Assembly (NCBI RefSeq): GCF_021412625.1
Contig: NZ_JAKCFI010000002.1
Span: forward strand, 186,001-250,000
Direction: 5' to 3'
Length of the DNA stretch: 64,000 nucleotides
From: Myxococcus stipitatus
GTDB taxonomy: Bacteria; Myxococcota; Myxococcia; Myxococcales; Myxococcaceae
Under the pieces are notes generated by a model. That model saw only the letters and a list, made by a program, of their open reading frames with translations. It did no database searches and was not told where the DNA came from. The position numbers were made by a program, and so were the translations under genes. This document shows, one piece after another, positions 1 through 64,000 of the stretch (positions are counted from its first letter, which is position 1; every line of letters begins with the position of its first letter).

Positions 1-1
1 G

Positions 2-1525
2 ACGCCCAACGCGCAGGGCGGCAAGCGCGTGGTGGTGTCCGACGCGCGCCTGGGCAAGCAGCCCATCATCCTGGAGCAGCCGGAGCCCACGCTGTACCGC
101 TACCGGCTGGAGGAGCCGGTGCCGCCGGGGGCCGCGGCCGTGCTCGACGTCGCCGTGCGGGCGGTGGCGCCCAAGGGGGAGCCCCCCTCGAGGATGCTCC
201 TGGGCGGTCTGGGGGGCGGCGCGTCCCAGGGGGGAGACCATGGCGCCTTCTCCGCGACGCCGGACTTCCTCAGCCTGGTGGGCGTGGTGCCCCAGGTGCC
301 GCCGCTCGACGACAAGGGCCAGCCCTGGGCGGGTCCCCAGGGTATCGGCGACCTGGCGTTGTACGCGCCGGCCCACGTGCTGGCCTCCATCACCGTGCCG
401 TCCGGGTGGGCGGTGCACGCCACCGGCGCGCCCATGGGCGAGGTGCCGGAGCGGGATGGACGCGTGCGCTTCGCCTTCGCGGCGGGCGCGGTGCGCGACT
501 TTCCCATCCTCGTTTCGCGGGGCTACGCGGTGTCCACGGCCACCGTGAATGGCGTCACGGTGGAGAGCCACTACGCCGCGCGCAACAAGGACGTGGGCGA
601 GCGGGTGCTGAAGTACGCGACCGCGGCGCTGACGGAGTTCGAGCGTCGGTTGGGGCCGCTGCCCTACACGCACTTCCGCGTGGTGGAGGCGCCGCTGTCG
701 GGTGGGGCGGGGGGCATGGAGTTCCCGGGCCTCATCACCGTGGCCACGTCGCTCTACCGTGGCGTGGCGGACCCCACCGAGCTGCTGGGGGGCATGGGAA
801 ACCTCCAGGGGATGAAGGAGCTGCTGGATGCGCTCGGGCAGCAGGGGGCGGGGCCGGGGCCCTTCGCGCAGCTGGGCGTCATGTTGGAGCGCACGCTCGA
901 GTTCACGGTGGCGCACGAGGTGGCGCACCAGTACTTCGCGGGGCTGGTGGGGTCGGACCCCGTGAACATGCCGGTGGTGGACGAGTCCCTGGCCCAGTAC
1001 GCCGCGCTGCTCTACATCGAGTGGAAGCACGGCAAGGCGGCGGCGGAGAAGCTGCGCAAGGAGCTGCTCGTCTCGCCGTACCACATGTACCGGCTGTCGG
1101 GCGGCGAGGACGGCCGCGCGGACCGGCCCACGGGAGACTTCGACAACGAGACGCAGTACGGGGCGCTCGTGTACGCGAAGGCGCCCATGCTGCACCACGC
1201 GTCGCGCAAGCTGGTGGGGGACGCGGCCTTCCTCCAGGGCATGCGCAACTACGTGGACGCGTACCGCTTCAAGTGGACGTGTCGGGAGTGCTTCACGCGC
1301 GAGCTGGCCAAGGCGAGCCCCTCGCACGCGAAGCAGCTGGAGCGGCTGCGCGTGCGTTGGTGGAACGAGGCGCGCGGCGACGACGACCTGGGGCTGCCCA
1401 ACCTGGGGGCCGTCATGGGGACGCTGGGCGGCGGGGGCGGGATGAGCGTGGACGACCTGGAGGCGCTCGACCCCGCCGTGAAGGCGATGCTCGAGGAGGT
1501 GCTGCCCGGCTTGCTGGGGCAGTGA
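2..1525 (+). CDS. M1-family (gluzincin) metallopeptidase, 5' truncated
   Basis: The reading frame is open from base 2, so the true start lies before the window; the first in-window GTG codons (from 29) are probably internal. Counting from base 29, a gluzincin zinc site HEVAH lies at residues 296-300, with a Glu in VVDES at the M1 spacing of 18 residues. GGMEFPG at about 217-223 sits where M1 aminopeptidases carry the GxMEN exopeptidase motif, but the Asn is replaced by Phe, so peptide preference may differ. The upstream part is beta-rich, like the M1 N-terminal domain. The C-terminal part is short and lacks the long ERAP/PepN helical repeat domain. Its stop lies 7 bases from the convergent ftsY stop. 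The family is clear; substrate and location are unknown because the N terminus is missing. Confidence 0.8.
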   Translation, partial: TPNAQGGKRVVVSDARLGKQPIILEQPEPTLYRYRLEEPVPPGAAAVLDVAVRAVAPKGEPPSRMLLGGLGGGASQGGDHGAFSATPDFLSLVGVVPQVPPLDDKGQPWAGPQGIGDLALYAPAHVLASITVPSGWAVHATGAPMGEVPERDGRVRFAFAAGAVRDFPILVSRGYAVSTATVNGVTVESHYAARNKDVGERVLKYATAALTEFERRLGPLPYTHFRVVEAPLSGGAGGMEFPGLITVATSLYRGVADPTELLGGMGNLQGMKELLDALGQQGAGPGPFAQLGVMLERTLEFTVAHEVAHQYFAGLVGSDPVNMPVVDESLAQYAALLYIEWKHGKAAAEKLRKELLVSPYHMYRLSGGEDGRADRPTGDFDNETQYGALVYAKAPMLHHASRKLVGDAAFLQGMRNYVDAYRFKWTCRECFTRELAKASPSHAKQLERLRVRWWNEARGDDDLGLPNLGAVMGTLGGGGGMSVDDLEALDPAVKAMLEEVLPGLLGQ

Positions 1526-1532
1526 CGCGGCG

Positions 1533-3101
1533 TCAGTCGAACAGCGCCTGGACGAACTCGCGCGGCTCGAAGCGGCGCAGGTCGGCGACCTTCTCGCCGA
1601 CGCCGACCCAGACGACGGGCAGCTTCAGCTCGTCGCAGATGCCGATGATGACGCCGCCCTTGGCGGTGCCGTCCAGCTTCGTCAGGGCGATGGCGGTGAC
1701 GCCCACGGCCTCGTGGAATTGCTTGGCCTGCTGGATGGCGTTCTGGCCGTTGGTGGAGTCGAGCACCAGCAGCACCTCGTGCGGGGCGCCCGGCAGCGCC
1801 TTCTCCAGCACGCGCTTGACCTTCTTCAGCTCCTCCATGAGGGGGGCCTTGGTGTGGAGTCGGCCCGCGGTGTCGGCGATGACGACGTCGGCGCCATCGG
1901 CCTGGGCCTTCTTCACGGCCTCGAAGACGACGGAGCCCGGGTCGCCGCCCTCCACGCCCTTGACGAGCTGGGCCCCGGCGCGCTCGGCCCACACGTCGAG
2001 CTGTTCGGTGGCGGCGGCGCGGAAGGTGTCACCCGCGGCGAGCACGACCTTCTTGCCCTCGGCGGTCAGCTTCGCGGACAGCTTGCCGATGGTGGTCGTC
2101 TTCCCGGCGCCGTTGACGCCCACGACCATGACGACGTGCGGCGGGCCTCCGCCCTCCAGCGTGCGGGGCACGGGCAGGTCGACGATGCGCGCCACCTCCT
2201 CGCGGATGAGGGACTTGATTCGCTCGGGGTCCTTGAGCTCGTTGCGCTTGAGCTTCTCGCGCGCCACGTCCACCAGGTGGCTGGCGGTGCGCACGCCGAT
2301 GTCGGCGGTGAAGAGGATCTCCTCCAGGTCCGCGAGCACCGACTCGTCCACCTGGCGCTGCTGGCCGAAGAGGCCGTTGAGCCGGGCCATGAAGCCCTGG
2401 CTCTTCGTCTTGTCCAGGCCCTGGGCCAGGGTGCGGCCCGCCTCGGCCTCGACCTTGGCGCGGGCGGCGGCTTCCTCGGCGCGGCGGGCCTCCTCGACGG
2501 CGGCGGCCTCGCGCGCGCGCTCCTCGTCGCGCAGCCGCTGGGCCTCGGCTTGCTCGCGCTTGCGGCGCTCCCGGGCCTCCTCGTCCGCGGCCTTCTTGGC
2601 GCGGTACTCGGCGCGCTTCTCCTCTTCCTCACGCTCCTTGAGGGCGCGGGCCTCGGACTCCAGGCGGGCGCGCTCGGCGGCGTCGGTGGTGCCCCGGGCC
2701 GCGCGGGCGGCCTCCTCGCGCTGACGCGTCAGCTCCTGGGCGCGGGCGTGGGCCTCCTCGGCCTCGCGCAGGCGTGCGGCCTCCTTCTCGGAGGGGGGCA
2801 GCTCCACGCGCAGCTCGGGACGCTCGGCGGGGAGGGCCGGGCGTTCCTCGGGGAGAGGGGCGCCTGGCTTCTTCGTGGGGGCCGGAGCCTTCTTCTTGAA
2901 GAAGAGCTTGCGTGCCGCCAGCACCATCAGCAGGACGAAGAGGGCCGCGCCGCCGATACCCACCGCGTCGCCCGGGGAGAAGCCCTCCGAGGGGGGCGTT
3001 CCGGTCCCCGGCTGCGTCGTATTCCCGCCCGGCGTGGGGGCGGGGGAGGGGGCAGGGGGCACCTGCGCGGCCAGGGTATCCAGGACAGTGGGCGTCTTCA
3101 T
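1533..3101 (-). CDS. ftsY: Signal recognition particle receptor FtsY
   Basis: SRP receptor GTPase that docks ribosome-SRP complexes at the inner membrane for co-translational insertion. At 522 residues it is longer than E. coli FtsY in its N-terminal part. A Pro/Thr-rich start is followed by a membrane segment at about 46-67 (AVGIGGAALFVLLMVLAA), then a long Glu/Arg/Ala-rich, probably coiled-coil stretch (about 100-225), then the NG domain. GTPase motifs are intact: G1 GVNGAGKTTT, G3 DTAGRL, G4 TKLDGTAKGG, and the usual C-terminal RFEPREFVQALF. The true membrane helix at the N terminus is the membrane-anchored layout seen in several deltaproteobacterial FtsY proteins. The gene is divergent from the lipoprotein gene at 3173, with 71 bases between. 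Confidence 0.97.
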   Translation of the reverse strand: MKTPTVLDTLAAQVPPAPSPAPTPGGNTTQPGTGTPPSEGFSPGDAVGIGGAALFVLLMVLAARKLFFKKKAPAPTKKPGAPLPEERPALPAERPELRVELPPSEKEAARLREAEEAHARAQELTRQREEAARAARGTTDAAERARLESEARALKEREEEEKRAEYRAKKAADEEARERRKREQAEAQRLRDEERAREAAAVEEARRAEEAAARAKVEAEAGRTLAQGLDKTKSQGFMARLNGLFGQQRQVDESVLADLEEILFTADIGVRTASHLVDVAREKLKRNELKDPERIKSLIREEVARIVDLPVPRTLEGGGPPHVVMVVGVNGAGKTTTIGKLSAKLTAEGKKVVLAAGDTFRAAATEQLDVWAERAGAQLVKGVEGGDPGSVVFEAVKKAQADGADVVIADTAGRLHTKAPLMEELKKVKRVLEKALPGAPHEVLLVLDSTNGQNAIQQAKQFHEAVGVTAIALTKLDGTAKGGVIIGICDELKLPVVWVGVGEKVADLRRFEPREFVQALFD

Positions 3102-3172
3102 ATGCGCGGCTCCGCATACACCAACACGCCGGTGGATGCAGCGCCCCTGGCCGGGTAGAACCCCGCTTTGCC

Positions 3173-3727
3173 ATGCGTTTCGAACTCCCCACCGCCATGC
3201 TGTCGGTCCTCCTGCTGGGCAGTGCCTGCATCGTCGAGGCTCCGGGAGGGGCCTCCGCGGACGAGCGACGCGCGGTCACCGTCAAGGAGGTCCCCGCCCT
3301 GTCCGTCCGCAACGGGGCGAACCTGGGCGGCAAGGTGGAGCTGACCGCGGCCTCCGTGGAGCCAGGGCGGCTCACTCCCGGTTCGCGCGCGCAGGTGACG
3401 CTGTACTTCAAGGTGCTCCAGCCGCTCGACGAGGACTACCACGTGTTCGTCCACGTCGAGGACGTGGGCGGCCGCATGGAGCGGATGAACATGGACCACC
3501 CGCCCGCGGGCGGCCGTCTCCCCACGTCGCAGTGGAAGCCGGGCGAGGTCGTCAAGGACGAGTTCTCCATCTACCTGCCCGCGGACGCCACGGCGAAGGC
3601 GTTGAACATCTGGCTGGGCATGTGGGACCCCAAGACGGACTCGCGCCTGTCGCTGACCAACCCGGACGCGGTCCGCAACGACGGCCGCAACCGCATCCTG
3701 CTCGCGCAGGTGCCCGTGGCTCAGTAG
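3173..3727 (+). CDS. Putative secreted lipoprotein, beta-sandwich-like
   Basis: A protein of 184 residues. I chose the ATG at 3173 because it gives an N-terminal signal (MRFELPTAMLSVLLLGSAC) whose Cys could be lipidated, although Gly at -3 is not the best lipobox. The longer frame upstream overlaps ftsY in antisense and has no signal sequence. The mature part has alternating hydrophobic residues typical of a beta sandwich (QVTLYFKVL, YHVFVHVED, ALNIWLGMWD), resembling ligand-binding jelly rolls described for exported glycan-binding proteins. I recognise no family firmly. It probably sits in the periplasm or outer membrane. The 71-base gap to ftsY should hold its promoter. Confidence 0.7.
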   Translation: MRFELPTAMLSVLLLGSACIVEAPGGASADERRAVTVKEVPALSVRNGANLGGKVELTAASVEPGRLTPGSRAQVTLYFKVLQPLDEDYHVFVHVEDVGGRMERMNMDHPPAGGRLPTSQWKPGEVVKDEFSIYLPADATAKALNIWLGMWDPKTDSRLSLTNPDAVRNDGRNRILLAQVPVAQ

Positions 3728-3873
3728 CAGCAGGCTCCGCATCGGGGCTGGGCGGCCCATCGCGCGGCCGAAGTGTCGGGTTCCGGAAGGTCGCGGGACG
3801 GGCCCGGTGGAGAGGGGCGGATGCGCGAGGAGGAGGCGCTGGACGCACGCCCCCTCCGTTCAGCGCGCGCTGC

Positions 3874-4644
3874 TCACCAGATGCAGGCGCCCCCGACGAA
3901 GTTCGGGAAGGGGGCGAGAGAGCCGTCCGGAACGGTGCCGTGCTCGGCCAGTGTGCTGGGGCTCTTGTACATGGGCGAGTTGGGATCGGGCAGGTGATAG
4001 CTCATGTCATACACCGTGCTGCTCGAGCGCTCGCGCAGCCGGGTGCCACACTCGGGTTGGTGAGTGAAGGCGGCGAGCGAGCCCAGGGGAACCTCCCGGA
4101 CGCTGGCGCTCCCTCCGAAATAGTCGAGGTCCGACGTGTTCGTGATGGGGTACTTGGCGCCTGAAATCCAAAGATAGACCTGGCTGGTCGACCGCTCCGC
4201 GACGAGGACCTTGTAGGAATAGTCGAGGAAGTGCTCCGACCAGGCGCTGCTGGGCAGGTCGAAGATGGGCTTGAAGCCGAGGTTGTTCCAGTAGCCCAGC
4301 TCCGTGGTCGTCGGAATCAGCCAGTACCGCTTTCCCACCACGACATAGATGGTGTTGGGGAAGTTGTACTGGCGGAAGAGGGTACCTTCCCGAGGGACGC
4401 GCTCGTAGGAGTTGATGGTCGCTTGCGGCGTCACGATGGTGATGGCGCTCGAGTACACGCTCCATTGCGAGGGCGGGATATAGAACGGCGTTCCCCCCGC
4501 GACGATGTAGCGGTTCGAGGTCTCCTGACCGAAGAGGACGACGCCGTCGAGGGGCGCGTATTCCGCGAAGGCCTGGGTGCCGACGATGCCCAGACACAGC
4601 GCCAGCCACCGGGCAAGGATGAGGTTGAACGAGACACGACGCAC
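3874..4644 (-). CDS. Secreted protein with short aromatic repeats, unknown function
   Basis: The GTG at 4644 is preferred because AGGAG lies 8 bases upstream; an ATG at 4683 exists but has no comparable site. The protein has 256 residues. The first ~30 are an Arg-rich signal sequence with a hydrophobic core ending near TQAFA. The mature part has several imperfect units of about 40-50 residues with a pattern like 'IYVVVGKRYWLIPTTTEL..Y' and 'YLWISGAKYPITNTSDLDYF', suggesting a small repeat-built beta fold. Two Cys near the C terminus (PECGTRL and GGACIW) could form a disulphide. No catalytic motif is visible. An exported protein of unknown role, perhaps surface binding. Confidence 0.7.
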   Translation of the reverse strand: MRRVSFNLILARWLALCLGIVGTQAFAEYAPLDGVVLFGQETSNRYIVAGGTPFYIPPSQWSVYSSAITIVTPQATINSYERVPREGTLFRQYNFPNTIYVVVGKRYWLIPTTTELGYWNNLGFKPIFDLPSSAWSEHFLDYSYKVLVAERSTSQVYLWISGAKYPITNTSDLDYFGGSASVREVPLGSLAAFTHQPECGTRLRERSSSTVYDMSYHLPDPNSPMYKSPSTLAEHGTVPDGSLAPFPNFVGGACIW

Positions 4645-4817
4645 GGATGCTTCTCCTGTCACGGGTGAGTGCTGCCGATGCAAGCCCTATCGGGGTTGGC
4701 GTGACGGAAGCGTGACGGCGTGAAGTCTTTCTTCGGGCGGGAGGGGTGTTTGGGTATGTTGGAAATGTCTGCCTTTGCTGCCGGAGGCCCGTGGCTGCGC
4801 GCGACACGAGGCCGCCG

Positions 4818-5768
4818 TCAATGGGAGGCCGTGGCGAAGAGGTTGAGGCCGAGCTCGTCGGACAGTCGCCGGATGGCGTGCTGGGCCCGGACGCTGTTGC
4901 CGAAGCGGTCCAGCGGTGGGCTGAAGGCGGCGATGGCGAGCCTGCCGGGGACGACGGCGAGGAGGCCGCCGCCCACGCCACTCTTGGCGGGCAGGCCCAC
5001 CTCGTACTGCCAGGTGCCCGTGTTGTCGTAGAGCCCGTTCATCGTCATCTCCGCGAGGATGCGCGGCACGTGCGCCGCCTTCACGGCGCGCTGACGGGTG
5101 AGGGGGTTGATGCCCCCGGCGGCGAGCGTGGCCCCCATCACCGCCAGGTCGTGCGTGGTGATGCCCACCGAGCACTGGCGCGTGTAGACGTCCGTGGCCT
5201 CCATCGGGTCGCTGTAGAGGGTGTGGGCGCTGTCCAGCAGCCACGCCAGGGCCCGGTTGTGCTGGTTGGTCGCCGCCTCCGAGCGGTAGACCTCCTCCAT
5301 CACCGGGAGTGGCCGCCCGGCGAAGGCGCTCATCGTCGCGTGGATCTTCTCCCAGCGCTCCGCCGCCGACGCCGCCGGGACCAGGCTGACAGTGGCGATG
5401 GCGCCCGCGTTGACGAAGGGATTGAGCGGCCGGCCATCATGGACCACGAGCGCGTGGACGGAGGAGAACGACTCTCCGGTGGGGTTGTCGCCCACCTTTT
5501 GCCGCAGCGTCCGCGCGCCCAGCTCGTCGAGCACCCGCGCCAGGGTGAACACCTTGGAGATGGACTCGACGGCGAACTCGGAGCGCGTGTCGCCGGCCTC
5601 CGCGAGCTGCCCGTCCGGCGTCATGACCACCAGCCCGAACCGCTCGGGCTTCACGCGCGCGAGCACCGGGATGTAGCTGGCGTTCTGTCCCTCGCGCAGG
5701 TCCTGGAAGGCGCGGTGGGCCTCAATGGTCGCCGTACGGATGGCGTCCAGCGTCGGGGCCGAATCCAT
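4818..5768 (-). CDS. glsA: Glutaminase A
   Basis: Serine-dependent glutaminase that hydrolyses L-glutamine to glutamate and ammonia in the cytoplasm. At 316 residues it has normal family length. The nucleophile motif is ESISKVF (Ser-Ile-Ser-Lys), and PFVNAGAI and NPTGESF surround the substrate site as in YbaS/YneH-type enzymes. The start is supported by AGGAGG 8 bases upstream, inside the end of the antiporter gene; the two genes overlap by 47 bases and are probably co-translated. Together they resemble the glutamine branch of acid resistance, in which ammonia production and glutamate export consume protons, or simply glutamine catabolism during predation. Confidence 0.95.
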   Translation of the reverse strand: MDSAPTLDAIRTATIEAHRAFQDLREGQNASYIPVLARVKPERFGLVVMTPDGQLAEAGDTRSEFAVESISKVFTLARVLDELGARTLRQKVGDNPTGESFSSVHALVVHDGRPLNPFVNAGAIATVSLVPAASAAERWEKIHATMSAFAGRPLPVMEEVYRSEAATNQHNRALAWLLDSAHTLYSDPMEATDVYTRQCSVGITTHDLAVMGATLAAGGINPLTRQRAVKAAHVPRILAEMTMNGLYDNTGTWQYEVGLPAKSGVGGGLLAVVPGRLAIAAFSPPLDRFGNSVRAQHAIRRLSDELGLNLFATASH

Positions 5769-7350
5769 CGGGTGTCCTCCTGCCGGGAAGCGGGTGGTCG
5801 CGTGTCGCGGGGGCCTCGTGCTCCGCCTCCTCGTCCAGCGAGGGCGCTCCCGGGTGGCCGAGGCCGCCGGGCTTCTCCCAGTTGAAGGGGGCGAAGTCCC
5901 GGCTCCCCGCCGCGGTGCGCCAGGCGGCCTTGCGGCGCGAGTAGACGAAGAGGGGCAGCGCGACGAAGAGCACGTTGCCCGCGACGAGGATGAGCACGTA
6001 CGTCATCGGGCTGCCGACCTTGATCTGCGACGGCGGGATGAAGCTGAGCACGAACGCGATGAGCGCGCCGATGAGGCCCGCGCCGCCGATGACCCACATC
6101 CCCGCGGCGCCTCCCGGGACGCGGTAGGCGCGAGGCGTGTGAGGCTCGCTGTAGCGCAGGTAGATGGCCGCCGCGAACATCAGGATGTACATGATGAGAT
6201 ACAGGGTCGACGTCAGCTGGCTGAGGATTTGATACGCGGCCTGCACCGACGGGAGGATGACGAACATCAGCGCCAGGAACGTCACCAGCATCCCCTGGAC
6301 GAGCAGGATGTGGCTGGGCGCGCCGTGCTTGTTGTGTCGCTGGAAGAACGGGGGCAGGTAGCCCGCGCGTCCCACCGCGCCCAGCGCCGCGGAGGGCCCC
6401 GAAACCCAGACGGTGACGCTGCCCAGCACGCCGAGGAACAGCGCCACCGCCACCACCGAGGACAGCCAGGGCGCGCCGAGGGCCTTGAAGAAGTCTCGGT
6501 AGGAGACCAGCAGGCTCTGGGTCAGGTTGATCTGCGTCTTGGGGATGATGATGCTGATGGCCAGCGTGCCGAGCACGAAGACCAGGACCGTGACCACCGA
6601 GGCCATGAGGATGGCGAGCGGATAGGTCCGATTGGGATTCCTCGCCTCCTTCACGTGGATGGCGTTCATCTCCATGCCCGCGTAGAAGAGGAAGATGGAC
6701 GCGGCCAGCACCAGGTTGCCGAACTGCGTGAAGTCCGGAATCACCTTGTCCCAGCCGAGCTGTATCTGGATGGGGCGTCCCTGGGCCAGGTAGGTCGCTC
6801 CCAGCACGATGAGCAGGCCCGCGGGGATGATGGTGCCGATGAGCCCTCCCCACTTGGAGATGGTGGCGGAGGCCTTGAGCCCCCGCATCGTCACCAGCGT
6901 CGCGGCCCAGTAGAGGGCGAGCACGATGAGGATGGTGTAGAACTTGTTGGACGAGAGCGCCTTGTCCCACGTCTGGTCGGGGCCGACGAAGGCCAGCGAC
7001 ACCGCGCCGTAGGTGAGCACGGTGGGGAACCAGATGGTGGACTCCACCCAGACCAGGAAGATGGCGAGGAAGCCCCAGCGGGGACCGAAGGCCTCGCCCA
7101 CCCAGCGGAACACGCCGCCCTTCTCCGGCCAGCCGGTGGCCAGCTCCGCCGCGACGAGCGCGACGGGGATGAGGAAGAAGACGGCCGCGAACGTGTAATA
7201 GAAGATGGACGTGAGGCCATACTCCGCCTCGGCCGGAAGGCCGCGCAGGCTGACCACGGCCGTGACGTTCATGATGGCCAGCGTGAGGACGCCGAGCGTG
7301 GGCGCCGCCGCGCGTCTGGCCGGGGAGCGGGTCGCTGTTCCGGAACCCAT
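5722..7350 (-). CDS. gadC: GadC-like glutamate/amino-acid antiporter (APC superfamily)
   Basis: A 542-residue inner-membrane transporter with about 12 hydrophobic segments. It fits the glutamate:GABA antiporter family: TLAIMNVTAVVSLRGLP in the first helix, WPEKGGVFRWVGEAFG in the second-helix region, and a long charged C-terminal tail after the last helix, like the pH plug of E. coli GadC. The ATG at 7350 has AGGAGG 8 bases upstream. The downstream glutaminase start lies inside this gene, and a DcaP-like porin gene lies 37 bases upstream. I infer uptake of glutamine or glutamate coupled to export of the deamidated or decarboxylated product. No glutamate decarboxylase gene is visible, so glutamate is the more likely export product. 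Confidence 0.85.
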   Translation of the reverse strand: MGSGTATRSPARRAAAPTLGVLTLAIMNVTAVVSLRGLPAEAEYGLTSIFYYTFAAVFFLIPVALVAAELATGWPEKGGVFRWVGEAFGPRWGFLAIFLVWVESTIWFPTVLTYGAVSLAFVGPDQTWDKALSSNKFYTILIVLALYWAATLVTMRGLKASATISKWGGLIGTIIPAGLLIVLGATYLAQGRPIQIQLGWDKVIPDFTQFGNLVLAASIFLFYAGMEMNAIHVKEARNPNRTYPLAILMASVVTVLVFVLGTLAISIIIPKTQINLTQSLLVSYRDFFKALGAPWLSSVVAVALFLGVLGSVTVWVSGPSAALGAVGRAGYLPPFFQRHNKHGAPSHILLVQGMLVTFLALMFVILPSVQAAYQILSQLTSTLYLIMYILMFAAAIYLRYSEPHTPRAYRVPGGAAGMWVIGGAGLIGALIAFVLSFIPPSQIKVGSPMTYVLILVAGNVLFVALPLFVYSRRKAAWRTAAGSRDFAPFNWEKPGGLGHPGAPSLDEEAEHEAPATRDHPLPGRRTPDGFGPDAGRHPYGDH

Positions 7351-7387
7351 GGATGTGTCCCTCCTGGTCCCGTGTCACGTTGGCGAC

Positions 7388-8740
7388 TCAGTAGCGGTAC
7401 TGGAAGGTGAGCTGACCTCGGAAGGCCTGGCCGGACCGGCCGTTGATTGCCCGGTTGTAGCCCCACAGTCCCTCGATACCGAGCTGGACGCCCTTCATCG
7501 GCTGGGCAACCAGGTTCAGCGAGGCGTACTGCGAGCGCCGCAGCGCGGAGGCCCCCAGGGCGTCCCGGTGGTCCCGGTCCCACAGCTTCAGCCAGCCATA
7601 GGTCGCGGTGGAGGCGAGCATGGGCATCCAGGCGTACGTGACGCCCACGTAGGCGCCGAGCAGGGGGATGGCGTCGAGCGAGCCGCTCTCGTCCGGCGCG
7701 GCGTCATAATGCGCGCCGCCGGTGTCGTTGACGTAGGCGGCGATGCCTTGTCCGCCGGTGACGCCCAGCTGGAAGGTGTGCCGGCGCGAGGCATGGTAGG
7801 CGCCCGTCAGGTTGCCCCCGATGCCGAGCACCGTCTCGCTGTCGTCGCGCCCGGGCGCCTGGCTGCCCACGGCGCGCACCAGGCCGGCGAGCTGCACGTG
7901 CCCCCACGCTCCCTCCGCGCGCCAGGCGACGACGCCGTCGGGGACGATGTCGCGCGGGGGGCCGGTGGCGGTGGGGATGTTGGCGCCCGGCTGTTCGATG
8001 GCGACCTGGAGGAACATCCGCAGGTGCTCGTCGTGGTTGAGCCGGTGGCCGTAGCGCATCACCGCGTGTTTGGAGAAGACGAGGGCGTTGGGGCCCTCGA
8101 AGTCGAGCGTCTTCGGGTAGGCGTCGACGTCCGCGAACGTCGAGTCGGTGAAGCCCGCGACGAAGCCGCCGAGCTGCGCGTAGGCATAGTCGGGGTGGAA
8201 GCCGAAGGCGGGGTCCGCCTGCGCGAAGCTGGTGTTGAACAACAGCCGCATGGGCCCCAGCTCCGTCCTGCCCCGGAACTCGAGGGAGACGTCGGACGTG
8301 TTCGCGGTCGCCGCCGCCTGGGCCCCCGGGGAGTCGTGGAAGTCCTGGCCCTCCACGGGGATGGCGGAGGTGGTGAACCAGGTGGGCGTGCCCAGCCGCT
8401 TGGAGCTCTCCATGAAGTGCGTGGTGGCCGCGACGCCGAGCTTCACGAAGATGTCGGTGGTGGGGACCCGGAAGTAGCCGGGCAAGCTCTTGTCGAAGAC
8501 CGCGTGGTCGGGGCGCGGGGTGAAGAACTGGGTGTTCGGCAGCAGCGCGAGGTCGAGGATGGGCAGCTGTGGAAGCCGCAGCGGGTCCTCCTCGAGGGCC
8601 GCGGTGTCCGAGCTCCGCCCCGAGGGAGCTTCGGGCTCCGCGGGCTGGGCGCGGGCCTCCCCCGCCAGGGTGCTCAGCAGGGACAGCAGCAGGATGGCGA
8701 CGCCGCTTCTGGCGGGGCGCGGCGGGGTTCTCGGCTTCAT
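7388..8740 (-). CDS. DcaP-like outer-membrane porin
   Basis: The ATG at 8740 is chosen over a far upstream one because it gives a clean signal peptide (MKPRTPPRPARSGVAILLLS, cleavage after GEARA) and has GAGGA upstream; the product is 450 residues. After a Pro/Glu-rich spacer come alternating beta strands ending in FRGQLTFQYRY, a typical barrel C terminus with a terminal aromatic. The segment TDIFVKLGVAATTHFMES followed by SAIPVEGQ resembles DcaP-family trimeric porins, which pass small organic acids. Its place between two amino-acid transporter genes and upstream of glutaminase suggests it admits amino acids or dicarboxylates to the periplasm. Confidence 0.75.
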   Translation of the reverse strand: MKPRTPPRPARSGVAILLLSLLSTLAGEARAQPAEPEAPSGRSSDTAALEEDPLRLPQLPILDLALLPNTQFFTPRPDHAVFDKSLPGYFRVPTTDIFVKLGVAATTHFMESSKRLGTPTWFTTSAIPVEGQDFHDSPGAQAAATANTSDVSLEFRGRTELGPMRLLFNTSFAQADPAFGFHPDYAYAQLGGFVAGFTDSTFADVDAYPKTLDFEGPNALVFSKHAVMRYGHRLNHDEHLRMFLQVAIEQPGANIPTATGPPRDIVPDGVVAWRAEGAWGHVQLAGLVRAVGSQAPGRDDSETVLGIGGNLTGAYHASRRHTFQLGVTGGQGIAAYVNDTGGAHYDAAPDESGSLDAIPLLGAYVGVTYAWMPMLASTATYGWLKLWDRDHRDALGASALRRSQYASLNLVAQPMKGVQLGIEGLWGYNRAINGRSGQAFRGQLTFQYRY

Positions 8741-8860
8741 TTCGTCCTCGGCCACATGGCGTGGCCGGGAAGTTAGGGCGTGGCCGGCTCGGACCACGGC
8801 GGCCTGGGGGGAAGGGGAGTGTCGACGACCTCGAGCGGGGCCTCCCCGCCGGCGCGGACG

Positions 8861-10192
8861 TCAGCGCGTGGGCGAGTGGGGCAGGCCACCGTGGTGCTTC
8901 GACTGGAGGAGCCACTGCGCCAGCGCGCTGCCGCAGAGGGCGACGACGATGAGCAGCAGCGAGAGGGGCTGTTTCCTCCCGGTGCTGACGAGGAAGGTCG
9001 ACAGGACGACGGCCATGAGCCCCAACCCCGCGCCGACGATGGCGCGCGAGGCCCCCGTCTGTCGCGCCAGCTTCCAGCAGGCGACATGGGCCGCCAGGTA
9101 GCAGACGAGGAAGGTGGCGCTGGCGACGTTGGCGATGGCGCCCAGGCTCAGCGTGTCGACCATGACGAGGATGGCCACGACGCCCCAGACGAAGCCCCGG
9201 GTGCCCTGGTGCCCGAGCTTCGTGGAGAAGGCCGGGGGGAGTTGCTGGACGCGCGCGAGCGCCCGGGAGACGTTGAGCGCGGCGAACAGCGTGGCGTTGA
9301 TGGCGGACGCGGTGGCGAGCAGCGCGCCGAGCGCGACGGCGGTGAAACCCGCGCTGCCCAGCACGGGGCGCGCGGCCTGGGCCACGGCGGTGTCGGCGTC
9401 ACGCGCGAGCTGCTCGGGCGGCACCAGGGCGAGGACGGTGACGGACAGGCCCACGTACAGCAGGGTCACCACGCCGATGGCGAGGTAGATGGCGCGCGGA
9501 ATCGTCTTCTTCGGGTCGGCCACGTCCGCGCCCGCGTTGGCCATCATCCCGAAGCCCGAGTACGCGAAGAAGCACAGGCCCACGCTCGACACGAGGGTGG
9601 CGAGGCCCATGTGCGCGTCCCTGCTCGTGTCGCGCGTGCCCTCGGTGGACATGGCCCAGAGCCCCGCGGCCAGCAGCGCCGCGAGGATGACGAGCTTGAT
9701 GGCCACCAGGATGACCTCCGCCCGCCCCACCGCGCCCGAGCCGGCGATGTTGAGCGCGGCCAGGAGGATGACGACGAGTGAGCCGAAGACCGCGAACCCC
9801 GCGTGGCCCCCCGAGGGGATGAAGAGCCGGGTGGCGTAGGCGCCGAACGTCTTGGCCACCATGGCGACGCTGATGACGAGCGTGACGAGGTAGATGAGCG
9901 AGAGCGTTCCGGAGACCATGCCGCGCCCGAAGGCCTGCTCGAAGAAGAGGGTGATGCCGCCCGAGCTCGGGTAGCGCGCGCTGAGCTTCGCGTACGAGTA
10001 GCCGGAGAGCGCGGCGACGACGCCCGCGAGCGCGAAGGCGAGCCACGTGTCGGGGCCCACGAGCAGCGCGGCCTGGCCCAGCAGCGCGAAGATGCCGGCG
10101 CCCACCATCGAACCGATGCCCAGCGCCGCGACGGACCACAGGCTCATCGTCGCTCGCCGAGCGGGTGCTCCCTTCGTCGGGTGTTCCGCCAT
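8861..10192 (-). CDS. APC-superfamily amino-acid permease
   Basis: A 443-residue transporter with about 12 predicted helices. The first carries GIGSMVGAGIFALLGQ, the backbone-binding motif (G-[SA]-x-[IV]-G-x-G-I-F) of amino acid/polyamine/organocation permeases. The reading frame extends 93 codons upstream through rnpB-flanking sequence, but the ATG at 10192 (MAEHPTKG) is the credible start, with GAGGGG just upstream. It is the first gene of a minus-strand group (permease, porin, antiporter, glutaminase) with a 120-base gap before the porin gene that could hold a second promoter. Substrate cannot be told from the sequence. It resembles the YfnA/cationic amino-acid branch more than GadC. Confidence 0.85.
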   Translation of the reverse strand: MAEHPTKGAPARRATMSLWSVAALGIGSMVGAGIFALLGQAALLVGPDTWLAFALAGVVAALSGYSYAKLSARYPSSGGITLFFEQAFGRGMVSGTLSLIYLVTLVISVAMVAKTFGAYATRLFIPSGGHAGFAVFGSLVVILLAALNIAGSGAVGRAEVILVAIKLVILAALLAAGLWAMSTEGTRDTSRDAHMGLATLVSSVGLCFFAYSGFGMMANAGADVADPKKTIPRAIYLAIGVVTLLYVGLSVTVLALVPPEQLARDADTAVAQAARPVLGSAGFTAVALGALLATASAINATLFAALNVSRALARVQQLPPAFSTKLGHQGTRGFVWGVVAILVMVDTLSLGAIANVASATFLVCYLAAHVACWKLARQTGASRAIVGAGLGLMAVVLSTFLVSTGRKQPLSLLLIVVALCGSALAQWLLQSKHHGGLPHSPTR

Positions 10193-10409
10193 GTCCGCCC
10201 CTCGGTGCTGGCGTTCCTCCCGACCCCTGGCGGGCCCGTCCCTCCTGGGTGGCGGGGCCTCGCGCCGGGGCCTTCCGGGAACGTCGCCTCGAAGGTGGCG
10301 CCTCCGGCAAGGGCCCACAAGGAGGGGAGGCGACCTCGCTGGACCGCCCGTTCGCGCGAGCCCCGGGCGACACGCGCGCGGACCTGCGCGCGAGGTGGGG
10401 GAGGGAAAA

Positions 10410-10812
<403 letters not shown>

Positions 10813-10865
10813 CTGCCCCATACAACAGCCCGGGGAGGCGGGTCCACTTCACGAGGAGGGTGGGG

Positions 10866-11489
10866 CTACAGCCGCTCGTCGATGGCGCGGTTGCTCATGG
10901 CGTCCGCGTCCGCGTTCCGGGCGCGCGGCACGTGGTGCAGCTTCACGCGGGTGAAGCCCTCCAGCAGCCGGCGCGCCTCGTCGAACAGGGGCTTGAGCGT
11001 GGGGCTCTTCACCTGGTAGCGCCCGCCCAGCTGGCGGATGAGCAGCTCGCTGTCGGCGAACACGTCCACCTCGCGCGCGCCCAGCGAGCGGGCGTGCTTC
11101 AGGCCCAGCAGCAGGCCCATGTACTCGGCGTAGTTGTTCGTCTGGGTCCCGAGGAAGCGTCCCAGCCGCGCCACCACGTGGCCTGTGGGGTCCATCAGCA
11201 CCGCGCCAGCGCCCGCCGGCCCCGGGTTGCCTCGCGCCGCGCCGTCCGAATAGACGCGCAGCCTCGAAAGGGCCTCCGCGGGGGAGGGGGCCTGCTCGGG
11301 GGCGGACACCTGCGGCGCGCCCTGCTGGGCGTCGCGCGGCGTCGGCTCTCCGCCGAGCCTCACGGCGGCCTCCTCGAGGAGCTGTCCCAGGTGCTCCCGG
11401 GTGAGGCCTCGGAAGGCCCGCACCGTCGACGAGAGGGGCTCCTCGCGCGCGATGTGGCGGAGGATGTCGACGAGGGACGGCGCGGGCAT
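10866..11489 (-). CDS. Ribonuclease HI family protein with N-terminal extension
   Basis: Predicted to cut the RNA strand of RNA-DNA hybrids. The 207 residues comprise an extension of about 75 residues (SLVDILRHIAREEPL...) and an RNase H fold. The acidic residues are in place: Asp in VYSDGAARGNPG, Glu in NNYAEYMGLLLGL, Asp in VFADSELLIRQ and Asp in NADADAMSN. It belongs to the short 'reverse-transcriptase-like' RNase HI subgroup that lacks the basic handle region of E. coli RnhA. The start lies 6 bases after the stop of the zinc-ribbon gene, so the two are co-transcribed. rnpB follows about 50 bases downstream, a synteny I recall from other high-GC bacteria. Confidence 0.9.
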   Translation of the reverse strand: MPAPSLVDILRHIAREEPLSSTVRAFRGLTREHLGQLLEEAAVRLGGEPTPRDAQQGAPQVSAPEQAPSPAEALSRLRVYSDGAARGNPGPAGAGAVLMDPTGHVVARLGRFLGTQTNNYAEYMGLLLGLKHARSLGAREVDVFADSELLIRQLGGRYQVKSPTLKPLFDEARRLLEGFTRVKLHHVPRARNADADAMSNRAIDERL

Positions 11490-11495
11490 CGCGGA

Positions 11496-12221
11496 CTACT
11501 TCGCCTGCGTTTCCTGCAGCGCCTCGACCGCGTAGATGATGCGGTTGCAGGACGGGCAGATGTCCGTGCCCAGCGAGGTGCGCAGCTGGTTGTAGAGCTG
11601 GGGCGGGACGTTCATGTTGCAGCCCTGGCAGGTGCCCGCCACCACGCCGACCAGCGCGGGCAGCTTCTTCTTGCGCACCACCTCGTAGCGCCGCAGCAGC
11701 GTGGCGTCCACGTTGTTGGCCACGCCCTGGCGACGGCCCTCGAGCGCCTTCACCTGCGCCTCGGCCTCGCCCAGCTTGCCGCGCAGCTCCGCCATCCGGC
11801 TCGACAGACCCTGCTGCTTCGTCGCGAACTCGGCCTCCTTGGCCTTGATGGCCTCGCGGTCCGCGCCGAGCTTCTTCGTCAGCTCGGTCAGCTCCTCCGC
11901 CATCGTGAGGTTGGCCTTCTTGGCGATGTCGATTTCCCGCGCCAGGGCGGAGTACTCCCGCGTCGAGCGCTGTTCGCTCAGGCGGGCCTCCCACTTCTTC
12001 ACCTTGTCCTTCTCGTCAGCGATGGTCTGCTCGTGCTGCGCCTTCTGTCGCTCGGTGTCGGCGACGCGAGCACGCTCGGCCTCGATGGCGCTGCGAGCCA
12101 CGCCGAGCTCGCGCTCCAGCTCGGCAATCTGACGGGGGTGGACATCCGCGGCCTTCCGGAGCGATGCGACCTCGAGGTCCACATTCTGAAGCTCCGCCAG
12201 CGCCTTCAATTTCTCCCGCAA
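11496..12221 (-). CDS. C4-type zinc-ribbon coiled-coil protein (DUF164/CT398 type)
   Basis: A 241-residue protein with a long Glu/Ala/Arg/Lys-rich coiled coil (about residues 1-185) and a C-terminal zinc ribbon with CQGC and CPSC pairs. The start is taken as the TTG at 12221, which begins LREKLKALAELQ and has GGAGG 8 bases upstream; the longer frame to 12302 reads into the divergent promoter region and has no better site. The family occurs across bacteria next to RNase HI and is thought to act in nucleic-acid or motility/secretion functions, but no reaction is established. The coiled coil suggests dimerisation or a scaffold role. Confidence 0.85.
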   Translation of the reverse strand: MREKLKALAELQNVDLEVASLRKAADVHPRQIAELERELGVARSAIEAERARVADTERQKAQHEQTIADEKDKVKKWEARLSEQRSTREYSALAREIDIAKKANLTMAEELTELTKKLGADREAIKAKEAEFATKQQGLSSRMAELRGKLGEAEAQVKALEGRRQGVANNVDATLLRRYEVVRKKKLPALVGVVAGTCQGCNMNVPPQLYNQLRTSLGTDICPSCNRIIYAVEALQETQAK

Positions 12222-12384
12222 AGTTGCTGCCTCCCACAGAGCCGCACCGTGTACGGCCGCGCGTTCTTGTACCAACAAGGTTGATGAGGGTCCAACGCCC
12301 AAATGGTCTCCGCGTCATCCCCCTGGCGCGCAAGCGGCCATCCGGCATTTGAAAGCGCTTCACGCACCCGTTAGACGGGAGCGC

Positions 12385-13167
12385 GTGTCCCGAGCCTCCC
12401 TCCTCCCGTCCCTGGCCCTGCTCGCGCTCGCCCCGGCCTGCCGCGAGTCCGCTCCGCCCCCGGTCTCCGCCCCTCCGCTCGCGGCCGCTCCCTCCGCGCC
12501 CGCCCGCCCGGCGGCCGACGTGAAATGGGGCGTCATCGAGGGGCGCGTCCGCCTGGTGGGACCACCCCCCACCCCCGCCCGCTCCCCCACCACCGGCACC
12601 GTCGTCTCCGTCTGTGGCGAGGAGACCGAGGACCGCTCGCTCGTGGTGGGCGCGGAGGGCGCGCTGGCCCATGCCGTCGTGGCGCTCGCCTCCGGCGCCG
12701 ACCTCCCAGCCCCCGCCTCGCCCCCGGCGGACCCCGTGCTGGACCAGAAGAAGTGCGTCTACGACCCTCCCGTCCTCGCAGCCCGGGCCGGCGCCACCCT
12801 CACCCTGCGCAACTCGGATCCGCTCGTCCACAATGTGCGCGCGGCCTCCGGGACCAACCGCGCCTTCTTCAACGTGGCCATGCCCCTGGAGGGGATGTCC
12901 ACCCGCCGCGCGCTGCCCGCCGAGCCGGGCCTCGTCCCCATCCGCTGCGACATCCACCCGTGGATGTACGCCACGATTCGCACCTTTGACCACCCCTACT
13001 TCGGGACGACCTCCCAGGAGGGGCGCTTCCGGCTGGAGGTCCCGGAGGGGCGACACACCCTCGTCTTCTGGCACGAGCGGCTGCCCCAGGCCGAGCAGAC
13101 GGTGGAGGTCCGCGCCGGGGAGCGCGTCCAGGTCGAGCAGGCCTGGAAGGTCGAGTCCCTGAAGTAG
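12385..13167 (+). CDS. Cupredoxin-like lipoprotein with regulatory-like C-terminal domain
   Basis: The GTG at 12385 (VSRASLLPSLALLALAPAC) is preferred to a TTG at 12349 because it has GGAG a few bases upstream and places the signal sequence at the N terminus; Cys19 may be lipidated. The product is 260 residues. After a Pro/Ala-rich spacer, a plastocyanin-like fold carries a likely type-1 copper site: His in NSDPLVHNVR, then Cys, His and Met in RCDIHPWM. The last ~55 residues (EGRFRLEVPEGRHTLVFWHE) look like a carboxypeptidase-regulatory/SpaA-type beta sandwich. It resembles proteins annotated 'methylamine utilisation'. A periplasmic electron-transfer or copper-binding role is inferred. Confidence 0.8.
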   Translation: MSRASLLPSLALLALAPACRESAPPPVSAPPLAAAPSAPARPAADVKWGVIEGRVRLVGPPPTPARSPTTGTVVSVCGEETEDRSLVVGAEGALAHAVVALASGADLPAPASPPADPVLDQKKCVYDPPVLAARAGATLTLRNSDPLVHNVRAASGTNRAFFNVAMPLEGMSTRRALPAEPGLVPIRCDIHPWMYATIRTFDHPYFGTTSQEGRFRLEVPEGRHTLVFWHERLPQAEQTVEVRAGERVQVEQAWKVESLK

Positions 13168-13319
13168 GGCGAGTACCGTGCGGGCGGAATCCACACGTCC
13201 GCCGAAATTTTTTCGCCGCTCCACGTTCTAAGGTGTGGAAGGCGCAAATTCGGATCGCCCTTTTGTCGTAGTGGAAAATTGCTATAAAACTGGCGCGACC
13301 GAACACGAGGGGGCGAGTC

Positions 13320-13478
13320 ATGCAGCAGTCCAAGAAACGACCGGCTCTGACGACCGAGGCATCCCGCATCCAGGAGGCGAGCCCGAAGGAGCGCCGGCCC
13401 GCGGGCATGCAGGAGATGGGGCCCGGCCTCTACGAGCAGATCCGCCGCGCGCTCCTGGAGCTGTCGCTGGCATCCTGA
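13320..13478 (+). CDS. Small protein, 52 residues, unknown
   Basis: A short frame that looks real. The ATG at 13320 is preceded by GGGGGCGAG, and an AT-rich stretch rare in this DNA (TTTTGTCGTAGTGGAAAATT, then GCTATAAAA) lies 40-60 bases upstream and could be a promoter. The peptide MQQSKKRPALTTEASRIQEA... is basic at the N terminus and ends in an amphipathic helix (GLYEQIRRALLELSLAS). No homologue comes to mind. It might be a small regulator or part of a leader transcript, since the 170 bases after it are strongly structured. It is convergent with the FYDLN zinc-ribbon gene. Confidence 0.5.
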   Translation: MQQSKKRPALTTEASRIQEASPKERRPAGMQEMGPGLYEQIRRALLELSLAS

Positions 13479-13652
13479 GGTCGTGTTCGTGTTCTCGATG
13501 TGCCGGACGCGCGCGGGCACGCGCGCTCCAGGCATGGCGGGTGGCGGCCCGACGAGGACACACGCCACCCCGCAAGCTCCGGTTCGAGTCCCGGTCGACG
13601 AGAGAAGGGCGCCCGGCGCGAAGCCAGGCGGCCCTGGGGCGTCGATGACCTG
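13479..13652. other. Structured intergenic segment with hairpins and a tRNA-like T-arm motif
   Basis: Between two convergent genes lie three inverted repeats: GCGCGC/GCGCGC around 13510-13527; GCGGGTGGC pairing with GCCACC-CCGC (about 13537-13573); and CCAGG/CCTGG at 13624-13637 with a four-base loop. GGTTCGAGTCCCGG at 13581-13594 looks like a tRNA T-arm, but the stem needs a bulge, no complementary acceptor strand was found upstream and no anticodon arm could be placed. It may act as a bidirectional terminator, a small RNA or a degenerate tRNA 3' end left by an old integration event. Confidence 0.4.
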
Positions 13653-13943
13653 CTAGGGCTCGTCCTCTTCGGATTCGGCCGCGGCTTCGTCATCGTCGAA
13701 CGAGTCGAGGTCCTCCTCCTCTTCCTCACTGGCGGAGGCTGGCTCCTCGGGCTCGATGGGCTCGATGACCTTCGGCGCAGCGGCCAGACGTCCCCGCCGC
13801 CCTTCGGGCTGCGGCTTGAGCGCAGGGCTCTCCCGCTGGTCCGCGCCACACTTGGGGCACAGCGGGTCGGGCTTCTTCATGTCGTAGAACTTCGTCTGGC
13901 ACTTGTAGCAGACGAACTTCGTTCCAAGGTCCTTCGCCGGCAT
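13653..13943 (-). CDS. FYDLN-acid zinc-ribbon protein (TIGR02300 type)
   Basis: A 96-residue cytoplasmic protein. The N-terminal zinc ribbon has two CxxC pairs (CYKC, CPKC) around KFYDMKKPDPLCPKC, the signature that names the FYDLN-acid family (Asp-Met here instead of Asp-Leu-Asn). The C-terminal half is extremely acidic (SEEEEEDLDSFDDDE), also a family hallmark. The function of the family is unknown. Divergent from the AgmX/PglI-like gene across 149 bases, which should hold both promoters. Confidence 0.9.
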   Translation of the reverse strand: MPAKDLGTKFVCYKCQTKFYDMKKPDPLCPKCGADQRESPALKPQPEGRRGRLAAAPKVIEPIEPEEPASASEEEEEDLDSFDDDEAAAESEEDEP

Positions 13944-14092
13944 TCGCCACCTTCTGAAAAAGGCGAGAGAAGACAGGGGAGGGCGGCTGCATAGTTGGGC
14001 CGTCGGGCGGAGTCAACCTGTGGTTTGCGCGGGAGATTTCTAGCGGTAGCATCCGAGGCCTCGAATTACCCCCCGAGAGCCGGACGCTCCCC

Positions 14093-15790
14093 TTGAACTT
14101 CACCTGCGACAACTGCCAGAAGCGGTACTCCATCGCGGACGAAAAAGTCCGCGGCAAGACGGTCAAGGTCCGCTGCAAGAACTGCCAGAACGTCATCACC
14201 GTCGAAGGACCCGCCGCAGAAGAGAGCACCCGCGTGGTGTCGCTCGCGGACGTGGAGCGGCTGCGCGCCCAGGAGCGCTCCTTGGCCGAGCCCGCCGCCA
14301 GCGCTCCGGCGCCCGCGCCCGTCGCCGCGCCCGCCGTGGCGAAGGCGCCGCCCGCCGCGCTCCAGACCCCCTGGGACGACGAGCCCACGCGCGCCGCGCC
14401 GCTGCGCGCCACCGGCTCGCCCTGGTTCGTCATGGTGCGCAACAAGCAGGAGGGCCCGCTCGACGAGGGAGGCCTGCGTGAGCTGATCGCCACCGGCGCC
14501 ATCAGCGGGCGCAGCTTCTTCTGGCAGCAGGGCATGGCGGACTGGAAGCGCGGCTCGGACGTCCCGGAGCTCGCCGCCCTGTTCGCGCCGCCTCCCGCGC
14601 CGGAGCCTCCCGCGCCGCCGCCTCCGCCCCCCGCGCCGGAGCCCGCGCCGCGCGCCGCCGCGCGCTCCACCCGCCGCGAGCCGGAGCCTCAGCCCTTCCA
14701 AGAGCCGGAGCCCCAGTTCCCGCAGGAGCCGGAGCCCGAGCAGCCCCAGCCGCAGCAGCGCGCCTGGGTGCCCGAGGAGGATCCGGACACCACGTACTTC
14801 GGCGACCCGAACGCGCGGGAGCAGGAGGAGACCCAGCCTCAGCCCCAGCCTCGTCGGGGTGGGCAGGCCGCCGCCGCGAGCAGCGCGGCGCCGCTCAACG
14901 AGCTGTTCTCCGACCTGGACCTGCCCGAGCGCGGCGAGGACGGCGACGGCTCGCACGAGGACCCGATGGCCGCGCTGGGCGGCGGCGACGAGAAGGAGAG
15001 CAAGCCGCGCGAGGACACGCGCCACTTCGCCAAGAAGGCGGGCGTCACGCGCCGCAACTCCCCGGCGAAGTACGCCCTCTTCGCGGTGTTGATGATCGCC
15101 CTGCCCATCGCGGTGCTCTACGTCCTGTCGGACGCGCTCGAAATCGTGCCGCTGCGCGTGGCCACGGTGGACCGGGCGGGCAAGCCGGTGCAGCGCTCCG
15201 TCTTCTCCGGCGAGGGCATGGGCGCGCTGCGTGACAAGCTCTTGGGCAAGGCGCCGCCCGCGCCCACGGCGCCCGTCGTGGCGCCCAAGCCCGCCCCCAA
15301 GCCCACGGCGGCGCCCGAGCCGCCCAAGGCCGAGGAGCCCGCCGCGCCCGCCGCGGGGAACGAGGGGGCCGCCGCGCCCGCTCCCTCCTCCGAGCAGCTC
15401 GCGGCGGTCTACGCCGACGGGGAGAAGAAGGACGTCGCCCCCGAAGCGCGCAAGGACGCGCCGGTGGCGGCCGCGGACAGCGAGGACGTGGGCGGCCCGT
15501 CCGACGAGGAGGTCGAGCGCGTGGTGGAGCAGACGCAGGAGGCGTTCCGCGACTGTGTCGAGCAGGAGCTCAAGCGCAACCCCGGCTTCCGCGGCGTCAA
15601 GGCCACGCTCACCGCGACGGTGGGCGCCTCCGGCAAGGTGAAGGCGGCGACCCTCAGCCGCAAGGAGCTCAACAACGGCGGCTCGACGGTGGGCGCCTGC
15701 ATCCGGGAGCGCGCCAAGGCGATGGTCTTCTCCAAGTTCTCCGGGGACGACGTGGACCTGGAGATTCCGCTGGTGCTCTCCGGGCGGTAG
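14093..15790 (+). CDS. Zinc-ribbon / GYF / AgmX-PglI-type motility-linked protein
   Basis: A 565-residue predicted inner-membrane protein. Order: a zinc ribbon at residues 1-45 (CDNCQKRYSIADEKVRGK ... CKNC), typical of MJ0042/prokaryotic ribbons; a Pro/Ala linker; a GYF_2 domain at about 110-165 (WFVMVRNKQEGPLDEGGL, FWQQGMADWKRGSDVPE); a long Pro/Glu/Gln-rich spacer; one membrane helix at about 323-345 (YALFAVLMIALPIAVLYVLS); a second Pro/Ala spacer; and a C-terminal domain with two Cys (FRDCVEQEL, GACIRERAK) like the AgmX/PglI C terminus, which is TonB-like. Such proteins are linked to adventurous gliding in Myxococcus. The start is a TTG with a weak upstream site, so translation may be low. 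Confidence 0.85.
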   Translation: MNFTCDNCQKRYSIADEKVRGKTVKVRCKNCQNVITVEGPAAEESTRVVSLADVERLRAQERSLAEPAASAPAPAPVAAPAVAKAPPAALQTPWDDEPTRAAPLRATGSPWFVMVRNKQEGPLDEGGLRELIATGAISGRSFFWQQGMADWKRGSDVPELAALFAPPPAPEPPAPPPPPPAPEPAPRAAARSTRREPEPQPFQEPEPQFPQEPEPEQPQPQQRAWVPEEDPDTTYFGDPNAREQEETQPQPQPRRGGQAAAASSAAPLNELFSDLDLPERGEDGDGSHEDPMAALGGGDEKESKPREDTRHFAKKAGVTRRNSPAKYALFAVLMIALPIAVLYVLSDALEIVPLRVATVDRAGKPVQRSVFSGEGMGALRDKLLGKAPPAPTAPVVAPKPAPKPTAAPEPPKAEEPAAPAAGNEGAAAPAPSSEQLAAVYADGEKKDVAPEARKDAPVAAADSEDVGGPSDEEVERVVEQTQEAFRDCVEQELKRNPGFRGVKATLTATVGASGKVKAATLSRKELNNGGSTVGACIRERAKAMVFSKFSGDDVDLEIPLVLSGR

Positions 15791-15824
15791 CCGGGCGCCG
15801 CGCGGCCGGGCGGGCTTCCCTCCG

Positions 15825-16082
15825 TCAGAGGTCGAAGTCGCCCGGCGGCGGCGTCTTGCCGCGCAGGGCCCGTTGGCGCGCCTGGTCCACCTCGGCGCGC
15901 AGGGCCTCGGTGGCCTCGCGGTCCACCTCCAGCGATTCCAGGTCCAGGACGTCTCCCTCGCGCACGCCCTCCGGGAGCGAGGCGAGGGGACGCGTCACCT
16001 CGCGCCCGTCCACGACGAGTACCGCGAGGTCATCCTCGATGCGGTCCACGGTGGCGCGGACCTTGGGGGAGCGGGGCTTCAT
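15825..16082 (-). CDS. DUF3006 family protein
   Basis: An 85-residue protein: a small beta domain (ATVDRIEDDLAVLVVDGREVTRPLASLPEG) followed by a helix ending in GKTPPPGDFDL. The pattern 'VDRIE...AVL...G.E...P...LP.G..EGDVL' fits DUF3006, a small family regularly found beside ComEC-like metallo-beta-lactamase-fold proteins, as here. The ATG overlaps the upstream stop as ATGA, so it is the third gene of a translationally coupled operon. No function is established. Confidence 0.85.
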   Translation of the reverse strand: MKPRSPKVRATVDRIEDDLAVLVVDGREVTRPLASLPEGVREGDVLDLESLEVDREATEALRAEVDQARQRALRGKTPPPGDFDL

Positions 16083-17335
16083 GGGATGCAGTCGTGGGGG
16101 ACGCGGTTGGCGTGGTCGGCTTCCTCGCGCGTCTTGTAGATGACGAGGTTCTTCTGGGCGATGGAGTGCGCGGCCCGGCACTCGGGCACGTGGAACAGCT
16201 GCCGGAGCCGGCTGGCGTGGAAGGGGCCCTTGTACTTCTTCCCGCCCGGCGGGGCGGCGGGCGTGGGCTCCGTCTTCGCGACGGGCGCCTCCACGGGCTG
16301 CTCGACGGCGGGCGCCGGCGCGGGCTGGCTCAGGGGCTTGCCGGCCCAGACGGTCGGCTCCGGCGTGGGGCCCCGCCCCTCCAGGGTGTAGCGGGTGTCC
16401 GCGGGGGCGCCCTTGGGCAGCGTCTGCGGCGTGACGGTGAGCACCGTGCCGTCGCTGACCACCTGCACCTCGCCGTCGATGTCCGTGCGGAAGACCTGCG
16501 TGCCCGCCGCCTTCAGCCGCTCCAGCGTGGCGGCAGCGGGGGCCTTGAACTCGTTGTTCGCGCCCACGGAGATGACGGCGGCGCGCGCGCCCACGCGGGA
16601 GAGGAAGGGCGCGGAGGTGGCGCGGGCCATCCCGTGCGCGCCCACCTTGAGCAGGGTGGACTGCACGGTGACGTCGCGCGCCAGCAGGTACTCCTCCGTC
16701 TGCGCCAGGGCGTCGCCCATGAGGAGCACGGACGTCTGCCCGTACGACAGTCGCAGGATGATGGAGTTGACCTCCAGCGAGGCGTCCTCCGACTCCAGCA
16801 GCGCGTCCGACGGCGCGCGGGGCCACAGCACCGTCAGGGCGACGTCCTTGCCCAGGGCGATGCGCTGGGGCGCGTTGGGCGTGGCCGTGGGGGGCGCGGG
16901 GGAGATGACCTGCACGCCGCGCTCGCTGACGGCGGTGAGCAGGGCGTCATAGGCGTCCGGCGCCTTGGGGAGCTGGGGCTCCATCAGCTGGCGCGCGCCC
17001 ACCCGCTTCAGCACGGGCTCCAGCGCGCCGTGGTGGTCGTTGTGCGGGTGGGTGAGGATGACCAGGTCGAGCGGCTTGCTGAGCAGCTCCGGCAGCCGGT
17101 TCACCAGGTGGTTGGCGGCGGTCGCCGGGCCGGTGTCCACCAGCACCGTGTGCCCCTCCGGCGACACGATGAGCGCGGCGTCTCCCTGGCCCACGTCGAA
17201 GAAGTAGACATGCAGCTTCCCGTCCGGGGGCGTGCCGAAGTAGCGCTTGGACTCCGTCCGGGCGGGAGGTGGGGGCTCCTTGCAGGCCGTCAGGAACAGC
17301 AGGGTTCCGAGGAGTGCGAGATGACGCGGACTCAT
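16079..17335 (-). CDS. ComEC-like MBL-fold lipoprotein with Cys-rich tail (copy 1)
   Basis: A 418-residue lipoprotein. ATG 17335 overlaps the upstream stop as ATGA and has GAGGA at normal spacing; a TTG at 17344 lies too close to that site. The signal ends in the lipobox LTAC. The metallo-beta-lactamase domain (about 40-290) has FFDVGQGDAALI, the metal motif THPHNDHHG, GDALAQTEE and a GAHG motif where the second copy and ComEC have AHHG, so one metal-binding His is missing. A Pro-rich linker leads to a tail of about 50 residues (FHASRLRQLFHVPECRAAHSI ... HDCIP) resembling an Ada-type metal-binding segment. It is probably outside the cytoplasm and may act on DNA or nucleotides. Confidence 0.85.
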   Translation of the reverse strand: MSPRHLALLGTLLFLTACKEPPPPARTESKRYFGTPPDGKLHVYFFDVGQGDAALIVSPEGHTVLVDTGPATAANHLVNRLPELLSKPLDLVILTHPHNDHHGALEPVLKRVGARQLMEPQLPKAPDAYDALLTAVSERGVQVISPAPPTATPNAPQRIALGKDVALTVLWPRAPSDALLESEDASLEVNSIILRLSYGQTSVLLMGDALAQTEEYLLARDVTVQSTLLKVGAHGMARATSAPFLSRVGARAAVISVGANNEFKAPAAATLERLKAAGTQVFRTDIDGEVQVVSDGTVLTVTPQTLPKGAPADTRYTLEGRGPTPEPTVWAGKPLSQPAPAPAVEQPVEAPVAKTEPTPAAPPGGKKYKGPFHASRLRQLFHVPECRAAHSIAQKNLVIYKTREEADHANRVPHDCIP

Positions 17336-18570
17336 GGGTGACAATCCTCGGCGGGGCGGCGCTCGCGCGCGGCGGCGGCCCGGCTGGAGTAGATGGTGCG
17401 CTCCGACTTCGAGCGCTTCAGCGTGGAACAGCTCTCCTTGTGGAAGACCTTGCTGTTCTTGAGGCTGATATATCGCTCGTTCGCCGCCGGGGTTGCGGAC
17501 CCCGGCTCCGCGGGCGTGGCGGTGGGGCCGGGCACGATGACGACCGCTTCACGCTTCGGTTCGCCGGACTTTCGCCCCGGGCCCTGGCTCCGGGCGGGGG
17601 ACGTGGGCTCCACCGGGCCGAGCGCGATGGGGCCCGGCGTGAGCTCTCCCGGGACGACGAGCATGGGGCCGGTGCCGCCATGGGCCCTCAGCGCGACGGT
17701 GCGGCCGTCGCTGGAGACCACCACCTCTCCGTCCTGGTCCGTGCGGAACACCCGCGCGCCCACCTCCCCGAGCCGCGCCAGCGTCTCCTGGGCGGGGTGG
17801 CCGTAGTCGTTCTTCGCGCCGCAGGAGATGACCGCCAGCTGGGGTTTGACGGCCTCCAGGAAGGGCGCCGTCGAGGAGTGGCGCCCGCCGTGGTGGGCGA
17901 CCTTCAGCACCGTGGCTGACAGGTCCAGGGGCTTCTGGAGCAGGGCGGCCTCGGTGTCCGGCTCCGCGTCCCCCACCAGGAGGAAGGCCGTGCGCCCGTA
18001 TGTCAGCTTGGCGACGATGGAGTTGGAGTTCGCGTCCGAGCGCGTCCCCGCGAGGAACGGCTCCTGGGGCACGCGCGGCCAGAGCACGGTGAGCGAGACG
18101 CCCTCGCCCAGGCCGATGGTGAGCAGCGTGTGCGGGGCGGCCGGGTTGGGCGTGGGCGTCATCACCTGGCCCACCGACTGCCCGACGAAGTCCAGCAGGT
18201 CCCGGTACGCCTCGCTCGGGTGGTTGAAGCCCGGGTCCATGAAGCGTCTGGCGCCCACGGCGCGCAGCGCCGGGATGAAGCCCCCCAGGTGGTCCAGGTG
18301 CGGGTGCGTGAGGATGGCCAGGTCCAGGGGGCCCGTCACCAGCTCCTTCAGCCGCGCCGCCAGCCGCTCCCGGGCCTCCGGCGGGCCGCCGTCGACGAGC
18401 ACCGTCTTGCCCGTCGGGGAGATGATGAGGGCCGCGTCTCCCTGGCCCACGTCGAAGAAGTGCACCGTGAGGGGCTTGCCCGGGCCCGGCGTGGGGAGCG
18501 CGTCCGTGGCGAGGCTCGGAAGCGCGGTCAGCAGGAGGGCGAGGACGCAGGACGACCGGACGAAGGACAT
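17332..18570 (-). CDS. ComEC-like MBL-fold protein with Cys-rich tail (copy 2)
   Basis: A 412-residue exported protein starting at ATG 18570 (MSFVRSSCVLALLLTALPSLA, signal peptide); the much longer upstream frame runs antisense to deoC and is discarded. The metallo-beta-lactamase domain is complete: FFDVGQGDAALI, THPHLDHLG, GDAEPDTE and VAHHGGRHS, all as in the ComEC C-terminal nuclease-like domain. A basic/Pro linker leads to a tail (VFHKESCSTLKRSK ... PAEDCHP) with the same spacing of FH, Cys and final Cys as copy 1. First gene of an operon with copy 1 and DUF3006. The pair arose by tandem duplication. Extracellular nucleic-acid breakdown is plausible for a predatory bacterium but unproven. 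Confidence 0.85.
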   Translation of the reverse strand: MSFVRSSCVLALLLTALPSLATDALPTPGPGKPLTVHFFDVGQGDAALIISPTGKTVLVDGGPPEARERLAARLKELVTGPLDLAILTHPHLDHLGGFIPALRAVGARRFMDPGFNHPSEAYRDLLDFVGQSVGQVMTPTPNPAAPHTLLTIGLGEGVSLTVLWPRVPQEPFLAGTRSDANSNSIVAKLTYGRTAFLLVGDAEPDTEAALLQKPLDLSATVLKVAHHGGRHSSTAPFLEAVKPQLAVISCGAKNDYGHPAQETLARLGEVGARVFRTDQDGEVVVSSDGRTVALRAHGGTGPMLVVPGELTPGPIALGPVEPTSPARSQGPGRKSGEPKREAVVIVPGPTATPAEPGSATPAANERYISLKNSKVFHKESCSTLKRSKSERTIYSSRAAAARERRPAEDCHP

Positions 18571-18684
18571 CACGGCGGGGGACTCTACCGCCTGGCACCC
18601 ACTCTCGGTACCTCGTGTGTGAGTGGCATGTGGCGGACCGTCCGAGCGCTTCCCGAGGGACGCGAAGTGCGTTAAGGGGCCGCC

Positions 18685-19524
18685 ATGTCCGACTCCAGGG
18701 ACCTCTCCCGTTTCGTCGAGGAAATCGCGGCGCGGCTCCGCCGCCACATGAGCGAGTGGATGGCCGGGAGCGACGCGCCGCCCGCGGAGGCGGTCGCCGC
18801 CGTCGAACCCGGCGCCTGGCCCTCCACGGGGCCTGTCGAGATGGAGTCCCTGCGCTCCGTCGCGGACGTGGCGCCGTACATCGACCACACGCTGCTCAAG
18901 CCGGAGGCCCGCACCGAGGACGTGGTGAAGGTGGCCGAGGAGGCGCGGCGGTACGGCTTCGCCACGGTGTGCGTGAACAGCTCTCACGTGGCCACGGCCG
19001 CGAAGGTGCTGGAGGGGGCGAAGACGGTGCCCATCGCCGTGGTGGGCTTCCCGCTGGGCGTGGCGCTGCCATCCGCCAAGGCGTTCGAGGCGCGCGAGGC
19101 CATCCGCGCCGGGGCGCGTGAAATCGACATGGTCATCCACGTGGGCGCGCTCAAGGCCCGCGAGTTCGCGCGCGTCCACCAGGACATCGTCGCGGTGGTG
19201 GAGGCCAGCCGGCCGTGGCCGGTGAAGGTCATCCTGGAGACGTCGCTCCTGACGGACGAGGAGAAGGTCTTCGCCTGCCTGCTCTCCAAGTCCGCCGGCG
19301 CCGCCTTCGTGAAGACGTCCACGGGCTTCGGGACGGGTGGGGCGACGGTGGAGGACGTGGCGCTGATGCGCCTGACGGTGGGCGAGGACGTGGGCGTGAA
19401 GGCGTCCGGCGGCATCCGTTCCGCCGATGACGCGATGAAGATGCTGCGCGCGGGCGCCAACCGCCTGGGCGCGTCCGCGTCCGTGGCCATCGTCACCGGG
19501 CAGGTCTCCAGCGCGAAGTACTGA
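18685..19524 (+). CDS. deoC: Deoxyribose-phosphate aldolase
   Basis: Cleaves 2-deoxyribose-5-phosphate to glyceraldehyde-3-phosphate and acetaldehyde in deoxynucleoside salvage. The 279 residues include an N-terminal extension of about 60 residues (RDLSRFVEEIAARLRRHM...) not in standard DeoC proteins of about 220. The aldolase core begins at APYIDHTLLKP and has the Schiff-base Lys in FVKTSTGF, VKASGGIR for phosphate binding, and CVNSSHV. A DksA-like gene follows 15 bases later and a phosphosugar mutase gene after that, which fits nucleoside sugar catabolism. Confidence 0.95.
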   Translation: MSDSRDLSRFVEEIAARLRRHMSEWMAGSDAPPAEAVAAVEPGAWPSTGPVEMESLRSVADVAPYIDHTLLKPEARTEDVVKVAEEARRYGFATVCVNSSHVATAAKVLEGAKTVPIAVVGFPLGVALPSAKAFEAREAIRAGAREIDMVIHVGALKAREFARVHQDIVAVVEASRPWPVKVILETSLLTDEEKVFACLLSKSAGAAFVKTSTGFGTGGATVEDVALMRLTVGEDVGVKASGGIRSADDAMKMLRAGANRLGASASVAIVTGQVSSAKY

Positions 19525-19539
19525 CACGGCGGTGGCGAC

Positions 19540-19932
19540 GTGAACGCGAAACAGCGCGAGGAATTCAAGAAGCTGCTCCTGGCCCTCCACGCCGAACTGA
19601 CGGAGAAGGCGCCCGCGAAAATCGAACCCAACCGCACGGACGACGCGCGCATCGGCGGCGACGAGGACGAGCAGCCGCTCAACGAGATGATGCAGGCCAT
19701 CGCCTCCAACCGGAACCGGAACTCGGACGGCGTGCTGGCGCGGGTCATCAAGGCGCTGGGCAAGCTGCGCGACGACCCGGACGCCTATGGCGAGTGCGAG
19801 GAGTGCGGCGACGAGATTCCGCTCGGCCGCCTGCGCGCCATGCCCTACGCCGAACTGTGCGTGACGTGCCAGGGCGGCAAGGACAACCCCAAGGGGCGTC
19901 ACACGCGCCGCAAGCTCACCGACTACACCTGA
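19540..19932 (+). CDS. DksA/TraR-family zinc-finger regulator
   Basis: A 130-residue protein starting at GTG 19540. The N-terminal half is helical (REEFKKLLLALHAELTEKAP), as in the DksA coiled coil. The C-terminal zinc finger has four Cys in CEECGDEI and CVTCQ, with IPLGRLRAMPYAELC, the DksA/TraR signature. Such proteins enter the RNA polymerase secondary channel and tune transcription with ppGpp. DxxDxA-type acidic residues at a coiled-coil tip are not obvious here, so it may be a DksA paralogue rather than the main DksA. It lies between deoC and a sugar-phosphate mutase gene, co-oriented. Confidence 0.9.
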   Translation: MNAKQREEFKKLLLALHAELTEKAPAKIEPNRTDDARIGGDEDEQPLNEMMQAIASNRNRNSDGVLARVIKALGKLRDDPDAYGECEECGDEIPLGRLRAMPYAELCVTCQGGKDNPKGRHTRRKLTDYT

Positions 19933-19997
19933 ACAACGCGGCGCTCGTGCCACGCGGCCCGCGCGCCCTCACCACTGGACGAGGCAGCGAGGCCCTC

Positions 19998-21722
19998 ATG
20001 AACGACACCGGACTCAGAGAGCGGGCGGAGGCGTGGCGCCAGGCGGACCCGGACCCCACCACCCAGGCGGAGCTGGCGGAGGTGCTCGCCCGGGGAGACC
20101 ACGCGGACCTGGCGGACCGCTTCGCGCAGGACCTCGAGTTCGGCACCGCGGGCCTGCGCGGCGTGCTGGGCGCGGGGCCCAACCGCATGAACCGCGCCGT
20201 GGTGCGGCGCACCACCGCGGGCCTGGCGCGCTACCTCAAGCAGCACGTGCCGGACGCCGCCACCCGGGGCGTGGTCGTGGGACGCGACGCGCGCCGCCTG
20301 AGCGCGGAGCTGGCCGAGGACACCGCCGCCGTCCTGGCCGCCGAGGGCATCCCCGCCCACGTCTTCCCCGTGCCGGTGCCCACGCCGCTCGCCGCGTACG
20401 CGTGCCTCCACCTGAACGCCGCCGCCGCCATCATGGTGACGGCGAGCCACAACCCCCCCGAGTACAACGGCTACAAGGTGTACTGGGGCAACGGCGCGCA
20501 GATCATCCCCCCGCATGACACCGGCATCGCCGCCGCCATCGCCCAGGTGGAGGCCGCCAACCGCGTGCCGCTGCTCACCGTGGAGGCCGCGCGCGCGAAG
20601 GGGCTGTGGCGCGACATCCCGGACGCGCTGGGGGACGACTACGTGCGCGCCATCCTCGGGCTGCGCGTCCACAAGAAGGGCTCCGACACGCTGTCCATCG
20701 TCTACACGGCCATGCACGGCGTGGGCGGCGTCTGGGCGGAGCGCGCCCTGCGCGAGGCGGGCTTCCCCCGCTTCACCCCCGTCGCCGAGCAGCAGCAGCC
20801 CGACGGCCGCTTCCCCACCGTGCGCTTCCCCAACCCGGAGGAGCCCGGCGCCATGGACCTGTCGACCGCCACCGCCGAGCGCGTGAAGGCCGACCTGGTG
20901 CTGGCCAACGACCCGGACGCGGACCGGCTCGCCGTCATGGCGCGCGACGCGGATGGCGCGCTGCGCATGCTCACCGGCAACGAGGTGGGCGTGCTGCTGG
21001 GGCACTTCCTGCTCACGCAGGGGACGAAGCGCGCGCGCCCGCACGTCGTCACCACCATCGTCTCCTCGACGCAGCTGGGCGCCATCGCCCGCGCGCTCGG
21101 CGCCGCGTACGACGAGGTGCTCACCGGCTTCAAGTGGATCGCCAACCGCGCGCTGGAGCGCGAGCGCGCCGAGGGCACCCAGTTCGTCTTCGGCTACGAG
21201 GAGGCGCTCGGCTACACCGCCGGCACCGTGACGCGCGACAAGGACGGAGTGGGCGCCGCGCTCGTCATGGCGGACCTGGCGGCGTGGTGCGAGTCGCGCA
21301 AGACGACGGTGCTCGGCTACCTGGAGGAGATCCAGCGCCAGCACGGCCTCTACGTCGGGGCGCAGCGCAACGTCACGCTGCCGGGCGCCGCGGGCGCGCA
21401 GCTCATCCGCGGTATCATGGACGCCTTCCGCGCGTCGCCGCCCACGCACGTCGGCGGCGACGCGGTGCGCGCCGTGCTCGACTACAAGCGCGGCGTCAAC
21501 GGGCTGCCGCCCTCCAACGTGCTGGCGTTGGAGATGGAGGGCGGAGGTCGGGTCACGCTCCGGCCCTCGGGCACGGAGCCGAAGATCAAATACTACTTCG
21601 AGCACAAGGAGACGCCCGCCGCGGGCGAGCCGCTGGCCCAGGCCCGCGTGCGCGCCGAGGCGCGGCTCACCGCCTTCATCGACGCGTTCCTCGCGCTCGC
21701 CCGCGAGCGGGGACAGCCGTAG
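19998..21722 (+). CDS. Phosphoglucomutase/phosphopentomutase (alpha-D-phosphohexomutase family)
   Basis: A 574-residue enzyme starting at ATG 19998. All four family signatures are present: the phosphoserine loop TASHNPPEYNGYK, the Mg site NDPDADR, the sugar loop GYEEALGY and the phosphate-binding loop RPSGTEPKIKYY. The early FGTAGLRG is also typical. Length and motifs match the PgcA/PGM2 subgroup, whose members interconvert hexose 1- and 6-phosphates or pentose 1- and 5-phosphates. Next to deoC, a phosphopentomutase role (feeding deoxyribose-5-phosphate to the aldolase) is a reasonable alternative to phosphoglucomutase. Confidence 0.93.
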   Translation: MNDTGLRERAEAWRQADPDPTTQAELAEVLARGDHADLADRFAQDLEFGTAGLRGVLGAGPNRMNRAVVRRTTAGLARYLKQHVPDAATRGVVVGRDARRLSAELAEDTAAVLAAEGIPAHVFPVPVPTPLAAYACLHLNAAAAIMVTASHNPPEYNGYKVYWGNGAQIIPPHDTGIAAAIAQVEAANRVPLLTVEAARAKGLWRDIPDALGDDYVRAILGLRVHKKGSDTLSIVYTAMHGVGGVWAERALREAGFPRFTPVAEQQQPDGRFPTVRFPNPEEPGAMDLSTATAERVKADLVLANDPDADRLAVMARDADGALRMLTGNEVGVLLGHFLLTQGTKRARPHVVTTIVSSTQLGAIARALGAAYDEVLTGFKWIANRALERERAEGTQFVFGYEEALGYTAGTVTRDKDGVGAALVMADLAAWCESRKTTVLGYLEEIQRQHGLYVGAQRNVTLPGAAGAQLIRGIMDAFRASPPTHVGGDAVRAVLDYKRGVNGLPPSNVLALEMEGGGRVTLRPSGTEPKIKYYFEHKETPAAGEPLAQARVRAEARLTAFIDAFLALARERGQP

Positions 21723-21784
21723 CCATCCTCCACCCACCGGCCGCGTGCGCCCCCCGCGCGCGGCCCTCATCGAAAGGTCAGCGT

Positions 21785-22423
21785 GTGAAGCGCCTCGTCC
21801 CTGGATTCCTCCTCGCCTGCCTCCTGACCCTCCCTGGCGCCGCCCTGGCGCGCGGGCAGGGCTGGTCGGTCCTCTCCGCCGACTCGCTGGGGCGGAACAA
21901 CACCGCGTTCTCCGGTCAGATTGGCTGGCCGGGCCTGACGCTCGGCGTGCTGCACGGCGCGTCGGAGCAGTTCGACATCGGCGGCAAGTTCAACTTCAAC
22001 TGGGGCCGCGAGGGCTGGGTTCGCGACACCACCGCGGGCATCAAGCTGCAGGCGTGGATGCGCTACACGCTGGCGCAGTCCGGCAAGGTGTCCTTCGCGG
22101 TCACCTTCCAGCCTGGCCCGCTGTTCTACTTCCACGACGACGACACGGACGTGGGCCTCGCCCTGCCGGTGGGCTTCGTCGTTGGCATCCCCGCCAGCAG
22201 CGCGCTGATGCTGAACGTGGGCCTGGACATCCCCTTCCACGTCTACTTCGGCGAGAACATCGGCCCCGTCATCCCCATCCTCGTGGGCGGTGGCATGGAG
22301 TACTTCATCGACAACCGGCTGGCGGCCACCTTCAACCTGCGCATGGGCCCCGCGCTCATCCCGGACTTCGACGACAGCGAGTTCACGCTGGAGGCGCTGT
22401 TCGGCATCGCCTACCGCTTCTGA
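21785..22423 (+). CDS. Predicted outer-membrane beta-barrel protein
   Basis: A 212-residue protein with GTG start at 21785, AAGGT upstream, and a signal peptide (VKRLVPGFLLACLLTLPGAALA). The mature part is a series of amphipathic strands (FDIGGKFNFNWG, GIKLQAWMRYTLA, VSFAVTFQPGPLFYF, MLNVGLDIPFHVYFG, LAATFNLRMGPAL) ending in LFGIAYRF, a classical C-terminal Phe barrel signal. It resembles 8-10-stranded OmpW/outer-membrane domain proteins of unknown role common in myxobacteria. It is convergent with the GTPase gene, 19 bases away. Confidence 0.75.
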   Translation: MKRLVPGFLLACLLTLPGAALARGQGWSVLSADSLGRNNTAFSGQIGWPGLTLGVLHGASEQFDIGGKFNFNWGREGWVRDTTAGIKLQAWMRYTLAQSGKVSFAVTFQPGPLFYFHDDDTDVGLALPVGFVVGIPASSALMLNVGLDIPFHVYFGENIGPVIPILVGGGMEYFIDNRLAATFNLRMGPALIPDFDDSEFTLEALFGIAYRF

Positions 22424-22442
22424 GTCACGCGCGAGCGCGGGG

Positions 22443-23531
22443 CTACACCGTGGCCCCGCGCAGCGTCAGCTCCTCCTTGAACGCACGGATGACGTCGTGC
22501 TCGGAGGGCAGCTCGCCGGAGCGGCGCTCCATGAGCCTGGCGAGCACGGCGACGTAGGTCTCCCCGAACAACGTGGTGAGGGCCGTGGCGGTGGAGGCGG
22601 CGATGAGCGCGCCCACCACCGAGCCCGCGCCGGGGAGGACCTTGAGCAGCCCGGACACGATGGCCTGGCCGGTGAACGTGGCCCCCAGGCCCGTGACGAC
22701 CGAACCCACCAGCGTGGAGAGGAAGGCCTCCGTGAGGGGCAGGCCGAACACGCTGCTAATCCCCGCCAGCATCCCGACCTGCGTGGGGACGAGCAGGGCG
22801 GCGTCGGCGAAAGGGATGGGGGTGGCTCCGATGACGGCCGCGGTGGCGGCGGCGCTGGCGACGATGCCGTGGGCCCGCCTGCGCTTCTGGTCGATGCTCA
22901 CCCGCTGCGCGGCGGCGAAGGCGTTGCGCTGGGCCTCGGGCACCAGCTCCATGGTGAGCTCCACCAGTTCGACGAGGCCCCGGGGGTGGAGCGTGTGCCC
23001 CTCGTCGTCCGTCTCGTGGAGGGCGCGCACGCGCATGACGTTGCGGGCCATGGGCAACAGCCGCTCCACCTCCGCGCGGAAGCCCTGGTCGCTGCGCGCC
23101 TTGGTGACGACGGCCACCACCGGCATGTGCCGCGCGAGCATCCGCGCGACCTCCAGGTCCCCGGCCTCGACGCGGCGCGAGTCCTCGCCGATGCACAGCC
23201 ACGCGCAGTGCAGATGCCGCGTCGCGTCCGCGTCCCGGGCGCGCGTGGCCACCAGGTCCTCCAGCAGCGTCAGCGTCTCCTCGAAGGCGCCCAGCTCCAT
23301 GCCCCGCGTGTCCAGGATGCTCACGGGGATGCCGTCCTTCGTGTACTCGCGCGCCTCACGCGTCACCGGGCGGCCCTGGCCCGTGTCGGCGATGCGCCCG
23401 TGGAAGACGGCGTTGACGAGCGTGCTCTTGCCCACCCCGCTGCGGCCCGCGATGACGATGTTGACCTGGCCGCGCTTGCGGAAGGCTTCTTCGACCTGCT
23501 TGCGAATCTCTTCTGCCAGATGGAGGTCCAT
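22443..23531 (-). CDS. Era-like GTPase with DUF697 domain
   Basis: A 362-residue protein; ATG 23531 (MDLHLAEEIRKQVEEAF) has GAGG upstream. The G domain spans about 20-200: P-loop GRSGVGKSTLVNAVF, switch Thr in RPVTREAREY, G3 DTRG; the G4 position reads VVTKARSD, so the usual [NT]KxD is changed (TKAR) and guanine specificity may be altered. The C-terminal half is hydrophobic (ASAAATAAVIGATPIPFADAAL, FGLPLTEAFLSTLVGSVV), typical of DUF697, which associates with membranes. Family members are mostly uncharacterised. The gene is divergent from the P-type ATPase gene. Confidence 0.85.
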   Translation of the reverse strand: MDLHLAEEIRKQVEEAFRKRGQVNIVIAGRSGVGKSTLVNAVFHGRIADTGQGRPVTREAREYTKDGIPVSILDTRGMELGAFEETLTLLEDLVATRARDADATRHLHCAWLCIGEDSRRVEAGDLEVARMLARHMPVVAVVTKARSDQGFRAEVERLLPMARNVMRVRALHETDDEGHTLHPRGLVELVELTMELVPEAQRNAFAAAQRVSIDQKRRRAHGIVASAAATAAVIGATPIPFADAALLVPTQVGMLAGISSVFGLPLTEAFLSTLVGSVVTGLGATFTGQAIVSGLLKVLPGAGSVVGALIAASTATALTTLFGETYVAVLARLMERRSGELPSEHDVIRAFKEELTLRGATV

Positions 23532-23857
23532 GGTGCCTCGTCGTCCTCCCGGGGGAGAGGACCTTCGCCCCGACACGCGGGGCATGCGCCTCTCCGAAGC
23601 GTAGCGGAAGGGCGTCTCCGGGCCATGTGACAGGGACGAGACAGCGCCCCGTCCTCCGGGTCGCCGCCACCTGGGCGGCCGGGCCGCCGGCCGTCCCTCC
23701 GCTCGCTCGCCGGCGACGCTCGTGCATCGCCATCCCGGTGCGGGGCCCTGCTTGCGTGGCGCGTGTCCACTGCTGCCCACCGAGGCCGTGCACCGGGTCG
23801 CCTTGCCCGGGGGGCGGCGCGCCGCCACGTTGCCTCCTCCTCGGGGGAGAGCGGCGG
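23532..23857. other. Divergent intergenic region, GTPase / P-type ATPase
   Basis: The 326 bases separate two divergent genes. They hold one hairpin near the GTPase start (GTCCTC/GAGGAC within about 23550-23570) and GC-rich inverted repeats (GGCGGCC/GGCCGCC near 23676). The ATPase frame stays open back to 23627, so a longer N terminus is formally possible, but that part has no credible ribosome site. I see no RNA gene or recognisable operator. Confidence 0.4.
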
Positions 23858-26800
23858 ATGGTGGTGTTCCTCATCGACGGACAAGCGTCACCGGCGCGGG
23901 TGGTGCGACACGCGGCGACGTCTCGACGGCTGCGGCTCGCGGTGCCGGGGCTCCTGGGCGACCGCTACCTCGGCCGGCGCCTGGAGCGCACGGTGCACGG
24001 CTGGCCGGGCATCGAGGAGGCGAGGGCGGAGCCTCGCAGCGGTCGGATGCTGGTGCGCTATGGCCCCGACGCGCCCCTGTTGGCGCGCCTGCGGGAGGAG
24101 CCCGACGAGGCGCCCCCGGACACGCCACCCGCCCCGGCGCGGTCGGCGCCGCGCCGCGCGCCGGCTGTCGCACCCGCTCGCGACGAGGAGCCCTGGCACG
24201 CGCTCGCGGTGGACGAGGTGCTGCGCCAGTGCGGGACGAACCCTCATGGGCTGTCGCGCGGAGAGGCCGCGGCGCGCCTGTCGCGCCACGGGCCCAACGT
24301 CGTCGATGGGGCCCCGCCGCGCTCGCGTTGGTCCCTGCTGCGCGCGCAGGTCGCCACCGTGCCCATGGGACTGCTGATGGGGTCGGCCGCCGCGTCGGCC
24401 CTGGCCGGGGACGTGCTGGAGTCCACTGCCATCCTCGCGGTGGTGGGCCTCAATGCGGGCATCGGCTACCGCATCGAACGACGCAACGAGGCGCTCCTGG
24501 CGTCGTGGCAGAAGCTGGAGGCGGGCCAGGCCCAGGTGCTGCGCGACGGCGTCCTCCAGGCGGTCCCCGCCTCGGACCTCGTGGTGGGCGACGTGCTGCT
24601 GGTGCGCGCCGGTGACGTGCTGCCCGCGGATGCTCGCGTGCTGGAGGCGCACCGGCTGCAAGTGGACGAGGCCCCGCTCACCGGGGAGAGCGAACCCCAG
24701 CCGAAGGGACCGGAGCCGGTGGCGCACGACGCGCCGCTGGCGGAGCGCCACGGCATGCTCCACGCCGGCACGATGGTGGCCTCCGGCCATGGCCGCGCGG
24801 TCATCGTGGCGACGGGGAGGGCCATGGCGCTGGCGCGCGTGCGCAAGCTGGTGGAGGAGACGGTCGCGCCGCCCACCCCCATGTCGCGGAAGCTGGACCG
24901 GATGGACCACCGCGTGGCGCTCTTCTCCGTCGGGGCCTCGGTGCTGGCCGGCGCGGTGGGGCTGGCGCGAGGGCGCCCGATGGGACATGTGCTGCGCGGC
25001 GCGGTGGCGCTGGGCGTGGCGGCCCTGCCGGAGGGGTTGCCCATCGTCGCCACCGCGGCCCTGGTGCGCTCGATGCAACGGCTGCACGCGCGAGGCATGG
25101 TGGTGCGCAGGGTGGCCGCGGCCGAGGCGCTGGGGGGCGTCACCGTCATCTGCGCGGACAAGACGGGCACGCTCACCCGCAACGAGATGCGGCTGGAGGT
25201 CCTGGACGTGGGGCAGGGGGCCGTGGACCTCGCGTCGCTGCGCGCGAGGCCGGAGGCGGTGCTCGAGGACGCCCCCTCGCTGGCGCTCGCCGCGGCGCTG
25301 CTCAACAGCGACGTGGACGTGCACCGCAACGGACACGAGGTCATCATCGCCGGCAGTTCGACCGAGCGGGCGCTGGTCTCCGCCGCCCATGCCTCGGGGT
25401 TGGATGGCGCCGCGCTGCGCCAGGCGTTCCCCCGGCGACGGCTGCTCGAGCGCACCGAGGGCATCCACTACGTGGTGAGCCTCCACGACGCGCCCGGGGG
25501 AGGGGTGGCCTTCATCAAGGGGGCACCGGAGCAGGTCATCCGGTTGTGCTCGCGCGACGCGAACGGTCCCCTCGACGCCGCGGCGCGAGAGCGACTGCTC
25601 CTGCGCAACCAGTCCCTGGCGCGCGACGGGCTGCGCGTGCTGGCGCTGGGCTGGCGCCGCGTGGACCTGTCGCGAGGCGAGGCCCGTGACGCGGACTACA
25701 CCTTCATCGGCTTCATGGGGCTGAGGGACCCGTTGAGGGAGGGCGCCGCGGACACGCTGAGACAGGCGCGCGTGGCGGGCATCCGCACCATCATCCTCAC
25801 CGGCGACCAGCGTCACACGGCGGAGGCGGTGGCGCGGCAGGTGGGCTTGCGAGGCGAGACGCTGGTGGCCAAGGAGGTGACGGCGCGGCTGTCCTCGCCC
25901 GGTGGCGCGGAGGGGGACTGGCTGGAGCGCGTGTCGGTGCTCGCGCGGGTGACGCCCGAGGACAAGATGGCGCTGGTGCGGGCCTTGCGCGCGCGGGGCG
26001 AGGTGGTGGCCATGGCGGGGGATGGCATCAACGACGCGCCCGCGCTGAAGGCCGCGGACGTGGGCGTGGCGGTGGGCGCGCGCTCCAGCGACATGGCCCG
26101 GCAGATGGCGGACGTCGTCATGGCGGGCGAGGACCTGCGCGGCATCATCCACGCCGTGGGCGAGGGGCGCATCGTCCAGGACAACCTGCGCCGCTCCATC
26201 CGCTTCCTCTTCGCCACCAACCTGTCGGAGATGACGCTGGTGGTGGGCGCCTCGCTCGTCGGGGCGCGCGAGCCGTTGCTGCCGCTCCAACTGCTGTGGC
26301 TCAACCTGTTGACGGACACGCTGCCCGGCCTCGCGCTGGCGCTCGAGCCGGGGGACCCGGACATCCTGGACCGTCCCCCCTCGCCTCCCGACGCGCCGCT
26401 GCTGTCGCGGGACATGGGGCGGCAGGTGGTGCGCGACGGGCTGTTGATGGCGGGCCTGGGCGCGGCGGGCCTGGTGCTCGGCGGACCGCCCCTGGCGTTC
26501 GGCATGCTCACCGCCGCGCAGCTCGGCTACGCGCCGGCGTGCCGCGCGCCTCGCCACGGCCGGGGCGGGGACGTGCCGGGCGATGGGCGCTTCAATCTGC
26601 TGGTCGGGAGCGCGGTGGCGATGCAGGGGCTCGCGCTCGTCGTGCCGCCCCTGCGCGTCATGCTGGGGTTGCCCGCGCCCTCGTGGGGCACCTTCGCCGC
26701 AATGGCCACGGGCCTGGTGCTGCCGCGCGCCATCGTCGGTCTGTACCGCCAGGGCCGCGCTCGTTTCTCCCACCCCGTCACATCCGAGGTCTCCCCATGA
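23858..26800 (+). CDS. P2-type (Ca2+-like) cation-transporting ATPase
   Basis: A 980-residue inner-membrane pump; ATG 23858 follows GGGGGAGAG. Residues 1-85 form a divergent HMA-like domain without a CxxC pair (RRLRLAVPGLLGDRYL). Then the cation-ATPase N domain, actuator (DEAPLTGESEP, with the TGES motif), M4 PEGLPIVATAA, phosphorylation site DKTGTLTRNEM, nucleotide site FIKGAPEQVI, and hinge MAGDGINDAPALK. M4 PEGLP and M6 NLLTDTLPGLAL match the P2A (SERCA-type) ion site with its Asn and Asp. Ca2+ or Mn2+ is thus the likeliest ion, despite the HMA-like extension normally found in heavy-metal pumps. The stop overlaps the next start as ATGA. Confidence 0.88.
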   Translation: MVVFLIDGQASPARVVRHAATSRRLRLAVPGLLGDRYLGRRLERTVHGWPGIEEARAEPRSGRMLVRYGPDAPLLARLREEPDEAPPDTPPAPARSAPRRAPAVAPARDEEPWHALAVDEVLRQCGTNPHGLSRGEAAARLSRHGPNVVDGAPPRSRWSLLRAQVATVPMGLLMGSAAASALAGDVLESTAILAVVGLNAGIGYRIERRNEALLASWQKLEAGQAQVLRDGVLQAVPASDLVVGDVLLVRAGDVLPADARVLEAHRLQVDEAPLTGESEPQPKGPEPVAHDAPLAERHGMLHAGTMVASGHGRAVIVATGRAMALARVRKLVEETVAPPTPMSRKLDRMDHRVALFSVGASVLAGAVGLARGRPMGHVLRGAVALGVAALPEGLPIVATAALVRSMQRLHARGMVVRRVAAAEALGGVTVICADKTGTLTRNEMRLEVLDVGQGAVDLASLRARPEAVLEDAPSLALAAALLNSDVDVHRNGHEVIIAGSSTERALVSAAHASGLDGAALRQAFPRRRLLERTEGIHYVVSLHDAPGGGVAFIKGAPEQVIRLCSRDANGPLDAAARERLLLRNQSLARDGLRVLALGWRRVDLSRGEARDADYTFIGFMGLRDPLREGAADTLRQARVAGIRTIILTGDQRHTAEAVARQVGLRGETLVAKEVTARLSSPGGAEGDWLERVSVLARVTPEDKMALVRALRARGEVVAMAGDGINDAPALKAADVGVAVGARSSDMARQMADVVMAGEDLRGIIHAVGEGRIVQDNLRRSIRFLFATNLSEMTLVVGASLVGAREPLLPLQLLWLNLLTDTLPGLALALEPGDPDILDRPPSPPDAPLLSRDMGRQVVRDGLLMAGLGAAGLVLGGPPLAFGMLTAAQLGYAPACRAPRHGRGGDVPGDGRFNLLVGSAVAMQGLALVVPPLRVMLGLPAPSWGTFAAMATGLVLPRAIVGLYRQGRARFSHPVTSEVSP

Positions 26801-27036
26801 GGTTCCATCTCCCGTCGTTCCTGCTGGGCTACACCGCCGGCGCGGGCTCGGTGCTCCTGAGCCGGCACCTGCGCCCGCTGCTGGTGGAGGTGGCCGCGGC
26901 CGCCTACCGGTTCGGAGACCTGGTGGTGGCCCGGACGGCCATCAAGCAGGAGGACCTGGAGGATCTCCTCGCGGAGGCCAAGGCCCGGGCGCGGCGGGCC
27001 GCCAGGGGCAACGCGAACGGACATGCCCAGGCCTGA
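26797..27036 (+). CDS. Small membrane-associated accessory protein of P-type ATPase operon
   Basis: A 79-residue protein translationally coupled to the ATPase gene by an ATGA overlap. The N-terminal ~35 residues are hydrophobic with Gly (FLLGYTAGAGSVLLSRHLRPLLVEVAA), followed by a basic/acidic amphipathic helix (IKQEDLEDLLAEAKARARRAARG). It resembles DUF5132-like small proteins that accompany HMA/P-type ATPase operons. It may tether or regulate the pump. No catalytic residues. Confidence 0.75.
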   Translation: MRFHLPSFLLGYTAGAGSVLLSRHLRPLLVEVAAAAYRFGDLVVARTAIKQEDLEDLLAEAKARARRAARGNANGHAQA

Positions 27037-27046
27037 GGAGGGCGCC

Positions 27047-27655
27047 ATGCGTCGCTTCATCTACGTGGTCCATGTCCTGCCCGGGCGCATGCGCCTGAGA
27101 CTGCCGTGGCTGCGCGAACACGCCACGCTCGCCAACGCGCTCGCGGAGGGGCTCTTGTCCATCGAGGGCATGGACGAGGTGGAGGTGCGGCCCTTCACCG
27201 GCAGCGTCCTGTGTCTGCATGACCCGGAGGTGCTCGAGACGGAGGCCGTGCTGGCGGCGGTGCGTGGCTTCACCGGCGTGGACCTCGTCGTGCGCCCGGG
27301 CGAGGAGCCCCCGGAGGAGGAGACGCTGGTCGGCGCGCTGCTCGCGGGCAGTGACGTGGCCCGCGCCGTCAGCCGCTTCGCCAAGGGGCTCGACGTGGAG
27401 GTGCTGCGCGCCACGCAAGGGCGGGTGGGGTTGGGGGTGCTCACGTCGATCGGCTTCGTCGGCGTAGGGGTCGCCAAGGTCATCGCCACCCAACAGCTCC
27501 CCATGCCGAACTGGTTCAACCTGGCCTGGTGGAGCTTCGCCACCTTCACCAGCGTGGAGCGCGCCGCCATCAACAACACGGACCCGCCCACGCGCGGAAC
27601 CCCTCCGGGACACTCGGCCCTGGAGGCGCAGGGGGAGAGCGGCCCCGTGGGATGA
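27047..27655 (+). CDS. HMA-like domain protein, ATPase accessory
   Basis: A 202-residue protein; ATG 27047 is chosen for its strong upstream GAGGAGG rather than the ATG at 27023. Residues 1-80 form an HMA_2-like ferredoxin fold (YVVHVLPGRMRLRLPWLREH ... VEVRPFTGSVLCLHDP) with no CxxC metal site, parallel to the N-terminal region of the ATPase two genes upstream. Two hydrophobic segments follow (GRVGLGVLTSIGFVGVGVAKV, WFNLAWWSFATFTSV), suggesting membrane association. It is the third gene of the ATPase operon. A regulatory or assembly role is inferred. Confidence 0.75.
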   Translation: MRRFIYVVHVLPGRMRLRLPWLREHATLANALAEGLLSIEGMDEVEVRPFTGSVLCLHDPEVLETEAVLAAVRGFTGVDLVVRPGEEPPEEETLVGALLAGSDVARAVSRFAKGLDVEVLRATQGRVGLGVLTSIGFVGVGVAKVIATQQLPMPNWFNLAWWSFATFTSVERAAINNTDPPTRGTPPGHSALEAQGESGPVG

Positions 27656-27820
27656 GGGCCCGCGTGAGGGTCGTACTGCCCGCCGCATCCGGTGTGACGC
27701 GGAGGCCGTTCTCGGGCGCGCCGCTCCGCGTCTCACGCGAACGCGACCCGCGTTCCATCGATACGCGCCGACGCGCGAGCCGCGGGTCATCCCCGTGCGT
27801 TCACGGGGACGCGCCTTGGC

Positions 27821-29617
27821 ATGTCCGTTGAATTCTGGCCGGGCATGGCTGCTGAAAGTTGCAAGCTCTGCGGGAAGCTTCGCGTCGGCGAGGACGCGGG
27901 AGAACACGGCTTCTGTCCGCTCTGTCTGGAGCGCCTGGCGAAAGCGAGCCTCGGTCCGAAGGAGGCGCTGTCGGCGCTCACCAGGCGGCCGCGCCTGCAG
28001 CTGGGGCCGGAGCAGCTCATTGCATGGATCGTGAACCAGCTGAAGCCCAGCACATCGTCGGGCTCTGCCTCGCGCAAGAAGGGCGCCAAGGAGAAGAGCA
28101 AGAAGGGCGGCGCCAGTGGCTCCAAGGGGGGCAAGGGGACCAGCGAGAAGGCGTCGCAGCGCGCGCCGAACCTCCTGCTCCCCCATCAGAAGCGGCTCGA
28201 TAGGGTCTACCATCAGCGGCTGAAGTGCCCCTGGCTGAAGATCGCCGTCCAGGCCCGGGAGTCAGGTGGGTTCGGGGACCTCATCAACTGCCTGAACACG
28301 AGCAAGATCCTGCTGGAGTGCGACGAGGCGTGGGACGTCTTCGCTGACTGCAACCATGCTGCATTCGACATCATGCTGCCCAGCTTCCCGGGCGTCAGGG
28401 ACGCGGAGGGCAAGGGGCTCGACGTCGGAAGCCCCGAGGTGGTGCGCCTGGACATGGTCGCCAAGGGCGGCAGCGTCATGGCGGGGGCGGTGGACGAGTA
28501 CGGCTATCGGGACGGGAATGACCCCCGCAGCCCCTACCAGCGCATCGCGGGGCTGGGTGACGACGAGGTCGGCATCATGATCAACCCGTCACTGCGCGAG
28601 CAGCAGCCGCTGTCGAGCCTGTCGCTGCAGGCCGAGGAGCTCGGGGGCATGCTCGCCAGACCGGAGGTCCAGGGCGCACGGGTGTTCTTCGGCTATGGCG
28701 CGGGCGGAAAGAGTCCCCACTGCTTCCACATCTTGTTGGACCGCGTCCTCTTCGACCCCTCCATCACCGACGCCGTCATCCTCGCCGTGGGATACAGCAG
28801 CGGGCACCTGGACCAGTGCCTGGGCAATCAGGCCAGGGCCAAGGCGCTGAAGCTGACCGAGACGCACCCATACAAAGTGGAGACGTTCAAGCCATCCAAG
28901 AAGGAGAAGCTCCAGCTCCCGACCTCGGACGGGAAAGAGAAGGAGAAGGTGAAGGTCGGGGGCGAGTGCCGCAGCCTCCTCCTCGCCTTGAACGGGCGCA
29001 CCATCCGGGTGCTCTTCAACAGCGGGTCGCTGCCTTACAGCGACATGCTCCAACTCTGGCGCGTGGCGGACCGGAGCTTCACCATCTGCGAAGGCGACCA
29101 ATCCTTCAGCGAGGCCATCTCCGCGGGCATCCCCATGGCGTATCAGCTCTGGAATCCGACGGGCGGCTCGCCGCCCCACAAGACGAAGTTGTTCCAGGAC
29201 TTCGTCGCGCTCTGCGCCCGGTCCGACAAGAACATCGCGGACTTCCTGCTGACCTGCGACGCGTACCGCAAGCAGAAGTTCGACCAGGGCCTGGTGGACA
29301 GAATCGTCAGGTACTCCAGTTCCCACGACTTCGTGGCGAGCTATCGCGAGTGCATGCGGGAGATTTCGCAGGAGTGGGACATCGCGAGCGTCCTCCCTGG
29401 TTTCGTGAAGCGCCTCTGGTTGCGCAAGCTCGTGGAGTTGGGGGCCGCGGGGCCACTGACCCAGGACCTCGAGAAGCTGTTCGCATGGGAGGGTTCGCCC
29501 GCGTTCAGCCTCCCCGGATTGGAGGCCGAGCTCTACCGGATCAGCCAGGCCGTCCCCCGGCTCGCATACGCCCTGGCGATGTCCAGCTCACCCGACTCGG
29601 TGAAGTACTTCACCTGA
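27821..29617 (+). CDS. Unrecognised zinc-finger protein with GT-B-like C-terminal half
   Basis: A 598-residue protein. The N terminus has a four-Cys finger (CKLCGKL and CPLCLERL, about residues 13-39), then a helical segment, then a low-complexity Lys/Ser/Gly linker (about 75-112). The main domain begins at NLLLPHQKRLDRVYH; GGFGDLINCLNTSKIL fits the N-terminal loop of GT-B glycosyltransferases. RVLFNSGSLPYSDMLQLWRV followed by FTICEGDQSFSEAISAGIPM resembles the nucleotide-sugar site of EarP-like transferases ('LPF..Q..YD.LLW.AD...VRGEDSFVRA..AG.P'). No firm family. ATG 27845 is an alternative start. Its 3' end overlaps the convergent MFS gene by 30 bases. It may be unrelated to the adjacent cluster. 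Confidence 0.65.
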   Translation: MSVEFWPGMAAESCKLCGKLRVGEDAGEHGFCPLCLERLAKASLGPKEALSALTRRPRLQLGPEQLIAWIVNQLKPSTSSGSASRKKGAKEKSKKGGASGSKGGKGTSEKASQRAPNLLLPHQKRLDRVYHQRLKCPWLKIAVQARESGGFGDLINCLNTSKILLECDEAWDVFADCNHAAFDIMLPSFPGVRDAEGKGLDVGSPEVVRLDMVAKGGSVMAGAVDEYGYRDGNDPRSPYQRIAGLGDDEVGIMINPSLREQQPLSSLSLQAEELGGMLARPEVQGARVFFGYGAGGKSPHCFHILLDRVLFDPSITDAVILAVGYSSGHLDQCLGNQARAKALKLTETHPYKVETFKPSKKEKLQLPTSDGKEKEKVKVGGECRSLLLALNGRTIRVLFNSGSLPYSDMLQLWRVADRSFTICEGDQSFSEAISAGIPMAYQLWNPTGGSPPHKTKLFQDFVALCARSDKNIADFLLTCDAYRKQKFDQGLVDRIVRYSSSHDFVASYRECMREISQEWDIASVLPGFVKRLWLRKLVELGAAGPLTQDLEKLFAWEGSPAFSLPGLEAELYRISQAVPRLAYALAMSSSPDSVKYFT

Positions 29618-30987
29618 GCCCGATTCCTCGTCTCCGTGCTTGGGGGCGGCGGGCGCGCCGGGGAGCGCGTCCGGGAGGTCCTCCTCGACGTTGCGGACGC
29701 GAGGCGACAGCCAGGCGACGAGGACGTTGATCGCGGAGAGCACGCCCAGGGTGACGTAGAGCAGGGCGATGCCTCGCCCCGGGCCCGTGCCGAGGATTCG
29801 GCCCGCGCTGGAGGCGAGCGCGCCATCGGTCGACATCCAGGGTTCGAACAGCTTGTCGGCGAGGGGCCCCGCGAGGAGCGCGGCGAGGGGGGGCGCGGAG
29901 AGCGCGACCATCCGGCGCACGGCGAAGACCCGGCCCTGCAACCCGACGGGCACCTTGCTCTGCCAGATGGCATGGGAGCACCCCGCGATGACCGGGACGC
30001 AGAACATGAAGACGAACGCCGCGCCCGCCACCATGCCCGGGCTCGCCGGGAGCGCCGCGCCGAACAGCGCGAGCCCGCTCAGCAGTTGGAAGCCGAGCAT
30101 GCCCAGGATGCGCTTGCGGGGCCCACCCCACGCGCCCATCATCACCCCGCCCGCGAGCATCCCCACGCCCGCGATGGACATGACCCAGCCCAGCCGGGAC
30201 GCATCCGCGAAGCTGAGCACCAGCGGCGTGATGAGCACCGTCACCAGGATGGTGAACAGGTTGGCGAACGTGATGAACGACAGCATGCCCAGCAGGCCCT
30301 GGCGCTCGCGGATGAAGGCCCAGCCCATCAGCACGTCCTCCCGCAGGGAGGCTCCGGGCTTGCGCGCGAGGTCGTGGCTCGCGAGCTGGGGGAACCGCAC
30401 GCTCACCAGGAGGAGCGCGGAGATGACGAACGACCCCAGGTCGATGAGCAGGATTCCCGGCAGCCCGAGCCGCACCACCAGCACGCCCGCGATGCCAGGG
30501 CTGATGAGCTGGCCCACGCCCAGGGCCAGTTCGATCAACCCATTCGCCCGGCCCAGGTGCTGCTTGGGGACCATCAGCGCGGTGGAGGCGGAGTAGGCCA
30601 GGTTGCGGAACGTGGCGAACGCGGAGCATGTCGCGAGCGGCAGGTAGTAGTGCCAGCCGTGCACCTCCCAGCGCCCCTCGTCGCCGGCCTTCGCCAGCAG
30701 CCACATCGCGAACACGGCGCACGCGGCGCCCAGGTCCGCCAGCAACATCACCCGGCGCCTGTCCCACCTGTCCACCAGCGCGCCGGCGACGGGCGCCAGC
30801 AGCACCATGGGGAGGAACGCGAAGAACGAGGCGAGCGAGTACTGCGTGAGGGACGCGCTGCGCTGGAAGACGTGCACCATCACCGCGAAGCTCGTCAGCC
30901 CCGAGCCGAGCGACGAGACGAGCTGCCCGAGCCAGGTGAGGCCGAAGACCGAGGGGAGGTGGTGGATGCCGTGTGGACGCGTGGAGG

Positions 30988-30991
<4 letters not shown>
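29588..30991 (-). CDS. MFS exporter of the NRPS/PKS cluster
   Basis: A 467-residue inner-membrane transporter with about 12 helices and the MFS motif A between helices 2 and 3 (GALVDRWDRRRVM). The sequence (LTWLGQLVSSLGSGLTSFAVMVHVF at the start) fits the MFS_3/enterobactin-exporter-like group common in myxobacterial NRPS clusters. The ATG overlaps the NRPS stop as ATGA, so it is the last gene of the minus-strand biosynthetic operon, and export of the finished product is the obvious role. The 3' end overlaps the convergent 27821 gene by 30 bases. Confidence 0.88.
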
Positions 30992-44643
<13,652 letters not shown>

Positions 44644-44759
44644 GAGGAGGGCCCGGAAAGGGAAGGGCGCTCCACCTCGTGTGTGAGGTGGGCGCCGAGG
44701 GAAGAGGGTGTGTGTGGCCGGGGCAGGGGCGCCGGCTCACGGAGTGGAAACCGGTGCGC

Positions 44760-47700
44760 TCAGTCGCCGCTGGCGCGCACGAGCTCGGCCTCGAGCTGGT
44801 CCTCGGGGACGTTGGCCACCTGGTCGAGCAGCTCGCGGTAGAGCGACTCCTCGCGCTCGGCCTGGGCGATGCTCACCGCCTGGGCGAGGCCCGCCACGGT
44901 GGAGACCTCGAACAGCTTCGCCAACGGCAGCTCCACCTGGAACGACGAGCGCAGGCGACCGACGATGCGCGTGGCCAGCAGCGAGTGGCCGCCCAGGTCG
45001 AAGAAGCTCTCGTGGCGGCCCACCTGCTCGATGCCGAGGACCTCCTGCCAGATGGCGGCGATGGCCTGCTCCATCTCGTTGGCGGGAGGCACGTGGGTGC
45101 CCTTGCGCGACTTCCTCGCCGCGGCGTTCGCGGCGGCCGGGCGGCTCACCGGCGCGTCCCGGTGGATCCACACGCCCAGGCGATAGGGCAGGTCTCCGGT
45201 CGCGACGACCACCGGGCCATCGACGCCGAGCGTGACGAGTCGGCGCACGGCCTCCGCGGACTCCTCGCGCGTCATGGCGTACTGGTCCATGCTCGTCTTG
45301 AAGCCGGCGTAGTGCTTCGTCTCCTCCGGCCAGCTGTCCCACGAGGCGCTCACCCAGGGCGTGCCATCCTGGCTCCGTCCGGCGCGGCTGGCGGCGAAGG
45401 CATCCAGGAAGATGTTGGCGGACGCGTACGCCAGATAGCCCAGGCCGCCGAGGACGGCGGCGTTGGACGAGAAGAGCAGCACGAAGTCCAGCGAGCGCCC
45501 ACGCAGCACCTCCTCCAGCACGTAGGTGCCGTGGACCTTGGGGCGGAACTGCGTCTCCGACGCCTGGGTCCCCAGGTCGGTGAGCGGGTTGTAGAGCGAG
45601 TCTCCGAAGGTGACGCCCGCGCAGTGCAGCACGCCGTGCAGCGTCCCGAAGCGCGCGTCCACCTGCTCCAGCACCTGCCGCATGCGCGCCGCGTCCGCGA
45701 CGTCGGCGGCCAGAATCAGGACCTCCGCGCCGTGCGACTCCATGTCGCGCACGCGACGGATGAGGCGGCTGGCGCGGTCGTCCTCGCCGTGCGACGTCAA
45801 CCAACCGTCCCACTCCTCGCGCGGAGGCAGGGGGGAGCGGCCCAGCAGCACCAGGCGCGCGCGCTGCGTCCGCGCCAGGTGCTCGGCGAGCAGGAGGCCC
45901 ACGCCGCCCAGACCGCCCGTGAGCAGGTACACCCCCTTCTCGCGCAGCGGGCGGGTGGGCGCCGCGTCGCCACCCAGCGGCGTCGCCGTGAACTCCTGGG
46001 CCCAGCGCCGCGTTCCCCGGTACGCCACCATCATGTCGCGCGAGCGCGTGGTGAGCTCCGCCAGCAGCCGCGAGGCCAGGGCCTCCACGCCCTGGGGGCC
46101 GGGCAGCACCACGTCGATGCAACGAGTCCCGATGTGCTGCTGCTCCTGCGGCAGCACCTTGCACACGCCGAGCATCGGGGCCTTCTCGGCCAGGGCCTCG
46201 GCCGCGTCATCCGGCGCGTGCACGTGGTTGGAGACGACCTCCACGCGCACGGGCTCGCTGCTTCCGGACTCCGCGAGCGCCTGGGCGAGCGCGAGCACGC
46301 TGTAGTAGCCGCGCGACTGCGTGGCGCGGAAGCGCTCGGCGGATGAGTCGACCTCGCCCTGGGGCGTGAGGCTCCACAGGTGGACGAACACCTCCGGGCG
46401 CGGCGCGCGCTCCGCGAGGGCCTTCATCAGCGACACGTGGTCCGCGCCCTGGTCCGGGGCCACGGTGAAGCGCCGGTCGCCGTCGCGCGAGAAGGAGGTC
46501 CCCGCGAACACGGAGACGACGTCCTGGCCGGCCTCCTCCAGCAGCGCCACGAGCCGGGTCGCGAGCGGGCCTCCGTCGGTGAACACCACCCAACCACGCC
46601 GGGTGGCCAGGGCGTCCGGCGCGAGCGCGGGCGCCAGCGTGCGCTTCCACGCGGGCAGGTAGAACCAGTCCGCGACGTCCGCGCTCTTGCCCACGGGGGC
46701 GTTGGCCGTCGCGACCGGCGTCGAACGCTCACCGGGCGGCACCCAGTAGCGCTCGCGCTCGAAGGGGTAGGTGGGCAGCGTCACCCGGTGGCGGAGGCCG
46801 TGCGCGTGGACGGCGGCCCAGTCCACGTCCACGCCCGCCAGCCACAGTCGGCCGAGCGCGCCCTGGAGGAAGGCCTCGGCGGGCTGCGGGTCCTTCGGGT
46901 GGCGCGTGGTGGCGACCAGCGGGCGCGCCCCCGGGGCCTCGCCCTGGAGCTTCGCGAGCGCCAGCAGCGTCTGGCCGGGGCCGACCTCCAACAGGACCCG
47001 GGCCGGCTCCGCCAGCACCTCGCGCAGGGCCTCCTGGAAGCGCACCGTGCGGCGCAGGTGGTCCACCCAGTACTCGGGGCGGGTGACGTCCTCGGCGGTG
47101 ACCTGGCGGCCGGTGAGGCTGGAGACGTAGGGGCGCTCGGGGGCGCGCAGCGTCAGCGCCTCCACCCGCGCGCGGAAGGCCGGCAGCACCGCGTCGAGCA
47201 TCCGCGAATGCGCCGCCTTCGTCAGGTGCAGGCGGCGGTGCTCCACCCCGCGGGCCGCGAGCGTCGCCGCCAGCGCCTCCACGGCCTCGACCGGGCCCGA
47301 GGCCACGCACTGGCCCGGCGCGTTCACCGCCGCCAGGTCGAGCGTGTCCCCCAGCAGGGGCCGCAGCTCCGCCTCGGACAGGCTCACGCTCAGCATGGCG
47401 CCCGCGGGCAGTCCGTCCATGAGCTGGCCTCGCAGGGCCACCAGGACGGCCGCGTCCTCCACGGTGAGCACGCCCGCGAGGCAGGCGGCGGCGTACTCGC
47501 CCAGGCTGTGGCCGACCATCACCTCCGGCTCCACGCCCCAGGCCATCCACAGGCGCGCCAGCGCATACTCCATGGTGAAGATGGCGGGCAGCGCGACGAC
47601 GTTGCGCTCCAGCTCGGGGGCTGGCTTGCCGGGCTCGCCGAGCAGCACGCCGCGCAGGTCGAGGCCCACGTGGGGCTGGAAGAGCGTGGCCAGCCGGTCC

Positions 47701-49379
47701 ACCTCCGCGCGGAAGACGGGCTCGGTGGAGTACAGCCCGGCGCCCATGCCCGCGTACTGGCTTCCGCCGCCGGGCAGGAGGAAGACCACCGGCCGGGAGC
47801 GGGACTCCTGGATGGCGTGGACGACGCGCTCGGGCTCCTCGCCGCGCAGCACGCGCACCGCGTGCTCACGGTCCTTCACCACGGCCATGCGGCGGTGCTG
47901 GAACTGCTGGCGCCCCACCTGGAGCGTGTACGCCACGTCCGCGAGCGGCTGCTCCGGGTGCTGCTCCAGCCACGTGGCCAGCGCCGACGTCGCCGTGTCG
48001 AGCGCGGTGTCCGTCCGCGTGGACAGCGGCAGCAGGTGCCACGGCCTGCCCTCGGCGGAGCGCTCGGGGGCAGGGGCCTCCTCGAGGACGAGGTGCGCGT
48101 TGGTGCCGCCGATGCCGAACGAGCTGACGCCCGCGCGGCGCACGGACGCGGCCCAATCACGCAGCGTGGTGTTGACGAAGAAGGGGCTGGTGTCCAGCTC
48201 GAGCTGGGGGTTGGGCTGCTCGAAGTGGAGGGTGGGGGGCAGCTGACGGTGCTTCAGGCACAGCACGGCCTTGATGAGGCTGGCGATGCCGGCCGCGGCG
48301 TCCAGGTGGCCGATGTTCGTCTTCACCGAGCCGAGCGCGCAGAAGCCCACCTCGTCGGTGCTGGCGCGGAAGGCCTTGGTGAGGGCGCGCACCTCGATGG
48401 GGTCTCCCAGCTGGGTGCCCGTCCCATGCGTCTCCACGTAGGTGACGCTGCGCGCGTCCACGTCCGCCGCCGCCAGCGCGTCGCGGATGACGCGGGCCTG
48501 CCCCTGAACGCTGGGCGCCCCGAAGCTCGCCTTCTGCGCGCCGTCGTTGTTGATGGCCGAGCCGCGGATGACGGCATGGATGGTGTCGCCGTCGGCGAGC
48601 GCGTCCTCCAGTCGCTTGAGCACCACCACGCCCGCGCCGTTGCCGAACAGCGTGCCCTGGGCCTTCGCGTCGAACGCGCGGCAGTGTCCGTCCGGCGAGG
48701 TGATTCCGCCGAACTGGTGCAGGTAGCCGGTGCGCTGGGGCGTCTGGATGGCCACGCCACCCGCGAGCGCGACGCGGCACTCGCCGGCCAGCAGGGCCTG
48801 TCCGGCCAGGTGTACCGCCACCAACGCCGTGGAGCAGGCGGTGTGCAGCGAGTACGCCGGTCCGCGCAGGTTGAGCAGGTGCGACACGCGCGTGCTGAGG
48901 AAGGCCAGGTCATTGCCCAGGCCGACCTCGAAGGCGCCGGTGCCCGCGAGCGCGCCGGGGTTGGAGAAGAGGTTGAAGACGTACGTGTTGGTGCGCGCGC
49001 CCGCGTAGACGCCGATGCGCTCCCGGTAGCGCGCCGGGTCGTAGCCCGCGTCCTCGAGCGCTGTCCACGCGCACTCCAGGAACACGCGGTGCTGCGGGTC
49101 CATCAGCTCGGCCTCCTTGGGCAGGAGCCCGAAGAAGGACGCGTCGAAGTCCTCCGCGCCGTCGACGACGGCCGCGGCGCGCACGTAGGCCGGGTCCTTG
49201 CGCAGGGCCGGGTCCTCCATGATGGAGGGCTCCAGCTCCGACTCCTGGAGGAAGGTGATGGACTCCACCCCCTCCCGCAGGTTGCGCCAGTACGCGTCGA
49301 CGTCCTTGGCGCCCGGGAGGCGGCAGGCCATCCCGATGATTGCAATCTCCAGCCCGTTCCAATGGGTATCGCCAGCCAT
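44760..49379 (-). CDS. Type I PKS module, KS-AT-KR-ACP
   Basis: A 1539-residue single-module PKS; ATG 49379 (MAGDTHWNGLEIAIIGMACR) has AGGA upstream, and the longer upstream frame is rejected. KS: Cys in LHTACSTALVA near 178, His in ETHGTGTQLGD and NIGHLDAA. AT: GHSLGEYAAACLAG near 620; the specificity motif reads KAAH, neither the malonyl HAFH nor the methylmalonyl YASH. KR near 1150: GGLGGVG, with Lys (PKVHGTY), Ser (FSSNAAV), Tyr (YASAN) in place. ACP LGGHSLL near 1460. No DH or ER. The acidic C terminus (ANVPEDQLEAELV) looks like a docking element for the NRPS encoded 116 bases downstream. It should add one beta-hydroxy ketide unit before the peptide part. Confidence 0.93.
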   Translation of the reverse strand: MAGDTHWNGLEIAIIGMACRLPGAKDVDAYWRNLREGVESITFLQESELEPSIMEDPALRKDPAYVRAAAVVDGAEDFDASFFGLLPKEAELMDPQHRVFLECAWTALEDAGYDPARYRERIGVYAGARTNTYVFNLFSNPGALAGTGAFEVGLGNDLAFLSTRVSHLLNLRGPAYSLHTACSTALVAVHLAGQALLAGECRVALAGGVAIQTPQRTGYLHQFGGITSPDGHCRAFDAKAQGTLFGNGAGVVVLKRLEDALADGDTIHAVIRGSAINNDGAQKASFGAPSVQGQARVIRDALAAADVDARSVTYVETHGTGTQLGDPIEVRALTKAFRASTDEVGFCALGSVKTNIGHLDAAAGIASLIKAVLCLKHRQLPPTLHFEQPNPQLELDTSPFFVNTTLRDWAASVRRAGVSSFGIGGTNAHLVLEEAPAPERSAEGRPWHLLPLSTRTDTALDTATSALATWLEQHPEQPLADVAYTLQVGRQQFQHRRMAVVKDREHAVRVLRGEEPERVVHAIQESRSRPVVFLLPGGGSQYAGMGAGLYSTEPVFRAEVDRLATLFQPHVGLDLRGVLLGEPGKPAPELERNVVALPAIFTMEYALARLWMAWGVEPEVMVGHSLGEYAAACLAGVLTVEDAAVLVALRGQLMDGLPAGAMLSVSLSEAELRPLLGDTLDLAAVNAPGQCVASGPVEAVEALAATLAARGVEHRRLHLTKAAHSRMLDAVLPAFRARVEALTLRAPERPYVSSLTGRQVTAEDVTRPEYWVDHLRRTVRFQEALREVLAEPARVLLEVGPGQTLLALAKLQGEAPGARPLVATTRHPKDPQPAEAFLQGALGRLWLAGVDVDWAAVHAHGLRHRVTLPTYPFERERYWVPPGERSTPVATANAPVGKSADVADWFYLPAWKRTLAPALAPDALATRRGWVVFTDGGPLATRLVALLEEAGQDVVSVFAGTSFSRDGDRRFTVAPDQGADHVSLMKALAERAPRPEVFVHLWSLTPQGEVDSSAERFRATQSRGYYSVLALAQALAESGSSEPVRVEVVSNHVHAPDDAAEALAEKAPMLGVCKVLPQEQQHIGTRCIDVVLPGPQGVEALASRLLAELTTRSRDMMVAYRGTRRWAQEFTATPLGGDAAPTRPLREKGVYLLTGGLGGVGLLLAEHLARTQRARLVLLGRSPLPPREEWDGWLTSHGEDDRASRLIRRVRDMESHGAEVLILAADVADAARMRQVLEQVDARFGTLHGVLHCAGVTFGDSLYNPLTDLGTQASETQFRPKVHGTYVLEEVLRGRSLDFVLLFSSNAAVLGGLGYLAYASANIFLDAFAASRAGRSQDGTPWVSASWDSWPEETKHYAGFKTSMDQYAMTREESAEAVRRLVTLGVDGPVVVATGDLPYRLGVWIHRDAPVSRPAAANAAARKSRKGTHVPPANEMEQAIAAIWQEVLGIEQVGRHESFFDLGGHSLLATRIVGRLRSSFQVELPLAKLFEVSTVAGLAQAVSIAQAEREESLYRELLDQVANVPEDQLEAELVRASGD

Positions 49380-49408
49380 GGTGTCCTGAGTCCCCTCGGT
49401 GCGTGGTG

Positions 49409-50737
49409 TCAGAGGTCCCGCCTGCGCGCGCGCTGTTGCTCGAGCGCGGAGCGACGGCGTGCTCCGGGTGCTTCGTCCTGTTCCCAGTCGTCCCCGCCGC
49501 CCGTCGCGCGCCCGGGGCGCGGCGTCGTGGTCGCGGTCGTCGGCAGGCCCACCTTCGCCAGCAGGCCCTCGAGGTGCTGCCTCGCCACGAGCAGTCCCTG
49601 CTCGGTCCGGACGCGCTCGCCCAGCGCGGCGGCGGACTCGCGCAGGCGCGAGGACTCCAGGGCCTCGCGGATGGCCTCTCCCAGGCGCTCGGCGGTGAGC
49701 CGCGCGGCGGGCAGGGGCGCCGGTGCGCAGCCGCGCGCGAAGCCCAGGTCCGCCCAGAGGAACTGGTCGTACGCGTGCGGCACGAGCACCTGCGGCACGC
49801 CCGCGCGGAACGCCAGCGCGCATGTCCCGGCGCCGCTGTGGTGCACCACCGCCGCCACGCGCGGGAACAGCCACGCATAGGGCAGCATGCCGTCCACGGC
49901 CAGGAAGCCCGGCGGCAGCGGGCGTCGCGCCAGTTGGCTCCAGCCGCTCTGGATGATGGCCCTGCGCCCCGTGCGCTGGGCCGCCGTCACCAGCAGGTCC
50001 GTGAAGCCATCCGGGTCCTCGTGCTTGAGGCTGCCGAAGGTGAAGAACAGGGGAGGTGCTCCCTCCGCCAGGAAGTCCCGCAGCGGCGCGGGGGGCTCCC
50101 AGGCGAGCGCGCCGTCCTCCATGAAGAAGTAGCCGACCATGTGGTGGTGGCCCGGCCAGTCCCTCGGCGGCGGACGCACGTGGCGGCTCATGGCGTACAG
50201 CACGAGCTGCGGTGACTCGCCGTCCACCAGCGGGTTGTGGAAGGGCGGCAGGCCCGCCTTCTCCCGGACGGGATTGACGATCTGCCTCACCGCCTCCTGG
50301 AAGGCTGGATGGCCGCCGCCGCTGCCCGAATGCTCCACGTAGATGGACGCGAACGGGATGCCCGTGAGGTCATGCACCATCCGCGAGGCGGGCTGCACGC
50401 GCCCGCTGACGAGCAGGTCCGCGCTCGCGCACGCCTGACGCAGGTCCTCCAGCATGCGCGGCAGTCCTCGCGCCAGGGGCGCGAACATGGACTGGAGCTG
50501 GTCCGCGGCGCCGATGCGCTCGGGGCTCACCAGCAGCGCCTGGGTGATGTCGTCCTGGGCTCCGCGCAGGTCGTCGCCCACCGGCGTGAACGCCACGCCG
50601 TGCTGCCTCGCCAGGGGTTCGAAGGCCGGTGGCAGCGCGAGCACGGGTTGGTGCCCGTGCCGCCGCAGCTCCACCGCCAGGGCGACGAAGGGAAGGATGT
50701 CCCCCGTGCTACCGAAGTTCGTCAGCACCGCGCGCAT
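49409..50737 (-). CDS. GT1-family (macrolide/MGT-like) glycosyltransferase
   Basis: A 442-residue GT-B enzyme; ATG 50737 (MRAVLTNFGSTGDILPFVAL) has GGAG upstream and places the acceptor-domain motif at the N terminus, whereas the ATG at 50761 has none. The donor-binding C-terminal motif is HHSGAGTCALAFRAGVPQVL followed by the Asp-Gln pair in AYDQFLWAD that contacts the nucleotide sugar. This is the CAZy GT1 pattern of antibiotic and sterol glycosyltransferases. As the first gene of the minus-strand biosynthetic operon, 29 bases before the PKS start, it probably glycosylates the product. No sugar-modifying genes are visible, so a common UDP-sugar donor is likely. Confidence 0.9.
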   Translation of the reverse strand: MRAVLTNFGSTGDILPFVALAVELRRHGHQPVLALPPAFEPLARQHGVAFTPVGDDLRGAQDDITQALLVSPERIGAADQLQSMFAPLARGLPRMLEDLRQACASADLLVSGRVQPASRMVHDLTGIPFASIYVEHSGSGGGHPAFQEAVRQIVNPVREKAGLPPFHNPLVDGESPQLVLYAMSRHVRPPPRDWPGHHHMVGYFFMEDGALAWEPPAPLRDFLAEGAPPLFFTFGSLKHEDPDGFTDLLVTAAQRTGRRAIIQSGWSQLARRPLPPGFLAVDGMLPYAWLFPRVAAVVHHSGAGTCALAFRAGVPQVLVPHAYDQFLWADLGFARGCAPAPLPAARLTAERLGEAIREALESSRLRESAAALGERVRTEQGLLVARQHLEGLLAKVGLPTTATTTPRPGRATGGGDDWEQDEAPGARRRSALEQQRARRRDL

Positions 50738-51242
50738 CGACACTCTCCGGGACCGCTCCACGCATGAGCCCTGCCGCCGCCCGCCTCGCCGACACGAGGA
50801 CCTCCTCGCGACAGGCGATGGCGCGATACATCGGCCGACAAGGCTCGATTATCGGTAAGTACATGCAATGCTGGATTTAATGCTAGATGGGTTTTAGCTT
50901 GGGATGCATGTACGGTGCGCCAACAGTGCTCCTGGGGGAGGTCGCGCTCTCCCTCTATAGAGAGGAGCGGGCGGGTGGCGTGAGTGTATGGGGCGGGAAA
51001 TTCTTATTTCGCGAAAAACATACTTTGCTTGATTGGCTTGAGTAACAGCAGTGTCGCCATAGACATGCTTCTGCCGGAAATGTTCAGCGACGATTCAAAA
51101 GCGTCATGGCGTGAGGGCCGGGTGGCGTGACACCAGGTGGGGGCCTCTGGATGCAGGTGGCCTCCGCCGCGTTCGCGTGACCTGTCCTTCATTTCCCTGT
51201 GCGAGGCCCGACCGTGGAGGTTTCCGCGTCCCGCGTGGCGCG
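50738..51242. promoter_or_regulatory. Divergent control region of the biosynthetic cluster
   Basis: About 505 bases without a credible gene between the two arms of the cluster. Much of it (50860-50930 and 51000-51110) is far richer in A/T than the surrounding coding DNA, as expected for back-to-back promoters. It includes TTGCTTGATTGGCTTGAGTAAC near 51032 and the palindrome listed separately. I see no clear sigma-54 or extracytoplasmic-sigma promoter and no tRNA or transposon trace. Confidence 0.6.
50949..50967. promoter_or_regulatory. Palindrome, possible operator or hairpin
   Basis: CTCTATAGAG at 50953-50962 is a perfect 10-base palindrome, extended on each side by CTCC/GGAG with one bulged A, giving an eight-pair interrupted stem. 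In the middle of the divergent promoter region it could be a regulator binding site or a transcript hairpin. No matching second copy was seen nearby. Confidence 0.35.
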
Positions 51243-54200
51243 GTGACACGGCCGTGGCTCGCGGAAGTCGAGGAGGAGCGGGTGTTTCCAGAGGGCCTGA
51301 ATCTCGTGGACGTGTTGCGCTCCCGCGCGGAGCGACAGGGAACCGAGCTGCTCTACCGGTTCCTCGAGACGGGGGACGTGGACGGTGGGACGGAGGAGTG
51401 GAGCTACGCGCGGCTGGATACCCGGGCGCGCGCGCTGGGGGCGCTGCTGCGCGAGCAGGGCGCGGCGGGGGAGCGGGCGTTGTTGCTCTACCCGCCGGGG
51501 CTGGAGTTCGTCGCCGGCTTCATGGGGTGCCTCTACGCGGGCGTGGTGGCGGTGCCGTGCTATCCGCCGGACCCGACGCGTCTGGAGCGCACGCTGCCCC
51601 GGCTGCGCGCCATCGCCCGGGACTGCGGCGCGAAGTATGTGCTGACCACCAGCTTCATCGTGGAGATGTCGGAGCTGTTCAGGCCGCAGGCGCCGGAGCT
51701 GGGGGAGCTGAGCTGGCTGGCCAGTGACGCCGTCCCGGACGCGCGCGCGGCGGACTGGCGGCGGCCGGAGCTGGCGCCGGGCTCGCTGGCCTTCCTCCAG
51801 TACACGTCGGGCTCCACCGGCACTCCCAAGGGGGTGATGGTGAGCCACGCGAACATCCTCCACAACGAGGTGCTCATCTCCCGTGGCTTCAACCTGGACC
51901 CGGCGCGTTCGTCGGGGATGGGGTGGCTGCCCATGTTCCACGACATGGGGCTCATCGGGAAGGTGCTCCAGCCGCTGTACCTGGGCTTCCCGTGCACGTT
52001 GATGTCGCCCATCGCCTTCCTGCAGCGCCCGCTGCGGTGGCTGGAGGCGGTCTCCCACTTCAAGGCGACGTGCAGCGGCGGCCCCAACTTCGCTTACGAC
52101 TTGTGCGCGCGGAAGGCCACCGAGGAGGACCGGGCGCGGCTGGACCTGTCGAGTTGGAAGGTGGCGTTCAACGGCGCGGAGCCGGTGCGGCGCGAGACGT
52201 TGGACCGCTTCGCCGAGGTGTTCGGCCCCTGCGGCTTCGAGCGCACGGCCTTCTATCCCTGCTATGGCCTGGCGGAGGCCACGCTCATCGTCACGGGCGG
52301 GACGCAGGGCGCGCCGTACGTGCACGGTCGCTTCGACGCGCAGGCGCTGGAGCAGGGCCACGCGCGAGCGCCGTCCGAGCCAGAGGTCCGCGCCCGGACG
52401 CTGGTGGGCTCCGGGCGGGGCGCGTCGGACCAGCGCACGCTCGTGGTGCACCCGGAGACGCGTGAGCCTCGCGCGGTGGGCGAGGTGGGCGAAGTCTGGG
52501 TGTCGGGCCCGAGCGTGGCCCAGGGGTACTGGCAGCGGCCCGAGGAGTCGGCCCACGCGTTCGGTGGGCGGCTGGCTTCGGGCGAGGGGCCCTTCCTGCG
52601 CACCGGGGACCTGGGCTTCTTCTCCGAGGAGGGAGAGCTGTTCGTCACCGGCCGCCTCAAGGACCTGATCATCGTCCGGGGACGCAACCTGTACCCGCAG
52701 GACCTGGAGCTGGCGGCGGAGCGGGCGCACCGCGCGGTGCGAGCCGGCTGCTGCGCGGCCTTCAGCGTGGAGGTGGAGGGCGAGGAGCGGCTGGTGCTGG
52801 TGGCGGAGGTGGACGCGCGCGAGGGCTTCGAGGCCGCGTCCGTCGTGGACGCCGTGCGCCGGGCGCTCGCGGAGGAGCACGCGGTGCACGCGCATGGCGT
52901 GGTGCTCATCCAGGCGCGCAGCATCCCCAAGACGTCCAGCGGGAAGATTCAACGTCGCGCCACCCGCGCGGCCTGGCTCGCCGGTGAGCTGGAGGTGGTG
53001 GAGTCGTCGGTGGTGGAGGGAGAGGCCGCGGAGGCCCCGCCGCTGGAGGACGAGGCGCCCCTGCGCGAGCGGCTGGCGGGCGCGCCCGAGGCGGAGCGCG
53101 GGGCGTTGGTGGAGCGGTTCGTGCGCGCCTCGCTCGCGCGCCAGCTTCGCGTGGACATGGAGGCGCTGGCGGGGGACACGCAGCTGGGGAGCCTGGGGCT
53201 GGACTCGCTGATGGTGCTGGACCTCCACGGGGCCCTGGAGTCCTCGCTGGGCGTGGCGCTGCCCGCGGCCTTCCTGTGGCAGCAGCCCACGGTCGCCTCG
53301 GCCGCCGAGGCCCTGTTGGATGCGTGGAAGGGCCGCGGGCCGGAGTCCGCGCTCGCCGCGCCGCCGCTCCTCGCGGGGCCCGCCGGGGGCGCGCCGCTGT
53401 CGTCGGGCCAAGCGCGCCTGTGGTTCCTCGACCGGCTGGTGCCCGACAGCCCGCTGTACCACGTGCACTTCCAGCTCCACCTCACGGGCCCCCTCGACGA
53501 GGCGGCCCTTCACCGGAGCCTGGACGCCCTGCTGGAGCGTCACCCCGTCCTGCGCTCCGCCTTCCCGGAAGTGGACGGCCAGCCCCGGCTGGAGACGCGC
53601 CCCGTGGTGGCGCCGACCTTGTCGCGGGTGGACCTGCGCGCCCTGTCGTCGGAGGCCCGGGACGCGGAGCTGCGGCGGCTGTCGCTCGCCCAGTCGCGCG
53701 AGCCCTTCCGCCTGGCGGAAGGGGCGTTGGTGCGAGCGCGGCTGGTGGCGCTGTCCGACACGGAGCACGTGCTGCTGATGACCCAGCACCACATCGTCAC
53801 GGATGGCTGGTCCATCGGCGTGCTGGCCCGCGAGCTGGCCGCCCTCTATGGCGCCGAGGCGCGCGGCGTCCCCTCCCCGTTGCCGGCGCCCGGCTTGCGG
53901 TACGCGGACTTCGCGCGGTGGCAGGGTGGGCTGGGCGCGTTGCTGGATGGGCAGCGCGCGTACTGGGCGCAGCGACTGGCCGGCCTGCCCCGGTTGGAGC
54001 TGCCCACGGACTTCCCCCGCCCCAGGGAGCCTGGCTTCCAGGGCGCGCTGCACCGCTTCACCCTGCCTCGCCCGCTGGTGGAGGAGTTGAAGGCCCTGAG
54101 CCGTCGCGAGGGCTGCACGCTCTTCGTCACCCTGGCGGCGGCGTGGGCCGCGCTGCTGCACCGCTACAGCGGCCAGGAGGACTTCGGCGTGGGCACGGTG

Positions 54201-57200
54201 GTGGCGAACCGCGAGCGCCCCGAGCTGCGCGACGTGGTGGGCTTCTTCGCGCAGACGCTGGTGCTGCGCGCGGACGTCTCCGGTCAGCCCGGCTTCCGCG
54301 AGCTGTTGCGGCGCACGCGTCGCACCTTCCACGACGCGCTCGCGCACGGGGACCTGCCCTTCGAGGAGGTGGTGGGCGCGGCGCGCGTGGCCCGTGGCGC
54401 GGACAACCCGCTGTTCCAGACGAGCCTCCTGCTGGAGGCGCTGCCGTCGCTGGACATGCCGGTGCCCGGGATGACGTGGCGGCCGGTGCTGCCCGTGCCG
54501 GATGGCGCGGTCGAGGGCACGGCCAAGTTCGACCTCCAGTTGTCCCTGGTCGAGTCGGCGGAGGGGCTCGCCGCCGCGCTGGAGTTCCGCACGGACCTCT
54601 TCGCGCCCGCGACGATGGTCCGGCTGGCCGGCCACCTGGAGACGCTGCTGCGCGCCGTGGTGGCGACGCCGGAGGCGCGCGTCGAGGACCTGCCGCTGCT
54701 CACCCAGGGCGAGCAGCGCAAGCTCCTAATCGAGTGGAACGACCTGACGCCGCCGGCGCCCGAGGACGACGCCTCGTGCATCCACGCCCAGCTTCGCGCC
54801 CAGGCGGCGCGCACGCCGGACGCGGTGGCGGTGGTGGGCGACGACGACATGCTCACCTACGCGGAGCTGGACCGGCGCAGCGACGCGCTGGCGTGGCACC
54901 TGCGGTCGCTGGGCGTGGGCCCCGAGGTGCGGGTGGGCCTGTGCGTGGAGCGGTCGGCGCGCATGGTGGTGGCGATGGTGGGCGTGCTCAAGGCGGGCGG
55001 CGCCTACGTGCCGTTGGACCCGGACTATCCGAGAGAGCGGCTGGCCTACATGTTGGAGGACTCGGGCGCGGCGGTGCTGCTCACCGAGTCGCACCTGGAG
55101 GGCCTCGTGTCCGAGGGGCGCACGCGCACCGTGCTGCTGGACGCGGAGCCCGTCGCCGGGGCCGTGGCCCAGGATGCGCCTCCCGCCTCGGGGACGGGGC
55201 CGGGGAGCCTGGCGTACGTCATCTACACCTCCGGCTCCACCGGCAAGCCCAAGGGCGTCATGGTGCCCCACGGGGGCGTGGCGAACTTCTTCACCGCCAT
55301 GGACGCGAGGGTGGGGCCCCGACCCCAGGGCTCCTGGCTGGCCGTCACCAGCATCTCCTTCGACATCTCCGTGCTGGAGCTGCTGTGGACGCTGGCGCGG
55401 GGCTTCAAGGTGGTCGTGCAGGCGGAGGGCGCGCTGACGAAGGCCCCGGCCCGCGCGTCGTCGGCGCGTCGCAAGCCGCTGGACTTCAGCCTCTTCTACT
55501 TCGCGGATGACGCGGAGGCCTCCTCGGGGGACCGCTATCGCCTGTTGATGGAGGGTGCCCGGTTCGCGGACCGCCACGGCTTCGCGGCGGTGTGGACGCC
55601 GGAGCGCCACTTCCACGCCTTCGGCGGGCTGTACCCCAACCCGTCCGTGGCGGGCGCGGCCATCGCGGCCATCACCGAGCGCGTGGCCATCCGCGCCGGC
55701 AGCGTGGTGCTGCCGCTGCATCACCCGGTGCGCGTGGCGGAGGAGTGGTCCCTGGTGGACAACCTCTCCCGCGGCCGCGTGGGCATCTCCGTGGCGTCGG
55801 GCTGGCACGCCAACGACTTCGTCTTCGCGCCGGAGCGTTACGAGAGGCGCCGCGAGCTGATGATGGAGGGGCTGGAGACGGTGCGCAGGCTGTGGCGGGG
55901 CGAGACGCTGCGAATGCCCGGTGGCGCGGGCACGCAGGTGGACGTGACGCTGCGTCCCCGGCCGGTGCAGGCGGAGCTGCCGGTGTGGCTCACGGCGGCG
56001 GGCAACCCGGACACGTTCATCTCCGCGGGCAAGGCGGGCTGCCACGTCCTCACCCACCTGCTGGGGCAGACGTACGACGACCTGGAGAAGCGGCTGGTCC
56101 TCTACCGCGACGCGTGGCGAGCGGCGGGGCACGCGGGAGACGGCCACGTCACCCTCATGCTGCACACCTTCATCGGCGAGGACGTCGGCCAGGTGCGTTC
56201 GGTGGTGGAGCGCCCGTTCCGCAACTACCTCAAGAGCTCCGCGGACCTCATGCGCGGCCTGGGTCGCACGTTGGGGCTGGACATGGACTCCAAGGCCTTC
56301 ACGGACGCGGACCTGGACCGGCTGGCGGGGCATGCCTTCGAGCGCTACTTCGAGACGAGCGGCCTGTTCGGCACGCCGCGCTCCGTGCGTGACTCCGTGG
56401 AGCGGCTCAAGGCGCTGGGCGTGGACGAGGTGGGGTGCCTCATCGACTTCGGCATCGCCTCCGACACAGTGCTCGCGAGCCTGCCGCTGCTGCGCGAGGT
56501 GAAGGAGCGCAGCGACCGGGACGGACGGCGCGCGGGCGGCGCGAGGCCCCTGCCGCTCCAGCTCCGCGAGCACGCGGTGACGCACCTGCAATGCACGCCG
56601 TCGCTGGCGCGCGCGCTGCTGGCCGACCCGGAGGCCGTGGAGGCGATGGGCGGCCTGCGGCGGATGATGGTGGGCGGCGAGGCGCTGCCCACGCCCCTGG
56701 CCGATTCGCTGCGCGCCGCGCTGCCGGAGGGCGCCGCGCTGCTGAACATGTACGGCCCAACGGAGACGACCATCTGGTCCTCCACGCATGGGGTGGGGGA
56801 GGAGGTGGGGCCGGTGGCGTCCATCGGCACGCCCTTCAGCCGCACGCAGTTCTACATCCTCGACGCGAAGCTGCGGCCGGTGCCCGTGGGCGTGCCGGGC
56901 GAGCTGTACATCGGCGGCGCGGGCGTGGTGCGCGGCTACCTGTCGCGGCCGGCCCTGACGGCGGAGCGCTTCGTCCCGGACCCGTTCGGCGCCGAGCCCG
57001 GCGCGCGGCTTTACCGCACGGGAGACCGGGCGCGGTGGCGCGACGACGGCACGGTGGACTTCCTGGGCCGCGTGGACCACCAGCTCAAGGTGCGTGGCTT
57101 CCGCATCGAGGCGGGTGAAATCGAGGCGGTGCTGGCCGAGCAACCCGGCGTGCGCGAGGTGGTCGTGGTGGCCCGCGAGGACTCGCCGGGCGACGTGCGG

Positions 57201-57731
57201 CTGGTCGCCTACGTGGCGCCGCGCGAGGGCCAGACGGTGGACGCGGTGTCGCTGCGCGACGCGACGGCGCGGCGGCTGCCGGAGCACATGGTGCCGTCGC
57301 TGGTGGTGGAGCTGCCGTCGCTCCCGCTGACGCCCAACGGCAAGGTGGACCGCAAGGCGTTGCCGGCGCCCACGGCGACCCGCGCCTCCAAGGCGGCCTA
57401 CGTGGCGCCGCAGGGCCAGCTGGAGCAGCAGCTCGCCGCGGTGTGGCGCGAGGTGCTCAAGGTGGAGCAGGTGGGCGTGCACGACAACTTCTTCGACCTG
57501 GGCGGGCACTCGCTGCTCATGGTCCAGGTGCACGCGAGGTTGAAGGTGGCGTTGGGACAGGAGCTGTCGCTGCTCAAGCTGCTCGAGCACCCCACCATCA
57601 GCGCCCTGGCGCGACACCTGCGACAGGAGCCCGCGGCGGGCGCGGCGCCCGTCGAGGCCGCGCAGGACCGCGCGAAGCGTCAGCTCGAGAGCCTCAAGCG
57701 TCAGCAGCAGCGCGCAAGGAAGCAGGGGTAG
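51243..57731 (+). CDS. FAAL-ACP-C-A(monooxygenase)-PCP starter protein
   Basis: About 2162 residues; start uncertain (GTG 51243 chosen, GTGs at 51111 and 51306 also in frame). Order: fatty acyl-AMP ligase (YTSGSTGTPKGVMV near 187, FHDMGLIGKVLQPLY, SGGPNFAYDLC); ACP LGLDSLM near 652; C domain HHIVTDGWS near 850; A domain from near 1180 with YTSGSTGKPKG near 1327. After A4 (SFDISVLELLW) a ~350-residue luciferase-like monooxygenase is inserted (about 1414-1760: FSLFYFADDAEA, WTPERHFHAFGG, SVASGWHANDF); the A domain resumes to NMYGPTE near 1834. PCP LGGHSLL near 2086, basic coiled C terminus. Hand-read code DILQMGMIWK, close to the Gly code DILQLGLIWK. It should load a fatty acid, couple Gly and oxidise it, as in MtaG/MelG-type proteins. 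Confidence 0.9.
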   Translation: MTRPWLAEVEEERVFPEGLNLVDVLRSRAERQGTELLYRFLETGDVDGGTEEWSYARLDTRARALGALLREQGAAGERALLLYPPGLEFVAGFMGCLYAGVVAVPCYPPDPTRLERTLPRLRAIARDCGAKYVLTTSFIVEMSELFRPQAPELGELSWLASDAVPDARAADWRRPELAPGSLAFLQYTSGSTGTPKGVMVSHANILHNEVLISRGFNLDPARSSGMGWLPMFHDMGLIGKVLQPLYLGFPCTLMSPIAFLQRPLRWLEAVSHFKATCSGGPNFAYDLCARKATEEDRARLDLSSWKVAFNGAEPVRRETLDRFAEVFGPCGFERTAFYPCYGLAEATLIVTGGTQGAPYVHGRFDAQALEQGHARAPSEPEVRARTLVGSGRGASDQRTLVVHPETREPRAVGEVGEVWVSGPSVAQGYWQRPEESAHAFGGRLASGEGPFLRTGDLGFFSEEGELFVTGRLKDLIIVRGRNLYPQDLELAAERAHRAVRAGCCAAFSVEVEGEERLVLVAEVDAREGFEAASVVDAVRRALAEEHAVHAHGVVLIQARSIPKTSSGKIQRRATRAAWLAGELEVVESSVVEGEAAEAPPLEDEAPLRERLAGAPEAERGALVERFVRASLARQLRVDMEALAGDTQLGSLGLDSLMVLDLHGALESSLGVALPAAFLWQQPTVASAAEALLDAWKGRGPESALAAPPLLAGPAGGAPLSSGQARLWFLDRLVPDSPLYHVHFQLHLTGPLDEAALHRSLDALLERHPVLRSAFPEVDGQPRLETRPVVAPTLSRVDLRALSSEARDAELRRLSLAQSREPFRLAEGALVRARLVALSDTEHVLLMTQHHIVTDGWSIGVLARELAALYGAEARGVPSPLPAPGLRYADFARWQGGLGALLDGQRAYWAQRLAGLPRLELPTDFPRPREPGFQGALHRFTLPRPLVEELKALSRREGCTLFVTLAAAWAALLHRYSGQEDFGVGTVVANRERPELRDVVGFFAQTLVLRADVSGQPGFRELLRRTRRTFHDALAHGDLPFEEVVGAARVARGADNPLFQTSLLLEALPSLDMPVPGMTWRPVLPVPDGAVEGTAKFDLQLSLVESAEGLAAALEFRTDLFAPATMVRLAGHLETLLRAVVATPEARVEDLPLLTQGEQRKLLIEWNDLTPPAPEDDASCIHAQLRAQAARTPDAVAVVGDDDMLTYAELDRRSDALAWHLRSLGVGPEVRVGLCVERSARMVVAMVGVLKAGGAYVPLDPDYPRERLAYMLEDSGAAVLLTESHLEGLVSEGRTRTVLLDAEPVAGAVAQDAPPASGTGPGSLAYVIYTSGSTGKPKGVMVPHGGVANFFTAMDARVGPRPQGSWLAVTSISFDISVLELLWTLARGFKVVVQAEGALTKAPARASSARRKPLDFSLFYFADDAEASSGDRYRLLMEGARFADRHGFAAVWTPERHFHAFGGLYPNPSVAGAAIAAITERVAIRAGSVVLPLHHPVRVAEEWSLVDNLSRGRVGISVASGWHANDFVFAPERYERRRELMMEGLETVRRLWRGETLRMPGGAGTQVDVTLRPRPVQAELPVWLTAAGNPDTFISAGKAGCHVLTHLLGQTYDDLEKRLVLYRDAWRAAGHAGDGHVTLMLHTFIGEDVGQVRSVVERPFRNYLKSSADLMRGLGRTLGLDMDSKAFTDADLDRLAGHAFERYFETSGLFGTPRSVRDSVERLKALGVDEVGCLIDFGIASDTVLASLPLLREVKERSDRDGRRAGGARPLPLQLREHAVTHLQCTPSLARALLADPEAVEAMGGLRRMMVGGEALPTPLADSLRAALPEGAALLNMYGPTETTIWSSTHGVGEEVGPVASIGTPFSRTQFYILDAKLRPVPVGVPGELYIGGAGVVRGYLSRPALTAERFVPDPFGAEPGARLYRTGDRARWRDDGTVDFLGRVDHQLKVRGFRIEAGEIEAVLAEQPGVREVVVVAREDSPGDVRLVAYVAPREGQTVDAVSLRDATARRLPEHMVPSLVVELPSLPLTPNGKVDRKALPAPTATRASKAAYVAPQGQLEQQLAAVWREVLKVEQVGVHDNFFDLGGHSLLMVQVHARLKVALGQELSLLKLLEHPTISALARHLRQEPAAGAAPVEAAQDRAKRQLESLKRQQQRARKQG

Positions 57732-57736
57732 ACATC

Positions 57737-60700
57737 ATGGCTCGTCACACCCGGTACGAAGGGGACCCGGGCCTCGCGGTGGCCATCGTCGGGATGGCCG
57801 CGCGGGTGCCTGGAGCCGAGGACGTGGAGGCGTTCTGGCGCATGTTGCGCGAGGGCGTGGAGGGCATCTCCTTCTTCACGGAGGAAGCGATGAAGGCGCT
57901 GGGCGTGGAGCCCGGCTGGCTGGCGCAGCCGCACTTCGTGCGCGCGGCCCCGGTGCTGGAGCGGCCCGGGCGCTTCGACGCGGCCTTCTTCGGCTACGCG
58001 CCGCGCGAGGCGGAGCTGATGGACCCGCAGCACCGCGTCTTCCTGGAGTGCGCGTGGAAGGCGCTGGAGCACGCGGGCTACGCGCCGGGACGGCTCCCGG
58101 GCTCCACGGGCGTCTTCGCGGGCTCCAGCCTGAGCAGCTACCTGCTGTTCAACCTGCTCTCCCGCGCGGAGTTCCAGCAGGCCGAGGACACGTTCCCGGC
58201 CATGGTGGGCAACGACAAGGACTTCCTCGCCACGCGCGTGGCCTACCACTTCAACCTCAAGGGCCCCGCCCTCACCGTGCAGACGGGCTGCTCCACGTCG
58301 CTGGTGGCCACGCACCTGGCCTGTCAGGCGCTGCTGGGTTACCAGTGCGACCTGGCGCTGGCGGGGGGCGTGTCCGTGCACATGCCCCAGCGCTCGGGCT
58401 ACCACCATCAGGAGGGCGGCATCACCTCGCCGGACGGGCACTGCCGCGCGTTCGACGCGAAGGGGCAGGGCACGTTGTTCGGCAGCGGCGCGGGCGTGGT
58501 GGTGCTCAAGCGGCTGGAGGACGCGCTCGCCGACGGTGACACCATTCACGCCGTCATCCGCGGCTCGGCCATCAACAACGACGGCGCGGTGAAGGTGGGC
58601 TTCACGGCCCCGGGGGTCGAGGGACAGGCGGAGGTCATCACCCGCGCGCAGGCGGTGGCGGAGGTGTCGCCGGAGTCCATCACCTACGTGGAGGCGCACG
58701 GCACGGCGACCCCACTGGGAGACCCCGTGGAGGTGCAGGCGCTCACCCAGGCCTTCCGTGCCGGGACGGAGCGGCGCGGCTACTGTGGACTGGGCTCGGT
58801 GAAGACCAACGTGGGCCACCTGGACGCGGCCGCGGGCGTCGCCGGCCTGCTCAAGACGGTGCTCGCGCTCGAGCACGCCGAGCTGCCCCCGAGCCTCCAC
58901 TTCGAGAAGCCCAACCCCCGCATCGACTTCGACAACAGTCCCTTCTACGTCAATGGCACGCTCCGCCCGTGGCCGGAGGGTGACACGCCCCGTCGCGCGG
59001 GGGTCAGCTCGTTCGGCATCGGCGGCACCAACGCGCACGTCATCCTGGAGGAAGCGCCCGTCATGGAGCCCGGCGGCGCCGCGCGCCCGTGGCAGCTGTT
59101 GACGCTGTCCGCGAAGACGCCCACGGCGCTGGAGGCCCAGACGACCGCGCTGTTGTCGCATCTGCGAGCCCATCCCGAGCAACAGCTCGCCGACGTGGCC
59201 TGGACGCTCCAGACGGGCCGCAAGCCCATGGAGTTCCGCCGGGTGGTGGTGTGCGCGGACCGGGACAGCGCCCTCGCGACGCTGTCGTCGAGAGACCCGC
59301 AGCGCCTCTTCACCCTGGCGCCGGGCAACGCCGCGCCCTCGGCCGTCTTCATGTTCCCCGGTGGCGGCGCGCAGTACCCGGACATGGGGCGCGGGCTCTA
59401 CGCGTCCGAGAAGGTGTTCCGCGAGGCCGTGGACCGGTGCTGTGAGCTGCTGCGGCCCCGGTTGGGCTTCGACCTGCGGCCCGTGATGTACCCGGACGCG
59501 GCGGCCGCGACGGACGCGGTGCAGCGGCTCAAGCGCACCTCGCTGGCGCTGCCGGCCCTCTTCACCGTGGAGTACGCGCTGGCGCAGCTGTGGCAATCCT
59601 GGGGCGTGCGGCCCGAGGCGCTCATCGGCCACAGCCTGGGCGAGTACGCGGCGGCGTGCCTGGCGGGAGTCTTCTCGTTGGAGGACGCGCTGGCGCTGGT
59701 GGTGTTGCGCGGCAAGCTCTTCGAGGAGTTGCCCGGAGGAGGGATGCTCAGCGTCCCGCTGCCGGAGTCGGAGGTGCGTCCGCTGCTGGGGACGACGCTG
59801 TCCATCGCGGCGATGAACGGGCCCGCGCAGTGCGCGGTGGCGGGCTCGGTGGAGGCCGTGGAGGCGCTGGCCGCGGAGTTGACCCGGCGCGAGGTGGAGT
59901 TCCGGCACATCCCCATCGACGTGGCCGCCCACTCGCACCTGGTGGAGCCGCTGCTCGCGCGCTTCCAGGCCTTCGTGGGCACCCTGCGGCGCAATCCTCC
60001 GTCGCTGCCCATCGTCTCCAACGTCTCGGGGACGTGGATGACGCCGGAGGAGGCGGTCGACCCGGCGTACTGGGCGCGGCACCTCCGCCAGACGGTGCGC
60101 TTCGGAGACGGCATCCGCACCCTGGCGGCCCAGCCCGGTCGCATCTATCTGGAGGTCGGCCCGGGCCGCACGCTGGGGACGCTCGCGCGCTTGCAGCTCA
60201 CCGGCCCCAACGCGCCCGCGGTGCTCTCCTCGCTGCGCCATCCCCAGGACCCGGTGGCGGACGACGAGTTCCTCACCACGACGGTGGGGCGCCTCTGGGC
60301 CTCGGGGGGCGAGGTGGATTGGAGCGCGGTCCATGGCGGCGTCCGGCGCCTGCGTGTCCCGCTGCCCACGTATCCGTTCGAGGGGCAGGACTACTGGCTG
60401 GCTCCCGAGGCGCCCTCGTCGCGGCGAAAGGGCGTGGCGCGCAAGAGTCCGGATGTCGCCAGCTGGTTCCATCTCCCCTCGTGGCAGCGCGCGCCGCTTC
60501 CGCTGCCGGGGGCCGGGGAGGAGAAGCCGCTCGGATGGCTCGTCTACCAGGACGCGGAGGGCCTGGGCGCGGCCCTGGCGGAGCGCCTGGAGCGGCGGGG
60601 CCACGGGGTCGTCCGCGTGACGCCGGGCGCGCGCTTCCAGCAGGAGACGGAGCGTCACTTCACCGTGGACCCGCGCGTGCGCGAGGACCATGAGCAGCTC

Positions 60701-62266
60701 CTGCGCGCGCTGAAGGCGAACGCGTTCCAGGTGCGGCGCGTCGTGTATCTGTGGAGCCTGGACGGCGGAGCCGCGACGGACTTCGACGCGGCCCAGGACC
60801 GGGGCTTCTTCGGTGTGCTGCGCGTCGCGCAGGCGCTGTCGGGCGCGGAGCTTCCGGAGCCGGTGTCGATGACGGTCGTGGGCCGCGAGGCGCTGGAGGT
60901 GGAGAGCGCGGACGTGGTGGCGCCCGAACGCGCGACGCTGCCCGCGCTCTGCAAGGTGATTCCGCAGGAGCTGGACACCCTGTCCTGCCGCTACGTGGAC
61001 CTGCGCGCGCCGACGGTGGACGCGCTGGTGCGCGAGGTGACGGCGCAGGTGGCGGACCCGGTGGTGGCGTGGCGTGGACCGCATCGGCACGTGCAGGCCT
61101 ACGAGCCCATGCGCATCGAGGCCGACACCCCGGCGGCCGTGCCGCTCGTCTCGCGCGGCGTGTATCTCATCACGGGCGGCCTGGGCGGCGTGGGCCTGCG
61201 GCTGGCGGAGTTCCTCGCTCGGCGCCACCAGGCACGGCTCGTCCTGGTGGGGCGCTCGGGCGTGGGTGAAGACCAGGACGGGCATCGCCAGCAGGCGGTG
61301 CGGGCGCTGGAGGCTGTGGGCGCGGAGGTGCTGGTGGCTCGCGCCGACGTGGCCGATGAGGCCCAGTTGCGCGCGGTGCTCGCGCAGGCCGAGGCCCGCT
61401 TCGGTGCCCTCCACGGTGTCATCCACGCGGCGGGGCTCGCGGGAGACGCGGCCGTCGCGTTGCTCGGTGGGATGGAGCCGTCGACGTGCGCGCCCGTCTT
61501 CCACGCGAAGGTGCATGGCACGTACGCGCTCGAGCGGGCGCTGGCGGGCCGCTCGCTGGACTTCGTGTTGCTCGTGTCCTCCAACGCGTCGGTGCTCGGC
61601 GGCCTCGGGCTGGGCGCCTATGCGGCGGCCAACGCCTTCCTGGATGCCTTCGCCACGATGCGCTCCAGGCGGCCTGGGCCCCGGTGGTCGAGCGTGACCT
61701 GGGACGGTTGGCCGGCGGAGGCGTCGGGCGCGGGGAAGACCGTCCAGACGAGCATCGACCAGTTCGCGATGTCTCCCGCCGAGGCGGTGGAGGCGTTCCG
61801 CCGCGTGGTGGAGTCCCCGCTCGCGGGGCAGGTGGTGGTGTCCACCGGCAACCTGGACGCGCGCGTGGCGCAGTGGGTGCGCCGCGAGGGCGCGGGCGGG
61901 AAGAAGGAGGGGGGCGGCACGTTGCACGCGCGGCCCACGCTGGGCACCGAGTACGTGGCCCCCACCGACGACGTGGAGCACGCCCTGGTGCGGGTGTGGC
62001 AGGAGCAGCTGGGGCTGGAGCAGCTGGGCATCCACGACAACTTCTTCGACCTGGGAGGCAACTCGCTCCTGTGGCTGAAGATCGTCGGACGGTTGAAGCG
62101 CGAGCTGGGACGCGACGTCCCGCTCACCAGCGTCTTCGAGGCCCCCACCGTCGCCACCCTCGCCAAGAAGCTGGGGACGGCCCCCGCCCAAGCGGAGGCG
62201 CCAGTCTTCGAGACGAGCCAGAGCCGAGGGGCGCAACGCCGCGAGCGGCGCAACCGCCGCGAGTAG
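57737..62266 (+). CDS. Type I PKS module, KS-AT-KR-ACP
   Basis: A 1509-residue single module, 5 bases after the FAAL protein stop; AGGGG lies 8 bases before ATG 57737. KS: Cys in TVQTGCSTSLVA near 184 (Gly in place of the usual Ala before Cys), EAHGTATPLGD and NVGHLDAA. AT: GHSLGEYAAACLAG near 631, specificity motif VAAH. KR near 1146: GGLGGVG, Lys in AKVHGTY, Ser in VSSNASV, Tyr in AYAAAN. ACP LGGNSLLWLKI near 1440. The C terminus (QSRGAQRRERRNRRE) is strongly basic and may dock on the next PKS. No DH or ER is seen. It accepts an acyl-aminoacyl chain from the upstream PCP. Confidence 0.93.
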   Translation: MARHTRYEGDPGLAVAIVGMAARVPGAEDVEAFWRMLREGVEGISFFTEEAMKALGVEPGWLAQPHFVRAAPVLERPGRFDAAFFGYAPREAELMDPQHRVFLECAWKALEHAGYAPGRLPGSTGVFAGSSLSSYLLFNLLSRAEFQQAEDTFPAMVGNDKDFLATRVAYHFNLKGPALTVQTGCSTSLVATHLACQALLGYQCDLALAGGVSVHMPQRSGYHHQEGGITSPDGHCRAFDAKGQGTLFGSGAGVVVLKRLEDALADGDTIHAVIRGSAINNDGAVKVGFTAPGVEGQAEVITRAQAVAEVSPESITYVEAHGTATPLGDPVEVQALTQAFRAGTERRGYCGLGSVKTNVGHLDAAAGVAGLLKTVLALEHAELPPSLHFEKPNPRIDFDNSPFYVNGTLRPWPEGDTPRRAGVSSFGIGGTNAHVILEEAPVMEPGGAARPWQLLTLSAKTPTALEAQTTALLSHLRAHPEQQLADVAWTLQTGRKPMEFRRVVVCADRDSALATLSSRDPQRLFTLAPGNAAPSAVFMFPGGGAQYPDMGRGLYASEKVFREAVDRCCELLRPRLGFDLRPVMYPDAAAATDAVQRLKRTSLALPALFTVEYALAQLWQSWGVRPEALIGHSLGEYAAACLAGVFSLEDALALVVLRGKLFEELPGGGMLSVPLPESEVRPLLGTTLSIAAMNGPAQCAVAGSVEAVEALAAELTRREVEFRHIPIDVAAHSHLVEPLLARFQAFVGTLRRNPPSLPIVSNVSGTWMTPEEAVDPAYWARHLRQTVRFGDGIRTLAAQPGRIYLEVGPGRTLGTLARLQLTGPNAPAVLSSLRHPQDPVADDEFLTTTVGRLWASGGEVDWSAVHGGVRRLRVPLPTYPFEGQDYWLAPEAPSSRRKGVARKSPDVASWFHLPSWQRAPLPLPGAGEEKPLGWLVYQDAEGLGAALAERLERRGHGVVRVTPGARFQQETERHFTVDPRVREDHEQLLRALKANAFQVRRVVYLWSLDGGAATDFDAAQDRGFFGVLRVAQALSGAELPEPVSMTVVGREALEVESADVVAPERATLPALCKVIPQELDTLSCRYVDLRAPTVDALVREVTAQVADPVVAWRGPHRHVQAYEPMRIEADTPAAVPLVSRGVYLITGGLGGVGLRLAEFLARRHQARLVLVGRSGVGEDQDGHRQQAVRALEAVGAEVLVARADVADEAQLRAVLAQAEARFGALHGVIHAAGLAGDAAVALLGGMEPSTCAPVFHAKVHGTYALERALAGRSLDFVLLVSSNASVLGGLGLGAYAAANAFLDAFATMRSRRPGPRWSSVTWDGWPAEASGAGKTVQTSIDQFAMSPAEAVEAFRRVVESPLAGQVVVSTGNLDARVAQWVRREGAGGKKEGGGTLHARPTLGTEYVAPTDDVEHALVRVWQEQLGLEQLGIHDNFFDLGGNSLLWLKIVGRLKRELGRDVPLTSVFEAPTVATLAKKLGTAPAQAEAPVFETSQSRGAQRRERRNRRE

Positions 62267-62311
62267 CCCGTTCGTCCCCATCACCCAGACCCGCCTCCCT
62301 GGAGACACACC

Positions 62312-64000
62312 GTGGACAGCAAGCTCCCGCAGGAGTTCGACAACGCCGACATCGCCATCATCGGCATGGCCGGGCGCTTCCCCGGCGCCTGGAGCGTGGC
62401 GGAGCTGTGGAACAACGTCCGGACGGGCGTCGAGTCCGTCCGCTTCTTCTCGAAGGAGGAGTGTCGCGCGGCGGGCGTGCCCGAGGAGCGACTGGAGGAC
62501 CCGGCCTTCGTGCGGGCCTCGGCCATCCTCCCGGAGCCGGAGTCCTTCGACGCGGCCTTCTTCGACATGCCGCCCCGCGAGGCGGAGCTCACCGACCCAC
62601 AGCACCGTGTCTTCCTGGAGGTGTGCTGGGAGGCGTTGGAGCACGCGGGCTACTCGCCGCGTGACTTCCCCGGCGCCATCTCCGTGTATGGCGGGGCCAC
62701 GCTCAACACGTACCTGCTGATGAACCTGGCGCGAAACCCGCGCGTGCTCGACACCTTCGAGCCGGTGCAGGTGAACATCGGCAACGGGGGCGACTTCCTG
62801 ACCACGCGCGTCTCCTACAAGCTCGACCTGCGCGGCGCGAGCCACACCGTGCAGAGCGCCTGCTCCACGTCCCTGGTCGCGGTGCACCAGGCCTGCCAGA
62901 GCCTCCTCAACGGCGAGTGCGACATGGCGCTGGCGGGAGGCGCGTCCATCAACGTGGGGTTCTTCCACGGCTACCGGCACGCGGAAGGCGGCATGGCCTC
63001 GCCGGACGGGCACTGCCGTCCGTTCGACGCGAAGGCCCAGGGCACGCTGTTCGGCAGCGGCGCGGGCGTGGTGCTGCTCAAGCCGCTGCGCGCCGCGGTG
63101 CGAGACGGCGATGTGGTGCATGCCGTCATCAAGGGGTCGGCCATCAACAACGATGGCGCGCGCAAGGCGGGCTTCACCGCGCCCGGCGTGGAGGGCCAGG
63201 CGCAGGTGGTGGCGGAGGCGCTCTCGGCGGCGGGGCTGGAGGCGGAGGACATCGGCTACGTGGAGGCGCACGGGACGGCGACTCCGCTGGGCGACCCCAT
63301 CGAGGTGCAGGCCCTCACGCGCGCCTACCGCGCCAGCACCCAGCGGCGGCGCTTCTGCGCGCTGGGCTCGGTGAAGGGCAACGTGGGCCACCTGGACGCG
63401 GCGGCGGGCATCACCGGCCTCCTCAAGACGGTGATGGCGCTGAAGCACCGGGAGCTTCCACCCAGCCTCCACTACGAGCGCCCCAACCCGGCCATCGACT
63501 TCGACGGCAGCCCCTTCTACGTCAACGCCACGCTCACGCCCTGGGGCGCGGGCGCGGGGCCTCGGCGCGCGGGCGTGAGCTCCTTCGGCGTGGGCGGCAC
63601 CAATGCCCACGTGGTGCTGGAGGAGGCCCCCGCGTTGCCGGCCAGCGCCGTCGCGCGACGCGCCTGGCAGCTGGTGCCCGTGTCCGCGCGCACGCCCACC
63701 GCCCTCGAGTCCGCCACGAAGCGCCTGGAGGCGGCGCTGCGGGAGCAAGCCGGAGGAAACCTGGCGGACGTGGCGTGGACGCTCCAGGTGGGGCGTCAGC
63801 GCTTCAAGCATCGCCGCTTCGTGCTGGCCCGGAGCGTGGAGGACGCGGCGGAGGCGTTGTCCCAGCCCCAGGGGCTGCGCGTCTTCACGGAGTCGCAGGA
63901 CGCCATCGAAAGGCCCGTGGCCTTCCTCTTCCCCGGACAGGGCTCGCAGCACGTGGACATGGGGCGCGCGCTGTATGAAGCGGAGCCCGTCTTCCGCGCG
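62312..64000 (+). CDS. Type I PKS, KS-AT..., 3' truncated by window end
   Basis: GTG 62312 has GGAG 8 bases upstream and lies 45 bases after the previous stop; the frame is open through base 64000 (563 codons visible). The N terminus (VDSKLPQEFDNADIAIIGMAG) is acidic. The KS is complete: Cys in TVQSACSTSLVAVHQACQ near 183, YVEAHGTATPLGD, GNVGHLDAAAG. The KS-AT linker follows, and the AT starts at FLFPGQGSQHVDMG near 540. Later domains are unknown. This is at least the second PKS of the plus arm. Confidence 0.92.
   Translation, partial: MDSKLPQEFDNADIAIIGMAGRFPGAWSVAELWNNVRTGVESVRFFSKEECRAAGVPEERLEDPAFVRASAILPEPESFDAAFFDMPPREAELTDPQHRVFLEVCWEALEHAGYSPRDFPGAISVYGGATLNTYLLMNLARNPRVLDTFEPVQVNIGNGGDFLTTRVSYKLDLRGASHTVQSACSTSLVAVHQACQSLLNGECDMALAGGASINVGFFHGYRHAEGGMASPDGHCRPFDAKAQGTLFGSGAGVVLLKPLRAAVRDGDVVHAVIKGSAINNDGARKAGFTAPGVEGQAQVVAEALSAAGLEAEDIGYVEAHGTATPLGDPIEVQALTRAYRASTQRRRFCALGSVKGNVGHLDAAAGITGLLKTVMALKHRELPPSLHYERPNPAIDFDGSPFYVNATLTPWGAGAGPRRAGVSSFGVGGTNAHVVLEEAPALPASAVARRAWQLVPVSARTPTALESATKRLEAALREQAGGNLADVAWTLQVGRQRFKHRRFVLARSVEDAAEALSQPQGLRVFTESQDAIERPVAFLFPGQGSQHVDMGRALYEAEPVFRA

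Follow-up and report, generated by a model that had tools for sequence, protein, structure and literature searches.

A starter protein with a monooxygenase inside its glycine-type adenylation domain most likely opens a lipo-polyketide-peptide assembly line in Myxococcus stipitatus

Introduction

The window analysed here, a stretch of 64,000 nucleotides from Myxococcus stipitatus, encodes a megasynthase whose adenylation (A) domain is interrupted by a luciferase-like monooxygenase (MOX). What becomes of the glycine that this protein would oxidise? Should the hydroxyglycine be retained, one self-contained module would begin a polyketide with an N-acyl hemiaminal, a motif that few products are known to contain and that would thereby become genetically accessible. 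Should it collapse, the module would make fatty amides and supply glyoxylyl starters. The fate of glycine in this protein would bear on many pathways for which no described product was found, comprising the clade found in 22 of 26 same-genus genomes and 47 of 80 loci linked to a formyltransferase.

Results and Discussion

Architecture of the starter protein

The reading frame of the starter gene is open from 51111 to 57731. Its first three GTG codons are at positions 51111, 51177 and 51243, and further ones follow. The following features were assigned:

51243..57731, +, starter megasynthase FAAL-ACP-C-A(MOX)-PCP, 2162 residues, start codon uncertain (profile searches)
51300..52997, +, FAAL-like domain (AMP-binding and DIP2-like parts)
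53127..53324, +, ACP with LGLDSL, residues 629-694 (Pfam/NCBIfam and motif)
53391..54728, +, condensation (C) domain with intact HHIVTDG, residues 717-1162 (Pfam/NCBIfam and motif)
54795..55472 (boundary approximate), +, N-terminal part of the A domain through and past A4, FDISVLE (profile and motif)
55485..56504, +, inserted TIGR04020 luciferase-like monooxygenase (MOX), residues 1415-1754 (NCBIfam; match to 6ket)
56562..57362, +, resumed A domain with QCTPS, GGE, NMYGPTETTIW (A5), A7, A8 and A10 (profile and motifs)
57426..57620, +, PCP with LGGHSL, residues 2062-2126 (Pfam/NCBIfam and motif)
57660..57731, +, charged tail at the C-terminus (..RQLESLKRQQQRARKQG), possibly for docking, kept across the listed orthologs

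In the 2162-residue reading, AMP-binding matches fell into three stretches (Pfam/NCBIfam). The best of these, residues 48-430, is FAAL-like and is joined by the DIP2-like part; AMP-binding_C covers residues 1959-2034. The first protein is opened by a FAAL-like domain and an ACP according to the profile searches, in which the fatty-acyl-AMP ligase models matched the N-terminus with scores below their whole-protein cut-offs. Core motifs were found by motif search in the C domain, the A domain (A3, A7, A8, A10), the ACP and the PCP; the names A4, A5 and A8 are used in what we take to be their customary sense. The protein stops after the PCP, and the domain search found no thioesterase in it. A docking role of the C-terminal tail is putative; the tail persists as a scar before the next gene, PKS2, in genomes where the two genes are split.

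As stated in the original prediction, the A domain is split after A4 and then resumes, with the insert between FDISVLE and NMYGPTE (A5). The code was likewise re-read as DILQMGMIWK, which we take to be of the glycine type; together with the family, it suggests that glycine is the substrate. A domain search, as proposed at the time, matched the insert to TIGR04020 with 532.9 bits (cut-off 244.45) over model positions 1-341 of 341. This family comprises FMN-dependent luciferase-like monooxygenases of the MupA/Atu3671 type. Compared to the PuwE oxygenase domain (6ket, titled a flavin-utilizing OX domain), the match reached 404 bits, with 51% identity in the structural match and a TM score of 0.91-0.93 for the predicted model. 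The MOX is a predicted flavin monooxygenase with a 6ket-like fold. By analogy to MtaG/MelG and SolF, it may hydroxylate the alpha-carbon of glycine. The starter is predicted to join a fatty acid to glycine, and it very probably oxidises the glycine by means of its built-in monooxygenase.

Conservation of the starter gene

An ortholog covering the whole length of the starter was found in 22 of 26 same-genus genomes. In 21 of the 26 it is 73-83% identical; the remaining copy (G017) is frame-broken and spread over two frames. For these counts, the best six or nine candidates per genome were scored. Over ten ortholog pairs the MOX had dN/dS values of 0.03-0.26, i.e. it is under purifying selection, and by identity it was the most conserved domain, alone or tied, in seven of the ten. 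Note that the 15-unit alignment and one 10-genome set of this study are samples picked by us. Due to the identity of the orthologs and the selection on the MOX, a chance reading frame or frame artefact could be ruled out.

The same data bear on the idea that the MOX is a silent relic and that plain N-acylglycine is passed on. No direct support for it was found, and the conservation and selective constraint of the domain, its completeness and its modelled similarity to 6ket all argue against it, which makes it highly improbable.

Genomic neighbourhood and proposed pathway

The starter is flanked by the following genes:

57737..62266, +, PKS2: KS-AT-KR-ACP, active-site motifs present (domain search and motifs)
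62312..64000, continuing to 65485 beyond the window, +, PKS3: KS-AT-ACP (domain search)
49409..50761, -, divergent EryCIII-like glycosyltransferase of the GT1 type (domain search)
44760..49874, -, divergent PKS4: KS-AT-KR-ACP; the gene probably starts around 49400, since the ORF overlaps with the glycosyltransferase gene in its upper part
30988..44643, -, NRPS of four C-A-PCP modules, ending in a thioesterase (domain search)
29588..30991, -, MFS transporter (domain search)

The start codon of PKS2 (57737) lies five bases past the starter stop. The A domains of the NRPS have the codes DSALIAEVWK, DSALIAEMLK, DALWLGGTFK and DAQDLGVVDK, two of which we read as Val- and Gln-like. The thioesterase, the glycosyltransferase and the additional modules of the divergent strand had been overlooked before. 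An ortholog of the MFS transporter (63%) adjoins a relocated starter gene in the M. xanthus-like genome G006.

Where relatives carry all of these genes on a single strand, the glycosyltransferase and PKS4 lie behind PKS3 (G013, G026, G142), and in two of them (G013, G142) the NRPS comes next, within the stretches covered. These gene orders suggest that the glycosyltransferase, PKS4 and the four-module NRPS with its thioesterase belong to the line of the starter. A glycosyltransferase was present in all ten inspected neighbourhoods with a PKS near the starter (the window and nine genomes). The starter is most likely the first module of a lipo-polyketide-peptide assembly line. Domain order and the presence of PKS2 and PKS3 agree with its earlier placement as a first module behind FAAL-ACP-C with PKS modules after it. 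The statement that there is no thioesterase holds for the protein; the line, judging from relatives, would end in that of the NRPS.

In the proposed pathway, the FAAL would load a fatty acid onto the ACP, and the C domain would join the fatty acyl group to a glycine that the A domain has put on the PCP. The inserted flavin monooxygenase would hydroxylate the alpha-carbon of this glycine, and the KS of PKS2 would accept the N-acyl-alpha-hydroxyglycyl thioester where it would otherwise receive a normal acyl starter. From there the chain would presumably run through KS-AT-KR-ACP, KS-AT-ACP and KS-AT-KR-ACP, receive four amino acids and reach the thioesterase. The cluster glycosyltransferase may decorate a hydroxyl, possibly that of the hemiaminal, and glycosylation at the latter would stop collapse. 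The most likely reading, to which we give an even chance, is that the N-acyl-alpha-hydroxyglycyl unit is handed to the KS of PKS2.

Linkage of the starter and PKS2

In favour of transfer to this KS, PKS2 follows within 15 bases of the starter in 14 of the 22 same-genus holders. Transfer is also supported by the core motifs found in C, A and PCP of the starter and in KS, AT, KR and ACP of PKS2. Orthologs of PKS2 (at least 73% identity) occur in 20 of the 22 holders and in none of the four non-holders. When 28-43 A(MOX) and 113-141 PKS2 candidates were rescored in these four genomes, neither gene was found; the best matches were 68% for A(MOX) and 52% for a full-length PKS2. The holders lacking PKS2 are G002, where a type II PKS lies 1.2 kb downstream, and G015, whose genome contains pieces of a type II PKS. 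The starter is far from PKS2 or on a different contig in six genomes. Where compared, both separated genes are open and constrained, with dN/dS values of 0-0.26 by domain for the starter (four pairs, four genomes) and of 0.10-0.19 for PKS2 (among four genomes), which fits a shared pathway.

Alternatively, the hydroxyglycine might break into a fatty-acid primary amide and a glyoxylyl-PCP, as in MtaG/MelG. The glyoxylyl group would be used to prime the PKS or be lost, and a starter copy standing alone would in that case make fatty amides. Such a copy, intact, exists in Corallococcus carmarthensis (L102), where no KS gene was found in the 10 kb after the starter or the 6 kb before it and no glycosyltransferase was matched; it counts against transfer to a KS. 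In G118, which carries an identical MOX, no PKS2 ortholog exceeded 52%. M. xanthus-like starter copies (G006, L099, L100) also lack an adjoining PKS2 ortholog; they are relocated, and an unrelated PKS (ACP-KS-AT-AT-DH-KR-ACP in G006), which they might serve instead, lies some 1.2-1.4 kb away. Collapse is further suggested by the insertion site and the glycine-type code, which are as in MtaG-like proteins. These proteins, however, carry a thioesterase in cis that the starter lacks, and the window MOX lies outside their clade. The position of PKS2 and its co-occurrence with the starter also speak against collapse. Moreover, the paralog L079 begins with FAAL-C-A(MOX)-PCP and continues with C-A-PCP modules in the same polypeptide, so that a release step at this point would interrupt the growing chain within one protein. 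Taken together, we regard collapse as unlikely.

The MOX might also be active in another oxidation (N-hydroxylation, a Baeyer-Villiger-type reaction or a later imide or heterocycle step), or flux through it might be partial, giving mixed congeners. Excerpts of the literature credit luciferase-like monooxygenases of assembly lines with varied oxidations (PMC8739492), attribute the difference between solanimycins A and B to a skipped oxidation step (PMC10204066) and describe isoxazoles and pyrimidinols from myxobacterial PKS-NRPS lines (PMC8868522). A GMC oxidoreductase gene follows PKS3 at the window locus, in G105 and in L101 (L004:2482-4119 has PF05199/PF00732). On the other hand, the MOX domains reported from glycine A domains act on the alpha-carbon, as far as the excerpts of PMC11342130 and PMC10204066 extend. 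We consider this alternative rather doubtful.

MOX phylogeny and wider distribution

From PuwE and 107 of 129 selected MOX sequences, a quick midpoint-rooted tree (108 rows, no bootstrap) was calculated after omission of 22 near-copies or fragments. The window MOX falls within a 21-row FAAL group (SH-aLRT 99), and five MtaG-like rows form a separate group (99). The comparison with MtaG/MelG that the original prediction had called for thus sets the insert apart from them. Terminal and internal use are intermixed: rows with C-A(MOX)-PCP-TE need four changes, only one of which is forced by the starred branches alone. The phylogeny can therefore not decide the fate of the hydroxyglycine.

Glycine-type A(MOX)-PCP modules accompanied by a KS gene were found repeatedly across several phyla, in most cases with a formyltransferase-like domain in front. 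In a Streptomyces locus (L126), a FAAL precedes A(MOX)-PCP and a KS protein is next. A formyltransferase is linked to A(MOX) in the 47 loci mentioned above; it was confirmed by Pfam in two (L178, L128), which served as phmmer queries for the other 45. One relative of this type (L147) ends in A(MOX)-PCP-TE and counts against transfer to a KS. The codes DILQMGMIW, DILQLGMIW or DILQLGMVW were found in 64 of 81 matches by a motif search in which some single letters are misread. The layout recurs in many bacteria and is less unique than had been thought. Given this recurrence and solanimycin B, which reportedly keeps a hydroxyglycine, the view that either outcome would be entirely new chemistry is not supported.

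It is conceivable, and we propose it only tentatively, that N-acyl-alpha-hydroxyglycyl thioesters form a general class of polyketide primers in many phyla. They would bear a fatty (FAAL) or formyl-type cap, be elongated by a KS and have their hemiaminal locked by a cluster glycosyltransferase; the M. xanthus-like starter, encoded at a distance from its partners, would serve two PKS lines that have none of their own.

Comparison with known systems

Searches of open-licence literature found no characterised product for the order FAAL-C-A(MOX)-PCP-KS, and in the literature searched no assay of an enzyme from the FAAL clade of the window MOX was found. Papers on solanimycin, corallorazine and palmerolide came up, but none of the titles or opening lines of abstracts showed this domain order. 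The myxofacycline and myxadazole clusters, both covered by a review (PMC8868522), are possible counterparts of the window cluster. The word monooxygenase is absent from the fatuamide paper (PMC11877528), as are FAAL, MOX and monooxygenase from the main text of an M. xanthus paper (PMC11619377).

The PuwE oxygenase domain of puwainaphycin biosynthesis has fold and family in common with the window MOX; it is not known to be located inside an A domain. The two-gene systems of formyltransferase-A(MOX)-PCP and KS-AT-KR-DH-ACP-TE, for which we know of no product, resemble the window in combining an N-capped glycine-type A(MOX) with a KS gene, whose position upstream or downstream of the A(MOX) gene varies between loci. 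They differ by a formyltransferase-like domain in place of FAAL-ACP-C, and their MOX branches are separate. The crz-like clusters of Serratia and Pseudomonas contain a MOX inside the glycine-recruiting second A domain of a lipodipeptide pathway, according to excerpts of PMC11342130, whereas the window MOX is in the first module.

MtaE/F/G-like neighbours were recognised by what we take to be the protein order of the myxothiazol pathway, and MtaG-like loci (L081-L084, L133) have the order C-A(MOX)-PCP-TE. In MtaG/MelG, the MOX is inserted between A4 and A5 of a glycine A domain and hydroxylation leads to cleavage, as described in excerpts of PMC10204066. The window starter has this insertion in common with them, as the original prediction had recognised. 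In contrast to these terminal modules, it is a first module with FAAL-ACP ahead and PKS after it. Plain membership of the terminal MtaG/MelG type was ruled out because of the missing thioesterase in cis and the different MOX clade. In module 4 of SolF from Dickeya solani, the flavin monooxygenase is inserted into the glycine A domain between A8 and A9, and the alpha-hydroxyglycine is retained in solanimycin B and elongated further (excerpts of PMC10204066). The SolF module is preceded by a PKS, and those excerpts mention no FAAL, with which the window starter begins. The retained and elongated hydroxyglycine supports transfer of the hydroxyglycyl unit to the KS of PKS2; the different insertion site, A8-A9 in SolF versus A4-A5 in the starter, speaks against it.

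A complete oxygenase domain within the adenylation domain of the starter

The starter megasynthase is followed by two PKS genes and is divergent to a further group of genes.

Genes of the starter neighbourhood
51111-57731 (open frame), + strand: starter megasynthase; FAAL-like, ACP, C, A, TIGR04020 monooxygenase, A resumed, PCP
start codon five bases past the starter stop, + strand: PKS2; KS-AT-KR-ACP
behind PKS2: PKS3; KS-AT-ACP
behind PKS3, just beyond the window edge: GMC oxidoreductase gene
divergent to the starter: EryCIII-like glycosyltransferase
divergent to the starter: PKS4; KS-AT-KR-ACP
divergent to the starter: NRPS; four modules and thioesterase
divergent to the starter: MFS transporter

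The start codon originally assumed, GTG at 51243, is the third among several GTG candidates. According to the original prediction, the A domain is split after motif A4 by a luciferase-like monooxygenase (MOX) and then resumes. This was confirmed by a domain search, which located a TIGR04020 insert between A4 and A5, and the code of the split domain was again read as DILQMGMIWK. About 36 residues separate FDISVLE (A4) from the start of the oxygenase, and the A domain picks up again ahead of NMYGPTE (A5). All core motifs that were looked for in the starter are present. The A(MOX)-PCP part was modelled with AlphaFold2 from 29 sequences (mean pLDDT 81.1, pTM 0.60). The modelled oxygenase matched 6ket, the structure of the PuwE oxygenase domain, with a TM score of 0.91-0.93 and 50-51% identity, and the modelled A domain matched the PheA adenylation domain (1amu) with a TM score of up to 0.76, all scores being normalised by target length. 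By these matches, the insert is an entire flavin-type domain, and the A domain that surrounds it is complete as well. Across ten ortholog pairs, dN/dS values of the MOX were 0.03-0.26. Ranked by identity, it is the most conserved domain, alone or tied, in seven pairs; in the remaining three, PCP, ACP or FAAL is more conserved.

Gene neighbourhood and proposed order of the assembly line

As far as the stretch was fetched, genome G105 contains the window genes in the same arrangement (identities: PKS4 85%, PKS2 88%, PKS3 82%, GMC oxidoreductase 81%, NRPS 70%, glycosyltransferase 86%); it has the same MOX sequence as the named record Archangium lansinium (L103). In three other genomes (G013, G026, G142), the starter is followed by PKS2, PKS3, the glycosyltransferase and PKS4, all encoded by one strand; the NRPS of G013 and G142 starts behind PKS4 in the same orientation. 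This one-strand order suggests that the divergent genes of the window form the second half of the starter's line. With the module order across proteins deduced from gene order in these relatives, the line would successively incorporate a fatty acyl group, oxidised glycine, three C2 units and four amino acids, and end in a thioesterase.

Two cluster types can be distinguished. Type I (window, G105, G013, G026, G142 and locus L101) contains a GT1 glycosyltransferase, plus PKS4 and NRPS where these lie inside the fetched stretch. The record of L101 (BNCN01000007.1) is titled Comamonas sp. KCTC 72670; the MOX of its starter shows no difference from the one in G024, a genome of the window's genus, and the record is probably mislabelled or contaminated. 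Type II (G130, G117, G124, G002 and, with another gene order, G139) comprises a KS-AT-KR-ACP protein, a second KS-AT protein, a GT4 glycosyltransferase and a cupin gene; the window NRPS had no match in the fetched flanks of these clusters. At L068:4645-9033 (G124), a single open frame of 1463 aa covers both the GT4 glycosyltransferase and the second PKS protein, which are apparently fused.

A GT1 or GT4 glycosyltransferase was found in all ten neighbourhoods with PKS genes near the starter (window and nine genomes). No glycosyltransferase match was obtained at a solitary starter (L102), at relocated starters (L099, L100) or at a Streptomyces locus (L126), nor a GT1 match in the fetched type I stretches of G006, where starter and PKS2 are split. 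Two Rhodobacteraceae clusters of the formyltransferase type contain a third type of glycosyltransferase, GT2 (two of two tested). This pattern of co-occurrence suggests, though only as an idea, that glycosylation might cap the hemiaminal hydroxyl.

Linkage and separation of starter and PKS2

With the whole protein as query, a full-length starter ortholog (73-83% identity) was detected in 21 of 26 same-genus genomes, and none in G010, G016, G019 and G022. Named relatives such as M. xanthus AM003 and Myxococcus sp. CA023 indicate that this genus is Myxococcus. In the one-contig genome G017, the gene is broken into two frames (2821004-2827425 of C1; 72 and 80% identity). PKS2 orthologs (at least 73%) occur in 20 of the 22 starter holders and in none of the four non-holders; the genomes are related and the co-occurrences therefore not independent events, so that these counts indicate linkage and are not statistics. 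Of the two holders lacking a PKS2 ortholog, G002 carries a different PKS 1.2 kb past its starter, which matches PKS2 at 52% and the type II PKS of G130 at 71%; G015 contains type II PKS pieces.

Starter and PKS2 are widely separated or on different contigs in six of the 20 genomes (G001, G006, G007, G018, G021, G023). Five of them retain, upstream of PKS2, a stretch of 67-91 bases that aligns to the 3' end of a starter gene of the window type; these scars were judged by sequence and position because the BLAST E-values there take in the start of PKS2. They lie at G006:C1 near 4279245 (L180), L182-L184 and L186. Four of them keep the tail ..RARKQG plus stop and the one in G023 has a disturbed frame; in G021 merely 22 bases align. 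The remote starters carry another tail, ..RQRQRARK, as does that of G024, which adjoins PKS2. Scars and differing tails suggest what looks like reciprocal loss between two lines, one of which lost the starter while another kept it.

The neighbours of remote starters offer alternatives to a supply of PKS2 in trans. The remote window-family starter of G006, at 5.65 Mb, has an unrelated PKS gene at a distance of about 1.4 kb. In both G006 and G021, a type II PKS (77%) lies some 16 kb away from PKS2. The G006 region (C1:4264000-4304999; L180, L181) contains the type I line and, at this distance, a pair of type II PKS genes accompanied by GT4 and cupin. No starter of the window family was found beside either, and a family-2 starter (L079 protein, 58%) begins some 3 kb away from this pair in divergent orientation. 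This paralog combines FAAL-C-A(MOX)-PCP with three further A-bearing modules in one chain. In the genomes that were compared, purifying selection acts on both starter and PKS2 of the split lines, and the preferred reading is that the remote starter would supply PKS2 in trans.

Distribution of A(MOX) units

At a cut-off of 1e-60, A(MOX) matches were found in 65 of 195 genomes of the phylum and in 11 of 90 genera. All 15 units chosen for an alignment keep the Gly-type code and the A4-A5 insertion site. A scan of named genomes with this alignment yielded 588 relatives; among the 80 listed, 47 have a formyltransferase-like N-terminus and nine a FAAL (phmmer). In 36 of these 47 formyltransferase-type loci, the fetched flank contains a KS-bearing gene on one side or the other of the A(MOX) gene, including one locus that shows just a KS at the contig end; in one of the 47 (L147), a TE directly follows the PCP. 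The formyltransferase domain was confirmed by Pfam in L178 and L128. L178:8330-19486 and similar loci represent a two-gene system, formyltransferase-A(MOX)-PCP plus KS-AT-KR-DH-ACP-TE (Pfam at L178), for which we know of no product. In Streptomyces L126, FAAL-C-A(MOX)-PCP precedes KS-AT-KR-ACP-C-A-PCP.

At five loci (L008 on C30 of the window's own genome, L080, L093, L094, L097), the domains are arranged as KS-AT-ACP-C-[A-like MOX A-like]-C-A. On either side of the MOX, the A-like halves are degenerate, lacking an FDIS motif and scoring 33-82 bits, and no carrier was found right behind the unit, as if an A(MOX) had degraded into a scaffold. The MOX domains of these five loci form one group in a tree. 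In L092 and L098, an apparent second, methyltransferase-like insert was seen by eye behind A8.

Possible fates of the oxidised glycine

Two fates were originally proposed: N-acyl-alpha-hydroxyglycine is passed on, or it collapses as in MtaG, leaving a fatty amide and a PCP-bound glyoxylyl group. Onward transfer is the better supported of the two, with about an even chance of being correct; collapse is possible but less likely. It gains weight from Corallococcus carmarthensis L102:6473-13021, an intact solitary FAAL-ACP-C-A(MOX)-PCP gene whose neighbours are unrelated and which lacks a KS within 10 kb downstream or 6 kb upstream. Furthermore, in G118, which has the same MOX sequence as L102, no PKS2 ortholog exceeds 52%. 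Such a solitary protein would have no obvious way of chain release except hydrolysis or MtaG-type collapse. The amide route could therefore be real, at least at L102.

Comparison with known systems

L081-L084 and L133 (Pyxidicoccus fallax) encode MtaG-like C-A(MOX)-PCP-TE modules. The proteins upstream of L083 are KS-AT-methyltransferase-ACP and methyltransferase-KR-ACP, in agreement with MtaE/F/G. A quick IQ-TREE run on 108 MOX rows, midpoint-rooted and with SH-aLRT as its only support measure, places the window MOX in a FAAL group of 21 rows (SH-aLRT 99); a separate group (99) is made up of the five MtaG-like rows. The C-TE rows require four changes on this tree, of which supported branches force one; the deeper branching order lacks resolution. 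The starter had been regarded as the MtaG device in a new place, which holds for the domain; the module itself falls outside the MtaG type.

PMC8739492 mentions other luciferase-like monooxygenases in assembly lines, and PMC8868522 treats myxadazoles and myxofacyclines. In 38 crz-like pathways, the MOx resides in the second A domain (PMC11342130). A cluster resembling the corallorazine genes was observed on a Burkholderia glumae plasmid (L193, NZ_CP099586.1), outside the genera Serratia and Pseudomonas that this paper names. The cluster encodes an NRPS with an A(MOX) match, a reductase, a fatty acyl-AMP ligase, two acyl-CoA dehydrogenases, an ACP, a P450 and an FMN reductase.

No characterised FAAL-C-A(MOX)-PCP-KS pathway or product was found in the accessible open-licence literature. 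According to PMC10204066, the insert of MtaG/MelG lies between A4 and A5 and cleavage occurs, skyllamycin relies on a stand-alone enzyme, and the insert of SolF lies between A8 and A9, with alpha-hydroxyglycine being kept in solanimycin B. The proposal of wholly new chemistry is weakened by solanimycin B and by the wide spread of the architecture.
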